Positions 1 to 64,000 of a DNA stretch of 64,000 nucleotides are shown in pieces. This stretch comes from Cordylochernes scorpioides. Taxonomy: Eukaryota; Arthropoda; Arachnida; Pseudoscorpiones; Chernetidae. Each line of letters starts with the position of its first letter. Position 1 is the first letter of the stretch. The stretch lies in NCBI GenBank assembly GCA_030710605.1, contig CP092869.1:13213295-13277294 (forward strand). Reading direction: 5' to 3'. The position numbers and the translations under genes are program-made. The notes under the pieces were generated by a model, which was given only the letters and a program-made list of their open reading frames with translations, was not told the DNA's origin and searched no databases.

Positions 1-800
1 GAGTCTGGGAAACAAACTTACAGCTACTTTAGCTCTTATTACACGCTTGTTCGGTGGTACATTTACTAAAATTTGAAAATACTCTAGTTCTTATTGAAAA
101 AATATATTGTTTCGTTGTTGTTTCTTATCCCATTGTGCAAAGTGATGGTATTTCAAATATTTATTTAGTATCAAAATATTCTTCAGTAGACAGACAAATT
201 AAACAATTTTATTGATTCTTACAATCAAATTTTACAAAGTTTATTCTTCAGTAGATCGATTTACCTGTTAGGGTATATTTTTACTTGACTACGTTCAAAA
301 TCAAGACATCTTCGATTAACAAATTTATTTTATAACAGAATGGAAAAACTTTACATATTAACCTATTTTACATTAATAGAAATTTAAAACAAAACCATTA
401 CATACCAATTAGCAGCAAACTCTCTCTAAATCTACAAAACTACATATACAAAAACAAACGAGAGTTCTAAATATAGCGATTACAATGTTGCCGAATATAA
501 TTAAACATAACAAAAACTATTCATAGAAATATATATTCAAATATATTTTGACAATATGTACAGAAGCCGTTGGCCAGATCCCAACACAAAGATTACAAGA
601 AAACCATGAATTCAGTATCTCATGGAATGGAATGTAGGGGGATGCATCTTTCGTTGTTCATGGTACTGGCAAAAGTTATTTCGTACGAGTTAACACACAA
701 AGTTGCAAATTTCTAGGGCCTAAAGTAATGGTAAATAACACACAGAAAAGCATACAACAACAACTATAAAAAAGAGAGAAAAAAACTCACGATTTGATAT
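1..800. other. AT-rich intergenic stretch
   Basis: No coding region, RNA gene or repeat could be recognised here. The stretch is AT-rich with short homopolymers and no long open frame. Confidence 0.4.
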
Positions 801-804
801 ATAA

Positions 805-1160
805 AAACAAAACAGTACTTATCCTTTATTGTAGCCTTGGTAGGGATAAGGGTCACACAGGTATGCGAGGAGATCCCCAGACACGGATAAAGCACGCAGA
901 GAACACGTTAAGCGTCTCCACACAAATATCCACCACGCTCGCTCCTCGCGTCTTTGTTCACGACTAATTGGCCATATTGGAATGGTCGTCTAGTCCTAAA
1001 CTTGCTCCTCGCAATACCATAGCCCCCTTATATATACAAACATGGCCACATTCGTCCAATGACGTGAGAGATTGGTTCACTAACAAACAAAAACAACATT
1101 TTTCCCACTAAAAACTGGGGTAAGATAAAACTGCAAGTGTTTGTCAAAATAATTTGACAC
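805..1160 (-). repeat. possible solo LTR or promoter-bearing repeat
   Basis: Read on the minus strand this segment has a TATA-like run followed by a G-rich stretch near 1035-1020, then about 190 bp of mixed sequence, then an AATAAA signal near 820. That order (TATA, short leader, polyadenylation signal) is typical of an LTR. I could not define matching TG...CA ends or a target duplication, so a solo LTR is an inference. A host promoter with a first exon is the alternative. Confidence 0.3.
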
Positions 1161-1288
1161 TACCCTGATCTAAGCATACTTTGGGAAAGTCTAACTTTGC
1201 CTGTAATATCGTTATTGATTGCCATTCTTCCGTATTCTTTCTCACCTTATCTTGAGCAGGAGTTGTATGTCAATTTGGAGTTTGTTTA

Positions 1289-1482
1289 CACTCATAGACA
1301 AAACATACGGTAGTTGTACCTTTTAGCATATATATTATTTTTATTTTATTATATTTATTATTATTGTTTTTAAAGGGGAACGTTCGAATTTACACGTATA
1401 GGATATCTTCTGTTATTTATAAACAAATAAGGAGTGATTTATGTTTAAAATATGAAACTTCCTTAAGTTTTGTCTATGAATG
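1289..1482. mobile_element. Tc1/mariner-type MITE (T1 family)
   Basis: Terminal inverted repeats of about 25 bp (CACTCATAGACAAAAC at the left, its near-complement at the right) are bracketed by TA dinucleotides, the target duplication of Tc1/mariner elements. It is 194 bp long and has no coding capacity. Related ends occur at 4526, 19247 and 21645. Confidence 0.65.
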
Positions 1483-1596
1483 TATATTTTTAGTCATATT
1501 GGTGAATCAGTCGTAAGACTGGTATACTTCCTCTATCAAGATATTTCAAGTTGATCAATCCATAGCTATAGTCTGGTGGTAAGACTTGGTTGTCTT

Positions 1597-2085
1597 ATAG
1601 ATAGAAATTTTGCCGGGAGGAAATTGATCTAAAGAGACAAGGGTCGCCTCTCCCGTCAAAAAGACGTCTAAAACCAGACGCCATCTATTGACCGTCGTCG
1701 CAACTAGCGGCCTCGGGTCGGTGACAAAGCCACAACACCAGCTTTGGCAAACTGAAAAGCGTCCACCTAGAGACCATGGTTTCGGGCTAATGGCCCTCGT
1801 CAGTCTAGGGCGGACTTTATTCCATGAGATCCACACGGGATCTAATGTAATCTTGACAATCTGCCAAAGAGGTGTTTGGCTGGCAAGGTAGCTGGGTCAT
1901 ATCTATGGCTAAAATATAGATGGAAATTTTGCCGGGAGGAAATTGATCTAAAGAGACAAGGGTCGCCTCTCCCGTCAAAATAGACGTCTAAAACTAAACG
2001 CCATCTATTGGCGTCTATATGGCGTCTGGTTTCAGACGTCTATTTTGACAGGAGAGGCGACCCTTGTCTCTTTAGATTGGTTGTC
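1597..2085 (-). mobile_element. H2 hammerhead fold-back element (composite)
   Basis: This is a copy of the H2 repeat also found at 45950-46345 and 63738-64000. A left arm (1597-1770) leads into a minus-strand hammerhead (1766-1809) and a spacer. It is followed by a second arm fragment (1915-2085) that forms its own palindrome about CCATCTATTGGCGTC. Inverted arms next to a hammerhead resemble the long-terminal regions of Penelope-like retroelements. No open frame is present, so it is non-autonomous. Confidence 0.65.
1766..1809 (-). ncRNA. type I hammerhead ribozyme, H2 family
   Basis: On the minus strand stem I is CCUAGA/UCUAGG, the core is CUGACGA, stem II is GGGC/GCCC with loop CAUUA, then GAAA. 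Stem III is the palindrome ACCAUGGU and cleavage is predicted after the C at 1772. All conserved core positions are present. The short palindromic stem III is known from Penelope-type and retrozyme hammerheads, which may act as dimers. Confidence 0.85.
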
Positions 2086-2289
2086 TTAGTTCAGTTGAGT
2101 TATCCATTGAGGATTTGTATGGGAAAAATAACGTGAGAATGTTTTCCCTCCTTTAGGCTTAGGTAAACTAATTGGCGCGTTGCCAATATGTAATTTAAAT
2201 TAAAAGTGTGTACATTCTAGCTTATGCCAATATTAAATAATTTATATATATTCACTAATGTGTGCTACAACTAATATTAATTATATATA

Positions 2290-2592
2290 TTTACTTATCC
2301 CTAGTACACGTGGTACAAGCCATGATAATCATGGTGGGTAGAAGAAGGCGACTGCTTTTACTGTAAGTGCATCACATGTCTACTCATATGAAAAGCAGTT
2401 CTACTTTGCACTTACAAATGTGCCAGAGCCCCGTTTGTTTACTTGCAATCGCTGGTGGGGTTGGACTTTTGCAAGAATTGGGGGCCATTGGAGCATTTTT
2501 TAAACCAGAAAAAAGAACCCAATGCGGGAATCGAACCCGGGTCGTAGCGGTTGAAAACCAACGGTTTAGACCATCCTTCCACCGACCCCCCA
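2290..2592 (-). repeat. tRNA-derived SINE, near full length
   Basis: On the minus strand the element starts with a tRNA-like head (box A-like TGGTCTAAACCG; box B GGTTCGATTCC). An A-rich linker and a body ending near CTAGGGATAAG follow. About 10 copies lie in this window, at 10955, 12970, 25885, 28598, 29735, 30470 and 31445 among others. The tRNA-like head is divergent and is not a functional tRNA gene. Confidence 0.8.
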
Positions 2593-2858
2593 TATTAATG
2601 ATATAGTTATGTTATATAAAAAAATATTTTTTATCAAGCATTACTTCGGGCAGAACCCGAGCGAAGATAAGTTTATTCTCTTGTTAATTATTGATAAATT
2701 GGCATTGCACCACCAGCATGCTTCACAGAAGTTTCAATCTCGCACAAGCACCCTGCATGCCTTCACCAATCAACACTTTTCTAATCTAAGTTTTGGTTTG
2801 TTCAAGGTGTTAAAAACAAGAAACATTTTCTTCTCAATTCTGCTCCTAAAGAATCAAA

Positions 2859-4367
2859 ATGGAATCTTATGAAGAAAATAAAGAACAAATGGATTCTCTT
2901 CAAAACGAATTACCTCGTTTTCAGCATATGGCTGAATGTCTGTCACAAGATGTCAATAATGTAAGAACAAAACGTGAAGAAGTATTTGTTGCACTCCAGA
3001 AAGAGTTTTCAGATTCCCTGGTTGAACTTCAAGCCAAGAAGAAGGAATATATCGTCTCACTTTCTAACCAGGGTGTTGGAATTGAGAGATGCAACGAAGT
3101 CCTTTCAAGACTCTGGCAGCTTTCACGTATGGAGATTGAACGGATCAAGAAAGAAAGATCTGATCATAAAGAAAGACAACATGTTCTACAAGTTAATCTT
3201 GATAAGAATGATGGACAGAACCGTGGTTCATTTCCTATTGATTCCATTAGACATACCCTCGAACAAACTCTTCAGCAAAAATTTAGCACAACTTCCAAGA
3301 CATTAGAAGAAATCACCACCAAGAACAAGGAATTAGAAGAGAACATAAAGATCTTGGAAGCTGAGAAACGGACATTTCTTAGCGATCGTGAACGCTTGCG
3401 TTCCCAACATCGATCTTTAGAAGAGGAAACTTCAGATTTGGAGAAAATACTCAGAACTCGTCGTCAGTTTGTCGTTCAACAAGAGCGTTCTCTCAAATTT
3501 GAAATGGCCATAAAAATGGAAGCCGAATTTCGAGAAAACCTAGCTAAAGGCGAATTGAATAAATTAAACGATTCCCTTTCGTCGGCCTCGGAATTGACAC
3601 CATCGTCAAAGCTACAGGTAGAAGAAGAGACCAAATTAACAGAAGAGATTAAAGTCCTACAATCTGAGAATGATCTTCTTAACCGAAGAATTCGGAGATT
3701 CGAAAAGGAACGTGCCGATTTCCAGTCCAAGTTAGCAAAGGCCTCATCTGAAATTGATGCAGCTCATGGTCAAATGTACAAGAGCTCCGATCTCGAAGCT
3801 AAGCTGAAGTCCTTGAAAGAAAAAGAAACGAAGAAAGACAAAAAAGTCATTGAGTTACGAGCTAAGTTAAAAGAATTAAGAGAAATAGATGTTCTTTCCC
3901 AAACGCTTTTACATGATAACAGAAAGCTTCATGAAGAACTTGAAAATCGAGAAACAAGACTCTTCAAGCTTCTTAGAGATAATCACGATCTCGAAATAAA
4001 ATTAGAGAAACAAAAAGCAATTCTTGAATCCAAAGAATCTGAATTGAAGAACATCAGCACCGACCAACATGGTGAAAAAATTCTTCTCCACGAGAAATGG
4101 CGAAAGATCCAAATGAGATTCAATTCTACTCTAGATGAACTTAAGAATGGACTCGATGAGCCATCCTTCCAGCTCTCTAGCATCATAGCCAAGCACAAAG
4201 CCCTTCACAGCTGCCTCAGGGCTAACATGAATTCCTTAATTGATGATTTTACCATCCAGTTTAACGAAGCGTCCTCCCAGCTCGTTGAAGAACGGAACAA
4301 AACGGCCCATCTGGAAATGTCCATCGAGGAAATGAAATCCAAGTTAAATATATCAAGCGGTTCTTAA
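2859..4367 (+). CDS. intronless coiled-coil protein, unknown function
   Basis: This is the only long open frame here without transposon features: 502 residues from an ATG in a good context (caaaATGg). The protein is very rich in Lys, Glu, Leu and Gln. Heptad-like coiled-coil segments occupy roughly residues 1-65 and 130-430, split by a Gly/Asn/Ser-containing break near 118-125 and a Ser-rich hinge near 240-250. I see no signal peptide, membrane segment or catalytic motif. The C-terminal 70 residues are less regular. The frame has no intron, and an AATAAA lies 260 bp downstream near 4630. No family was recognised; a cytoskeletal, centrosomal or testis-type coiled-coil protein, or a retrocopy, would fit. 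The flanks are repeats and give no functional clue. I am fairly sure it is coding and unsure what it does. Confidence 0.6.
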   Translation: MESYEENKEQMDSLQNELPRFQHMAECLSQDVNNVRTKREEVFVALQKEFSDSLVELQAKKKEYIVSLSNQGVGIERCNEVLSRLWQLSRMEIERIKKERSDHKERQHVLQVNLDKNDGQNRGSFPIDSIRHTLEQTLQQKFSTTSKTLEEITTKNKELEENIKILEAEKRTFLSDRERLRSQHRSLEEETSDLEKILRTRRQFVVQQERSLKFEMAIKMEAEFRENLAKGELNKLNDSLSSASELTPSSKLQVEEETKLTEEIKVLQSENDLLNRRIRRFEKERADFQSKLAKASSEIDAAHGQMYKSSDLEAKLKSLKEKETKKDKKVIELRAKLKELREIDVLSQTLLHDNRKLHEELENRETRLFKLLRDNHDLEIKLEKQKAILESKESELKNISTDQHGEKILLHEKWRKIQMRFNSTLDELKNGLDEPSFQLSSIIAKHKALHSCLRANMNSLIDDFTIQFNEASSQLVEERNKTAHLEMSIEEMKSKLNISSGS

Positions 4368-4502
4368 TTCGACGCTTCCTTGTACCTTATCTGAGATCAG
4401 GGCGCGACGACCTGTAGGAAGAGGATAGCCATGGGGGAAACTTTCGCTCTGCCTTAAACCTATTTATGGTATTCGCATCATGTTTTGGAAAATGTTTCTA
4501 TT

Positions 4503-4522
4503 ATATATATATATATATATAT
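4503..4522. repeat. (TA)n microsatellite
   Basis: This is a simple TA dinucleotide run directly before the T1 MITE. Confidence 0.9.
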
Positions 4523-4525
4523 AGA

Positions 4526-5262
4526 CACTCATGAGCAAAACTTAAGAAAGTGGAAAGTCTATGATATCGCATGTCGACTGAAAGGTATCAGAGGCAATTT
4601 TGTTCACACTCGGTTAACTCGCGTCTTCAATAAAGGTCACTGTGTATCAAATATCTTCAGAGTTATTGTCTGAATCCCGATATACATGCTAAAAGGCACA
4701 CCTTTCTTAAGTTTTGTCCATGAGTGTATCTTTCAGAGTTATTGTCTAAATCCCGATATACATGCTGAAAGGTAAAACTTCCTTCAGTTTTGCCCATGAG
4801 TGTATCTTTCAGAGTTATTGTATCAATCCCGATATACATGCTGAAAGGTACAACTTCCTTAAGTTTTGTCCATGAGTGTATCTTTCAGAGTTATTGTCTA
4901 AATCCTGATATACATGCAAAAAGGTACAACTTCCTTCACTTTTGCCCATGAGTGTATCTTTCAGAGTTATTGTCTCAATCCCGATATACATGCTGAAAGG
5001 TACAACTTCCTTCAGTTTTGCCCATGAGTGTATCTTTCAGAGTTGTTGTCTGAATCCCGATATACATGTAAAAGGTACAACTTCCTTAAGTTTTGTCCAT
5101 GAGTGTATCTTTTAGAGTTATTGTCTAAATCCCGGTATACATGCTAAAAGGTAAAACTTCCTTAAGTTTTACCCATGAGTGTATCTTTCAGAGTTATTGT
5201 CTGAATCCCGATATACATGTTAAAAGGTACAACTTCCATAAGTTTTGCCCATGAGTGTATAT
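4526..5262. repeat. T1 MITE expanded into a 76-bp tandem array
   Basis: A Tc1-like MITE begins at 4526 (CACTCATGAGCAAAAC) and reaches its right terminal repeat near 4725. The right end is then repeated about seven more times with a 76-bp period; the gagtgtatc motif recurs at 4722, 4798, 4874 and so on. Each unit contains the terminal inverted-repeat motif. No gene is present. Confidence 0.75.
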
Positions 5263-6125
5263 TGGTTATATCGTGTGTTTTCAAAAAAGGTCGCTGTAAT
5301 ATCTTAATTGCTAACTATGTATATATTTGTATTTATTTCATTGGTTGTTTTGCTGTTTTGGTTTTGTTTCAATTGTTTATGTAATATAGTATCTGAATTT
5401 AGTGTTGTTGCTTGACGTAAGCATCCCTTGTGGGAATATCGTGTCTGATTTGATGATAATAAATAGATAAATATTTGAGGTAAGTAAACATGGGTACTAT
5501 TCCCGAGACCTTCCTATTTTGTTTTGTTTTTTAATAGCTGTATGAATGTTGTTTCTAGATATACCCACACAAAGCTTTATTAAGACCACCGGTCTTATAC
5601 AGATTCACCACAGAAAGAAATAATTGATGGAGCTCATTGTTCCTAGATATAAGCAATAACTTAAGCAACATAGCATATTAACTTAATTATACGTATTAGG
5701 TAAAAATGCTTTTCAATTTTTCTAAATATATATATTTTTTTCTAATCATATTTAAATATACACAAATTTCTATAAATATTGAACTCTTTGATAGAAAGAA
5801 CTATATGTGGATGCAAATAGAATTTCAACATGCAAATATGGGAGATATTTAAGTGATGAAAATTGTAGAATTCTGTTTATGCAAATTTTCATAGAGATAT
5901 TTTTTTTCTTCTCTCTCACTATACCGTCCATTTTGTAATTGTTCTCTTGAATATTGTGCATCAAAATTTGTAAAATTATATCTCGCTATTTCTATCTCTA
6001 TATATATGCTACCTGTAAAAATATCTTTTTAACCAAGGCTTTATACAAATGAACTTTTTTATAGACATGTAATAATAAAAATTGGCTTTAATTGATAGCG
6101 TGTAGTTTATTTTCGACAAAGTATC
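5263..6125. other. AT-rich stretch, nothing recognised
   Basis: No repeat family shared with the rest of the window, no RNA gene and no credible coding region was seen. Confidence 0.4.
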
Positions 6126-6540
6126 AGTTACTTCTAATATATATATGTCGTAAACCCGGGTAAGCCAACAAGTGAGTTGGAAGCAGTCGGGGTTGAGTGG
6201 CAAGGCGTGCAGAGTGGGAAGTCCGCACAGAACAGTAAGGACAAAGTTTGGGATCAAAAGACGCTCTCGTAGAACGTTTCACGTGGCACCAGGACCAGGG
6301 GGAAGTTGAGGATTAACTGAGGAAAGCTCGGCGTCCTGCATGAAGCCGCGGAGGCAGAGAGGAGCCAAAACGGCGGCCACCAGGGCCGCCGTGAGATGAC
6401 AACGGGCCTAGACTGAGCGGGCCTGCCCGAAATATCCACTGTAACCTAACTAACTGTCAACATTCGGACCAACGCCCCTTCTTTGTCCCTCTCTGGATCC
6501 CCCGGGTGTCCCGTGGCAAGCTGGTGTCACTTTGAGACGA
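6126..6540. other. GC-richer segment, unidentified
   Basis: This block is clearly richer in GC than its surroundings. It has a short open frame on the minus strand and no recognised domain. It could be the 5' part of a retrotransposon or an exon; I cannot say which. Confidence 0.25.
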
Positions 6541-7214
6541 CTAGAAAAGACGTCATACTTTATTACTTACATATCACATTGTTTAAATTACGATATATAG
6601 TATTTTTATAACACAAATTTGCTGGGATATGATAGTCATGTGTCAAAAGTGGCATCTCTCCCTTTGAATATACATAAGAACGATGGCACTATGCATCACC
6701 CTAGTGATATTCTTTACTAGCGTTGATGAAGAATGAACCACAACACCAATTTTGGAAAATTCATACAAAAAACCAACAACCTGTATGCCATGATTTCAGG
6801 CTTTGGCCCTCAACAGTAGCTTCGATTTCATACGAGAGGGGTTGTACTGATGAGAGCTAAAGTCCGAAGCAATGGTAACAAACCACATTTTTGACTGTTC
6901 AACTTAATCCCAGCAGACAACATCAAAATTCTCAAGATCTACAGACTTGTTGTTGTTGTTGTTGTCGTGTCCAAAGAAGAGTCTCAGATGTCTCCATGCA
7001 TCTCCAATCGGTTTTGCTCTTCATTAGAAAATGGGTGCCGTTGCCACGTTAGTCACCTTGGAAACGAACCAGAATTTGGTCAAATATTCCAAGGGTCCAG
7101 GGGGGACCGCAGGGATCTACAGACTTGATACCCTGATATGATTGAGTGGGGATAAGTAATAGAAAGTTCGGCATTTACACATAAAAGTGTTCTACAGCCC
7201 AGTTTTCTTATTTG
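6540..7214. repeat. mixed repeat debris
   Basis: Positions 6945-7110 match the segment at 43165-43290: a (GTT)n run, then GTGTCCAAAGAAGAG on one side and TTCCAAGGGTCCAGG on the other. Positions 6725-6840 contain a decayed minus-strand hammerhead-like motif (CUGUUGAGGGCCAAAGCC followed by UGAAA). No gene was seen. Confidence 0.45.
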
Positions 7215-7330
7215 TACTTACTAGTAGGGTTGGATATGCGAGAATTGGGAGCCGTTTGAGCAATTTTTGTCAGAAAAAATGACCAATGCGGGATTCGATA
7301 CAGGTCATGACTGTCGAAATTTGACTATTT
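7215..7330 (-). repeat. SINE fragment
   Basis: Decayed minus-strand piece of the tRNA-derived SINE, covering the linker and part of the tRNA-like head. Confidence 0.5.
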
Positions 7331-7744
7331 ATATACCACTCCTCCTTAATAAAGGTAAGGTATTGAACGCTTCACGATTTTGTAAGTCATTCTTAAGCAG
7401 GGGTCATGTTAATCTTCTCTATATCGTTCCTATTGTAGTAGTTGTATCTCCGAACAAGCGTATTGAAAGGTATTGAAGGAAGGGTGTTCCATGTTCCCAA
7501 TGGAGAGTTTCAAGTTTAAATTGGATCGTAGGTCTCATGGGAACCGGCTGGATAAGTGTAGCAGCTATCTTATCTCAGCGGCTTTCCTCCGGGAACACCT
7601 TGATTGTTTCCCGTCCTGCTGCTGTAACAGAAACTGCAGGTCCTCGTGACACTGTGTGACACTTCTCTTCACCACCCAGGTTGTCACAATTCCTATGTAT
7701 ATTATACCACACACACACATAGCTTTAGTTTAATTTACTAATAT

Positions 7745-8090
7745 ATATTTGTTATGAAAACATATTTTGCGGAAGAACTTTGCTCGATGCAATACCTTGA
7801 AATTATATGTATGTACCTCTACAGACCTATAAGCTTATGCCCATAGTTCACTAAACACCCCCGAGCTGTCTTCCATAGAAAATACAGGGTATATTCCAAA
7901 ACCAATCCAATACAATAATAGAGCGGTCTAGAGATTAATTTGGCGAAACCGATGAGAGGTTTCACTACTGATGAGCCATGCCCTCTCACTAAATAACTCA
8001 TATCATTGCAGTAAGGTCTGTAGCGATAATATTTAATGATATTTAAAAGAAACGCATTGCCAGTAAATTTATTTGTGTAAAACTGTAACA
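7745..8090 (+). mobile_element. S1 ribozyme element, subfamily 2
   Basis: Copy of the S1 repeat, with AGCGGT at 7922, GGCGAAACC at 7942 and CTGATGAGCC at 7968. The 3' part is the sequence that forms the 81-bp satellite at 47830-60745. One stem III position has changed (ACCGAT in place of ACCGCT), so cleavage is probably weakened. Confidence 0.7.
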
Positions 8091-8274
8091 CATAGCTTTA
8101 TTAATACCACCGTTCTTGTACTGATTCCACACAGGAAGAAAGGAAGCGCGGATAGAACTCCTATACTCCAGACAGCACAGAACCTACAGTCTACCGGTCC
8201 GACGCATGTCCAGTTACCACACGTTCCTTCGTGCATTATACCAGTCCATATCATACCACACATATCAGCTTATA

Positions 8275-8490
8275 GATGTAAATTTTGCCGGAAGGATATT
8301 GATATAAAGATACAAAGAGGTCGCCTCTCCCTAGATTCTAGGTGGACGCTTTTCAGTTTGCCAAAGCTGGTGTTGTGGCTTTGTCACCGACCTGAGGCCG
8401 CTAGTTTGCGGCGACGGTCAATAGATGGCGTCTAGTTTTGACGTCTATTTTGAAGGGAGAGGCGACCTTTGTCTCTTTATATACATATCA
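8275..8490 (+). mobile_element. H2 element lacking its ribozyme core
   Basis: Outer left arm (to 8330) joined directly to the right arm. The right arm begins at TCTAGG (8337), the first base after the hammerhead cleavage site of intact H2 copies. The arm then runs through the usual CCGACCTGAGGCCGC region to the outer end. Confidence 0.65.
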
Positions 8491-8921
8491 TATTGGTGAA
8501 TATTTATCATATTCAATCAAATATCTTCATTTTTCCTCAATATTTTACAAAATAAGATACAGAATGGATTTTAAACGAAATGTTTGCTAGTTCATTACAC
8601 CATCTTCCTAATATACATATTCCAAATATTTATACATTTCTCTTTTTAATAATCTTATTTTATTCTTTCTCTTGGAGTGGAGAAAGAACATAAATGATAT
8701 TTATGAACATATTCTCATAACTTCCTTAAAAAAAGCGGAAGGAACCAGCAAGCCTGCTGGGTCTGGTGGAATAAATATGCAATTATGTAAACTGCGAGCT
8801 TTCCCTAAATAAATCATTCTTATCAATTAGGTCGTGACGTTGATTTTCATAGACTTTCTTTGGTGGGGGTTCATGTTGTGGGAGCTCTTTCCTCTTTTAT
8901 CCTTTTACTTTACAGGTAGAT
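8491..8921. other. AT-rich stretch, nothing recognised
   Basis: No coding region or known repeat was identified before the target duplication at 8922. Confidence 0.4.
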
Positions 8922-8933
8922 GCATTCAGGAAT

Positions 8934-9405
8934 TTTTTTTTTTAATAATTAAACAACTTTATTGACATCTCGTCAACGTTTAGACTCACAAAGAGTTATA
9001 AAAGCAAGTTAAATATGATAAAAATATAATGATAAATAAATATTTACATTTAATATTTACATCAGGCGGAACCATCACCGAGGGGACGTCTGGATTTCAT
9101 CAGGAGATTAAGGCCACCCTGAGTTCGGACAATCCCTCGCGAATAATGGAATGGCAGTCCCGAGCATGCTTGATGGCAGTGTCGAGGGACAGAATAGTCT
9201 GGTGTTTAGGCGAAAGTCGCGTGAGGAGAGGCTCCCGGGCCACACGGCCGCAAATACGATTTCCTGGTCTTCTATCCCTCTCTTGAATATGGGGCCTTAA
9301 GATTTTCTCATAATTCAGTTCTTCGAATAAGTCAAATATCTGATCCCCGCACTCAAACTCCTGATCCTCCTGGGTCATCGGGGCTAGTAGTGGAGGCGGA
9401 AAAAA
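8934..9405 (-). mobile_element. 5'-truncated LINE copy with 12-bp target duplication
   Basis: A minus-strand insertion lies between two copies of GCATTCAGGAAT (8922-8933 and 9406-9417). It ends in a poly-A (T run at 8934) preceded by an AATAAA-bearing 3' UTR with a TTGACGAGATGTCAA hairpin. The same 3' UTR follows the open frames at 27420-27740 and 33712-33855. This is target-primed retrotransposition of a 5'-truncated transcript. Confidence 0.8.
9100..9378 (-). pseudogene. C-terminal fragment of a LINE-type protein
   Basis: The fragment is 92 codons ending in LSPKHQTIL...LSELRVALIS. The tail aligns with those at 27420 (LTPKDKILL...LSRFKAALSS), 33720 and 18333. It lies inside a retro-inserted copy flanked by a 12-bp duplication. 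No catalytic motif is visible. The most likely identity is the extreme C terminus of a non-LTR retrotransposon polyprotein; a short retrotransposed host gene is the alternative. Confidence 0.5.
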
Positions 9406-9482
9406 GCATTCAGGAATGTTCTGGTATAGTGTTTTCTGATCATCCGAATAACTCTTTTTCGTAAAATGTGGAGTTAACTTAA

Positions 9483-9681
9483 CACTTTCAACCCGAGAGA
9501 TGCGAATTCGCGTCCTTTCCGATTTCCAAAATTAAATATTAAATACCCATGTCACGTCCACCAGGATCTTGTCCCATACCTTCTTGTCTATCTATCAGTA
9601 GTTTGGGGGAGAGTCTGCTGACCCAATGTACATGTGAAACGTCGGCAAGGACGCGAAATCGTGTCCCTTGGGTCGTAAGTG
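9483..9681. mobile_element. TTAA-flanked MITE (piggyBac-like)
   Basis: Inverted ends of about 48 bp (CACTTTCAACCCGAGAG and CACTTACGACCCAAGGG on the other strand) are bracketed by TTAA at 9479-9482 and 9682-9685, the signature target of piggyBac elements. A half copy lies at 62230-62388. Confidence 0.7.
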
Positions 9682-9687
9682 TTAAAA

Positions 9688-10130
9688 GAGAATATTACGC
9701 GTCTAAAATAGTTCCGTAATTTGATAACAGATGGCGCGCTAGTGCATCATAATATAATTGTTCGAATAAAAGACACAAATCGATATTTGCGGAAGAGCGA
9801 TTGCTCGAAGCATATTATATATTTATAATTATATGTAATTCTGTTGTCCTAAAAGCTTATTTCCATAGTTCATCTAAAATACCCATTCGAAGAGACAAGA
9901 ATCAGTATCACTATAAAAGGAAGTTCCAAAAATGCAATATAACAGCGGTATGGTAGATTAAACTGGCGAAACCGCTGGGAGGGTTCACCACTGATGAGCC
10001 AGGCCCTCCCTTTAATTTTTCCATTGCAGTAAGGGCAGTAGAAATTGCTTTATTTTAAAAAAGAATATTACGCGTCTAAAATAGTTTCGTAATTTGATAA
10101 CAGATGGCGCGCTAGTACATCGTAATGTAA
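9688..10130 (+). mobile_element. S1 ribozyme element, partial tandem dimer
   Basis: The segment AATATTACGCGTCTAAAATA occurs at 9691 and again at 10064, and ATGGCGCGCTAGT at 9731 and 10104. This gives a head-to-tail unit of 373 bp. One complete S1 ribozyme motif lies between them. Tandem units of this size resemble animal retrozymes, which move through multimeric or circular RNA. Confidence 0.75.
9944..10010 (+). ncRNA. hammerhead-like ribozyme with rearranged strand order (S1)
   Basis: Three segments carry all hammerhead core positions. Segment a is AGCGGU-A-UGGUAGA (stem III 3', H17, stem I 5') at 9944-9957. Segment c is CUGGC-GAA-ACCGCU (stem II 3', GAA, stem III 5') at 9963-9976. Segment b is UUCACCA-CUGAUGA-GCCAG (stem I 3', core, stem II 5') at 9984-10002. 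Stem III has 6 bp, stem II 5 bp and stem I 6 of 7 bp. The linear order is a-c-b, whereas known types are cyclic permutations of a-b-c. A further 7-bp pair GGGAGGG/CCCUCCC brackets segment b. Activity is inferred, not shown. Confidence 0.7.
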
Positions 10131-10473
10131 TATAAATTTATATTAATAAAATTAAAATGTGTTGGGGGGAGGTATATGTATGTACCCCGCATATGTTTAC
10201 ATACCATATTAGACCTCTATCTAGGTGAAACGTTGACACATTCTAGAATTATATTTAGAAATCAGTTTTTCAGTTTCTTCTTCGGAATATTCAAATCAGC
10301 ATGATAACGCCCGCTCAGTAAATTAACATAATAATATAAGATATAATAGTTCCATCTATATGTATAAAATTAAACTATTAAAGCATTGTTTTTAAATTAC
10401 TTCTTACATTGATGATAAAGTATTTGGAGATTTGATGAACCTTCCCAGTAGTTTCACCACACCTCTATACTAT

Positions 10474-10939
10474 TTAAACAAGGTAAAATCCTCTGGAGTA
10501 ACTTGGTAAAGAAAACATTCAAGACAAAAAGGATGAGTTTCTTTTTATGAACATGCGTTCGAGCTTTCGGGCATAATGTCGCCCTTCAACAGGAATAAAA
10601 CTACAAATAGAATCAAGATACGTCTATATATATACAGGTGATTAGCATAAACAAGAAAACTATTATTTTTAGAGAGATAAAATTTAAGTTTTATGTATGA
10701 TATACAAAACAGTAACGCCCCACATGATTACTGTTTTGTATATCATACATAAAACTTAAATTTTATCTCTCTAAAAATAATAGTTTTCTTGTTTATGCTA
10801 ATCACCTGTATATATATAGACGTATCTTGATTCTATTTATAGTTTTATTCCTGTTGAAGGGCGACATTATGCCCGAAAGCTCGAACGCATGTTCATAAAA
10901 AGAAACTCATCCTCTTTGTCTTGAATGTTTTCTTTACCA
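10474..10939. mobile_element. fold-back Penelope-like element with 13-bp target duplication
   Basis: Arms of about 220 bp (10504-10724 and 10737-10940) are inverted around a 12-base centre. The whole insert lies between two copies of ACCTCTATACTAT (10461-10473 and 10940-10952). Each arm carries a hammerhead-like motif, CUGUUGA-stem-GCCCGAAAGCUC, like that of the Penelope pair at 54586-58421 but with core A6 changed to U. It is best read as a 5'-truncated head-to-head Penelope insertion without coding sequence. Confidence 0.75.
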
Positions 10940-10954
10940 ACCTCTATACTATAT

Positions 10955-11652
10955 ATTTTTTACTTATCCTTAGTACACGTGGTACAGACCATGATAATCA
11001 TGGTGGGTAGAAGTAGGCGACTGCTTTTACTGTAAGTACACCACATGTCTACACATGTGAAAAGCAATTCGACTTTGCACCTACCAATGTGCCAAAGCTC
11101 AGTTAGGTTATTTGAACTCGTTGGATGGGTTGGACTTTTTCAATAATCGGGGCCATTGGAGCTTTTTTTTAATCACACACACACAAAAGACTTTATTAGG
11201 GACTTGCCCCATACAGATTCTCCCAATTGGGTAAGGTAATAATCATCTTGTGTTATATACATAGAAATTGAACTGGCTTTACTCTTGTCTCAAAGTCATT
11301 CACTTGTTGACTGGTCCTTACATAATGATGATATAAAAAATGTATAGTAAGCTATTGCCTTAGATTTGTTTCCTGATATTTTTTAAAGCAATACGTAGGG
11401 TGAAATGTTAGTACATTTAATTTGTTGATATAGGGCCTTCCTCTCTGCATCAAGGGCTGTACAATTAAGCAGGTAATGGGGGAGTTCTTCAGTGACTTCC
11501 TTGTCACCCAGTGTACTTATTAGGTTTTGGCCTCAAACGTCATAACGTGATTATTTTATTTTATCAGAAAAGAAGTGTCTAATGCGGGAATCGAACCCGG
11601 GTCGTAGCTGTCGAAAACCAATGGTTTAGACCACCCTTCCACCGACCCCCCT
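10955..11652 (-). repeat. SINE with an internal LINE 3'-end insertion
   Basis: The SINE body (10955-11172) and its tRNA-like head (11565-11652) are separated by about 390 bp. The left part of that insert ends in a LINE-type 3' end (AATAAAGTC read on the minus strand; CAGATTCTCCCAATTGGG). The same SINE/LINE junction occurs at 30564-30742. Confidence 0.7.
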
Positions 11653-11929
11653 CAATACTATTGTATTGATATGTTATCTATTCGACACTGTTCTTAGCAA
11701 AGGTATATGTAGGAAACTATGGAGATAAGTTTTGAAGACATTAATGGTTCTACTGCGGTATAGGTGTTTCACAAAGACAAACACATTCTCTGCTTATAAA
11801 GATGAGAAAAGATAAACGGAGAGGCGAATCCTTTATCTGACAGATAACCCGTTGTTTGTTATATAAATGGAAAACACGCCTTCATTTATTTCTTGTTTTT
11901 ATTATCGTTACATGACATGGCGTCTATTA

Positions 11930-12695
11930 CTTCTTCTTATTTCTTATCTTCACTCAGCAATCATATCAGGGTATCAAGCTTGTAGAGCTTGTTGATGGTG
12001 TCTGCTGGGGATGAGTCTCTTCTTCTTTCTTATTTCCACTCAATCATATCAGGGTATCAAGCTTGTAGAGCTTGTTGATGGTGTCTGTGCTGGGGATGAG
12101 TCTCTTCTTCTTTCTTATTTCCACTCAACAATCATATCAGCGTATCAAGCTTGTAGAGATTGTTAAAGGTGTCTGTGCTGGGGATGAGTCTCTTCTTCTT
12201 TCTTATTTCCACTCAACAATCATATCAGGGTGTCAAGCTTGTAGAGATTGTTAAAGGTGTCTGTGCTGGGGATGAGTCTCTTCTTCTTTCTTATCTTCAC
12301 TCAGCATTCATATTAGGGTATAAAGCTTGTAGAGCCTGTTGATGGTTTCTGTGCTGGGGATGAGTCTCGTCTTCTTTCTTATCTCCACTCAATCATATCA
12401 GGGTATCAAGCTTGTAGAGCTTGTAAATAGTGTCTGTGCTGGGGATGAGTCTCGTCTTCTTTCTTATCTCCACTCAATCATATCAGGGTATCAAGCTTGT
12501 AGAGCTTGTAAATAGTGTCTGTGCTGGGGATGAGTCTCGTCTTCTTTCTTATCTCCACTCAATCATATCAGGGTATCAAGCTTGTAGAGCTTGTTGATGG
12601 TGTCTGTGCTGGGGATGAGTCTCTTCTTCTTTCTTATATCCACTCAATCATATTAGGGTATCAAGCTTGTTGATGGTGTCTGATGGGGATGGGTA
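11930..12695 (+). repeat. 86-bp tandem array
   Basis: About eight units of 85-88 bp are present, each with GGGATGAGTCTC and ATCAAGCTTGTAGAG. Units differ by a few bases and short indels. A related single unit lies at 61060-61140. Short open frames through the array are by-products. Confidence 0.9.
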
Positions 12696-12969
12696 GAGTT
12701 CATCAATGGATGAGCCAATGCAGTCAATAATGTGTTATATATTACTTAATCTGTGTGAATGCCTTTCAGAGACATCGTACATATACATCTTTTCTACTTT
12801 GTACTCCATCTCAATATGAAGAGGAAGGCATATACTTATTCCTTTATATTGGAAACTGCTTCTAAAGGTGAATGAACCTACTAAAGTAGTAGTTCAATGG
12901 CATTTGGATGCTGAAGACATGAGGAAAGCATCACCACTTTTTTCTTCCTACGAAAATCCTTTTTTTAAA

Positions 12970-13220
12970 TATTATCCCTAGTACACGTAGTACAGGCCAT
13001 GATAATCATGGTGGATAGTTAGCGTAAGTGGGTAGTTACTGTAAGTGCATCACATGTCTACACATGTGAAAATCAGTTCGACTTTTCACTTACAAATTTT
13101 CCAGAGCCCTGTTTGGTTATTTGTATTCGCTTGTGGGGTTGGACTTTTTCAAGAATCAGAGGCCATTGGAGCATTTTTTTTTTTAATTAGAAAAAAGGGC
13201 CCAATGTGGGATTAAAAACA
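12970..13220 (-). repeat. SINE, truncated before the tRNA-like head
   Basis: Body and linker of the SINE on the minus strand. The tRNA-like head is cut off after CCAATGTGGGATT. Confidence 0.7.
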
Positions 13221-13274
13221 TAAACATTCGTGTCTTAATGTCTTCATTCGTTATATATATTCGTTATTTATAAC

Positions 13275-13860
13275 GTCTTATAAAGATATAAAAGTCTTGA
13301 AAGGAAGTCGATTTGACTCAATACCTGAAATAAAGGAGAGAATACGAAGAATATTTTGAAAATCCTGAAATATTAGGATTTTCAGAGGTGTTTTGACATC
13401 TGGAAAAAAATGGAACAAGTGTATAGATAGTGACGGTGATTATTTTGAGAAATTTTAAATAAAACTTTACTATGATGCACTAGCGCGTCATCTGATATCA
13501 AAATTCGAAACTATTTTAAAGGCGTAAGATTATTTTTGAAATTAAACAATTTCTCTACTGCCCTTACTGCAATGGAAAAAATTAATGGGAGGGCCTGGCT
13601 CATCAGTGGTGAACCCTCCCAGCGGTTTCGCCAGTTTAATCTACCATACCGCTGTTATATTGCATTTTTGGAACTTCCTTTTATAGTGATACTGTTGATA
13701 GACTCTTGGAATGGGTATTTTAGATGAACTATGGACATGAGCTTTGAGGACAGTAGAATTACATACATTTATAAATATATACTTTACTATACTTTTGTAT
13801 TTCTTTAAATATTTAGCTATCTGGAAATTATCGATCACAATATGTATAATGAATGAAGAC
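13275..13860 (+). pseudogene. mariner 3' fragment split by an S1 insertion
   Basis: Positions 13285-13473 match the C-terminal coding end and 3' flank of the mariner at 39370-39560, including the segment encoding GTSV and DYFEKF. The match resumes at 13791 (ACTTTTGTATTTC, then CTGGAAATTATCGATCACA). The intervening 317 bp is an S1 element. The fragment has no catalytic domain. Confidence 0.75.
13474..13790 (-). mobile_element. S1 ribozyme element with defined ends and 10-bp target duplication
   Basis: ACTTTACTAT occurs at 13464-13473 and 13791-13800. The empty site is seen in the mariner copy at 39546-39560, where the flanks are contiguous, so the insert is exactly 317 bp. On the minus strand it contains the complete S1 motif (AGCGGU-A-UGGU, CUGGC-GAA-ACCGCU, ACCA-CUGAUGA-GCCAG). 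It has no terminal inverted repeats and no open frame. Confidence 0.85.
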
Positions 13861-13867
13861 ATTAAGA

Positions 13868-14190
13868 CGCGTATTATATATACCAATTTTACACAAATAA
13901 ATTTACTGGCAATGCGCTTCTTTTAAATATCATCAAATATTATCTCTACAGACCTTACTGCAATGATATGAGTTATTGAATGAGAGGGCTTGGCTCATCA
14001 GTAGTGAACCTTCTCAGCGGTTTCGCCAAATTAATTTCTAGACCGCTCTACTATTGTATTGGATCGGTTTGAAATATACCCTGTATTTTCTATGGAAGAT
14101 AGAAATATGAATCCTGAATAGAGATAATATTTGATGATATTTAAAAGAAACACATTGCCAGTAAATTTATTCGTGTAAAATTTTAACGAT
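13868..14190 (-). mobile_element. S1 ribozyme element, subfamily 2
   Basis: Minus-strand copy with AGCGGU-C-UAG, UUGGC-GAA-ACCGCU and CUA-CUGAUGA-GCCAA. Compared with subfamily 1, stem I has changed from UGG/CCA to UAG/CUA and stem II from CUGGC/GCCAG to UUGGC/GCCAA. Both changes keep the pairing. Confidence 0.75.
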
Positions 14191-14784
14191 TGATGACAAT
14201 TAAATTTACTTTACCAATATATACCAATAACCATCCAATGAAATATGTGGAAATAATGAGGTAGAGGAAGGTGAATTCAGTTGTCATGAAAGAAATGAGG
14301 TGACAGCATGTACAGTACCTGTCATCTCATTGTAAAGCCAACCAACCTTCATCTATCATGTCGAAGACGACTTGTCAACTAAGCTACCCTTGACATTCGC
14401 AAGACATCTCTGACCCCATTCTACAGCTGGTGACAAATCTCTTTTTAAAAGACGATCAATAATGTTAAATGTTTTTTTGTGAGAATCCATTTTTTTATAT
14501 ATACCATCGCGTACAAGAATGTCTTATCCTTTTGTAGGTATTGTCTGGAGGTGTTTGACTTTTGTGAATGGGGTTCTAAAAAACACATTTATTTCCCTAT
14601 ACAAAAGAAAGAAAGATAGTTATGAAAAATGATTTTATAAATACCTCTATGACTGATTACTATTGTCATATTTTGAAAAAGATATCAAAATTACGTTTCT
14701 ATTTGTATATACGGTATGCAAATTTTATTCAGAATATTGATTTTTAGATATGAAGAAAGATAAATCAATCAGAGTAACTATTCG
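14191..14784. other. no gene seen
   Basis: AT-rich sequence without recognised repeats, RNA genes or coding potential. Confidence 0.4.
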
Positions 14785-15275
14785 TGAAAGTAAAACGACA
14801 CTTGAAGTTACACCGCATGAATTTCTTTCCAATGAAAAATCAAAACCTATTTCAAGGTGAAATATTGACTATTTCTAACCTTTTTGGATGAGGTATGAAA
14901 GGGTGAATTATGAAGAGTAATGATGAACGGAAAAATAAAGGGATGGGAATCGAACCCACAATGTTCCGATTACCGGGCAGATGCCATGTCCACTAGGCTA
15001 CCCTGGACGTATTTTTCCGTTCATAAATAATACATAAAGTAACTTATAATACAATAGCCTAGTGGACATGGCATCTGCCCGGTAAGCGGAACATTGTGGG
15101 TTCGATTCCCATCCCTGGACACTTTTATTTTTCCGTTCATCATTACTCTTCATAATTCGCCCTTTCATACCTCATCCAAAAAGGTTAGAAATAGTCAATA
15201 TTCCACCTTGAAATAGGTTTTGATTTTCATTGGAAAGAAACTCATGCGGTGTAACTTCAAGTGTTGTTTTACCAT
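14785..15275. repeat. tRNA-like palindrome, 220-bp inverted arms
   Basis: Two inverted copies (14785-15008 and 15055-15275) face each other across a 46-bp spacer. Each arm contains a tRNA-like sequence with acceptor GTCCAGG/CCTGGAC, T-arm GTGGG-TTCGATT-CCCAT and anticodon arm TCTGC-CCGGTAA-GCGGA. The anticodon would be GGT (Thr). Position 33 is C rather than U, and the left copy has an anticodon-stem mismatch. A tRNA-derived fold-back repeat is more likely than two working tRNA genes. Confidence 0.65.
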
Positions 15276-15318
15276 AACAAGCCGCAGTGTATTATATTGT
15301 ATTCGTGAAAGTCTAGTA

Positions 15319-15519
15319 CAGGGGTTGGCAAATTTTGAAGTCAAAAGAGTCAAAAATTACAATTTACAAAACTTCAAAGTCTTTAAAGAGCCACAACATT
15401 TTTTCTTGCCAACAATAAACAGCACTCACATAAATAATATTTACGTATGGAACTATATAAAGAGCTTCACATCCAAAGAGCCGCATGTGACTCACGAACC
15501 GCAGTTTACCGACCCCTAG
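15319..15519. mobile_element. hAT-like MITE
   Basis: The ends CAGGGGTTGGCAAA and, on the other strand, CTAGGGGTCGGTAAA match the copy at 28413-28597, which has an 8-bp hAT-type duplication. There is no coding capacity. Confidence 0.6.
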
Positions 15520-16020
15520 CCTAAACGAATGTCCTTCATCTTGCAAGTGTGAATGTTTGCCAATCAATAATATGTTTGTAAAATGTTTATAATTATCAAT
15601 AATACAGTATTTAGTAATTAACTCTTTTTAGTATTGTTTTAACTAAATAATTCTCTAATATCTAGCATATTTTCTTCATTATAAAATATTCCTTAAAACT
15701 TTTTTTAAATCTGTAAATTGCTTTTCTCGAATACACACAATACTTTACAATTTGATTTCATTTAACTAAATTTGCATACCAACTCTTTGTACATATATCA
15801 ATTGTGTTGATATATATATATTTTTTATCTTTTCTTCTAACTTGCATATTAATTCTGTACATATTTAAAATATCTTTTTTTCTCTTCTTTAAAAATTTTG
15901 TTTATGTTTAAAGTCCAAGTGTCCCTAAGTGAACATAGCGCTCTAAGTCGAAATAAAGAAGTAGAACCTCAGATTGGGAAATAATTGCAAAGATTTAAAA
16001 ACGATATATCAATCGGAATA
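15520..16020. other. AT-rich stretch
   Basis: Nothing recognised apart from a short LINE-tail-like piece near 15910-15950 (AAGTGTCCCTAAGTGAACAT), also seen near 47425. Confidence 0.35.
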
Positions 16021-16050
16021 ATTGTAAAAAGTTTCTTTATCCAATAAAAA

Positions 16051-16086
16051 TGGCAAGCTTTCAAGTGTTAGCTCATCATCAGGCCA
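16051..16086 (-). ncRNA. hammerhead-like motif, weak stem II
   Basis: On the minus strand stem I is UGGC/GCCA, the core is CUGAUGA, and GAAA is followed by the palindromic stem III AGCU, with U as H17. Stem II pairs poorly, so it is probably a decayed Penelope-type hammerhead. A more degraded relative lies near 40295-40320. Confidence 0.45.
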
Positions 16087-16489
16087 ATTATTTCGCAAAT
16101 TCCTACAATATATATATAGGTGGTATTTACATATTTACATATTGAAAAAGTTGAACAAAATTTTCTAAAATACTTCAAATATACATATCCTATAACCTAT
16201 TCCCTGCAAAGGACAACACCTAATTGCAGAGCTAAATTGTCCTTTAGGGAGAGATGTCCTCTTACCGGAGAGTTGCTAAATAGTGAAAATATAATAGTAA
16301 TTCGCCTTATGTTTTAATGGCAAAAGTCGTAGAATCCAGACCCTTTGCATTCGCTTTTTATAAATACTGGAAATCAGCTCAATCAAAATATTTGGCACAG
16401 ACACCGGATCCAACTCGATAATTGGTCGAGGTCAATACCCAATATTTGTATATAACTATGAAGCTAATTTGTTATTTATTTATTTTGTC

Positions 16490-16545
16490 CTACCGGGAGA
16501 ATCCTGTATGGCACGTGTGCCCAATAAAAGGCTATTGTTGTTAAA
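16490..16545 (+). repeat. LINE 3' end
   Basis: GAGAATCCTGTATGGCAC, then AATAAAAGGC and a GTT run. This resembles the 3' terminus of the retrotransposon at 48513-53287 and the fragment at 24905-24975. Confidence 0.55.
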
Positions 16546-16861
16546 TAGTAAAAATGGTAATTTTGCAAATGAAAACTGTCCTTTGTAGAGAGGTGTTCTC
16601 TAGCGTGAGTGTCCTCTCATGGAGGTTCAACTGTAGTAGTGATTATAATAATAGGAAATTAGTAATAAATTATTATTATTATCATCGACATCATAGTCCG
16701 TGGTCAAAACTCCTTCCAGATCTGGTCGTGTCTTGTCCATTCTCCATGGAAAAGTGTAATTTAAAACTGATAAAGAAACTTTTTCACAGGTGGATCATCG
16801 AATTGCTTAATTGAGAAAAGGGACTTTATATCTGTTACAAGGCATCATAGATCCCTCTGTA

Positions 16862-17083
16862 TGTATTGCATGTATTAGCTCTAGAATTACCACAGTTATC
16901 CAAGTAAATGTGTACGATCTAAGGAACCATAACTGATTTAATGAGCCATTCGCGGTTTCGCCTTGCTAGGGCGTGTACTTAGACATGCATGGCTTAATAT
17001 TTGAGACAAGACTACTGGCAGGATCAACCAGGTATCCTTCGTTAGTCCCCGCCGCGAGACGCCCTCGGGCCGCCTCGCCGGGG
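16862..17083 (-). rRNA. transposed 5' fragment of 18S rRNA with part of the ETS
   Basis: On the minus strand the 18S 5' end starts at 17034 (TACCTGGTTGATCCTGCCAG). It continues through AGCCATGCATGTCTAAGTAC to GAGCTAATACATGC near 16868, about 165 nt. It is preceded by about 50 bp of GC-rich spacer, probably external transcribed spacer. The 222-bp insert lies between perfect 13-bp copies of AGATCCCTCTGTA (16849-16861 and 17084-17096). It is an inserted pre-rRNA or rDNA fragment, not a functional rRNA gene. Confidence 0.9.
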
Positions 17084-17096
17084 AGATCCCTCTGTA

Positions 17097-17225
17097 CTGA
17101 AGATGGATCGAAACATCGAGACATTAAAAGAGATTTACTGACCGAAGTATCTTCAACTTTAAGAACTGAAATACCGGCCAGGCAGCCTCTATCTTTACGA
17201 AAATCAAGAAAAGAAACAATTTAAT
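17097..17225. repeat. decayed Penelope-type terminal fragment
   Basis: Continues the sequence interrupted by the rRNA insert. It contains GGATCGAAACATCGAG and, further on, the complement of the 33190-33310 repeat (CCGGCCAGGCAGCCTC). The hammerhead core is too degraded to fold confidently. Confidence 0.4.
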
Positions 17226-17343
17226 GCGATATTCAAGTAAAGCTAGTCCTTACTGTCATTTACTGGCTACATTGTCAGGGGCTTCCATTGAAAAATCCTG
17301 GCGTCTACCAAGACACGCATCTATAGGTACTTCCTCGGTGTGA

Positions 17344-17880
17344 AACTGAGGAGTGAAGACCTTGTCTGGAGGACAACTATCTCAAGGTGGGGAAGCCTTC
17401 CTTGCTGAAGAAATTTGTACATATACACAACTATATATATTCCCCTACATTTTATCTACCCTTTATGGGACTATGTGGAACTGAGGAGTGAAGACCTTGT
17501 CTGGAGGAGAACTCTCTCAAGGTGGGGAAACCTTCCTTGCTGAAGAAATTTGTACATATACACAACTACTGTATATTCTCCTACATTTTATCTACCCTTT
17601 ATGGGACTATGTGGAACTGAGGAGTGAAGACCTTGTCTGGAGGAGAACTCTCTCAAGGTGGGGAAACCTTCCTTGCTGAAGAAATTTGTACATATACACA
17701 ACTACTGTATATTCCCCTACATTTTATCTACCCTTTATGGGACTATGTGGAACTGAGGAGTGAAGACCTTGTCTGGAGGAGAACTCTCTCAAGGTGGGGA
17801 AACCTTCCTTACTGAAGAAATTTGTACATATACACAATTATATATATTTACCTACATTTTATATACCCTTTATTTACTAT
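17344..17880 (+). repeat. 136-bp tandem array
   Basis: Four units begin at 17348, 17484, 17620 and 17756, each with GAGGAGTGAAGACCTTGTCT. They are nearly identical. Open frames here follow the repeat phase and are not genes. Confidence 0.9.
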
Positions 17881-18330
17881 CTTATATATTTTTCCACCTT
17901 TGTAAAAATTGATTAGAAGAATCAATAAAATTGTTTTAAATTGTCATTGTCCATTGAAGAATGGCACCAAAAAGAGAATGGCCCTATCTGCTATAACGAA
18001 GGAGAGATCTGAGAGACCGGATGTCCAAATCCACCAATTAGATTCCTAATTTATAGAGACATTCGCCTGAGGCTCTGTTTATGTAAATGTAACGTATTTC
18101 CTATCCCCCATTCACTGAGTTCTTTTTTTCTATTTCGGTCCATTGTAATTGGTGTTTCAGTCAGGGTGTGGCTTTCAATTATATTATCTTTTTTAGAAAG
18201 TGTTGAGATTGAATCAACTTTTATTACATTGTTCATAAAATATTATGGTGACAGATGAAAACTAAAGAAAATAATAATAATAACAAGGATGAATATACAT
18301 AATGAAATCTAAACAGGTTTCATTGGTTTA
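17881..18330. other. LINE-tail debris, otherwise empty
   Basis: AATCAATAAAATTG at 17920 resembles the 3' UTR of the truncated LINE family at 8934. No gene was seen. Confidence 0.35.
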
Positions 18331-18332
18331 GA

Positions 18333-18530
18333 TCAAGGGCTACAAGACATCCTGAATTCGGATAGGCCTTTGGTTATAAATGGGTCTTTGTTCCCAATAT
18401 GTTTAATTACCATGTTGAGGAAATCTCGCAGAATTATCTTTTTTTCTGTAGAGAGTGTCTTGGAGAGTACCCCCCTCACATGGCGGTATAGGATCACTAT
18501 TTCAAACCTACAAATCTCCACAGCGAAGCA
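18333..18530 (-). pseudogene. LINE C-terminal fragment
   Basis: The frame ends in LSTEKKIIL...KGLSEFRMSC, alignable with the tails at 9100 and 27420. It is diverged and truncated. Confidence 0.4.
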
Positions 18531-19523
18531 GGATCATTTAAAAGTGAAGATTTTATTGACATTTCAGAAGCATAAATTATGGAGCCTTTACAGAATTTCA
18601 TTGAAATTTTCTATAAAAGATGGAAGTGCGATTCAAACATTCTGGAGAATGTACCTTTAAAAAAATGATCTAGATACTGTTGAGTAGCAAAGGTGTAACA
18701 GCTGATGGATCCAATGTAACATTGGAGAATGATTATGCATCAGTAGTAGGAATATTCCATCTCTAGCGATTTCAATTATAAGATTGTCACAAAAATTCGT
18801 GTTTTTCTTAAAACCTTTGTTTTTCTTATTGCTTGGCGAATAATATTATTACGGCGAAAAATATAATTTATATTTATTATTCAATTGAATTATTTAATGA
18901 AAATATTTGAAACAGATTTATTATTTTATATTTGTAAAATCATCATTTAGTTACCTAGCTTGCTTACTCGATATTCTCTAGCTGTAGATAGTTTGGTTGG
19001 TTTGTTGATAATTGTCAACTGGTCGTGGTAACGTTATCAATAAATATTTTCACATCTTCAGATATACAAGACTTGATTTCTACGATACAATATTATTTCG
19101 GCGAATATATAATAATACATAATACAATTACTTTATACATAATACAAAGATATTATACATAACGGCAAATAATATTGGTATTTCAATTTTTGCAAGTGTT
19201 TACGAACTTTTGGGATAACCTTGTATATCTCAATGGATTCAATCATAGTACATTCATAGGCAAAACTTAAAGAAGTTGTACCTTTTAGCATGTATATCGA
19301 GATTCAGACAATAACTCTGTAAAATATTTTATAAACAGCGATCTTTTAAAAATAGAGCAATCCATAAATAAATCTTTAATAAAAAACGGTAGAATATTTA
19401 TTGATATGAATATAATTAAATTGCACAATAGGAACAAGGAATTGAATGAAAATAAGAATTGCACAAATTTTAACTATAGAAATATATTTTGTTTACTAAA
19501 ACATTGTACATGTAAACTTAAAC

Positions 19524-20183
19524 TTAACTAATTCCTATTTGAGTGATTTTGTTGAGGATAGGACGATGATAGGAGAAATATGAAATGAAAGGAAGTGTTT
19601 CTGCTGTAATGTGTCTTGCGAAAGTCAAGTCGATAGTTGTTCCTTTTAACGTAGTTGACTTAGAAACGTTTGATACGCAATCAAGATTATACGTATTTTT
19701 CATGAAATTAAGAAACGAGTTGTCAGGCTTTACGTTTTTGTTAAAATCACCACACAGAAGAATCGGTATACTAGAATCAATTTGCACGAACGGTGGCACG
19801 TACTGGCTGTTGTGAATGTACGGACCGAGTCCTTGCCATAGTAACATTCCAATATCCTGCATACTAGCTCCTGGATGAATATATACAGCACCGAGTATAA
19901 ACTTGAAGCTAGTATTAGCGGCGAAGCAAGTAACTTCAGTCATGCACATGTCACCCTTGGTTTTAATGACACGAGTTACGTCTGTAATCGCAACTTGGAA
20001 CACTTCCGCCGTAGATGTCGATGATAATTTACGATAGATCGCCACTCCACCAGCCGCGTTGGTATCTGAGTTAGGTCGATTATTTTCCCTGGATACGCAC
20101 TCATAACCCTTGATTGGAGTTGGTTCACAAGTGTCGCGCATCCACGTTTCAGTCAATACTAAATAGTCTGATCGTGGTATCAC
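19524..20183 (-). pseudogene. endonuclease/exonuclease/phosphatase domain fragment
   Basis: This frame has 219 residues. Motifs in order are LVLTETW (metal-binding Glu), AAGGVAIYRK, ILLCGDFNKN (Asp/Asn pair), TIDLTFARH and a terminal SYHRPIL in place of the usual SDH. It matches the EEP fold used by non-LTR and Helentron endonucleases. The frame is open over the whole domain but lacks the rest of its parent protein. The near-identical copy at 34657-35178 shows recent movement. It is probably not an active enzyme alone, since the final SDH Asp is replaced by Tyr. Confidence 0.6.
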
Positions 20184-20305
20184 TGTATCTGTTTCAATGT
20201 CCGCGGCATGGGCACTTAAACTTTGACAGTTGATGTTCGTTACAATAAGTTGTCCAGCGTCGGTTGCGTCGTCACAGAATTTTACGGCTTGTTTGGTAAT
20301 TGTGT

Positions 20306-20494
20306 CTAGAGTGTGTCCACGAAGTCGTAAGTATTCATTGCGAATATCTCGAGTAGTCTGTACTCACGTTGTCGCTGAGCATTCGTTCTGGCGGTAGAGG
20401 TGGTGTGTGGAACAACGAAAGGTACTGCAGACGTTGACGGCACGATATCCTCCGTCTCCATTGAAGTACTGGAAGTTGAATGCACCGTTTCCAT
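20306..20494 (-). pseudogene. N-terminal fragment, Helentron-type protein
   Basis: This frame has 62 codons, a Thr/Ser-rich start, then TARTNAQRQREYR. A basic Arg/Gln-rich motif like this is common near the start of arthropod Helitron proteins. It breaks off before the endonuclease part, consistent with an internal deletion. Confidence 0.4.
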
Positions 20495-21332
20495 TGTTTT
20501 GAGAGTGGTGATTCCTGTTGAACATTTGAAATTGAATGGATGAATTTTTAATTTTAAAGAATCAATTTGAAAATCAAAACACTTATTCAGATCGAAGGTT
20601 CAAATTTTTGCTAAATAAATTTGAAATTAAATAAAATTTGTAATTGTAAATGATGAAGTTGAAAATTAAAACATTTACTTATATTAGATATTAAAATTCT
20701 TGCTCAACACAGTTTAAATAAAGTTTTCTTATATCTGCCACTTTTTCTTAATATTTGTAATTTTAAATAATCAATTCGAAAATCAAAACATTTATTCAGA
20801 TCGAAGGTTCAAATTTTTGCTAAATAAATTTGAAACTATTTAAAATTTGTAAAATAATAATTAATTAATTAATTAATTTTAAACTAATAATTTACTTAAC
20901 ACTATCAACATTTATCAATAGTATGACATAACCTATAAACTCAGTTTCTCAACTTTTGTGTCAATCTAATAATTAATCAATCAATCATAGTTTACGATAA
21001 TGAAATATCAGTGTACAATTATTTACCTTTATTGTTGTAGTTGTTGTAAATGACGAATCTAAGCACTCCACATTTTCACTACAGACACAGCTGACGATAC
21101 TTTAACCACACGTGTGTACTTGTATTATGACGCTTTCTTGTTTTTCCAACGCCAAGAACGTTCGAGAAAGACAAAGACAGAGACAAGCATGCGCCGATTC
21201 AATGCGCCTAATTCTCTAGCGCTGCGCGCGCAGCACTCTCGTTCGGTGACTCATCGTAACGTTACCGGGCGTTACACTTTTTCATAAGTGACTCCCAGCC
21301 GCAACCTAATTTAAGACGTTGTCACGTCAAAA

Positions 21333-21537
21333 GGCATATATTGGATCAAAAAATCATTTATTTTACCAATATTTTAGTTTGCTGAACGCCAACCTTTATC
21401 AAGGTATTATAACATTTTGATGTGTATTGATGACACATTAATATGTTATAACACCTTGGTAAAGGTTGGCGTTCAGCCAACTGAAATATTAGTAAAATAA
21501 ATGATTTTTTGATTCAATATATGCCTTTTTAATTAAA
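21333..21537. repeat. fold-back repeat with hammerhead-like arms (H6)
   Basis: Two inverted arms of about 90 bp end in AAAAGGCATATATTG. Each holds GGTTGGCGTTCAGC, a decayed hammerhead stem II, followed by (C)TGAAATATT. A partial copy is at 46646-46735. It is likely a Penelope-derived non-autonomous unit. Confidence 0.5.
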
Positions 21538-21645
21538 CAGTGATCTTTATTGAAGACACACGAGATAACAAAGTGTGAACTAAATTGACTATCTACTTTA
21601 AAGTACGACATCGAAGACTTTTCACTTCCTTAAGATTTGTCTATG

Positions 21646-22190
21646 AATGTAATTGTTTTGGGGCCAACTTTTGAGTGAAATTTTATATGGAGAAGATGCT
21701 GGACATTCTTTAGAAAGGTGAAAATTAGGTGTAATTTAAAAAATAGTATAAAAGGTAAATTTTACTTGAATCTGAAGGAAAAATTAAGAAAAAGGCATCT
21801 CTCGATCGTGGAACTGTAAGTTTCAAAGGCTTGTTTTTGTTAATTAATTATTCTAAAAATTAAATTTTGATTAAAACTTTTTACCTTTATTATTGATATA
21901 AACATCGATGAATGGATAGCGGCCAAAGAGCCGGCCTTTTTCCACGATGGGATCTGTCAATTAGCAGAAAGATGGGAAAAGGTAGAGGCTAGAGACAAAC
22001 AATACATTGAATATTGAATGCCTAACCAATTTTTCATGATAAAGCTAACATTTTCGAAAAATATATACCACACGAATTTATTTATACTCCTAATAATTAT
22101 TCTAAAAAATAATTCTTGGTTAAACTGTTTTACCTTTATCATTGATTCAAACTTTTATATCTTCCACAATCGACTGTATTTTCGGCAAAA
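21646..22190. other. no gene seen
   Basis: AT-rich with pieces resembling the H1 family ends near 21780 and 22140. Nothing else is recognised. Confidence 0.35.
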
Positions 22191-22197
22191 AAGATAG

Positions 22198-22612
22198 AAA
22201 ACTATGAAAAAGGCTTCTCCTTATCATGCAACTGAAAGTTGCTGATGGCTCGCGCCACCTATCGGAATAAATATCAACTATTCTCGTTGATTTCTAATTA
22301 TTCCAGAATTGGCCAAATACCCATTCTTGATTAATCAAGAAAAGCTAACCACGGACGCGTTTCGGGCTGTTGGCCCTCAACAACGTGGTGCAAGCTGTAC
22401 CTCAACGACCAAAAAACTGGTCCTTCAGGCATCTTGAAAAATCATGAAACGTGTAGTTAAGGCCAGAATTGCGTGAGACCGTATAATTGACCAATTCTGG
22501 AATAATTAGAATTCAACGAGAATAGTTGATATTTATTCCGATAGATGGCGCGAGCCATCAGCAACTTTCAGTTACACGATAAGGAGATGCCTTTTTCATA
22601 ATTTATGAACCT
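22198..22612 (-). mobile_element. H1 hammerhead fold-back element, complete
   Basis: Inverted arms of about 115 bp (22198-22315 and 22492-22612) share TCTCCTTATC, GAAAGTTGCTGATGGCTCGC and ATATCAACTATTCTCGTTGA. The centre holds a minus-strand hammerhead (about 22350-22390), GGGC/GCCC then GAAACGCGUC, with stem I CCACG/CGUGG. Here the core reads UUGUUGA, so this copy should not cleave. Confidence 0.7.
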
Positions 22613-23595
22613 TATCCCAGTACAATATCACATTTGTACTATTTTTTCACATAGAGAGAAAATGGTCAAAATAGTGTTCGTGAATTTGGATCCAGCCTAG
22701 AATCAGCAATTACTTGATTGAGAGTATCAGAGAAATAAACCCAAGACGTATATCTTTGTGACATGTTCCCCACACAGTATTCTTCTCTAAGGCAATCCAA
22801 TCGAGTCTATCCCGGGGCACCAATTGAACCCTTCGGTAAAAAAAAAACAACAAAAGGGAGAAGGAGGGAGGAACAATTCCCTTTCTCAGGGAAACAATGG
22901 AAGTCCACGCCCCACGTTGTGACACGCCATGTTGGATTTACGTTGAGTGTGTGTATTTGTGCTTCTATGTGCGTGTTTGTAAATATATGTGTGTATTTTT
23001 ATGTTAAATGGAAAGAATTCTTTGATCACAATCAGGATCAACAACAAATCTCCAAGAATAAGTGTCATCTTTTATTACCAACCCTTCGAGTTTTCGGGTA
23101 TAACGATACTTCTAACGACCCTCTGGTGATTCTCCACCAAACTCTGCAGCGCTGGCAGAAGCGCCATGTTCTTTGTACATAGTATAATGTATATATATGT
23201 AGTAATGTAGTTTGGTATCCTGTAGGATGAATGTAGTGTGGCATGTTGGTTGCAGTCGTGGTGGCCAAAATGATTAGAGTGGGTTCAGGCGTGATTGGGA
23301 TTACACAAAAGGACGAGGCATGTTGGATGGCACCATAGAGATGGCGAGAGAGCAAGTGTAGCCGACAGTGATCAAGGCAGTTCTGTCTAGAGGGGTCTGT
23401 TAAATCTCGTGTCTCAAAGCGGACTAATCTGTTTGAGTAAGAAAGGGGCACACCTGGGAACCCGACTTGTTTTTCTGACCTTTTTCCTCTACAGGCGCCG
23501 ACTGTCACTCACTCGAAATTTTATTTCGGTCAACTTGGCAATTACATTATAGCCATACAACACATGGGGACCTAGGTATATATTGGAATATATTA
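22613..23595. other. unidentified, possibly retroelement
   Basis: No domain could be supported. GGCGCCGACTGTC near 23493 resembles sequence beside retroelement LTRs, but no LTR pair was found. Confidence 0.25.
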
Positions 23596-23599
23596 CAAC

Positions 23600-23760
23600 A
23601 TATATATCTAAAGAGACAAGGGTCGCCTCTCCTGTCAAAACAGACGTCTAAAACCAGACGCCATCTATTGACCGTCGCCGCAACTAGACGTCTGTTCTGA
23701 CGGGAGAGGCGACCGTTGTCTCTTTATATCAATATCCTTCCGGTAAAATTTCCATTCATC
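23600..23760. repeat. H2 outer arms only
   Basis: A palindrome of the two outer arms (GGTCGCCTCTCC...GGAGAGGCGACC) without the spacer and hammerhead. Confidence 0.65.
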
Positions 23761-24365
23761 TAATCCATCGATGAGAAAATATTGGTCGCAGTAAAGACAG
23801 TATAAGTATGATTTATTTGTGAAAAAGAAACACTCACGTCTTAATGTTTTCATTTGTTATATATAGATGGCGTGTTATATCTTTGTATTAATTTATACAT
23901 ATGTTGTTACGACTACTAGAGTAGTCAACTTTGTTTTTATGTAAATTTGTAACTTAAAAACTAAGAGAGGGAAAAGTATGTAAATTTATTCTAATGTATA
24001 AATTGGTATGTAAATTTCTTGGAATGTATAAATTTACCGTGTTTTTCAATAAAAAAAGAGTTCTGGATAAGATTTTGGATGGTTGATAGTAGTCCTTAGA
24101 GCCATTTCCTTGGAGTTACCGAGCTGGTCAAGTAGCTGGACACTAGGTTGTCTCTCAAGGTAAAGAGAGACAGCATCTATATTGAGAACCCTCAATATAT
24201 GTTATAGGTATTCTGCTCTCCTTTTTATAAACAGATTTCAGTAAGGTGATGAGTTGGGTACTCAGACACACGGCTGATACTAATTGTGGAAGTGTTAGAA
24301 TAACTCACATCATCGAGTTTCTACAACCCCATCAGTAAGTGGCACACGTAAATACAAACGTCTAA
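23761..24365. other. no gene seen
   Basis: AT-rich. A short LINE-tail-like stretch near 24030-24060 is the only hint of an element. Confidence 0.35.
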
Positions 24366-24369
24366 GTCT

Positions 24370-24470
24370 TTTCTATATGTTTAGACATGTGGTGTACTTG
24401 CAGTACAAAGGCTATCGCTAACTACCCGCCATAGTTATTATGGACTATACCACGTATCTTTAGCATAATT
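24370..24470 (+). repeat. SINE 3' fragment
   Basis: Matches the SINE body from the ACATGTGGTG segment to the end, diverged. Confidence 0.5.
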
Positions 24471-24904
24471 AAAAATGCTTACCCTTTTTATATGCGAACA
24501 TAATATGTAATTGGGGTTAACCACACCAAGATGCTCTGCGGTGAGTACCCTATTTGTACTTCTGTAATTCAAAACAAAAAAAAATGAAATCACTCACTAT
24601 ATTTTTGATTGCTCTGCTCTGAAAGAAGAAAGAAGAACCCTTATGCTCAAAACTGGGCAACTCTGTGCTTCGCTTCCATCAATAATTGACAATATGACCT
24701 AGAATAAGTATATTGCTACGGCGTTTTATGGTTTCCACAAGTCCATATCTCAGAAGAAGGCCAAGTGACACTCACTCCTCACTTTCTTACTGCTACTCTT
24801 TTTATGTTGTTTTTCTTGCTTCCCTCTTTCTCTTTCTTATTTATTTTTTTTTTCTTTTTCTTCGGTCTATATCGTTGTTTCCTTTGTCTCACTGCTTTGT
24901 TCTT

Positions 24905-24975
24905 ATGCATACCTATGGTGAATCCTGTATAGGGTCAGTGACCCTAAATAAAGGCTTTTTGTTGTTGTTGTAAAA
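24905..24975 (+). repeat. LINE 3' end with GTT tail
   Basis: GAATCCTGTATAGGG...AATAAAGGC followed by TTTTTGTTGTTGTTG is nearly the same as the 3' terminus of the LINE at 53225-53287. The preceding 200 bp (T-rich) is probably its 3' region. Confidence 0.65.
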
Positions 24976-25884
24976 ATTCTTACCCTTTTTATATGCGAAC
25001 ACAATATGTAATTGGTGTTTATAAAATATTAAATTCACAACTTAGTAGACTATTATAAGAATTTACACAAAATTCTAATAAATAAACACAAATGATGTGA
25101 AGAAATTCCAGTAAGGGGATGAGTAGTGCATTCAAATAATGAGAGACTACTGGAAAAGGACGAGTAAAATCTATAGAACCAAAGCAATAAGTCCAGAAAG
25201 AAAAAAGAAGTCGGTAGACAAGTGGGTAACACCCTCGATTCCCGACAGTCATGAACTGGGATTAAATCCCACGTTAACATTTTGTTTAATATGTGAATAA
25301 CCTTCACTTATTTTTCATTGTTGCAAATATCATAAACTAGGTTGATCTTGTTGAGCGGTACCTAAAAAAGTGATTTTGGAACCGAATAAGTCCAGAAAGG
25401 ACCAAGTAAATCTAGAATCAATTCAGTAGAGATTCTATTCACTTAGACTGGTACTTACAGAGAAAGCTTGTACGTGATCGTCTCGTTCATCAATGCCGAT
25501 TTTTTACAGCTCCCCCCGAAAGGCTGGGGACAAAAACTTGTCACCACAAGCCTTCCCACGCTGGTGACTCATTCGACACGATAGATGGGAAGATGTCATG
25601 ACTTGAGGCTAAGGGAATGCATCTTATTCTAACAAACTTTGCAATAAATTTCTAAAATAGGTGAAGAATATTCTTCATAAATCAATATAACGTACCATCT
25701 GTATATAAGAAAAAGAATTAAAGACACGAATCAATTTTTAAGAAAAGAACAATTTTTAACGCCTTGCCAAATGCTTCTTTATTTATTTCTACTGACGAAG
25801 ACAAAAGATTTTTGTTAAAACGTTGAGATAATAAAACTTTAACTGTCCGAAGTGTCTATTTTTTTACAGAAATATAAAGCACTC
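24976..25884. other. unidentified; one decayed hammerhead-like motif
   Basis: CTACTGACGAAGACAAAAGA near 25788 followed by GTTAAAACG looks like a worn Penelope hammerhead. No coding region was supported. Confidence 0.3.
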
Positions 25885-26200
25885 TGGGAGTCGGTGGAAG
25901 GATGGTCTAAACCGTTAGTTTTCGACCGCTACGACCCGGGTTCGATTCCCGCATTGGGCACTTTTTTATGTTTAAAAAAATGCTCCAATGGCCTTCGAGT
26001 CTTGCAAAAGTCCAACCCCACCAGAGAGTTCAAATAACCAAAAGGGGCTCTGGCATATTTGTAAGTGCAAAGTCAAACTGCTTTTCACATGTGTGTATAT
26101 GTGGTGCACTTAGAGTAAAAGTAGTCGCCAACTTCTACCCACCATGATTATCATGGCCTGTACCACGTGTACTAGGGATAAGCAAAAAAAAACGTTTATT
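25885..26200 (+). repeat. tRNA-derived SINE, full length
   Basis: tRNA-like head with TGGTCTAAACCG and GGTTCGATTCC, then the linker CATTGGGCACTTTTT and the body to CTAGGGATAAG. Confidence 0.85.
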
Positions 26201-26224
26201 TTTTAACAATCAAAACAAACCTAC

Positions 26225-26475
26225 TATCCTTACTGAGAATTAAATATAGTGACAGGGCTTGGCATATCAGTGGTGTACCCTTCCAGTAATTTCGTCAATT
26301 TAATCTACCAGACCGCTTCTTAGAATTCTAAATACTGTATTGGACGATTCTGATTATATATGATACACTGAAGGGTGGAATATTAGTTATTTTAGCAAAC
26401 TATGGACATAAACTTTCAGAACAGTAGAATTACATACAAATATTTGCATCAAGCAATGCTTTTTTAGAGCAATAA
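26225..26475 (-). mobile_element. S1 element, decayed
   Basis: Minus-strand copy with AGCGGU-C-UGGU and ACCA-CUGAU, but the core reads CUGAUAU and stems II and III are damaged. It should be inactive. Confidence 0.6.
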
Positions 26476-26564
26476 TACAAGCTTTATTTAGACGTCATTG
26501 TATAATTAGAAAAAAAAGTACAAATATGATATTGTACTGGGATAAGGTGCATAAATTATGTTTT

Positions 26565-26770
26565 TAAAAAGGCATCTCCTTATCGAAAGTTGCCAATAGC
26601 TTGCGCCATCTATCAGAATAAATATCAACTATTCTCGCTGATGAGGGCCAACAGCCCGAAACGCGTCCGTGATTAGCTTTTCTTGATTAATCAAGAATGG
26701 GTATTTGGCGCAAGCCATCAGAAACTTTCAGTTGCACGATAAGAAGATGGCTTTTTTTTTTAATAATTGT
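26565..26770 (+). mobile_element. H1 hammerhead element, short
   Basis: Left and right arms as in 22198-22612, with most of the inner arm deleted so that the hammerhead follows directly after ATATCAACTATTCTCG. Confidence 0.65.
26633..26672 (+). ncRNA. type I hammerhead ribozyme, H1 family
   Basis: Core CUGAUGA, stem II GGGC/GCCC with loop CAACA, GAAA, palindromic stem III ACGCGU, and cleavage expected after C at 26667. Stem I is UCUCG/CGUGA with one U-U mismatch. All core bases are intact. Confidence 0.75.
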
Positions 26771-27415
26771 ATAATTAGTTACATACAATGACAATAAGAA
26801 TGCCCCAGAGAGAATTTATACATAGATATACGTTATATTGCAATCGCTAAAATTAAGTTGAACTCTTTTTCTGTATCATATTTGTTATTAAAACCAACAC
26901 CATAGGTTGACGTATTTAGTAATATCATAAATCCCTATTATATCAATGGCCCAAAAATTTCTGTTTGATGAGGAGGACAGAGCCAATATCCTATTATTTG
27001 TTTGTGGGGAGGTACGATAAGTTAACCCCCCACACCGATAAAACGGTGTTTACCTTACAACTCTGGACACTCGGATTTTCCTGGAAAATCTCTTAAAGAT
27101 TTCTTGAAAAAAAGCCATGGTCCACCTGTGCTGTGTGAGCAGAAGAGCTTAAATTGACTTGTTCCATTATATGTATGTTCCATATGTAAATACCTGTTTT
27201 CTTTCCTCTTTTCGCTCTCCACTTCTTTCATCCATATTTCCATTTCCATTATATCAATGGCGTCTTTAGTGATGAAATAATTAGAAAGTTGTATGACAAT
27301 TAAGAACAATTTAATAAGGGAGAGAAGTTTAACTAACTCTCAATCTACAAACAAAGATATCTCCCTAATTTACATATTTTGTATTTTTACAATAAACAAA
27401 TTACAATAGATATAT
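26771..27415. other. no gene supported
   Basis: An 84-codon minus-strand frame at 27055-27309 shows no recognisable domain. Nothing else was seen. Confidence 0.3.
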
Positions 27416-27419
27416 TGAC

Positions 27420-27889
27420 ATGAAGTCGGCTTATGCTACAATTTCAATAGCGTCTTTATTAAAGACTGCCTCGGCCGATGTGGACATAGAAAAGTTACTC
27501 ATCCGATTGAAGGATCGAGAATTCCTGCACTCCATATATAACAAGAATAATGTGGTCAGGATGGATATCATACTCGCGGTCTATTACGAAAAAGAAACGG
27601 AGCACCTCCTCGGGCTACTCACGCCTAAAGACAAGATTCTTCTCGACAAATTCTTCGACATTATCATCAAACATGTTCCGAACATGAACTCTCCAAATGG
27701 CAGGGATCTGTCTAGATTCAAGGCGGCTTTAAGCTCCTGATCCGGACGTGCCCTCGGAGAGGGCTACATCGATTGTAAATATCTCTCTTCATTTCTACCA
27801 TTATTATTACCTTATAACTCCCTTTGAGTGTAAAGATTGACGAGATGTCAATAAAGTTGTTTAATTGTCAAAAAAAAAAAAAAAAAAAA
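27420..27889 (+). mobile_element. 5'-truncated LINE-type copy with poly-A
   Basis: A 106-codon frame (27420-27740) ends in LTPKDKILL...LSRFKAALSS. It is followed by the shared 3' UTR (TTGACGAGATGTCAATAAAG) and 19 A at 27871-27889. The frame is the best-preserved member of the C-terminal fragments at 9100, 18333 and 33720. It starts with ATG and is uninterrupted, so a small expressed gene cannot be excluded, but the poly-A and truncated relatives point to retrotransposition. No domain was recognised. Confidence 0.6.
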
Positions 27890-28304
27890 CGAAGTTCGAA
27901 TTGATTTTTTTAGAAGATCGAATATTTAAGAGAATGATATTCATGTAAAAAAACTATGGATCTTTTAATTATCCTATACGCATAGTACAGAGATCCTAAC
28001 CACTTAATAAACCACAGCACCAATTTTGACAAATTCGAACAAACCTACCTGTATATCATTTTTCATGCTATTGCCCTCACCAGTATTGGGAGGGACAAAA
28101 AAAAGAGCGAATATTCTAAAAAGGGAAAGTCTTGAGATAAAATTAACTCAAAAACGTTCAATCTACTTCTCAATAAACTTCAATTAGTAAAATTGATACA
28201 ATAGTTACCCAGATTTTATTTAAAAAAGTAAATATCAGGTAAAAAATTTCAGCAAAAGTATATTTTCTCGATAACTTGCAAATTTAAAATGAAAATAAAT
28301 TTTT
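27890..28304. other. no gene; decayed hammerhead-like repeat
   Basis: Positions 28010-28095 resemble the decayed minus-strand H2-like motif at 6725-6840 (AACCACAGCACCAATTTTG). The rest is AT-rich. Confidence 0.35.
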
Positions 28305-28404
28305 NNNNNNNNNNNNNNNNNNNNNNNNNNNNNNNNNNNNNNNNNNNNNNNNNNNNNNNNNNNNNNNNNNNNNNNNNNNNNNNNNNNNNNNNNNNNNNNN
28401 NNNN
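28305..28404. other. assembly gap (100 N)
   Basis: Exactly 100 undetermined bases, the usual placeholder for a gap of unknown length. The left part of the SINE at 28598 is lost in it. Confidence 0.99.
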
Positions 28405-28412
28405 CTCTAAAC

Positions 28413-28597
28413 CAGGAGTCGGCAAAATGCATATCGTGAGCCACATGCGGCTCTTTATATAGTTCTATACGTAAATATTATTTATGTGAGTACTATTTAT
28501 TGCTGGCAAGAAAAAAAAATTGTGACTCTTTAAAAACTTTGAAATTTTGTAAATTGTAATTTTTGACTCCTCCGACTCAAAAGTTTGCCGATCCCTG
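28413..28597. mobile_element. hAT-like MITE with 8-bp target duplication
   Basis: Ends CAGGAGTCGGCAAA and TTTGCCGATCCCTG. Flanks CTCTAAAC (28405-28412) and TTCTAAAC (28598-28605) match in 7 of 8 positions, the hAT duplication length. It sits inside the box A-like region of a SINE. Confidence 0.75.
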
Positions 28598-28875
28598 TTC
28601 TAAACCGTTGGTTGAACCGCTCGACCCGGGATCGATTCCCGCATTGGGCACTTTTTTATGATAAAAAAAAATGCCCCAATGGCCCCCGATTCTTGCAAAA
28701 GTCCAACCCCACCAGCGATTGTAAGTAACTAAACAGGGCTCTGACACATCTGTAAGTGCAAAAGTCGAACTGCTTTTCACATGTGTAGATAAGTTGTGTA
28801 CTTACAGTAAAAGCAGTCGCCTACTTCTACCCACCATGATTATAATGGTCTTTTCCACCTGTACTAGGGATAAGC
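28598..28875 (+). repeat. SINE interrupted by the hAT MITE
   Basis: Resumes at TCTAAACCGTTGG with box B-like GATCGATTCC, the linker and the complete body. Confidence 0.8.
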
Positions 28876-28912
28876 ATATATATATATATTTTTTGCGTCT
28901 TCACGCAAATTT

Positions 28913-29180
28913 GGCCTTAAATACCCATTTCTTGATTTTTCGGGAAGCCATTGGGACCAAAAATATTTTTGGTCGCAGAGGTTACAGCCTTCTCCACGCT
29001 GACGAGCGCCAACAGCGCGAAACGCGTTCGTGGATGGCTTTTCTTGATTTATCAAGAAATTGGGTTGGCCAAATATCTCGGAGCAAGCTAAATAAACGTT
29101 TAGTTTATTTTTGCTCCACTAGATGGCGCTCTGCCATCTAAAAAGCACATGTGCTCGTGGTCAGGAGATGCCTTCTTTAT
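28913..29180 (+). mobile_element. H3 hammerhead fold-back element
   Basis: Inverted arms (TTTGGCC...CCCATTTCTTGAT and its complement near 29042-29080) surround a plus-strand hammerhead. The right part contains TAGATGGCGCTCTGCCATCTA. It has no coding sequence. Confidence 0.65.
28993..29034 (+). ncRNA. type I hammerhead ribozyme, H3 family
   Basis: Stem I UCCACG/CGUGGA, core CUGACGA, stem II GCGC/GCGC with loop CAACA, GAAA, palindromic stem III ACGCGU, H17 = U. Core and all stems are perfect. A GUU cleavage triplet is allowed by the NUH rule but is usually less efficient than GUC. Confidence 0.85.
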
Positions 29181-29730
29181 TTTTAATATCAACACCTGAC
29201 CCACTTATCTTTTATTTTTTCTATTGTTTTTTCATATATATATATATATATTCTGTATTATCATGATCGTTTTTTTTTTTATCAAAAGAATCAGCCGAGC
29301 AATAAATTGTCATTGTTATGTTGTGTAAAACAAATGTTTTTATTAATTTAAGTGAAAAAATAAGACTCTTTCACCATAACTGTATGTATGTCTTTATTAA
29401 GAAACCTTATATAAACGGAATCTACACACACGCTCACACACGATGGCACTGTAAGTATGGTTCACGTCTAAGGAAGTTACCCAAGTCAAAAGATAAATGA
29501 CAGCAGACTGCGCAAGCGCATAATTACACCTGCGTGGGATGATAGAATAAGGGTGACAAATGCCACAGACTTTGGAATACCTGATTTTATGACTTCTTAC
29601 ACGTCAGACCTTTTTAAGTGAAATGTTCCTTTAATACGGTCAGTTCCGTTCAGAGGTTAGAAATACAATGTGATACTCTGAATCCGATCGAGTTAACAAA
29701 TCCCTTGTGACGTACGACCATTAAGATTTT
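29181..29730. other. no gene seen
   Basis: Simple TA runs near 29237 and AT-rich sequence. No domain or repeat family was recognised. Confidence 0.35.
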
Positions 29731-29734
29731 TTTT

Positions 29735-30030
29735 TAAATCCCTACTACGTGTTGTACAGGTCATGATAATCATGGTGGGTAGAAGTAGGCGACTACTTTT
29801 ACTGTAAGTGCACCACATGTCTTATTATGTTAAATCAATCAGTTGAGAATGGGCATGAACAAGTATACAGAATTAAAGATATAAAGTTAAACAATATCAG
29901 CCAAAAATATGTTTTGTTTGTAATAAAAAGGGACATCTATCTAATGATTGCTGGTTTCGAGATGAACAGAAACAAGGATATCAAACGAAATGGACTCCTG
30001 ATTATAGAAATGGCATGTCTACACATGTGA
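29735..30030 (-). repeat. SINE fragment split by a retroelement piece
   Basis: SINE body to CCACATGTCT (29820). An insert of about 190 bp follows, and the SINE resumes at ACACATGTG (30019). CATGTCT is repeated at both junctions. Confidence 0.6.
29823..30012 (+). pseudogene. gag-type zinc-knuckle fragment
   Basis: In one plus-strand frame the insert encodes CFVCNKKGHLSNDC, a perfect C-X2-C-X4-H-X4-C knuckle as found in retrotransposon and retroviral nucleocapsid proteins. About 25 residues precede it and 25 follow (WFRDEQKQGYQTKW). Both ends run into SINE sequence. It is a short retroelement gag remnant; the superfamily cannot be fixed from this piece. Confidence 0.6.
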
Positions 30031-30469
30031 AAAACAGTATTTGTATCATGTATATTCATCATATAAAGTTTGAAAATTATCTCTCGAGTTTCTTTTTTTC
30101 TCCCTCATTTATCCACTCCCGTAGCTCTCCTCTGGATAATCTACTGAATATAAGAAAGACTAAAGGTATTGAATGATATTCATTTCCTCGGAAGAAGATG
30201 AATGTACAGTTGGTAAATCCAATAAGTCGGCAAGTGTTCCATGAAGAAGCTGGGGATACGGGGACCTAATTTAAAGGCGGCCAATCAAAAGAAGTCATTT
30301 CAGTCCCTCGCTGTAGGGGGTCTGTGCAACCAAGCGCACCCTCCCGTGGGAGCCCTAAGGCAGTAATGTCCCCGGATTAAATAATTGCTACTGGAAGATT
30401 GAAACAATTTGACCATACTGCATTCATTTTTTTCTGTTGATGTAACTATTTTTAAGATGAATTCAAGAG
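30031..30469. other. no gene seen
   Basis: GC-richer patch at 30290-30380 (TCCCTCGCTGTAGGGGGTC), unidentified. Confidence 0.25.
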
Positions 30470-30950
30470 GGGTCGGTGAAAGATTGTCTAAACCGTTGGT
30501 TTTAGACCACTACTACCCAGGGTCGAATCCTGCATTGGGCACTTTTTTCTAATTAAAAAAAAATCTAAGGCAATATCTTACTATACATTTTTTTAGATCA
30601 TCATTATGTAAAGACCAGTCAACAAGTGAATGACTTTGAGACGAAGAGTAAAGCCAGTTCAATTTCTATGTAAATAACACAATTATTACCTTACCCAATT
30701 GGATGAATCTGTATGAGGCAAGTTCCTAATAAAGGCTTTTGTCTGCTCCAATGGCCCCCCGATTCTTGCAAAAGTCCAACCCCACCAGCGAGTCTATTTG
30801 GATTCGTTGTGCGCTTATATTTGTAAGTGCAAAGTCGAACTGATTTTCACATGTGTAGACATGTGGTGCACTTACAGTAAAAGCAGTCGCTAACTTCTAC
30901 CCACTATGATTATTATGGCCTGTTTTAAGTGTACTAGAGATAATAATAAA
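30470..30950 (+). repeat. SINE with an internal LINE 3'-end insertion
   Basis: tRNA-like head 30472-30562, then a LINE-type 3' end (30564-30742, with CCTAATAAAGGC), then the SINE body from CTCCAATGGCC. The junctions match those of 10955-11652 on the opposite strand. Confidence 0.7.
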
Positions 30951-31440
30951 AAATAATTCAAGATATTGAATTAACCCGAAGTTTTTTGTTAAGACTGAAT
31001 CATTTCTAAGACTGATGTGCCTCACTTAAGCTTTTTCAAATGTATAGATCTATGGCCACAGTCTGGTGACTACACTAGTTGACCATTCATTCAGGTTCAA
31101 GACAACCATAATCTCCATATTCGCTATAGATAACTTGATAATTAAAATAATTTTATTGACAACTTGTTAATACATGCAAAAGTGCACAGTCTGCTCTATT
31201 TAAAAAATATATTTATAAGGGAAGAGGTTTAATCAATGTTTAGTTGAGTTCTGTTCCACTAGAATCGTGCGGTCTTAACCAGCTTCATCAAGAGGACCTT
31301 CAAGTTGACTCAATGCTCCTGTGAAGAATGATTTCTTTCTTTTGTCTTAGGAATCCAAGGATATTAGGATGAAGGTCACACCTTCCATGCTAGCTTAGTG
31401 TAGAGTTTCTCAATGACTATCATTGGTTTGTTTAAATTAA
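30951..31440. other. diverged LINE 3' end, otherwise empty
   Basis: AATAATTTTATTGACAACTTG near 31146 is a diverged minus-strand version of the LINE 3' UTR at 8940. No coding sequence was recognised. Confidence 0.3.
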
Positions 31441-31444
31441 AACT

Positions 31445-31765
31445 TTTAGTGGGGATCGGTGGAAGGATGGTCTAAGCCGTTGGTTTTCGACCACTACTAC
31501 CCGAGTTCGATTCCCGCATTGGGCACTTTTTTTCTAATTGAAAAAAAAAAAATTCTCCTATGTCTCCCGATTCTTACAAAAGTCCAACCCCACCAGCGAG
31601 TGCAAGTAACCAAACGGGGGCTCTGGAACATTTGTAAGTGCAAAGTCGAACTGCTTTTCACATGTGTAGACATGTGGTGCACTTACAGTAAAAGCAGTCG
31701 CCTACTTCTACCCACCATGATTATCATGGCCTGTACCACGTGTACTAGGGATAAGCAAAAAAAAA
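31445..31765 (+). repeat. tRNA-derived SINE, full length
   Basis: GATCGGTGGAAGGATGGTCT head, box B GAGTTCGATTCC, linker and full body to CTAGGGATAAG. Confidence 0.85.
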
Positions 31766-32002
31766 ACTCTAGTTCTCTACAATGTGTTCGATAGAATCCT
31801 AGTTTTGGTTTACAGCTCCAACAATTGACTGGAGTTGTTGGGATGAACCCGGCAGCCGGACGTTGATTGTGTCCCGCTATGTTTAACCCCTCATTAGCTG
31901 TGACAGAATGGTGACAGTCACTGGATGATGACCTGGTTGTGGAGACTTTAGGTCGTCGTGGTGTTCTGTGACATCTTGGCTGTTGGACACAGTGTAACAT
32001 GA

Positions 32003-32640
32003 TCATTCTAGAGATTGTAGAGAGCCTCTCTTAATGACCAAAACAGCCACTGTACCCTGTATAGTCGTTTCGGCTTCGCGTCCATGGATCACTTTAAAAG
32101 GGGTAAAACCTGTCGTATCTTGTTTTGCGTTGTTGTAGGCGAAGGTCACGTAGGGCAGGATTACGTCCCAGTCTCTTTGCTCGACGCCCACATACATTGC
32201 CATCATGTTAGTTAATGTTTTATTGAGTCTTTCCGTTAATCCCTTTGTCTGGGGATGATAGGCTGTTGTAAACCTGTGTATGGAAGAGAATGGTTAGTAA
32301 GTTCCGTTAACATCTTTGATTGAAATACTTGTCCACGATGCGTAATGATTTCTCTGGGGGCTTCGTGTTTGAGGACAACATCTTCCAACAAGAACTTGGC
32401 TGCTTCTTTTGCTTCTCCTGTGGGTAAGGCTTTAGTAACGGCAAATCGAGTAAGATAGTCAGTACAGACTATGATCCACTTATTACCAGTATCAGACTTG
32501 GGAAATCTTCCAAGGTGATCCATTCCAACTCTCTGAAAAGGGGAGGTTGCAGGAGGTATGGCCTTAAGTAGTCCGGGTGGCTTTTGAGTTGATTGTTTCT
32601 TTCCAGGACCATGGTATACAGCTTGACTTTTCAGATATAA
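32003..32640 (-). pseudogene. Ty3/gypsy integrase fragment
   Basis: The minus strand encodes the retroviral-type integrase core. An upstream part contains FQRVGMDHLGRFP (first catalytic Asp). IITHRGQVFQS follows, with His where the second catalytic Asp is expected. HPQTKGLTERLN carries the catalytic Glu, and a downstream part reads PYVTFAYNNAKQDTTGFTPF. A frameshift separates the two halves near 32270. Protease, reverse transcriptase and LTRs are absent. It is a dead remnant; the family is clear from the HLGRFP and TGFTPF motifs. Confidence 0.85.
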
Positions 32641-32744
32641 GAAATTTGTGATTTACTTTTATAAAAATATTCGAAAAATATTTCGCAATATATTTCTTTA
32701 ATTATATGTTTCTCTAAATAAATAAACATATTATGAAAGTTATG

Positions 32745-33028
32745 AAAAAAGGCATCTCTTTATCGTGCAATTGAAAGTTGCTATTGGCTTGCGCCATCTA
32801 TCGGAATAAATATCAACTATTCTCGTTGATTTTTAATTATTCCAAAATTGGCCAAATACCCATTCTTGATTAATCAAGAAAAGCTAACCACAACGCGTTT
32901 CGGGCTGTTGGCCCTCATCAGCGTGGTGCAAGCTTTAATCAAGAATGGGTATTTGGTTTATGGAATAATTAAAACGCAAGCCATCAGCAATTTTCAGTTA
33001 CACGATAAGGAGATGCCTTTTTCATATT
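32745..33028 (-). mobile_element. H1 hammerhead element
   Basis: Left arm as in 22198, a truncated right arm, and a central minus-strand hammerhead (32885-32927). The core CUGAUGA and GAAACGCGU are intact, but two bases are lost at the cleavage site, giving a mismatch at the base of stem I. Activity is doubtful. Confidence 0.65.
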
Positions 33029-33470
33029 ACGAAAGTTTTTCGAATGTTTTTATAACAGCTTGACCTATTTGTCTGAAATTTCTAGCAGCTGAAGTATTAA
33101 GTGATCTGAGTCGATGCCATTTGCACAGAAAACATCAGGAATATGTTTTAATGCGTTTTAAATGAGATAAATGACTTTTTAGAATAAATAATTATTGAAG
33201 ATAGAGGTTGCCTGGCTGGTATTCATTGTTCTTAAAGTAAGAGTCACTTCGGCCAGTAGAGTTTTGTCGAAACATCGAAAAACAAGTAACTCAACTAACC
33301 GAAGGGTATCTTACTTCAAGAACAACAATCATATTTAATAAAATATATTATATAACTTAATATATCTCTCAACCTGAATATACAAATATTATTATATAAC
33401 AAATGAAAACATTTAGACGCGAATGTTTCTTTCACAAATAAATCAAACTTCTACTGTCCTTACTGTGATG
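33029..33470. repeat. Penelope-type terminal debris
   Basis: Positions 33190-33310 contain TGCCTGGCTGGTATTCA and CGAAACATCGAAAAAC, an inverted relative of 17097-17225. No gene was seen. Confidence 0.35.
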
Positions 33471-33712
33471 AAAAAATATTGGGAGGGCTTGGCTTATCAG
33501 TGGTGAACCTTCCCAGCGGTTTCGCTAATTCAATCCACCAGAACGCTTCTTTAGAACTCTAATACTGTATTGGATCATTCTGCTTTTATATGCTACACTG
33601 AAGGATGGAATCTTAGAAATGGTATTTAAGTAAACTATGGACATAAGCTTTTAGAGGACAGTAGAATTACATTTAAATATTTGTATCGAGCAATGCTCTT
33701 CCACCAATTACG
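33471..33712 (-). mobile_element. S1 element, core-mutated
   Basis: Minus strand AGCGUU-C-UGGUGGA, GAA-ACCGCU and UUCACCA-CUGAUAA. Stem I is a perfect 7 bp here, but G8 of the core has become A, which should abolish cleavage. Confidence 0.65.
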
Positions 33713-34005
33713 ACTTTGATAGGGATGATCTTATAGGGCGACTCTCGCCTGAAAACAAGACTATTCTTGTCCTCAAGTCTGTCATCGAGCATATTGGGAA
33801 CTCCACGACTGTCAGGAGCCTGTTAAAACTCATAAAGGCTTTAAACTCCTGATAAGATTCAGACGTCCCTTCAGAGTAGGCTCCGTCTGTTGTAAATATT
33901 TTCTCTTTATTTTAAATCTAATTAACTTTACTATTATAACTCTCCTTGAGTGTAGATATTGACGAGACGTCAATAAAGTTGTCTTAATTGTCAATTGTTA
34001 CAAAC
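33713..34005 (+). pseudogene. 5'-truncated LINE-type copy
   Basis: The frame ends in LSPENKTILV...LIKALNS and is followed by the shared 3' UTR (GACGAGACGTCAATAAAG). It joins directly onto the S1 copy. Confidence 0.55.
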
Positions 34006-34517
34006 AATAAAGACAAGACAAGTTAGGAAATTAATTAATATAGGGCAATAACGCGTCATCTGTATACAGAAAATGAAAACATTAATTCCCAAACTGTTAT
34101 GTACTCTTCTACCTAATGTTCAATAATCTTAGGTAGTGTAGTTTCTATTAAAAGATATTGTATGTTACTGTTATATATTTTATTATTACAGAATTATCAT
34201 AAGAACTGTTGAGATTTCTATGATATTATCTATTTATTAATTTATTTTCTGTGATTATGTTTATATTGACCATTGACTGTTTTGCATATAATTGAGTTTT
34301 TTAAATAAAGTGTGTGTGAATAGTATTTTGGTCGTGCCTTTATCCTCTCTTTGGCTGAGGCGTTGGAATCACCATTGGGGTGTCGCCTGGGTAGTTAAAA
34401 CTTATACAGTCCTCTAAAGAACGGCCTTTTTCTGTTAAGGACAAAGAAACCTTAACAAGAACTAAAAAACAATGGTTGCCTGTAAAGTCGGTTTTACGGG
34501 CGAAGATCTTACGTGAC
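34006..34517. other. no gene supported
   Basis: AT-rich to 34330, then a more mixed 180-bp segment with a short minus-strand frame of no recognised family. Confidence 0.3.
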
Positions 34518-35976
34518 AACGGTAGAATATTTATTGATATTAATATAATTAAATTGCACAATAGGAACAAGGAATTGAATGAAAATAAGAATTGCACAAA
34601 TTTTAACTATAGAAATATATTTTGTTTACTAAAACATTGTACATGTAAACTAAAACTTAACTAATTCCTATTTGAGTGATTTTGTTGAGGATAGGACGAT
34701 GATAGGAGAAATATGAAATGAAAGGAAGTGTTTCTGCTGTAATGTGTCTTGCGAAAGTCAAGTCGATAGTTTTTCCTTTTAACGTAGTTGACTTAGAAAC
34801 GTTTGATACGCAATCAAGATTATACGTATTTTTCATGAATTTAAGAAACGAGTTGTCAGGCTTTACGTTTTTGTTAAAATCACCACACAGAAGAATCGGT
34901 ATACTAGAATCAACTTGCACGAACGGTGGCACGTACTGGCTGTTGTGAATGTACGGACCGAGTCCTTGCCATAGTAACATTCCAATATCCTGCATACTAG
35001 CTCCTGGATGAATATATACAGCACCGAGTATAAATTTGAAGCAAGTATTAGCGGCGAAGCAAGTAACTTCAGTCATGCACATGTCACCCTTGGTTTTAAT
35101 GACACGAGTTACGTCTGTAATCGCAACTTGGAACACTTCCGCCGTAGATGTCGATGATAATTTACGATAGATCGCCACTCCACCAGCCGCGTTGGTATTT
35201 GAAAATCAAAACACTTATTCAGATCGAAGGTTCAAATTTTTGCTAAATAAATTTGAAATTAAATAAAATTTGTAATTGTAAATGATGAAGTTGAAAATTA
35301 AAACATTTACTTAAATTAGATGTTAAAATTCTTGCTCAACACAGTTTAAATAAAGTTTTCTTATATCTGCCACTTTTTCTTAATATTTGTAATTTTAAAG
35401 AATCAATTCGAAAATCAAAACATTTATTCAGATCGAAGGTTCAAATTTTTGCTAAATAAATTTGAAACTATTTAAAATTTGTAAAATAATAATTAATTAA
35501 TTAATTAATTTTAAACTAATAATTTACTTAACACTATCAACATTTATCAATAGTATGACATAACCTATAAACTCAGTTTCTCAACTTTTGTGTCAATCTA
35601 ACAATTAATCAATCAATCATAGTTTACGATAATGAAATATCAGTGTACAATTATTTACCTTTATTGTTGTAGTTGTTGTAAATGACGAATCTAAGCACTC
35701 CACATTTTCACTACAGACACAGCTGACGATACTTTAACCACACGTGTGAACTTGTATTATGACGCTTTCTTGTTTTTCCAACGCCAAGAACGTTCGAGAA
35801 AGACAAAGACAGAGACAAGCATGCGCCGATTCAATGCGCCTAATTCTCTAGCGCTGCGCGCGCAGCTGCGCGCGCAGCACTCTCGTTCGATGACTCATCG
35901 TAACGTTACCGGGCGTTACACTTTTTCATAAGTGACTCCCAACCGCAACCTAATTTAAGACGTTGTCACGTCAAAA
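34518..35976 (-). mobile_element. Helentron-like element, copy B
   Basis: Same ends as copy A and very few substitutions, but missing the segment corresponding to about 20075-20565. The deletion joins GTTGGTAT to TTGAAAATCAAAAC. It is therefore shorter (1459 bp). Confidence 0.6.
34657..35178 (-). pseudogene. endonuclease-like domain fragment, copy B
   Basis: 173 residues nearly identical to the copy A domain from VAIYRKLSS to the end. It lacks the N-terminal TETW part because of the deletion, so the metal-binding Glu is gone. Confidence 0.6.
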
Positions 35977-36198
35977 CATCTCGCGCTATATATTGATTAC
36001 ATCACACAACAACAACCAAGTCCTTGGTCAAAACCATATATATATTATATTTTAAAAATGAGATTTTCTGTTGTTTTTTAATTATCTTGAGGATTATGCT
36101 ATGGTAATGCAGTCGTGGTAAAGAATCTTGAAACTATAATAATAAAAATAATGAAGATTAGAAATAGCTTTAATTGAGCTTAAGGAATATATAAAACA

Positions 36199-36927
36199 CT
36201 AGACGAATGGCCCGGGCAACGCCCGGGGTTTACCCGAGTGCGAATATATTTTAAAAACGTTGACTTGGGTGGTCGCTATTAACAGGGTGGTCTGTATAGA
36301 CAGGTGGATGTATCACACAGCTGATAACAGGGTTGTCTAGAGTGGTCGCTATAGACAGGGTGGTCTGTATAGACAGGTGGATGTATCACACTGCTGATAA
36401 CAGGGTTGCCTAAGGTGACCGCTATAGACAGGGTGGTCTGTATAGACAGGCAGCTGATAACAGGGTTGTCTAGAGTGGTCGCTATAGTCAGGGTGGTCTG
36501 TATAGACAGGTTTATGAGAGAGGCAAACTTACAGGTTGTTGACGCCGCAATCCCCAGAGAGAGTGTTTTTTGTTGCATCATGCTGTGACTCACACGATGA
36601 CCCAAGGTCAACAGGGGTGGAGCAGCAAGCTTAAGCCTATCACCGTCTGGCGGCGCTGCCTGCGAGTTATATCTACAATTCTGCAAATAACTCTAAGGAT
36701 ATTCAAGATATTCAAGAAATTATTTTTCGAAAACCTTTCCGGGGATATACCTAATAATATCCCAGAATTTCATGGCGATTGGATGTATGGTTTTTGAATA
36801 ACAGGGTTGTCTAGAGGGGGGCAGGGAGGACACGTGTTCCCTGGCAGCCAATGAGCGCGCATTCTATCCGTGAGCTTCAGACAAACAGACAAACAAACAG
36901 ACAGAATAAGGCAAATATATAAGTAGA
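36199..36927 (-). mobile_element. non-autonomous Helitron
   Basis: On the minus strand the element starts with TC (A^TCTACTTATATATTTGCC) and ends with the hairpin CCCGGGC-GTT-GCCCGGG, then CCATTCGT and CTAG^T. These are the Helitron hallmarks: 5' TC, 3' hairpin about 10 nt before CTRR, insertion between A and T, no duplication. The inside holds a short-period tandem repeat (GGGTGGTCTGTATAGACAGG) at 36280-36510. It is 729 bp and non-coding. Confidence 0.75.
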
Positions 36928-37785
36928 TAATTTGATAAAAGTAATGCCTGGATGAAGGCGTAAAAATAAAAAAAAAATGAAATACTTATTTACATAATGT
37001 ACAAAGGTTTGAGCCGGCCATCGGGAAACAACAACAATTGAGTTTTTATAGGGGAAGCGTGACCTCTGGCGGTCAATTTAACAGAATATTTGAATCTATG
37101 ATATATAATTTTAAATAAAATAATATTTTTATATAACATACATATTAAATATTACATTTTAGAAAAACAATAATTTAAATAAAGTTCTTAAAACTAGAAA
37201 CGTAGGGGAAATTTTCGATTCAACCCAATTTTAACTTCCTCGTGGATTACTCGCCGTGTGATTTCCTTCTAAAAGAAGTTGAATGGGATTGAAGGAGAGA
37301 CACAGCATGTTAATAATTCCCTGTCAGCAATGGAAGTTTTGGGGGTGGAAAGCGGATTATGGTTGTTGACTTTACGCGTGGCAATATTGGCAAGTTGACT
37401 CACCCAATATTTGCCGGCTTCGCTACTGAAGGATTTACACGCCTCTATATATAGCATGACTTCCAGTCACCTTCAAACCACAATACTACATCTTTCATTT
37501 AGCTTGTTGTAAAACTCTTTTGTCTTAAAATTATCATTTAGATTTATATTCAGAAAATTTAAATTAAAAACATTTCTATATATCTTCATATTTTTCATTT
37601 GAATATTCATAAATACCTTTGTATATATTTATATACTTGATTATTGGATGAGTTTCAGAAATATTTATATTGTCAAATAGTAAAAAAAAACCTAAAAATT
37701 TATGTCTATATGTATAGCCGTGATTTCAGGTTAATAGCCCACAGTTCTATATTAGGTTTTATTATTCGATTTTTTTTTTTACTTA
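36928..37785. other. no gene supported
   Basis: AT-rich. Positions 37705-37755 hold a decayed minus-strand hammerhead-like motif (CUGUGGGCUAUUAACC followed by UGAAA). Confidence 0.35.
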
Positions 37786-37789
37786 TCCT

Positions 37790-38035
37790 TTTAGTCTAAA
37801 TTAGACAAGATCTTGGAGGTCGTGCTCATAAAGAAGTTCAATAACTCTTCTTGGTTCTCTGTACAGGGATCCTTTGTCCTTTCCAATACAATTTAGTATA
37901 TGTTGGGGAGTGGCCTCTTCGGTTTTGCACCTAGTGCACATGGGGAAGCTTTTGGCTCCCTCTTTATAGACTAGAGGGCACAGGTGACCAGATTTCCATC
38001 TGGCCAACTGTGTCGACTTCCTTCTGTTTAGTTGG
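37790..38035 (-). pseudogene. LINE reverse-transcriptase C-terminal fragment
   Basis: The minus-strand frame carries RWKSGHLCPLVYKEGAKSFP, then a C-X2-C...H-X4-C zinc motif (CTRCKTEEATPQHILNC). This arrangement is usual downstream of the RT domain in arthropod non-LTR retrotransposons. The RT itself is missing. Confidence 0.65.
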
Positions 38036-38324
38036 AGGGTCTGTTTTTTGGGGTTTTCTATTTGGTATTAAGAATGATGGAAACTATCTCTATGGTTCCT
38101 TCTCAAATGAATTCAATAGATAAACTTAGTGAGTGATGTTTTCCTCACAACAAACAAGAAATGAAAAACCAGTTACAGAATTTACATACCTTCCTTATAT
38201 AACATTAAACACATAAAATATTTACATATTTACTATATTTGCTTCAAAATTTCTATAAAATAAATAAATTTCGTGATTTAAAGAGAGAAAGGCATCTATT
38301 TTGTTATAGTTGTAAAGGTATATA

Positions 38325-39614
38325 TACAAGGTGTGTGTGTGTGATCAATAATTTCCAGAAATGAGACTGGATCACGTAAAATATTAAAAATAATGAAATA
38401 TTTCTATAAGGACCTTATAGATAAAACATTTATCAACACGTAGAAAAAATAATTGATCACACAGACGCACGCACCCATGTTTTTTCGAATTTATAAGCTT
38501 GAGTATATCAGAACATTTTCTAACTTCAGTATGAACTGTATTGAAAAACAACGAGTCTGCATAGAGTTTTGCTTTAAATGAGGGAAAACAGCTTCCGAAT
38601 CATTTCAAATGTTGAAGCAGGCTTTTAAAGAAGATTCCCTATCACAATCGAGGACATTTGAATGGTTTGCACAATTTAAAGCTGGTCGAGAAAGCGTCAA
38701 GGATGATCTACACACTGGCAGACCTTTATCGATAAGAAACCCCGAAAATGCACTCAAAATCAAGTCATCGATCAAAGAAAACCCAAGAATAACTATCAGA
38801 GAGTTATCAGAAGACTTGGATATCTCTTTTGGAACATGCCAAACCATCATAAAGATTGATCTGCCTCTTAAACGAACCCGGCTAAATTTGTGGCACATCT
38901 CTTAACGAATGAGCAGAAAGAGCATCGCAAAGAAACGTGCAAAAACATGGTCGAAATGTTTAATTCTGATCCCCATTGGCTCGAAAATTTAATCATAGGA
39001 GATGAAACATGGGTGTACGGATATGATCCCGAGACTAAGAGGCAATCAAGCCAGTGGCTAGAGCCTGAAGAACCAAGATTCAAGAAAGCAAGGATGATCA
39101 AATCGAAGCTTAAGTGTCTTCTTATCACTTTCTTTGATGTAAAGGGATTGGTTCACTATGAATTCGTGCCCGAGGGTCAGACCATTAATAGACATTACTA
39201 TATTGATGTATTGCGACGTTTAAGGGAGGCTGTGCGTCAGAAACGACCCGAAAAATGGCATCAGAAAAATTGGTTCTTGCATCATGACAACGCACGGCCA
39301 CATACGGCCGTCACTGTACAACTCTATTTGGCTAAACACGGAATTGCTTTACTTTCCTTTACCCTAAAAGTAAAAGGGTCTTAAAAGGACGTCGATTTGA
39401 CTCAATACCTGAAATAAAGGAGAATACGAAGAATGTTTTGAAAAGCCTGAAAGATGAGGATTTTCAGAGGTGTTTTAATATCTGGAAAAAAAATGGAACA
39501 AGTGTATAGATAGTAACGGTGACTATTTTGAGAAATTTAAAATAAAACTTTATTATACTTTTGTATTTTAAGAAATATTTCGCATTCCTGGAAATTATTG
39601 ATCACACTATGTAT
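38325..39614 (+). mobile_element. mariner element, degraded
   Basis: Terminal inverted repeats carry GTGATCAATAATTTCCAG near 38341 and its complement near 39588. A broken transposase lies between. The 3' part matches the split fragment at 13285-13860. Confidence 0.8.
38531..39530 (+). pseudogene. mariner transposase, broken
   Basis: The frame begins at ATG 38531 (MNCIEKQRVCIEFC), has a TGA near 38579, and continues through the helix-turn-helix region (TFEWFAQFKAGRESV). A +1 frameshift near 38885 leads into the catalytic part: GDETWVYGYDPETK (first Asp) and LHHDNARPHTA (second Asp). The segment with the third Asp of the D,D34D triad is deleted near 39360. The C-terminal RFDSIPEIKE...DYFEKF resumes downstream. 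It is inactive by at least three lesions. Confidence 0.85.
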
Positions 39615-40428
39615 ATATCCTATTTAGTCTATTATATGATATCAATTTAAAAGCCTATAACACACAACATATTGCTAATAATCACTACAAATTGAATTTT
39701 TCCGTTCTTAAAACACGAAAAAATCTGTTTTAATAGCCTTTAAAATCATTCATACACATAAATATAGTTTTATAATAACTATTTTCACACATAAAGTCGT
39801 ACAAAGACCAAGTTGAAAGAAAAAGGATTTCTAAAAGAGACAAAGTAACCAGAGAATTCCCATTATCACAGTATTTACAGTTTGGTCGTCTAGAAAACGT
39901 CCCAGTTTTTACAAAATGGAATTGTGAAAAATCGATCCTATGCAAGATGAACTTAATTTTCGATTATGGAATATTTTTATTCTACCTTTACAGTGCTTAT
40001 ACGTGAAGGTCGACTGTAAAAAAAGTCCACGTAAAAATACTCTAACCACACACACACAATAACCGTCAATTTTTATTCACTTACATTTAATAGATCCTCC
40101 CATCAAAATTTCCATCCATACATTTTAATTTACAAAATGATTACGATACATAAAATAGCTTTTAGACTATTTATCCTAAAACCGTGTGATATTAACATAT
40201 ATTTTATAAATTTCTATCCATGATAAAATTGTGAAAAAAGTTTTAAAATTACAAATATATTCTCACAATGAGTATCTTTTTTATTTAAAAAAAAAGGCTA
40301 GCTTTCAAGTGTTAATCGCTCTTCAACGGGTTTAATAAAACATCGACTATATCTTAAAATAAATATTTACAAAACATACGCGCGCAGCGTGGATATTTAC
40401 AACTGTTTTTTTTAATTGGTATGTAATA
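39615..40428. other. no gene seen
   Basis: AT-rich. Positions 40295-40330 hold a degraded minus-strand hammerhead-like motif (GUUGAAGAGCGAUUAACAC then UUGAAAGCUAGCC). Confidence 0.35.
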
Positions 40429-40430
40429 TA

Positions 40431-41711
40431 CAAGGTATGTCCCATAAGTTCCCGGACTGGGTCCATTAAAAAAAAAGGTAAGATTTTTTTAAAATTTTTT
40501 TATTAAAACTTTTCAAAGTAATCCCCCCTTGCTTCAACGCACCAGCACCATCGTTTCTCCCAATTGTCGAAACAGTTTTTATAAGCCTCTTTTGGAATGC
40601 TCTTCAATGCTAACGGCGATTTTTCTATTATGTCATCCCTGGTGTCAAAATGTCTTCCTTTTAGAACTGCTTTAAGTTTGGGGAACAGGAAACAGTCATT
40701 TGGTGCGATGTCTGGGAAATAGGGTGGTTGAAGTAGAATTTGTGTCCCGTTTTTCGCCTAAAAGGGCGAGCATTGTCATGGTGTAGGATCCAGCCACCAT
40801 TAGTCCATTTTTCTGGCCTTTTTTCGAATCGCTTCCCTTAGACGGCGAAGAATGCCCAAATACATTTCCTTAATAACTGTTTGGCCTGCAGGAAGATACT
40901 CGTGATGAACAATGCCCTTGTTATCCGAAAAAGCGACCAGCAACACCTTGTTTCTGAATTTTTTGGGTCTAGGCTCACCCTAACCTCTCCACTCGGCAGA
41001 TTGAGATTTGGTTTCAGGGTCATAGCCATAGACCCATGTCTCGTCGCCTGTGATTATCTTGTCTTTCCATTCTGGATCCGTTCTTGTCATTTCCATCATG
41101 TCCTCACAGGTTGCAAGCCGACACAGTTTTTGCTCATTGGTGAGGAATCTTGGGATGAATTTTGCAGAAGTCTTTTTGAGCTTCAAATCTTCGGTTACGA
41201 TCCTTCCAATCGTTGTTTTAGAGATGCCTGTGTCTTGCTCTAGCTCCAGCAAAGTGGTTCGAGGATTTCTTTTATCAAATCGGTGATTTTTTGCACATTT
41301 TCATCAGTCCCTTGAAATTTTGGGCGTCCTTGACGAGGATCATCTACAATGGAAATTCTGCCAGCTTTAAATCTAGAATGCCATTCAAAAACAGTTGTTC
41401 TCTTTGGGGCGTCATTGGGGAATGCTTTATTAAGCATTTCAAAAGTTTCGGTTGCTGATATTTGAAGTTTCACACAAAATTCTATGCAAATCCTCTGCTT
41501 CAATTTTTGTTCCATCCTAAAATCGCCGCAGCGCTAGGTGTGACCTTTAAATAAATTAGAATAACCTTGGCGCGCGCGCAAGTACCGCCTCGATATTGGT
41601 ACCACCGTGTAGCCAGATATTTTTTCTATAATAAACAGTCAAATTCATTTACATTTTTCATTTATTTATTTTTTTATGGACCCAGTCCGGGAACTTATGG
41701 GACATACCTTG
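40431..41711 (-). mobile_element. full-length mariner element
   Basis: 1281 bp between TA dinucleotides (40429-40430 and 41712-41713). Its nearly perfect inverted repeats begin CAAGGTATGTCCCATAAGTT. Length and ends fit an intact mariner in outline; the gene inside is broken. Confidence 0.9.
40500..41515 (-). pseudogene. mariner transposase, frameshifted
   Basis: The frame starts at 41515 (MEQKLKQRICIEFC). It shows the N-terminal DNA-binding region (TVFEWHSRFKAGRISIVDD) and, after a frameshift near 41250, the catalytic part with ITGDETWVYGYDPETK. Further frame breaks follow 40980. The region for HDN and the final Asp is present only as degraded sequence between 40980 and 40560. A dead copy of a mariner family different from the one at 38325. 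Confidence 0.8.
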
Positions 41712-41713
41712 TA

Positions 41714-42203
41714 TTTACATTGTTGATGAGTTGTGTAAAGATTTAAGAAGGAAAAGGCAGCTACGGATTTCTACTAGATGTAGTTAAACTTTGGTACAAA
41801 GGTATGCTAGAGCTTTAAAAAAGGTCTCATGAGCTTTGAAGGATAAAGAGGAATGGAAGGAACTTCTTAAAAACTCTCTCTCCTTAGGGACTGCTTAAAA
41901 TTAAACTTTTTCTTACAACGTTTTCAATTTAGCATGTCTGGTTCCCTTAGGGATACCCTGACACGTTGGATTCATTCTGGACTTGGCGTGGTGGATCCAT
42001 AGGGATGATCCCATGGGATTCTCTGTGGGGAAAACACATATAATGGGGATTCTTGGGATGAAGGTTACTCTGAGAGAAAAACTTATATAATGGGGATTCT
42101 ATGTGTATGGAATCCTGAGAAAGAACGAAAATGCACAGAACTCTTTCTTAATTATATTTTTATCTCACTTTTAGAATCTATTACTAATAAATGATATATG
42201 ATA
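41714..42203. other. no gene seen
   Basis: Short direct repeats (TATAATGGGGATTC twice near 42045 and 42095). Nothing else. Confidence 0.35.
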
Positions 42204-42205
42204 TA

Positions 42206-42479
42206 CACCAATACCTCGCTTTACGTCATTTCGTTTTGCGTTTTTTTTTCGAAGTTGCGTCGCTGCTTAATTTTTACTGATTTTCACTGTGCATCGTTAG
42301 ATTTTCGAAGTTACGTTGTTTTGGATTCGTGTCTTTAATTTTTATTTGAATTTTTTCTCCCTAAAATATGGTAACACCTTTGTTTTTGATTGCGCCTTCA
42401 CATATTTTGACTTTGTGTCGTTTCAATTTGCGTCGTGTTTTTTTGGAACGTAACCCCGACGCAAAGCGAGGTATGGGTG
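42206..42479. mobile_element. TA-flanked MITE, copy 1
   Basis: Inverted ends CACCAATACCTCGCTTT / CACCCATACCTCGCTTT on the other strand, bracketed by TA. A second copy is at 45339-45598. Mariner/pogo-type by its target. Confidence 0.75.
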
Positions 42480-42481
42480 TA

Positions 42482-42816
42482 TTAAAACAAGGATAATATC
42501 CCTATTATCTATAGACGTAGAAGCACAAGTCAGGGAGAAAAGCTTCTGTTATACGAGGATGATGGTACAAGCTTTCTACCCGTAGGAGGACGTCTTGCCC
42601 AAGCTTGAACGATCATTTTCTTATATAAAGCTCTTCTCTCCAACTTGTGTTTATTCTTCTAAATGATCTAGCTTCAATTTTGATTTCTACAAGGTACGTT
42701 ACATATGGATTCATCTCAAAATCTTCATAAAAGAAAAGAGTAAAATAAGTAAAAGCTATTTACATTTATCAATATTGTAATGTAATTTATAAATTTAATT
42801 GCCATCTATCGTTAAT
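42482..42816. other. no gene seen
   Basis: AT-rich with no recognised feature. Confidence 0.35.
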
Positions 42817-43083
42817 ATTTTACACACATAAATTTACTGGCAATGCGTTTCTTTTAAATATCATCAAATATTATCTCTACAGACCTTACTGCAATGATAT
42901 AGTTATTGAATGAGAGGGCTTGGCTCATTAGTAGTGAACTCTCTCAAACCGCTGAGAGGGTTCACTACTGATGAGCCAAGCCCTCTCATTCAATAACTCA
43001 TATCATTGCAGTAAGGTCTGTAGAGATAATATTTGATGATATTTAAAAGAAGCGCATTGCCAGTAAATTTATGTGTGTAAAAT
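42817..43083. mobile_element. head-to-head S1 palindrome, subfamily 2
   Basis: Two inverted S1 3' parts meet at about 42946. The plus half begins inside segment c (AAACCGCTGAGAGGG) and the minus half begins at about CTGAGAGAG on its own strand. Arms are about 130 bp and almost identical. Confidence 0.75.
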
Positions 43084-43164
43084 AATGTAATGTAGAAAAT
43101 TAGTAAAGACAAACTTCAAGATGACACAGTAATATATTAAAGGCACAAGCACAAATTTTGCTCT

Positions 43165-43705
43165 TCATTGGAAAAAGGGTGCCGTTGACACGTTATTCAC
43201 CTTGGAAATGAACCAGAATTTGGTTGAATATTCCAAGGGTCCAGGAGGGACCGGTGTGGTCGGATTTCTCCCCTCCCCGGACATTGCTGCTGCTGTTATG
43301 GAGATACATGGAGACATCTGAGGCTCTTCTTTGGACACGACAACAACATAAAATTGGCATGGACCTAGAACAGCAGCTTTACACACCCAAGATAGAGGAC
43401 ATTGCTGCTGCTGTGATAGAGATACATGGAGACATCTGAGGCTCTTCTTTGGACACGACAACAACATAAAATTGGCATGGACCTAGAACAGCAGCTTTAC
43501 ACACCCAAGATAGAGGACATTGCTGCTGCTGTTATGGAGATACATGGATACATCTGAGGCTCTTCTTTGGACACGACAACAACATAAAATTGGCATGGAC
43601 CTAGAACAGCAGCTTTACATACCCAAGATAGAGGACATTGCTGCTGCTGTGATAGAGATGTATGGAGACATCTGAGGCTCTTCTTTAGACACGACAACAA
43701 CAACA
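43165..43705 (+). repeat. 119-bp tandem array
   Basis: GGACATTGCTGCTGCTGT recurs at about 43278, 43397, 43516 and 43635. The leading 110 bp matches 7010-7110. Units contain GACACGACAACAAC, the complement of the GTTGTTGTCGTGTCC seen at 6950. Confidence 0.85.
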
Positions 43706-43859
43706 AGCACAAATTAAAATTGATAGAATACAATAGAAGCAATGAGGAAAGTTTACGCAGAGTAATAAAATATATTGAAACATCAAAATTAACAATCTGT
43801 TAATAAAATAATAAATAATTTTCTACAATATTATTGCAAATGATATCTATACAGTACCC

Positions 43860-44170
43860 TAACCAAGATAATTAGTTATGATGCACTAGCGCCCAATCTG
43901 TTATTATATTGTATGTAATTCTACTGCCCTCAAAGCTTATGTCCATAGTTCATCTAAAATACCCATTCCAATAGTCTAGCAACAGTATCACTATAAAAGG
44001 AAGATCGAAAAATGCAATATAACAGCGGTATGGTAGATTAAACTGGCGAAACCGCTGGGAGGGTTTACCACTGATGAGCCCAGGCACTCCCATTAATTTT
44101 TTCCATCTCAGTAAGGGCAGTAGAAATTGTTTAATTTCAAAAAGAATTTTACGCGTCTAAAATAGTTTCG
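43860..44170 (+). mobile_element. S1 ribozyme element, subfamily 1
   Basis: Complete motif with AGCGGT-A-TGGT, CTGGC-GAA-ACCGCT and ACCA-CTGATGA-GCC. An extra C after GCC disturbs stem II. A short inverted piece of the element's own 3' end precedes it at 43878-43908. Confidence 0.7.
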
Positions 44171-44542
44171 AATTTTCATAAGATAGTCTTATAGATTTAA
44201 ATGATAAGGGAAAATAAAACAAAAAATATAAATATAAGTGATAAAAAAAACACCTAAATCTTTATTAAGAACTTTCGTCTTAATTGTACTAAAATGATTC
44301 AAATGGAAACCAGAATAGAAAGAAGTTAAAGAATGATGTCCTACCTTGAATATAATATTTGCATATTAGCAAATGCTACTCAGCACCAATAGCCTTGATT
44401 ATGCAAATATGATTAGAAAACTGAAGGAAAGAGTGTCAATTGATAAACTAAATAAAGTGATGTTTTCTTTGATGGCTTATTTTACGTAAGATTTGGGGAG
44501 AATTCGATTTATCAATCAAATAACGATAAATAGAATTATCTA
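44171..44542. other. no gene seen
   Basis: AT-rich, nothing recognised. Confidence 0.35.
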
Positions 44543-44790
44543 TCTTCTTATATATAAAAGTCAATGTCTGTTTCGCGATAAACTCAAAAACTACTGAACC
44601 AATTGGTACCAAATTTTACATGTCGCTTTTTATAAACCTGAGGAAAATTTTTGGCTATTTATTTTTTTCATTTGAAGAACTTTTTTTACGCGGAGTAAAT
44701 ACGAGGCGAAGTAACAACACAAGGCCAATTAAGCGACCAATGAGCGTTCTGCATTTTTTTTTTTTTTCAAGTTGCTTGCGTACTTTTTTT
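44543..44790 (+). mobile_element. Helitron 5' end
   Basis: Begins A^TC, followed by TTATATATAAAAGTCAATGT and AACTCAAAAACTACTGAACC, a 5' terminal sequence widespread in non-autonomous animal Helitrons. The matching 3' hairpin and CTRR were not found. Confidence 0.5.
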
Positions 44791-45336
44791 TAAATATCTT
44801 TTTATACGAGTGTTATTATTTTTTTTACTAAGGCATTGAGTATTGAGGGAGAAATTTATATTACCAAGTTACGGTAAGTGCGCACAATGCAATTTAAAAA
44901 AAACTTTACAAAATTAGCGTTACTGTATGTAAATAATGGCTTTCGTATTTTTTATTAATTTTTGTTCTGGCCTTTGTTTTTTTTTTATCCCTTTAAAAAA
45001 ATCGTTTAACCCTAAAAGAAAAGAATCATACGTGTCTATAATAATTTCGAATTTTCAAAGGTCTATTAATGACTAGATGAATTTCTAAATTAAGTGTATC
45101 CATGAGGAATCATTTTCTAATCATAAATTGGTGTTCTTTAGGTTGGTTCTTCGTGGGATTGAAGAGCTGCCCCCCTTACCTACGGAGGATGTCTTCTTAA
45201 GGTAGGTTTCTTACAGTACTTGTTTGTTCTTACATCGCACTGAAACATACTGGATGCTTTCTACTCAAATCAATCCACACATTCATCAAGCTTCACTCAA
45301 ACATCTTGGTGAATACTCCTTCCTTTACGAACACAA
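44791..45336. other. no gene seen
   Basis: Possibly the interior of the Helitron to the left. No coding region. Confidence 0.3.
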
Positions 45337-45338
45337 TA

Positions 45339-45598
45339 CACCAATACCTCGCTTTGCGTCGTTTCGTTTTTTTCGAAGTTGCGTCGCTGCTTAATTTTTA
45401 CTGATTTTCACTGTGCGTCGTTAGATTTTCGAAGTTGCGTTGTTTTGGATTCGAGTCTTTAATTTTTTTTTAATTATTTTTTCCCCTAAAATATGGCAAC
45501 ACCTTTGTTTTTTATTGCGCCTTCACATATTTTCACTTTGCGTCGTGTTTTTTTTTTTTTTTTTTAACGTAACCCCGACGCAAAGCGAGGTATGGGTG
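45339..45598. mobile_element. TA-flanked MITE, copy 2
   Basis: 260 bp with the same ends as 42206-42479, flanked by TA at 45337-45338 and 45599-45600. Confidence 0.75.
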
Positions 45599-45915
45599 TA
45601 ATAATAAAGCACAATTTGAATTTCTGGAGGCCTACATCTCCATTCAAAAGAATAGCATCAACAAGAAAATTGAAATCCCAGAAATTTACCATTTATTACT
45701 GCAATAGTCAGGTATTACAATATTCTATTTCAGTCTCACCCTATTTGCTTATTTCTCAATAACATTCTAAGATTATTTTCTTACCACAAATATATAGATT
45801 TGCATAACTGGTTCTCACTTCGTAATTCTATCTGTCATCATGTTAGTTACATATTTGCATATCACTTACCTCTCATTGTACTTCTACATATTGTCATACA
45901 TATGTTTTGATTGAA
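45599..45915. other. no gene seen
   Basis: AT-rich, nothing recognised. Confidence 0.35.
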
Positions 45916-45919
45916 AATT

Positions 45920-46350
45920 TGCCGTGAGGAAATTAATCCATGGAAGTAATGGGCGCTTCTCCCGTCAAAATAAACGTCAGAATCTGACGCCATCTATTGA
46001 CCGTCGCCGCAACTAGCGGCATCGGGTCGGTGACAAAGCCACAACACCAACTTTGGCAAAATGATAAGCGTCCATCTAAAGACCATGGTCCATTTCCAGC
46101 AAAACACCTCTTTGGTAGATTGTGAGGATTCCATTAGATCTCGCGTGGATCTCATGGAATAAAGTCCGCCCTAGACTGACGAGGGCCATTAGCCCGAAAC
46201 CATGGTCTCTAGGTGGACGCTTATCAGTTTGCCAAAGTTGGTGTTGTGGCTTTGTCACCGACCCGATGCCGCTAGTTGCGGCGACGGTCAATAGATGGCA
46301 TCAGATTCTGACGTTTATTTTGACGGGAGAAGCGCCCATTGCTTCTATAC
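45920..46350 (+). mobile_element. H2 hammerhead fold-back element, complete
   Basis: A left arm (45950-46088) and right arm (46203-46345) are inverted copies meeting at the CCATGG of the hammerhead stem III. Between them lie an 80-bp spacer and one plus-strand hammerhead. The layout (inverted arm, spacer, hammerhead, arm) mirrors Penelope terminal regions without the protein. Its spacer matches 1811-1895 and 63845-63930. Confidence 0.8.
46170..46213 (+). ncRNA. type I hammerhead ribozyme, H2 family
   Basis: Stem I CCUAGA/UCUAGG, core CUGACGA (46176-46182), stem II GGGC/GCCC, GAAA at 46196, palindromic stem III ACCAUGGU, and cleavage predicted between 46207 and 46208. Every conserved position is present. 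Confidence 0.9.
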
Positions 46351-46589
46351 ATTATGCTCTATCTTCACACCCGTTGATGAACGATGTCGTTCGAAAGCTA
46401 GCGGAGTTTTCTACACAAGAATCTCCTTTTTCTTCTTTTATATTATCGCAACATAATTTGGATTATAGATTATAGCTACAATAAGACCTAATCCAATAGT
46501 GTATGATGTTTCTGTAACAACTTTAATACCATACCATAAGACAGAAGAATAAATGAGAAAAAGATATCACAGTATGTTCATAAATAAAA

Positions 46590-46740
46590 CTACCTACCAT
46601 GATTATCATGGCCTGTACCACTTGTACAATAGATATCTTAATTAAAAAGGCATATATTGGATCAAAATATAATTTACCTATATTTCAGTTGGCAGGATTC
46701 CAACCTTTTTCAAGGTATTATAACATATTTACGTTAACAA
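46590..46740. repeat. SINE 3' scrap and H6 fragment
   Basis: CCATGATTATCATGGCCTGT is a SINE body fragment. AAAAAGGCATATATTGG onward is half of the H6 fold-back repeat at 21333. Confidence 0.5.
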
Positions 46741-46866
46741 CAAACTCAGCGCCATATAACGTCAATAGATTTAAGTTAAAAAATATATTTTTTGCGCTTA
46801 TATTAAATGGAAAGGGAGAAAAAAAATGAGAAAAAGTATGATAATTAAACTACAGAGTATGTATTA

Positions 46867-47168
46867 CGATGCAATAGCACGCCATCTGTTATCAAATTAC
46901 GAAGCTATTTTAGACGCGTAATATTCTTTTTAAAATAAAACAATTTCTACTGCCCTTACTGCAATGTAAAAATTAAAGGGAGGGCCTGGCTCATCAGTGG
47001 TGAACCCTCCCAGCGTTTAATGGTAGATTAAACTGGCGAAACCGCTGGGAGGGTTCACCACTGATGAGCCAGGCCCTCCCTTTAATTTTTCCATTGCAGT
47101 AAGGGCAGTAGAAATTGCTTTATTTTAAAAAGAATATTACGCGTCTAAAATAGCTTCGTAATTTGATT
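46867..47168. mobile_element. head-to-head S1 palindrome with 13-bp target duplication
   Basis: AGAGTATGTATTA occurs at 46854-46866 and 47169-47181, so the inverted pair was inserted as one unit. The plus half starts with TGGTAGATT at 47031, the base after the predicted S1 cleavage site. The minus half starts at CGCTGGGAGGG. Both halves keep the 3' part of S1. Confidence 0.85.
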
Positions 47169-47181
47169 AGAGTATGTATTA

Positions 47182-47619
47182 ATTATTATTTTATATATTG
47201 TTATTTCCATTTATTTATTTTCATTGAATTTCTGACAATTACAGTGATTAACCTCTTCTATGTTGATTGTAGATATTGCCTAACATTTCTTTCTTTTGTA
47301 CACAGCTCTCTGTTCTCTTTTATTTCTTTCTCCTTGTTAATATCATATGACTATTCTTCACGGCCTAAAATTATTGTAAATAAATATATATAGACAAATG
47401 TAAAGACATACATGTATGACAGTACAAGTGTCCCTAGGGGGACATAGCACTTTAAATTGAAATAAATAAAAATAAATAAATAAAAACCTCTTAAATTTAT
47501 AAATTTAATTTCCATAGATCGATAAAATTTGTAAAAAAAAAATTACTGGCAATGTGTTTCTTTTCAATAATATCATCATATATTATCTCTAACCAATATA
47601 TACTTCTTATGAAACCATA
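47182..47619. other. T-rich stretch
   Basis: No gene. AAGTGTCCCTAGGGGGACAT near 47426 resembles a LINE 3' end also seen near 15915. Confidence 0.35.
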
Positions 47620-48512
47620 TTTGCGAAAGAGCTTTGCTCGATGCAATTCCTTGAAATTATATGTATGTACCTCTACAGATCATTGAGCTTATGTCCATAG
47701 TTCACTAAACACGCCTAAGCTGCCTTCCATAGAAAATACAGGGTATATTCCAAACCAATCCAATACAATAGTAGAGCGATCTAGAGATTAATTTGGCGAA
47801 ACTGCTGAGAGAGTTCACCTCTGATAATCCAAGCTCTCATTCAATAACTTATATCATTGCAGTAAGGTCTTTAGAGATAATATTTGATGATATTATTGAA
47901 AATAAACAAATTGCCACTCATTCAATAACTTATATCATTGCAGTAAGGTCTGTAGAGATAATATTTGATGATATTATTGAAAATAAACACATTGCCACTC
48001 ATTCAATAACTTATATCATTGCAGTAAGGTCTGTAGAGATAATATTTGATGATATTATTGAAAATAAACAAATTGCCACTCATTCAATAACTTATATCAT
48101 TGCAGTAAGGTCTGTAGAGATAATATTTGATGATATTATTGAAAATAAACACATTGCCACTCATTCAATAACTTATATCATTGCAGTAAGGTCTGTAGAG
48201 ATAATATTTGATGATATTATTGAAAATAAACAAATTGCCACTCATTCAATAACTTATATCATTGCAGTAAGGTCTGTAGAGATAATATTTGATGATATTA
48301 TTGAAAATAAACACATTGCCACTCATTCAATAACTTATATCATTGCAGTAAGGTCTGTAGAGATAATATTTGATGATATTATTGAAAATAAACAAATTGC
48401 CACTCATTCAATAACTTATATCATTGCAGTAAGGTCTGTAGAGATAATATTTGATGATATTATTGAAAATAAACAAATTGCCACTCATTCAATAACTTAT
48501 ATCATTGCAGTA
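47620..48512 (+). repeat. S1 element grading into the 81-bp satellite, part 1
   Basis: An S1 subfamily 2 copy (47620-47880, with a damaged ribozyme) continues directly into tandem 81-bp units of its own 3' region (ATTCAATAACTTATATCATT...). Units alternate AAACAAATTGCC and AAACACATTGCC, giving a 162-bp dimer period. Since 81 is divisible by three and lacks stops, an artefactual 253-codon frame spans it. Confidence 0.9.
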
Positions 48513-48667
48513 GTGATTCGCCGCCAGGTGGCTACGAGAGACGGCCGCACTTAACATCGCTCCCAGCTAAGTACTTTTTATTTCTCTAAACTAGTAATTA
48601 TTTTAATTTTTTTTCATATAATATACATTGTTAGACTGTCATTCTCTTATAAAGCATTTAGAAAAAG

Positions 48668-49624
48668 ATGAAAATTCTGTCTGGCGCCAACATTACTTTT
48701 GTCTTGTATTTGCTAATTTGCATACAAACGCCAAACTTTCTGTTACAAAAATATGCTAATTTTAGGATGAAAATCTATAGGAAATTATTGCACAATATTT
48801 ACTGCTCCCCTCTACCTTCGTCAAAACTTTCCCAAATGTTTCTTGCTAGGGTTTTAGCTATTTTGCTTATAATTGGAGGTATTGAACTCAATCCTGGACC
48901 TAAGAGACAAACAACTCTGACACCCGCGATTTCACCGGCAACACACGAATCGGCAGACAGTGATTTAAAGGTGCTGATATTGAATTTGTCAACTGAAATG
49001 AAAGGTATGCGAGAAAGACTAGATTCGGGATTGGTGCAAATCGAAAGACGTTTGGAAGAATGGGATAAGAGGGCTCAAGAGATGGAGTCGAAAATAATTC
49101 AAAGTATGGAGGCACAATGCAACACCGATAAAAGGGTTGACGGCAACACTCTGCAACTGCGCGAACTGGAGGCTAGAATGGAATACACAGAGGCGAGACT
49201 TCGCGAACAGAATCTTATTTTCTATGGCATTGTAAGAGAGGAAAATGAAAACCCATTCGACTGTAACCGCAAGGTCAAAAGCATAATCACTGATAAAATG
49301 GGATTCACCGATGAAGTCAAAATAACAAAATGCCATAGGCTATCCCGAGCTGAGAATTCACCAGTACTGGCGGTAATACCGGACCATGAAGAAAGAGCAA
49401 GAGTGCTTTCTAATGCAATTAAACTCAAAGGGTCAAAAATATTTATCAGTAAAGACTATAGCCTCAAAGTAAGAGACCAAAGAAGAATTCTAATTGCGAA
49501 GAGAAAGGAACTGTTTGGGAGGGGTATAAAAGCTAAATTAAGGGACAACAAACTCATCATAGATGATACGACTTATAGTGCGGTGAACGGTGAGATCGTG
49601 AATTCTAGGGGAAATACCATATAG
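48668..49624 (+). CDS. LINE ORF1 protein with N-terminal 2A-like motif
   Basis: 318 residues. A hydrophobic N-terminal part (residues about 8-20 and 57-70) leads to GGIELNPGP (residues 70-78), the consensus of 2A ribosome-skipping peptides except that the usual Asp is Gly. Skipping would release a 77-residue leader. A coiled coil follows (about 100-175; ERRLEEWDKRAQEMESKI). An RNA-binding ORF1 core comes next (NLIFYGIVREE, then KMGFTDEVKITKCHRL and KGSKIFISKDYS), like the RRM-type ORF1 proteins of LINEs. It should form RNPs with the element RNA. It ends in a single TAG that is in frame with ORF2. Confidence 0.85.
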   Translation: MKILSGANITFVLYLLICIQTPNFLLQKYANFRMKIYRKLLHNIYCSPLPSSKLSQMFLARVLAILLIIGGIELNPGPKRQTTLTPAISPATHESADSDLKVLILNLSTEMKGMRERLDSGLVQIERRLEEWDKRAQEMESKIIQSMEAQCNTDKRVDGNTLQLRELEARMEYTEARLREQNLIFYGIVREENENPFDCNRKVKSIITDKMGFTDEVKITKCHRLSRAENSPVLAVIPDHEERARVLSNAIKLKGSKIFISKDYSLKVRDQRRILIAKRKELFGRGIKAKLRDNKLIIDDTTYSAVNGEIVNSRGNTI

Positions 49625-52600
49625 CAACAAGAAACGGTGATCACGGTTCCGAAAAGAAATGTTAAGCCACATTTTGATAAGATTGAAAAAATATGTAAAA
49701 ATAAAGATTCAAGTGCTGGAGTTGTACCATTTGTAAATACTTTAAATAATGAAATATGCAAATTCGCTCCTAAAAATATTTCAAAGCAAAATCATGCTAA
49801 GGAAGCGAATACTAGTCACAAGATTGTAAATGGAAGAATTAAATATGGCGATAATAAAATACATATAAATAAAGATTCACAAAAAAGTTTTAAAACTATA
49901 AGCATTAAAAATCCAAAAGTTACGGTAGACACAATAATATGCTGGAATATAAATGGACTTTTTAGGTTGCTCTCTGTTTTTCCACTTCTCGAGTACATTA
50001 AAAATTACGAGATTTTCGCTATACTTGAAACATGGTGTTCAAACCTCACAAATATAACATTAAAGGATTTCCAAATTTTTGAACAGCCGGCAACTAAGAC
50101 CACAGGAAGGGGAAGGGGATCAGGAGGAATAATTGTGGGCGTCAAAAAAGGGGGGCATTACAGATTGCACAGTACAGAAAAGGATAACATCTGGATATCG
50201 ATTTTTTATCACAAAACATAGGAACCGACAAACCCACCACCTGCTTGATATTTGTATATCTCCCTCCAAACGAACTGTACCAGAACAACTTAGTTAGATT
50301 AACTAAATATATGGAAAAACAGATAACTGACGGGAAAGAACTAATTCTGATTGGGGATTTAAATATTAGAACTGGAGGGCTCGGGGGACTGTATAATCCA
50401 ACAAATCTCCAACTCTCTTTAGTTTCCGAAAGAAAAGCAAGAGATCTAATAATTTCACCACTGGCTGAAGGACTTCTTGAGTTTCTCGAGGACAATTCGC
50501 TGACAATAATCAACGGACGATCAACAGGAGACAGAGAGGGTGACTTTACATATGTTTCGGAGAGAGGCTCATCAACTATTGATTACTGCATAGTTTCCCA
50601 AGGAATACTGGAAAAAATATCAGACTTCAGGATAGAAACCCAGATGTACTCAGATCACCTTCCTCTTATCCTGAAGTTAACAGTCCAAAACACCTATGAA
50701 AACAAATCTAAGGGAGAAGAATATGGTGTTACGAGATACAGATGGACAGCTGGGGGAATTAAGACATTTAAACAGGAATTAAAGGAATTGCAAGTAGTAA
50801 AAATATCAAATCTCGATAGCTCCGTAAATACTTTCACTCAAAGAATTACCGAGGCAATGTCAACATCAGGAATAATGTACTCAACTAAGAGTGCCACCGG
50901 AAAATCTAAGCCATGGTTTGACAAAAACTGTTACGATATGAAAAAGCTAACAAAAGAAAGTCTGAAGGAATTCCGTAGAACCAACAGGAAGGAAGACCTT
51001 GAAAGCTATGCTCTCCATAGAAAGAAATATCTCGGTTTATTAGATGATAAAAGAAGGAAATATATTCAGGAAAAACAAGAAATATTGAGAAATATTAAAG
51101 ATTCAAAGTCCTTTTGGAAGACCATTGCGCTATTTAAAGGAGCAACACAAATTCAAGGAGAAATTACTGTACAGGAATGGCACGAATTTTATTGCGAATT
51201 AATGAGTATTGAGGAAAAAGAGAAGATCTGTAATATAGAAGTGAGGATCTCGCCGAGCGACCCAATACTTGATCCAGAGATAACTTCTGAAGAGATAGGC
51301 AGGGCAATCAGAGATTTGAAAAATAACAAGGCAAGTGGACCTGATGACATCCCCAATGAAATAATAAAAGTACTCCCAGACTCATACATGGGTTTATTAG
51401 AACAATTTTACAATAGAGCTCTGATAATGGGACATTATCCTACAATATGGACTAAATCGATCATACATCCAATCTTTAAAAGCGGTGACAAAGACAACCC
51501 TTCAAATTACCGTGGTATAGCACTGATAAGTAATTTTTCGAAACTTTTTACAACAATACTAAGATCAAGACTGAATGAATGGGTAGAAAGAAGAAACGTC
51601 ATTCCAGAAAATCAGGCGGTTTCCGAAGGGGCCGATCGTGTGTGGACCTGATATTCACATTGACCTCTCTAATACAACTTTCACTGAGGAAAAAGAGAGG
51701 AAAATTATATGTATTTTTTGTTGATTTGAGAAAAGCATTTGACACAGTTCCTCACTCATTACTCTGGAAGAAATTAACCAATCTGGGCGTAAGCTATCAA
51801 TTTATACATGCAATTAGAAATTACTACGAACAGGCGACTGTGGCAGTCAGATGGAGGGGTTCAATTACAGAAAATATTAAGATACATTCGGGCGTTTTAC
51901 AAGGAGAGCCACTATCGCCATTACTTTTTATATTATTCATGACGGACCTGATTAAAATGTATGACAACTCAGATCTGACGAGTGTATACCTTCCGGAATT
52001 TGGTGATGTTCACCTGCTGATGTACGCAGATGATATTGCTATTATAGGGGAGTCGAGGGTAAACCTCCAAAAAAAGATTAATTTATTGAAGGAATATCTT
52101 GGTGTGAACGAAATGACACTGAACGAGTCCAAATCGAAGGTTATGGTTTTTCGCAATGGTGGTAAACCCTCAAGAGAAGATAGATGGTACTGGAATGGTA
52201 AACCTCTGATGGTAACAAGAAGATATATCTACTTGGGATACCCTCTGGTCAGTACAACTAAAACCACTCAAGCCGCAAACTTTTTCAAAGGAAAAGCACT
52301 TGCGGCAATAAATGCTACAACCCCATTATTGGCGAAATCAAAAATTAATTCACTAAACTCTGCAATGAAACTGTTTGACTCAATTGTGATGGCTGTTTTG
52401 ATGTATGCTGCTCCAATTTGGGCAACAGAGTATAAAGATTTATTAGACCATATACAAGATACATTTATTCGTAGGTTTTTGAATTTGCCTAGATATACAC
52501 CAGGATACATAATAAGACTAGAAACAGGCCGCGTCTCATTAATAATAACAGCTCTGAAATTGACCTTGAAATATTGGCTGAGGGTGCTGAGTATGGATAC

Positions 52601-53225
52601 AAATAGACTGCCTCGAATTTGTTTAACTAGAATGAGGCAATTATCCTGTGCTACAGGTGCGCCCATCGGTTTTATAAAACAATTAAGCAATTTACTTAAT
52701 AATAATGGATCCTCGTGGCTTACTTATTGTAATGATCCTGACTCACTAAGGAATGCTATCCCTGGAATATTAAGAACTGCGATAGAGCAAACAATACAAA
52801 ACGACCTAACAAGAATAACCCAATCAAAGTTATATTCCCACTATAGAGACATATATACAACCTTTACCACCGAAGAATACTTCTTAACTGAACTCCCTTT
52901 TCCTATCATCAGATTAATTGCACAATTTAGAACCCTTTCAATTTTTTTCAGAGAACACCATTTGATTTTATTGAGGCGTGAAGACCTGAAATGCACTTTC
53001 TGTGGATCAGGAATAACAACGGAGATGCTGCATTACTTATTTGACTGTGCTGCTCTGTCTGAGGAAAGACGAAAATTAAATGATAAAACGGGGCAACTTT
53101 GTCCTTCATTCCCGGCACTGATTAATGAAATATCAAGGAATAGGTATATAGCGATGGCGATATTTGGATTCCACGGGACTATATCCCGGAAAAAGGCCTC
53201 ACAGTGTTCTCCCTATCCCTTGTGA
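49625..53225 (+). pseudogene. LINE ORF2: endonuclease plus reverse transcriptase, frameshifted
   Basis: ORF2 continues in the ORF1 frame directly after the TAG, and no ATG precedes the endonuclease. Endonuclease motifs are CWNINGL, ILETW, LIGDLNIRTG, STIDYCIVS and YSDHLPLIL. RT motifs are NNKASGPDDIPNE, NPSNYRGIALIS, FVDLRKAFDTV (Asp of motif A), GVLQGEPLSPLL and MYADDIAII (catalytic Asp pair). A C-terminal C-X2-C...H-X4-C motif (CTFCGS...HYLFDC) follows. Two single-base frame breaks interrupt it, in a T6 run near 50202-50207 and near 51617. They could be mutations or assembly errors. The gene otherwise looks young. Confidence 0.85.
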
Positions 53226-53287
53226 ACTGGCGAATCCTGTATAGGGCGAGTAGCCCCAATAAAGGCTTTTTGTTGTTGTTGTTGTTG

Positions 53288-54585
53288 TATATCATTGCAG
53301 TAAGGTCTGTAGAGATAATATTTGATGATATTATTGAAAATAAACACTTTTCACTCATACAATAACTTATATCATTGCAGTAAGGTCTGTAGAGATAATA
53401 TTTGATGATATTATTGAAAAGAAACATATTGCCACTCATAAATAACTTATATCATTGCAGTAAGGTCTGTAGAGATAATATTTGATGATATTATTGAAAA
53501 TAAACAAATTGCCACTCATTCAATAACTTATATCATTGCAGTAAGGTCTGTAGAGATAATATTTGATGATATTATTGAAAAAAAAACACATTTCACTCAT
53601 ACAATAACTTATATCATTGCAGTAAGGTCTGTAGAGATAATATTTGATGATATTATTGAAAATAAACACATTTCACTCATACAATAACTTATATCATTGC
53701 AGTAAGGTCTGTAGAGATAATATTTGATGATATTATTGAAAATAAACAAATTGCCACTCATTCAATAACTTATATCATTGCAGTAAGGTATGTAGAGATA
53801 ATATTTGATGATATTATTGAAAATAAACAAATTTCCACTCATTCAATAACTTATATCATTGCAGTAAGGTCTGTAGAGATAATATCTGATGATATTATTG
53901 AAAATAAACACATTTCACTCATACAATAACTTATATCATTGCAGTAAGGTCTGTAGAGATAATATTTGATGATATTATTGAAAAGAAACATATTGCCACT
54001 CATTCAATAACTTATATCATTGCAGTAAGGTCTGTAGAGATAATATTTGATGATATTATTGAAAATAAACAAATTGCCACTCATTCAATAACTTATATCA
54101 TTGCAGTAAGGTCTGTAGAGATAATATTTGATGATATTATTGAAAATAAACACATTTCACTCATACAATAACTTATATCATTGCAGTAAGGTCTGTAGAG
54201 ATAATATTTGATGATATTATTGAAAATAAGCAAATTGCCACTCAATCAATAACTTATATCATTACAGTAAGGATTGTAGAGATAATATTTGATGATATTA
54301 TTGAAAATAAACAAATTGCCACTCATTCAATAACTTATATCATTGCAGTAAGGATTGTAGAGATAATATTTGATGATATTATTGAAAATAAACAAATTGC
54401 CACTCATTCAATAACTTATATCATTACAGTAAGGTCTGTAGAGATAATATTTGATGATATTATTAAAAATAAACAAATTGCCACTCATTCAATAACTTAT
54501 ATCATTGCAGTAAGGTCTGTAGAGATAATATTTGATGATATTATTGAAAATAAACATATTGCCACTCATTCAATAACTTATATCA
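53288..54585 (+). repeat. 81-bp satellite, part 2
   Basis: About 16 units continuing the array after the LINE. Variants CACATTTCACTCATAC and CAAATTGCCACTCATTC alternate irregularly. Confidence 0.95.
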
Positions 54586-54658
54586 GACATGATAAGCCAC
54601 GTTTGGAATATAAAAAGAGAGATTAAGAGGAACGTGGTAAGTTTCTTTATTAAGCAGT

Positions 54659-54697
54659 ATACGAGCTTTCGGACGTCAGCCGTCCTTCATCAGGTAT
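54659..54697 (-). ncRNA. type I hammerhead ribozyme, Penelope, intact core
   Basis: On the minus strand stem I is AUAC/GUAU, the core is CUGAUGA (54693-54687), stem II is GGACG/CGUCC with loop GCUGA, and GAAA follows. Stem III is the palindrome AGCU, with C17 at 54663 and cleavage after it. A two-base-pair stem III implies that it acts mainly as a dimer, as reported for Penelope hammerheads. Confidence 0.8.
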
Positions 54698-54971
54698 TGA
54701 CATGAATGAGAAGGAGATGCTATATTTATAAGCGACAGTTTAGCATAAAAAATATTAAACAAGAAATAAAAGATTAAAAAGATTTGAGATTTGCATGCCA
54801 GTAATAAAAATATTTAAAAGTGTACAATATATAGATTTAAGAAAATCTGCATACCTAGGATGAAGGGAAAAAGGCAGAAAACTAGAGGCGAAGACAAAAG
54901 CAAGAATAAAAATAAAAATAAGAATATAAACGAGAATATAAAAAACAGCGGAATAAAGATAAAGTTAAAAG

Positions 54972-56436
54972 TTACGAAGGAGGTGTATCTGTTGGTATAG
55001 AATAAAAAGCAGAATATTGGGGCGGGAGGTCAATCCTTCTGTTGAGGCTGGGTGTAGTATTGGAGACAAGGGCTTCGAGAACTAAGCGTTGGTATTTATT
55101 TGCTATATCGCTATAAACGGGGGTTGTATTGTCGAGATTAAAGGAATGTCCGGATTCGGCGATATGTTGGTATATGAGCGATTTTTTGTCTTTCGAGCGG
55201 ATGTTGCAGGCGTGTTCACTGGCTCTGATGGCGATTGTTCGGCCTGTTTCTCCAATATAGCATAAATCGCAATCGTTACAAGGAATTTTGTAAACGGCGT
55301 TAGAAAGGGATTGGGGGTTACGTTTGGCGGAGCTTTTTGTGATTGGATGTCGTAGGAAGGTGTAAAGGGAAGGTGTGCACTTGTAAAGAGTGCGAATGCC
55401 GAATTTACGTAAAAAGAAACCAATACCGGAATTCGTGGTGGAGTATGGGAGGACGCAGGTGCTTTTAAATAAAGGAGGTGTGGTTCTTTTTTGATTGGGT
55501 GTGAAAAAATGTCGGTCGATAAAACTGCGTGGATAGCCCGCGGACAAGAGATGCGAGTAGACTGTGCGCCTCTCGATATTTTTAAAGAAAGGGAGGGAAC
55601 AGTGGGTGTAAATACGTTTGGAAAGAATTCGGACGGTGGTGATCTTATGGGAGACGGGGGCGTGGGATGAAAAATGTAGGTACGAGGGGGTAAAGCCGGG
55701 TTTGTGAAAGACCGTTGTGTGGAATTTATCGTCGGTGTTAATAATTAAAATGTCTAAAAATGGAATACAGTTAGAGCGGGACGGGTTGTGTGTAAAAAGT
55801 AGATCCGGATGGTAAGAGTTTAAAGCGGTGAGAATGGGTAAATGATCGGTATCTCGGTGTAGGCAGAAGATGTCGTCTACGTAACGTAACCAAGTAACGA
55901 CCCCCAAATGATCTTTGGACACCAGCCATTGGTCCAGCCCTAGCATGACAATTTCCGCTGCGATTGTGGAGAGAGGACTGCCCATAGGGGAGCCTCGTAT
56001 CTGTAGAAAGGAACGGCTGTTGAATTCGAGGGTATTCATGCCAAGACAGATAGTAAACATATCTATTATCGATTTTTGGTCTTTGCTAGAGAATGTAGAG
56101 AAGGCAAGGAGTGAACTAAGACCGTCTGTAATCAAAGAGTGCGGAAGGCATAGGAAAAGGGATGTTACGTCGAAGGTGGACATGATAAGTTTATCAGGCT
56201 GGGGAACACTCTTTAATTTGGTTAGAAATTCGGTAGAATCTTGAACTGAAAAGAGGTTGTGTGCCTTAACGAGAGGTTTAAGGAGGTTAGTGAGATATTT
56301 AGCTAAGTGTAGTGCAGGGGAGAGGTGGTAGGCTACAATGGGCCTAAGGGGAATGTGGGGCTTATGGGTCTTAGGGAGGCCGTATATGTAGGGGACGCCG
56401 GTAAGGTTGGAGGTGAATCGCTGGAATTGCTCGGGG
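54972..56436 (-). pseudogene. Penelope-like RT and GIY-YIG protein, 5'-truncated
   Basis: The open part from 56183 encodes 403 residues nearly identical to residues 125-527 of the plus-strand copy (FDVTSLF, GSPMGSPLS, RYVDDIF, CYIGETGR). Homology extends upstream to 56436, where it stops in the fingers region. It lacks the N-terminal portion. The C-terminal endonuclease appears complete. Confidence 0.85.
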
Positions 56437-56471
56437 GTTGTTATGATGAAGGCGGAGGAATATGAGAAAAA

Positions 56472-58055
56472 ATGCTTGACCTCCTATCTGACCCAGACAC
56501 GTTCCATGAGATCCCAACCGAACGAATCACTGCTCTTTCCGATGGCTTTAAGTTTGCACTCAGGACGCTCAAGAGGAATGGAAGCATCACCCCCGAGCAA
56601 TTCCAGCGATTCACCTCCAATCTTACCGGTGTCCCTTACATATACGGCCTCCCTAAGACCCATAAGCCCCACATTCCCCTTAGGCCCATTGTAGCCTACC
56701 ACCTCTCCCCTGCACTACACTTAGCTAAATATCTCACTAACCTCCTTAAACCTCTCGTTAAGGCACACAACCTCTTTTCAGTTCAAGATTCTACCGAATT
56801 TCTAACCAAATTAAAGAGTGTTCCCCAGCCTGATAAACTTATCATGTCCACCTTCGACGTAACATCCCTTTTCCTATGCCTTCCGCACTCTTTGATTACA
56901 GACGGTCTTAGTTCACTCCTTGCCTTCTCTACATTCTCTAGCAAAGACCAAAAATCGATAATAGATCTGTTTACTATCTGTCTTGGCATGAATACCCTCG
57001 AATTCAACAGCCGTTCCTTTCTACAGATACGAGGCTCCCCTATGGGCAGTCCTCTCTCCACAATCGCAGCGGAAATTGTCATGCTAGGGCTGGACCAATG
57101 GCTGGTGTCCAAAGACCATTTGGGGGTCGTTACTTGGTTACGTTACGTAGACGACATCTTCTGCCTACACCGAGATACCGATCATTTACCCATTCTCACC
57201 GCTTTAAACTCTTACCATCCGGATCTACTTTTTACACACAACCCGTCCCGCTCTAACTGTATTCCATTTTTAGACATTTTAATTATTAACACCGACGATA
57301 AATTCCACACAACGGTCTTTCACAAACCCGGCTTTACCCCCTCGTACCTACATTTTTCATCCCACGCCCCCGTCTCCCATAAGATCACCACCGTCCGAAC
57401 TCTTTCCAAACGTATCTACACCCACTGTTCCCTCCCTTTCTTTAAAAATATCGAGAGGCGCACGGTCTACTCGCATCTCTTGTCCGCGGGCTATCCACGC
57501 AGTTTTATCGACCGACATTTTTTCACACCCAATCAAAAAAGAACCACACCTCCTTTATTTAAAAGCACCTGCGTCCTCCCATACTCCACCACGAATTCCG
57601 GTATTGGTTCCTTTTTACGTAAATTCGGCATTCGCACTCTTTACAAGTGCACACCTTCCCTTTACACCTTCCTACGACATCCAATCACAAAAAGCTCCGC
57701 CAAACGTAACCCCCAATCCCTTTCTAACGCCGTTTACAAAATTCCTTGTAACGATTGCGATTTATGCTATATTGGAGAAACAGGCCGAACAATCGCCATC
57801 AGAGCCAGTGAACACGCCCGCAACATCCGCTCGAAAGACAAAAAATCGCTCATATACCAACATATCGCCGAATCCGGACATTCCTTTAATCTCGACAATA
57901 CAACCCCCGTTTATAGCGATATAGCAAATAAATACCAACGCTTAGTTCTCGAAGCCCTTGTCTCCAATACTACACCCAGCCTCAACAGAAAGATTGACCT
58001 CCCGCCCCAATATTCTGCTTTTTATTCTATACCAACAGATACACCTCCTTCGTAA
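56472..58055 (+). CDS. Penelope-like reverse transcriptase with GIY-YIG endonuclease
   Basis: 527 residues. RT motifs: YGLPKTHKP...LRPIV (59-73), FDVTSLF (128-134, catalytic Asp), GSPMGSPLS (188-196) and RYVDDIF (224-230, catalytic Asp pair). The C-terminal GIY-YIG endonuclease has AVYKIPCNDCDLCYIGETGR (420-439), with two cysteine pairs before YIG, the family Arg, and a Glu at 494. Penelope proteins copy RNA at a nick made by this endonuclease. Full proteins are several hundred residues longer, and the N-terminal part is missing here, so this frame starts at an internal Met. RT and endonuclease motifs look intact. Confidence 0.85.
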   Translation: MLDLLSDPDTFHEIPTERITALSDGFKFALRTLKRNGSITPEQFQRFTSNLTGVPYIYGLPKTHKPHIPLRPIVAYHLSPALHLAKYLTNLLKPLVKAHNLFSVQDSTEFLTKLKSVPQPDKLIMSTFDVTSLFLCLPHSLITDGLSSLLAFSTFSSKDQKSIIDLFTICLGMNTLEFNSRSFLQIRGSPMGSPLSTIAAEIVMLGLDQWLVSKDHLGVVTWLRYVDDIFCLHRDTDHLPILTALNSYHPDLLFTHNPSRSNCIPFLDILIINTDDKFHTTVFHKPGFTPSYLHFSSHAPVSHKITTVRTLSKRIYTHCSLPFFKNIERRTVYSHLLSAGYPRSFIDRHFFTPNQKRTTPPLFKSTCVLPYSTTNSGIGSFLRKFGIRTLYKCTPSLYTFLRHPITKSSAKRNPQSLSNAVYKIPCNDCDLCYIGETGRTIAIRASEHARNIRSKDKKSLIYQHIAESGHSFNLDNTTPVYSDIANKYQRLVLEALVSNTTPSLNRKIDLPPQYSAFYSIPTDTPPS

Positions 58056-58330
58056 CTTTTAACTTTATCTTTATTCCGCTGTTTTTTATATTCTCGTTTA
58101 TATTCTTATTTTTATTTTTATTCTTGCTTTTGTCTTCGCCTCTAGTTTTCTGCCTTTTTCCCTTCATCCTAGGTATGCAGATTTTCTTAAATCTATATAT
58201 TGTACACTTTTAAATATTTTTATTACTGGCATGCAAATCTCAAATCTTTTTAATCTTTTATTTCTTGTTTAATATTTTTTTATGCTAAACTGTCGCTTAT
58301 AAATATAGCATCTCCTTCTCATTCATGTCA

Positions 58331-58369
58331 ATACCTGATAAAGGACGGCTGACGTCCGAAAGCTCGTAT
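58331..58369 (+). ncRNA. Penelope hammerhead with G8A core mutation
   Basis: Same structure as 54659-54697, but the core reads CUGAUAA. G8 (58340) has become A. G8 is essential for hammerhead catalysis, so this copy should not cleave. Confidence 0.75.
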
Positions 58370-58421
58370 ACTGCTTAATAAAGAAACTTACCACGTTCCT
58401 CTTAATCTCTCTTTTTAATAT

Positions 58422-60745
58422 CTTATATCATTGCAGTAAAGTCTGTAGAGATAATATTTGATGATATTATTGAAAATAAACAAATTGCCACTCATTCAAT
58501 AACTTATATCATTGCAGTAAGGTCTGTAGAGATAATATTTGATGATATTATTGAAAATAAACATATTGCCACTCATTCAATAACTTATATCATTGCAGTA
58601 AAGTCTGTAGAGATAATATTTGATGATATTATTGAAAATAAACATATTGCCACTCATTTAATAACTTATATCATTCCAGTAAAGTCTGTAGAGATAATAT
58701 TTAATGATATTATTGAAAAGAAACATATTGCCACTCATTCAATAACTTATATCATTGCAGTAAGGTCTGTAGAGATAATATTTGATGATATTATTGAAAA
58801 GAAACATATTGCCACTCATTCAATAACTTATATCATTGCAGTAAGGTCTGTTGAGATAATATTTGATGATATTATTGAAAAGAAACATATTGCCACTCAT
58901 TCAATAACTTATATCATTACAGTAAGGTCTGTTGAGATATTTGATTATATTATTGAAAATAAACATATTGCCACTCATTCAATAACTTATAACATTGCAA
59001 TAAGGTCTATAGAGATAATATTTGATGATATTATTGAAAAGAAACATATTGCCACTCATTCAATAACTTATATCATTGCAGTAAGGTCTGTTGAGATAAT
59101 ATTTGATGATATTATTGAAAAGAAACATATTGCCACTCATTCAATAACTTATATCATTGCAGTAAGGTCTGTTGAGATAATATTTGATGATATTATTGAA
59201 AATAAACATATTGCCACTCATTCAATAACTTATATCATTGCAGTAAGGTCTGTAGAGATAATATTTGATGATATTATTGAAAATAAACATATTGCCACTC
59301 ATTCAATAACTTATAACATTGCAGTAAAGTCTGTAGAGATAATATTTGGTGATATTATTGAAAATAAACATATTGCCACTCATTTAATAACTTATATCAT
59401 TCCAGTAAAGTCTGTAGAGATAATATTTAATGATATTATTGAAAAGAAACATATTGCCACTCATTCAATAACTTATATCATTGCAGTAAGGTCTGTAGAG
59501 ATAATATTTGATGATATTATTGAAAAGAAACATATTGCCACTCATTCAATAACTTATATCATTGCAGTAAGGTCTGTTGAGATAATATTTGATGATATTA
59601 TTGAAAAGAAACATATTGCCACTCATTCAATAACTTATATCATTACAGTAAGGTCTGTTGAGATATTTGATTATATTATTGAAAATAAACATATTGCCAC
59701 TCATTCAATAACTTATAACATTGCAATAAGGTCTATAGAGATAATATTTGATGATATTATTGAAAAGAAACATATTGCCACTCATTCAATAACTTATATC
59801 ATTGCAGTAAGGTCTGTTGAGATAATATTTGATGATATTATTGAAAAGAAACATATTGCCACTCATTCAATAACTTATATCATTGCAGTAAGGTCTGTAG
59901 AGATAATATTTGATGATATTATTGAAAATAAACATATTGCCACTCATTCAATAACTTATATCATTGCAGTAAAGTCTGTAGAGATAATATTTGATGATAT
60001 TATTGAAAATAAACATATTGCCACTCATTTAATAACTTATATCATTCCAGTAAAGTCTGTAGAGATAATATTTAATGATATTATTGAAAAGAAACACATT
60101 GCCACTCATTCAATAACTTATATCATTGCAGTAAGGTCTGTAGAGATAATACTTGATGATATTATTGAAAAGAAACATATTGCCACTCATTCAATAACTT
60201 ATATCATTGCAGTAAGGTCTGTAGAGATAATATTTGATGATATTATTGAAAAGAAACATATTGCCACTTATTCAATAACTTATATCATTGCAGTAAGGTC
60301 TGTTGAGATAATATTTGATGATATTATTGAAAAGAAACATATTGCCACTCATTCAATAACTTATATCATTACAGTAAGGTCTGTTGAGATATTTGATTAT
60401 ATTATTGAAAATGAACATATTGCCACTCATTCAATAACTTATATCATTGCAATAAGGTCTATAGAGATAATATTTGATGATATTATTGAAAATAAACAAA
60501 TTGCCACTCATTCAGTAACTTATATCATTCCAGTAAAGTCTGTAGAGATAATATTTGATAATATTATTGGAAAGAAACACATTGCCACTCATTCAATAAC
60601 TTATATCATTGCAGTAAGGTCTGTAGAGATAATACTTGATGATATTATTGAAAAGAAACATATTGCCACTTATTCAATAACCTATATCATTGCAATAAGG
60701 TCTATAGAGATAATATTTGATGATATTATTGAAAAGAAACACTTT
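58422..60745 (+). repeat. 81-bp satellite, part 3, with higher-order repeat
   Basis: About 28 units. A 3-bp-shorter variant (GAGATATTTGATTATATT) recurs at 58934, 59660 and 60386, exactly 726 bp apart. This gives a nine-unit higher-order repeat. The array leaves through AAACACTTTGCAAGTAAATT, the natural 3' continuation of the S1 element. Confidence 0.95.
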
Positions 60746-61059
60746 GCAAGTAAATTATTTGTTACAAAAAAAAAATCTTAGCTATAAACTCCCGATAGAA
60801 TGATTCAATTTATATTGTCTTTCTCTATTTTCTTACAATCCTTCTGACGATGGATGTTTACGATCTGTGAGAGGCCTCCGTTGGGAATCGTGAATGTTGT
60901 TCCTTCAGCAGTAAACGAGACAATGGCTGTCTCCGAGCAGGCCGTAAACTGCCAGTACGTAAATCACACAGCTTCCGTCAGCTCTTACATCAAACTCATA
61001 CCTTATATACATATAGGTATTAAGTTCTATTCGGATTACTGAAGTACCTTTGCGTTTTC
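60746..61059. other. no gene supported
   Basis: A 62-codon frame at 60854-61042 has no recognised domain. Confidence 0.3.
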
Positions 61060-61465
61060 CTCTTCTTCTTCTTCATCTCCACTCAATCATATTAGAGTAT
61101 CAAGCTTGTAAAGCTTGAGACTTTTGATGGTGTCTGTTTAACAACCATCATGACTGGGTGAAGTAGAATGCGTCTGCCTTTGTCATTACGACTGGGAGCA
61201 CTACTCAGTGGCAGGCTGACTTAGCTCCATAAGAAATGGCCGCCTCTGACATGAGGAACAGACGCCATGTGCAGCCACTCCTAACATGGAGTACAAACGC
61301 TGATCATCTTGTATCCCTGGAGCCCTTACATGGTACTATCAGCCAGGCCAGCTGAGCCCAGGTTTTTTAGTGAGCTTGTTACTGCTCCCCCTCCTCCTTT
61401 TTCATCCGGGCTTGGGACCGGCAAAGGCGGAGTTCGCCTTTTTCCTTATTGTAGTTAGCTATCAT
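61060..61465 (+). repeat. array relative and LINE-like segment
   Basis: Positions 61070-61140 are one diverged unit of the 86-bp array at 11930. Positions 61370-61450 (CATCCGGGCTTGGGACCGGC) look like part of a non-LTR retrotransposon, but no domain can be shown. Confidence 0.35.
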
Positions 61466-62226
61466 TGTTGTTCTCAATCATTTATTATCGAGTAAAACTA
61501 TCAGGATTCCAGGGAAAAGTATCATGGTATTCTATGTTTTCTCTTGTAGAAGGACGTTCGTGCCCGAAAACCAGAGATTAAAAAGTTGTTTTTTTTTTAA
61601 ATAATATACTCTTCCCTAGTGGCTTGATATTTTTTACTCAATATTCATACGAGGGATTCTTTTATGGAATTATTGAATCATTTAGTAATTATAGCAATGC
61701 TTCTCTTATTTATATTTATTCTGTAAGCAATAGTTACCCAGAAATTATTTGAAAAAGTAAAAATAAAAATCAGGTTAAAAAGTTTCTTTATGGAGTATAA
61801 TATCAGACTTCCAGGGAAAGGTATCATGGTATTCCATGTTTTATCCTGTAGATGGGCGTTCGTGCCCTAAAACTAGAGATTTAAAAGTTTTTTTTTTTTG
61901 AGAATATACTCTTCCATGGTGTATCAGCCCGTTGCAGTATATTTGCTCGAAAGCTTGCAAATTTAAAAGAAACCTTTTACCTGATATTTATTTTTACTTT
62001 TTCAAATATTTATTCTGTATTTAACCTTATATAATCTTATATGGACTTTGTAATAAATCAGTTTCAATCTCAATCTCTCTATACCTTGATGATGGGAATT
62101 TTTCAATCATTCGGACGTTGTTTCTTTAGAATACAGAAGTCTGTGACCTTTAAATACTCGGACCACAAATATATTTTATGATGGTTTTAAGTGTGGATTG
62201 TAGAAGAACCTAAAGAGAGTTAATAA
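61466..62226 (+). repeat. two decayed hammerhead-like repeats
   Basis: GGAAAAGTATCATGGTATTC...CTTGTAGAAGGACGTTCGTG, then CCCGAAAACCAGAG (61515-61590), and a second version at 61810-61890 (CTGTAGATGGGCGTTCGTGC, CCTAAAAC). Both keep a GGGC/GCCC-type stem II, but the core is degraded. Confidence 0.4.
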
Positions 62227-62229
62227 TTA

Positions 62230-62388
62230 ACACTTTCGACCCGAAGGGACACGATTTCGCGTCCTTGCCGACGTTTTACAGGTACATTGGGTCAGCTGAT
62301 ATCTCCCCAACCCACAGATAGATAGACAAGAAGGTATGGGACAAGATCCTGGTGGACGCGACTTCGGTATTTTATATTTTATTTTGGG
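62230..62388. mobile_element. half of a TTAA MITE
   Basis: Starts TTAACACTTTCGACCCGAAG and follows the 9483-9681 MITE for about 130 bp before giving way to the 103-bp satellite. Confidence 0.6.
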
Positions 62389-63303
62389 GCGGTAGATATT
62401 CCATATGGATCTACCATAACTTCATTAATATGCTTTACCAACCTGTCTTCAGAAAAAGTCAATTTCGATCTTCATTGCGCAAGACCAGTGGCGGTAGATA
62501 TTCCATATGGATCTACCATAACTTCATTAATACGGTTTACCAACCTGTCTTCAGGAAAAAGTCAATTTCGACCTTCATTGCGCAAGACCAGTGGTGGTAG
62601 ATATTCCATATGGATCTACCATAACTTCATCAATACGGTTTACCAACCTGTCTTCAGAAAAAAAGTAAATTTCGACCTTCATTGCGCAAGACCAGTGGTG
62701 GTAGATATTCCATATAGATCTACCATAACTTCATCAATACGGTTTACCAACCTAGCTTCAGAAAAAGTCAATTTCGACCTTCATTGCGCAAGACCAGTGG
62801 CGGTAGATATTCCATATGGATCTACCATAACTTCATCAATACGGTTTACCAACCTGTCTTCAGAAAAAAGTCAATTTCGACCTTCATTGCGCAAGACAAG
62901 TAGCGGTAGATATTCCATATGGATCTACCATAACTTCATTAATACGGTTTACCAACCTGTCTTCAGAAAAAAGTATATTTCGACCTTCATTGCGCAAGAC
63001 CAGTGGCGGTAGATATTCCATATGGATCTACCATAACTTCATCAATACGGTTTACCAACCTGTCTTCAGAAAAAAGTCAATTTCGACCTTCATTGCGCAA
63101 GACAAGTAGCGGTAGATATTCCATATGGATCTACCATAACTTCATTAATACGGTTTACCAACCTGTCTTCAGAAAAAAGTATATTTCGACCTTCATTGCG
63201 CAAGACCAGTGGCGGTAGATATTCCATATGGATCTATCATAACTTCATCAATATGGTTTACCAACCTAGCTTCAGAAAAAAAGTCCATTTCGACCTTCAT
63301 TGC
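62389..63303 (+). repeat. 103-bp satellite array
   Basis: Nine units start at 62391, 62493, 62596, 62700, 62802, 62905, 63008, 63111 and 63214. Each begins with the palindrome-like GGTAGATATTCCATATGGAT and contains CTTCATTGCGCAAGAC. A two-unit block (about 206 bp) is duplicated exactly at 62802-63213. Open frames across it are artefacts. Confidence 0.95.
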
Positions 63304-63735
63304 TCGGTGTATTTATAGGAATTGAGAAATGACAACTTCCCTTGAAGCGGACTTTCCAAGCTGGTCGTGCAATACGTGCATTTACCTCCTCTCTCTTGTC
63401 CCCCTTTTTTGAGGGGCAGACAAAGTTGCTTCACTACCCTCCACCCTTGCCCTCAAACAATGGAAGATTTCCACACGATGTCAAAATATAGTTTAGGTCA
63501 GGAAACCACCACTTTATAAGATATGCATCTTTTTTTATTCAAAAATGGGGAGAGATTTCGTATATGGCTTTCTATTCCTTTCTTTCTCTATTGTTGCATC
63601 ATGATTAATGCGCGTATTTTTAAAATTATATATTTATTTATTTTTATAAAAGAGATTATAACTATAAAATATTATGTACTATAAAACATTTGTATTTTGA
63701 CACAGATACAATATAGATAGAAATTTTTTTATAGA
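63304..63735. other. no gene seen
   Basis: AT-rich sequence with nothing recognised. Confidence 0.35.
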
Positions 63736-63737
63736 TG

Positions 63738-64000
63738 GCGTCAGTTTTTGACGTTTATTTTGACGGGAGAGGCGCCCTATGCTTCTATGGATCAATTTCC
63801 TCCCGGCAAATTTTCCATCTATATTCTAGCCATAGATTTGGCCCAGACACCTTGCCAGCAAAACACCTCTTTGGCAGATTGTGAAGATTCCATTAGATCC
63901 CGTGTGGATCTCATGGAATAAAGTCCGCCCTAGCCTGACGAGGGCCATTAGCCCGAAACCATGGTCTCTAGGTGGACGCTTCTCAGTTTGCCAAAGCTGG
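63738..64000 (+). mobile_element. H2 hammerhead element, cut by the window edge
   Basis: Outer arm piece (63738-63825), the H2 spacer, the hammerhead and the start of the right arm. The element continues past 64000. Confidence 0.8.
63929..63972 (+). ncRNA. type I hammerhead ribozyme, H2 family
   Basis: As at 46170-46213, with the intact core CUGACGA, GAAA and ACCAUGGUC. The base pair next to the core in stem I is a C-U mismatch (CCUAGC against UCUAGG). Cleavage is predicted between 63966 and 63967. Confidence 0.85.

Follow-up and report, generated by a model that had tools for sequence, protein, structure and literature searches.

The six possible orders of the hammerhead blocks S (cleavage site), G (GAAA) and C (CUGAUGA) were named by Eckert, Friedrich, Weinberg and Weinberg in 2023 (PMC10085705). 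In the available text of that paper, type SGC comprises 583 predicted sequences that were found by covariation; their sources are almost all metatranscriptomes and none is the genome of a known organism. Five examples that were expected to work were cleaved at the predicted site, type-SGC monomers cleaved in cis in vitro with kobs values of 0.007 to 0.19 per min (Table 1), and disruptive and compensatory mutations in SGC-3 indicated that all four helices are needed. A literature search, with preprints and most subscription papers outside its scope, returned no other paper on natural type-SGC ribozymes, as judged from titles and the opening lines of abstracts. Animal retrozymes are described, in the accessible sections of PMC7229834, as small elements without coding capacity that occur in tandem, carry type I hammerheads and are transcribed, cut to unit length and circularised, and enzymes of Penelope-like elements or LINEs have been proposed as their copiers. 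Penelope-like elements themselves are characterized in the consulted portion of PMC11167929 as tandem and as nicking AT-rich DNA.

A hammerhead-type motif of the block order S-G-C is present at positions 9944-10010 of the 64,000 nucleotides of the pseudoscorpion Cordylochernes scorpioides that were analyzed (hereafter termed the window). It contains every hammerhead core base and three stems, and its parts are as follows.

9944 to 9954, forward strand: block S, with the 5' strand of stem III (AGCGGU, 9944-9949), H17 (A9950) and the 5' strand of stem I (UGGU, 9951-9954)
9963 to 9976, forward strand: block G, with one strand of stem II (CUGGC, 9963-9967), GAA (9968-9970) and the 3' strand of stem III (ACCGCU, 9971-9976)
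9977 to 9983, forward strand: 5' strand of a fourth helix, stem IV (GGGAGGG)
9987 to 10002, forward strand: block C, with the 3' strand of stem I (ACCA, 9987-9990), CUGAUGA (9991-9997) and the other strand of stem II (GCCAG, 9998-10002)
10004 to 10010, forward strand: 3' strand of the fourth helix (CCCUCCC)

The RNA thus reads AGCGGU-A-UGGU, an 8-nt linker, CUGGC-GAA-ACCGCU, GGGAGGG-UUC, ACCA-CUGAUGA-GCCAG, G and CCCUCCC. Stem III joins 9944-9949 to 9971-9976, with U16.1 at 9949 and A15.1 at 9971, and stem II joins 9963-9967 to 9998-10002. The hammerhead assignment and the strand order, which had been described as a-c-b in the initial sequence-only reading, are therefore borne out, and cleavage directly 3' of H17 at A9950 stands as a prediction from the sequence. 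That reading had listed three stems, all of which were recovered, although stem I (9951-9954 with 9987-9990) has four unbroken pairs and not seven: A9955 lies opposite C9986 and is followed by a G.U and an A-U pair. It had overlooked the fourth helix, in which the strand after stem III forms seven pairs with the strand after block C and ties stems I and II together on their outer sides. Its statement that no hammerhead of this order had been described was mistaken, as type SGC was published in 2023 (PMC10085705, partial text).

The pseudoknot-free fold of the motif consists of two adjacent hairpins, III (9944-9976, pair probabilities of 0.89-1.0) and IV (9977-10010, 0.98-1.0), with a minimum free energy of -27.1 kcal/mol (z -2.57; 2 of 200 shuffles fold at least as well). 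One strand of stem I and one of stem II lie in the loop of hairpin III and their partner strands in the loop of hairpin IV, so that the hammerhead would form by a double loop-loop contact.

The occurrence of the motif was compared with chance by a strict descriptor, which specified the core bases, at least three pairs in stem I, at least four in stem II and at least five in stem III, and which was run for all six block orders. Three type-SGC sites were detected in the window (9945-10001 on the forward strand, 13596-13652 and 13991-14046 on the reverse strand) and zero sites in any of the five other orders, including the CGS order of the type I hammerhead that is a trait of animal retrozymes. 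Zero sites were also found in 100 dinucleotide-preserving shuffles, a result that measures rarity and is not a blind test, because the motif and its relatives were already known when the descriptor was drawn up. Inspection by eye ruled out a type II reading of 9944-10010, which leaves no space for stem I. No Rfam family reached its gathering score at the motif, and hits with E values up to 10 were to unrelated bacterial sRNA families only.

The exact family pattern had no match in prokaryote genome contigs or in viral contigs. Relatives were sought with a looser pattern (GGCGAAAC, gap, CTGATGAGCC), which yielded at least 172 matches in at least 120 stretches of viral contigs. Nearly all of the 172 viral matches listed are type II (154), followed by 16 that do not have a block S, one GCS and one weak SGC match. 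In type II (GSC) of phage-like contigs, G precedes C at a similar distance, but S lies between G and C. Among prokaryotes at least 118 matches in at least 118 stretches were obtained, and those listed comprise 107 that do not have a block S, seven type II and four weak SGC matches. The five weak SGC matches among the viral and prokaryote matches listed look like chance. Several hammerhead pattern matches (four or five each within a few kb) were seen in the IMG/VR contigs L023, L046, L055, L057 and L075.

The carrier of the motif is a non-coding repeat of about 371 bp, which occurs in C. scorpioides in three subfamilies. Among open reading frames (ORFs) of 40 aa or more, the longest in the unit is 51 aa. 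BLAST picked up twelve arms belonging to this family within the window, including the first copy (copy a), and eight of these hold the whole motif. The copies are given below.

9759 to 10131, forward strand: copy a, a whole unit (u1-u373) with no ORF above 51 aa
9682 to 9758, forward strand: tail of the preceding unit, head-to-tail with copy a (partial tandem)
13474 to 13781, reverse strand: copy b; ribozyme at 13587-13653, identical to that of copy a; 10-bp target duplication
43904 to 44181, forward strand: copy c; ribozyme at 44024-44091
33394 to 33716, reverse strand: copy f, third subfamily; ribozyme at 33481-33547 with a mutated core (CUGAUAA)
7728 to 8087, forward strand: copy h, second subfamily; ribozyme at 7922-7987; 13-bp target duplication
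13885 to 14102, reverse strand: copy g, second subfamily; ribozyme at 13982-14047; inverted tail at 14119-14208; 12-bp target duplication
26196 to 26448, reverse strand: copy j; ribozyme at 26251-26317 with a mutated core (CUGAUAU)
47592 to 47916, forward strand: copy k; ribozyme at 47775-47838 with a mutated core (CUGAUAA); runs into an 81-bp tandem array
46863 to 47167: head-to-head palindrome of copies e (46863-47018, reverse) and d (47020-47167, forward); 13-bp target duplication; no complete block S
42817 to 43083: head-to-head palindrome of copies l (reverse) and i (forward), second subfamily; 9-bp target duplication; block S missing

A related unfilled site for copy b is present at 39371-39615. 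Stem I has three to four unbroken pairs in subfamilies 1 and 2. The sequence TATAAAAGG at 9912-9920, about 30 bases 5' of block S of copy a and by eye common to copies b and c, is presumably a TATA-like, promoter-like box; if it is used, transcription would begin beside the ribozyme.

Genome queries with copies a, h and f against the assembly from which the window was taken (2.62 Gb, 24 contigs) returned at least 46, 43 and 40 matches, respectively; the best 40 of 364, 3538 and 2392 unconfirmed first-look candidates were scored for each. A profile built from the eight window copies and run on the window and 90 loci marked 159 distinct places, of which 140 cover the full span and represent 82 distinct motifs, while 19 partial places were excluded from the counts. 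The core (CUGAnGA, GAA, A15.1-U16.1 and an H17 other than G) is intact in 116 of the 140 full-span copies and broken in 24, and H17 of the intact cores is C in 76 and A in 40. The four commonest motifs are found in 27, 15, 10 and 7 copies and each keeps all core bases, which indicates that several lineages spread recently with the ribozyme unchanged. The most frequent is the motif of copy a, in which all 22 pairs form. In 24 of 28 pairwise comparisons the ribozyme is more strongly conserved than the remainder of the unit, with a one-sided p below 0.05 in 16 of them, these pairs not being independent; examples are copies a and h (84% vs 63%) and copies a and b (100% vs 88%). No such advantage is seen between copies h and k, h and g, and g and k (all within subfamily 2) or between f and j.

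The sequence-only reading had put forward covariation across the genomic copies as a check, and this bore out stems I and II, together with the fourth helix, and failed to do so for stem III. In the eight window copies, 90.8% of 173 pair cells are standard pairs, compared with 36-54% when the partners are slid by 1-3 columns, and changes on both sides occur in 8 cells vs 3.3 in shuffles (0 of 500 as high). In the same copies neither the number of double-change pairs (4; 51 of 500 shuffles as high) nor that of pair types (8 vs 9.0 shuffled; 477 of 500 as high) is unusual, and one of the four double-change pairs hangs on copy k, in which the fourth helix is misaligned. Across the 82 motifs, 93.3% of the cells of the 22 pairs are paired and 74 double-change cells were counted vs 28.1 in shuffles (0 of 200 as high). 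By helix, the observed and shuffled numbers are 24 and 9.0 in stem I, 21 and 6.2 in stem II, and 28 and 11.7 in stem IV. Stem III, with one double-change cell vs 1.1 shuffled, displays no covariation in the 82 motifs; it lies outside the reach of this test because it is nearly invariant. The signal is found mainly in the pairs 9952-9989 (G-C/A-U), 9963-10002 (C-G/U-A) and 9978-10009 (G-C/A-U), and reflects about three inherited subfamily differences, that is, few events repeatedly seen. Slid controls on match columns were 3-72% paired, except for stem I at +3, where 97% pairing is reached via G.U pairs that would use core bases. Stem II at +1 was 57% paired on match columns and 93% when gap columns were kept, as most cells then fell on gap columns.

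The copies are inserted in several styles. Head-to-tail units are spaced by 371 bp, for example at C24:59114932 and 59115303, and adjacent same-strand copies were present at 11 of the 26 distinct loci of the query with copy a, several of which amount to 1.1-1.3 units. Many copies form head-to-head palindromes with their tails pointing outward. Exact target duplications in the window measure 13 (e/d), 13 (h), 12 (g), 10 (b) and 9 bp (l/i); no flank repeat longer than 6 bp was found for copies a, c and j and none for f, with copy k outside the test. Genome-wide, 40 of 85 elements, among which a few loci look like mutual duplicates, are bordered by identical flank repeats no shorter than 9 bp, vs 7.1% for mispaired flanks. 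Within the inserted unit the predicted cut follows u192 of 373, an internal position that would be expected if circles, and not cut linear RNA, were the usual template. Copy d starts at the equivalent of the predicted cut (9950/9951), with an AGCGGT repeat at the palindrome centre that blurs the exact junction. In the loci and window combined, head-to-head arms end at the predicted cut in 1 of 34 cases in subfamily 1 (copy d itself) and 0 of 30 in subfamily 2, and insertion ends as a sign of cleavage were dropped on these numbers. This scarcity is as compatible with a complete absence of cutting as with a circular template. Head ends immediately downstream of the fourth helix account for 6 of 34 cases in subfamily 1 (u255-261); their reading as reverse transcriptase stops at the folded RNA was set aside, as subfamily 2 has 0 of 30 at 261-270.

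Several other repeats accompany the element in the window. Satellite arrays of 81 bp occupy 47836-48512 (8.4 copies), 53288-54585 (16.1 copies) and 58417-60741 (28.8 copies). Their unit is the stretch just 3' of the second-subfamily ribozyme (u255-335 of copy h), and copy k runs into the first array; since 81 is a multiple of three, the arrays contain long, probably meaningless open frames. A Penelope-like palindrome at 54586-58416 lies inside such an array with a 9-bp target duplication (CTTATATCA). Its arms agree at 1815 of 1828 aligned positions, RVT_1 is found in both ORFs, and the ORF at 56466-58055 matches C. scorpioides proteins with 97% over 55% and 99% over 38% of its length. By eye, the tails of this palindrome contain minimal type I hammerhead-like stretches at 54662-54693 (reverse strand, CTGATGA) and 58335-58366 (forward strand, CTGATAA); the former had no Rfam match at E values up to 1. 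By eye, a further inverted repeat surrounds a Penelope-like tail at 10540-10940, where CCCGAAAGCTCG on one side faces its own reverse complement on the opposite side. Between two 81-bp arrays, 48662-53225 is occupied by a LINE that has Exo_endo_phos_2 and RVT_1 domains and may have inserted into one long array; its first ORF includes GIELNPGP, which we take to be a 2A-like stretch. The ORF at 2862-4364 matched none of 7999 candidates scored in a protein search. The window also contains a full-model match to U6 snRNA (7356-7459, reverse strand), a eukaryotic SSU rRNA fragment (16710-16984, reverse strand) and two tRNA-like matches at 14935-15112, where ARAGORN reported no tRNA.

The motif, its block order, four helices with covariation in three of them, a conserved core, tandem units, palindromic insertions and target duplications are established for this family. 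The family is probably a non-autonomous, retrozyme-like retroelement of about 371 bp that carries a type-SGC hammerhead, cleaves itself, forms circles and is copied in trans; transcription, cleavage, circles and the mobilising enzyme are what we infer. The loops of hairpins III and IV would pair twice, through stems I and II, to create the hammerhead core, with stem IV tying the outer ends of both stems, and, once folded, one RNA molecule should suffice for self-cleavage 3' of A9950. Where a transcript spans tandem units, cleavage at intervals of 371 nt would liberate RNAs of unit length, which a host ligase could close into circles. The circles would then be copied into new sites by a reverse transcriptase acting in trans, with Penelope-like elements as its most plausible providers. 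Head-to-head palindromes and duplications of 9-13 bp are common to the ribozyme element and the Penelope-like element of the window, which speaks against the otherwise identical scenario with a LINE as the mobilising element, as does the available description of published Penelope-like elements as tandem and nicking AT-rich DNA (PMC11167929). A LINE is nevertheless present in the window between arrays of the element's own tail satellite, no shared tail of the ribozyme element with either the LINE or the Penelope-like element has been established, and mobilisation by a LINE is a possible if doubtful variant.

The sequence-only reading had restricted cleavage to multimers: the monomer would not fold productively, and strands a and b of one unit would need strand c of the next. 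Tandem units do exist and the a1-b1-c2 arrangement is free of pseudoknots, so that a nested dimer hammerhead is possible, yet it is not required, because the type-SGC monomers studied in 2023 cleave in cis and depend on a fourth helix (PMC10085705, as far as its text was available), and that helix exists here. The helix covaries in this family and would lack an evident function in a dimer; a multimer-only hammerhead is accordingly judged to be quite improbable. It is also unlikely that the motif is a fossil whose helices hitchhike on the young descendants of a few master elements, with cleavage lost or irrelevant to their spread. Such a reading would accommodate the missing cut signature at insertion ends and the 24 of 140 broken cores, and kinship of copies can mimic covariation, but the retention of all core bases in the four commonest motifs and the preferential conservation of the ribozyme in most of the (non-independent) comparisons argue against it. 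Several copies with inverted tails at both ends and target duplications resemble a DNA-level, MITE-like element, with the tails as its terminal inverted repeats and the ribozyme travelling as a passenger. The inverted arms, however, start at many positions, duplication lengths range between 9 and 15 bp or more, and partial multimers in head-to-tail orientation are frequent, all of which fit reverse transcription better and render a MITE-like element very improbable.

With the self-cleaving, circle-forming retroelement as the preferred reading, the chances are about even that this family is the first in which a non-circularly permuted hammerhead resides on chromosomes in high copy number, and that it represents an animal retrozyme lineage that swapped type I for type SGC, makes circular RNA with it and could be source or descendant of the type-SGC RNAs of metatranscriptomes. 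The strand order itself has been known since 2023, and the setting in many copies on animal chromosomes is what is added (PMC10085705, partial text). Type SGC was published there from environmental RNA with no host genome known in the available text, whereas a named host, three subfamilies, tandems and candidate helpers are present here. A genomic family with a host makes the purpose of permuted hammerheads experimentally approachable, and suggests that retrozyme-like elements need a self-cleaving RNA and not a particular strand order.

Compared with the HRIMA-1/type-SGC variants in the accessible part of PMC10085705, the pseudoscorpion motif has the same S-G-C order, core bases and stems I-III, and in both cases a fourth helix connects stems I and II on their outer flanks and a short linker does so on the other flanks. 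Its stem III runs straight into the fourth helix, as in a few published cases. It differs in its linker, which measures 8 nt vs typically 3 in HRIMA-1, and in a stem I of three to four unbroken pairs in subfamilies 1 and 2, and it is a dispersed repeat in an animal genome, unlike the published examples from metatranscriptomes. Hammerhead-bearing Penelope-like elements, as far as described in the text at hand (PMC11167929), share tandem or partial-tandem copies and AT-rich targets with the pseudoscorpion element, but they encode a reverse transcriptase and an endonuclease, whereas the unit has no ORF above 51 aa, and their minimal type I form differs from its hammerhead. The animal retrozymes resemble the pseudoscorpion element in unit size (about 350-390 bp in mussel vs 371 bp), in a tandem non-coding unit with a hammerhead within, low GC, target duplications of more than 4 bp and a genome shared with Penelope-like elements (Cervera & de la Pena 2020, PMC7229834, partial text). 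They carry type I hammerheads and have been shown as circRNA, while the pseudoscorpion element carries type SGC, is predicted to form circles and, unlike the published retrozymes in that text, prominently forms head-to-head palindromes. Size, tandems, non-coding nature, duplications and company thus fit and the ribozyme type does not, for which reason the element is best described as retrozyme-like and not as a type I retrozyme.
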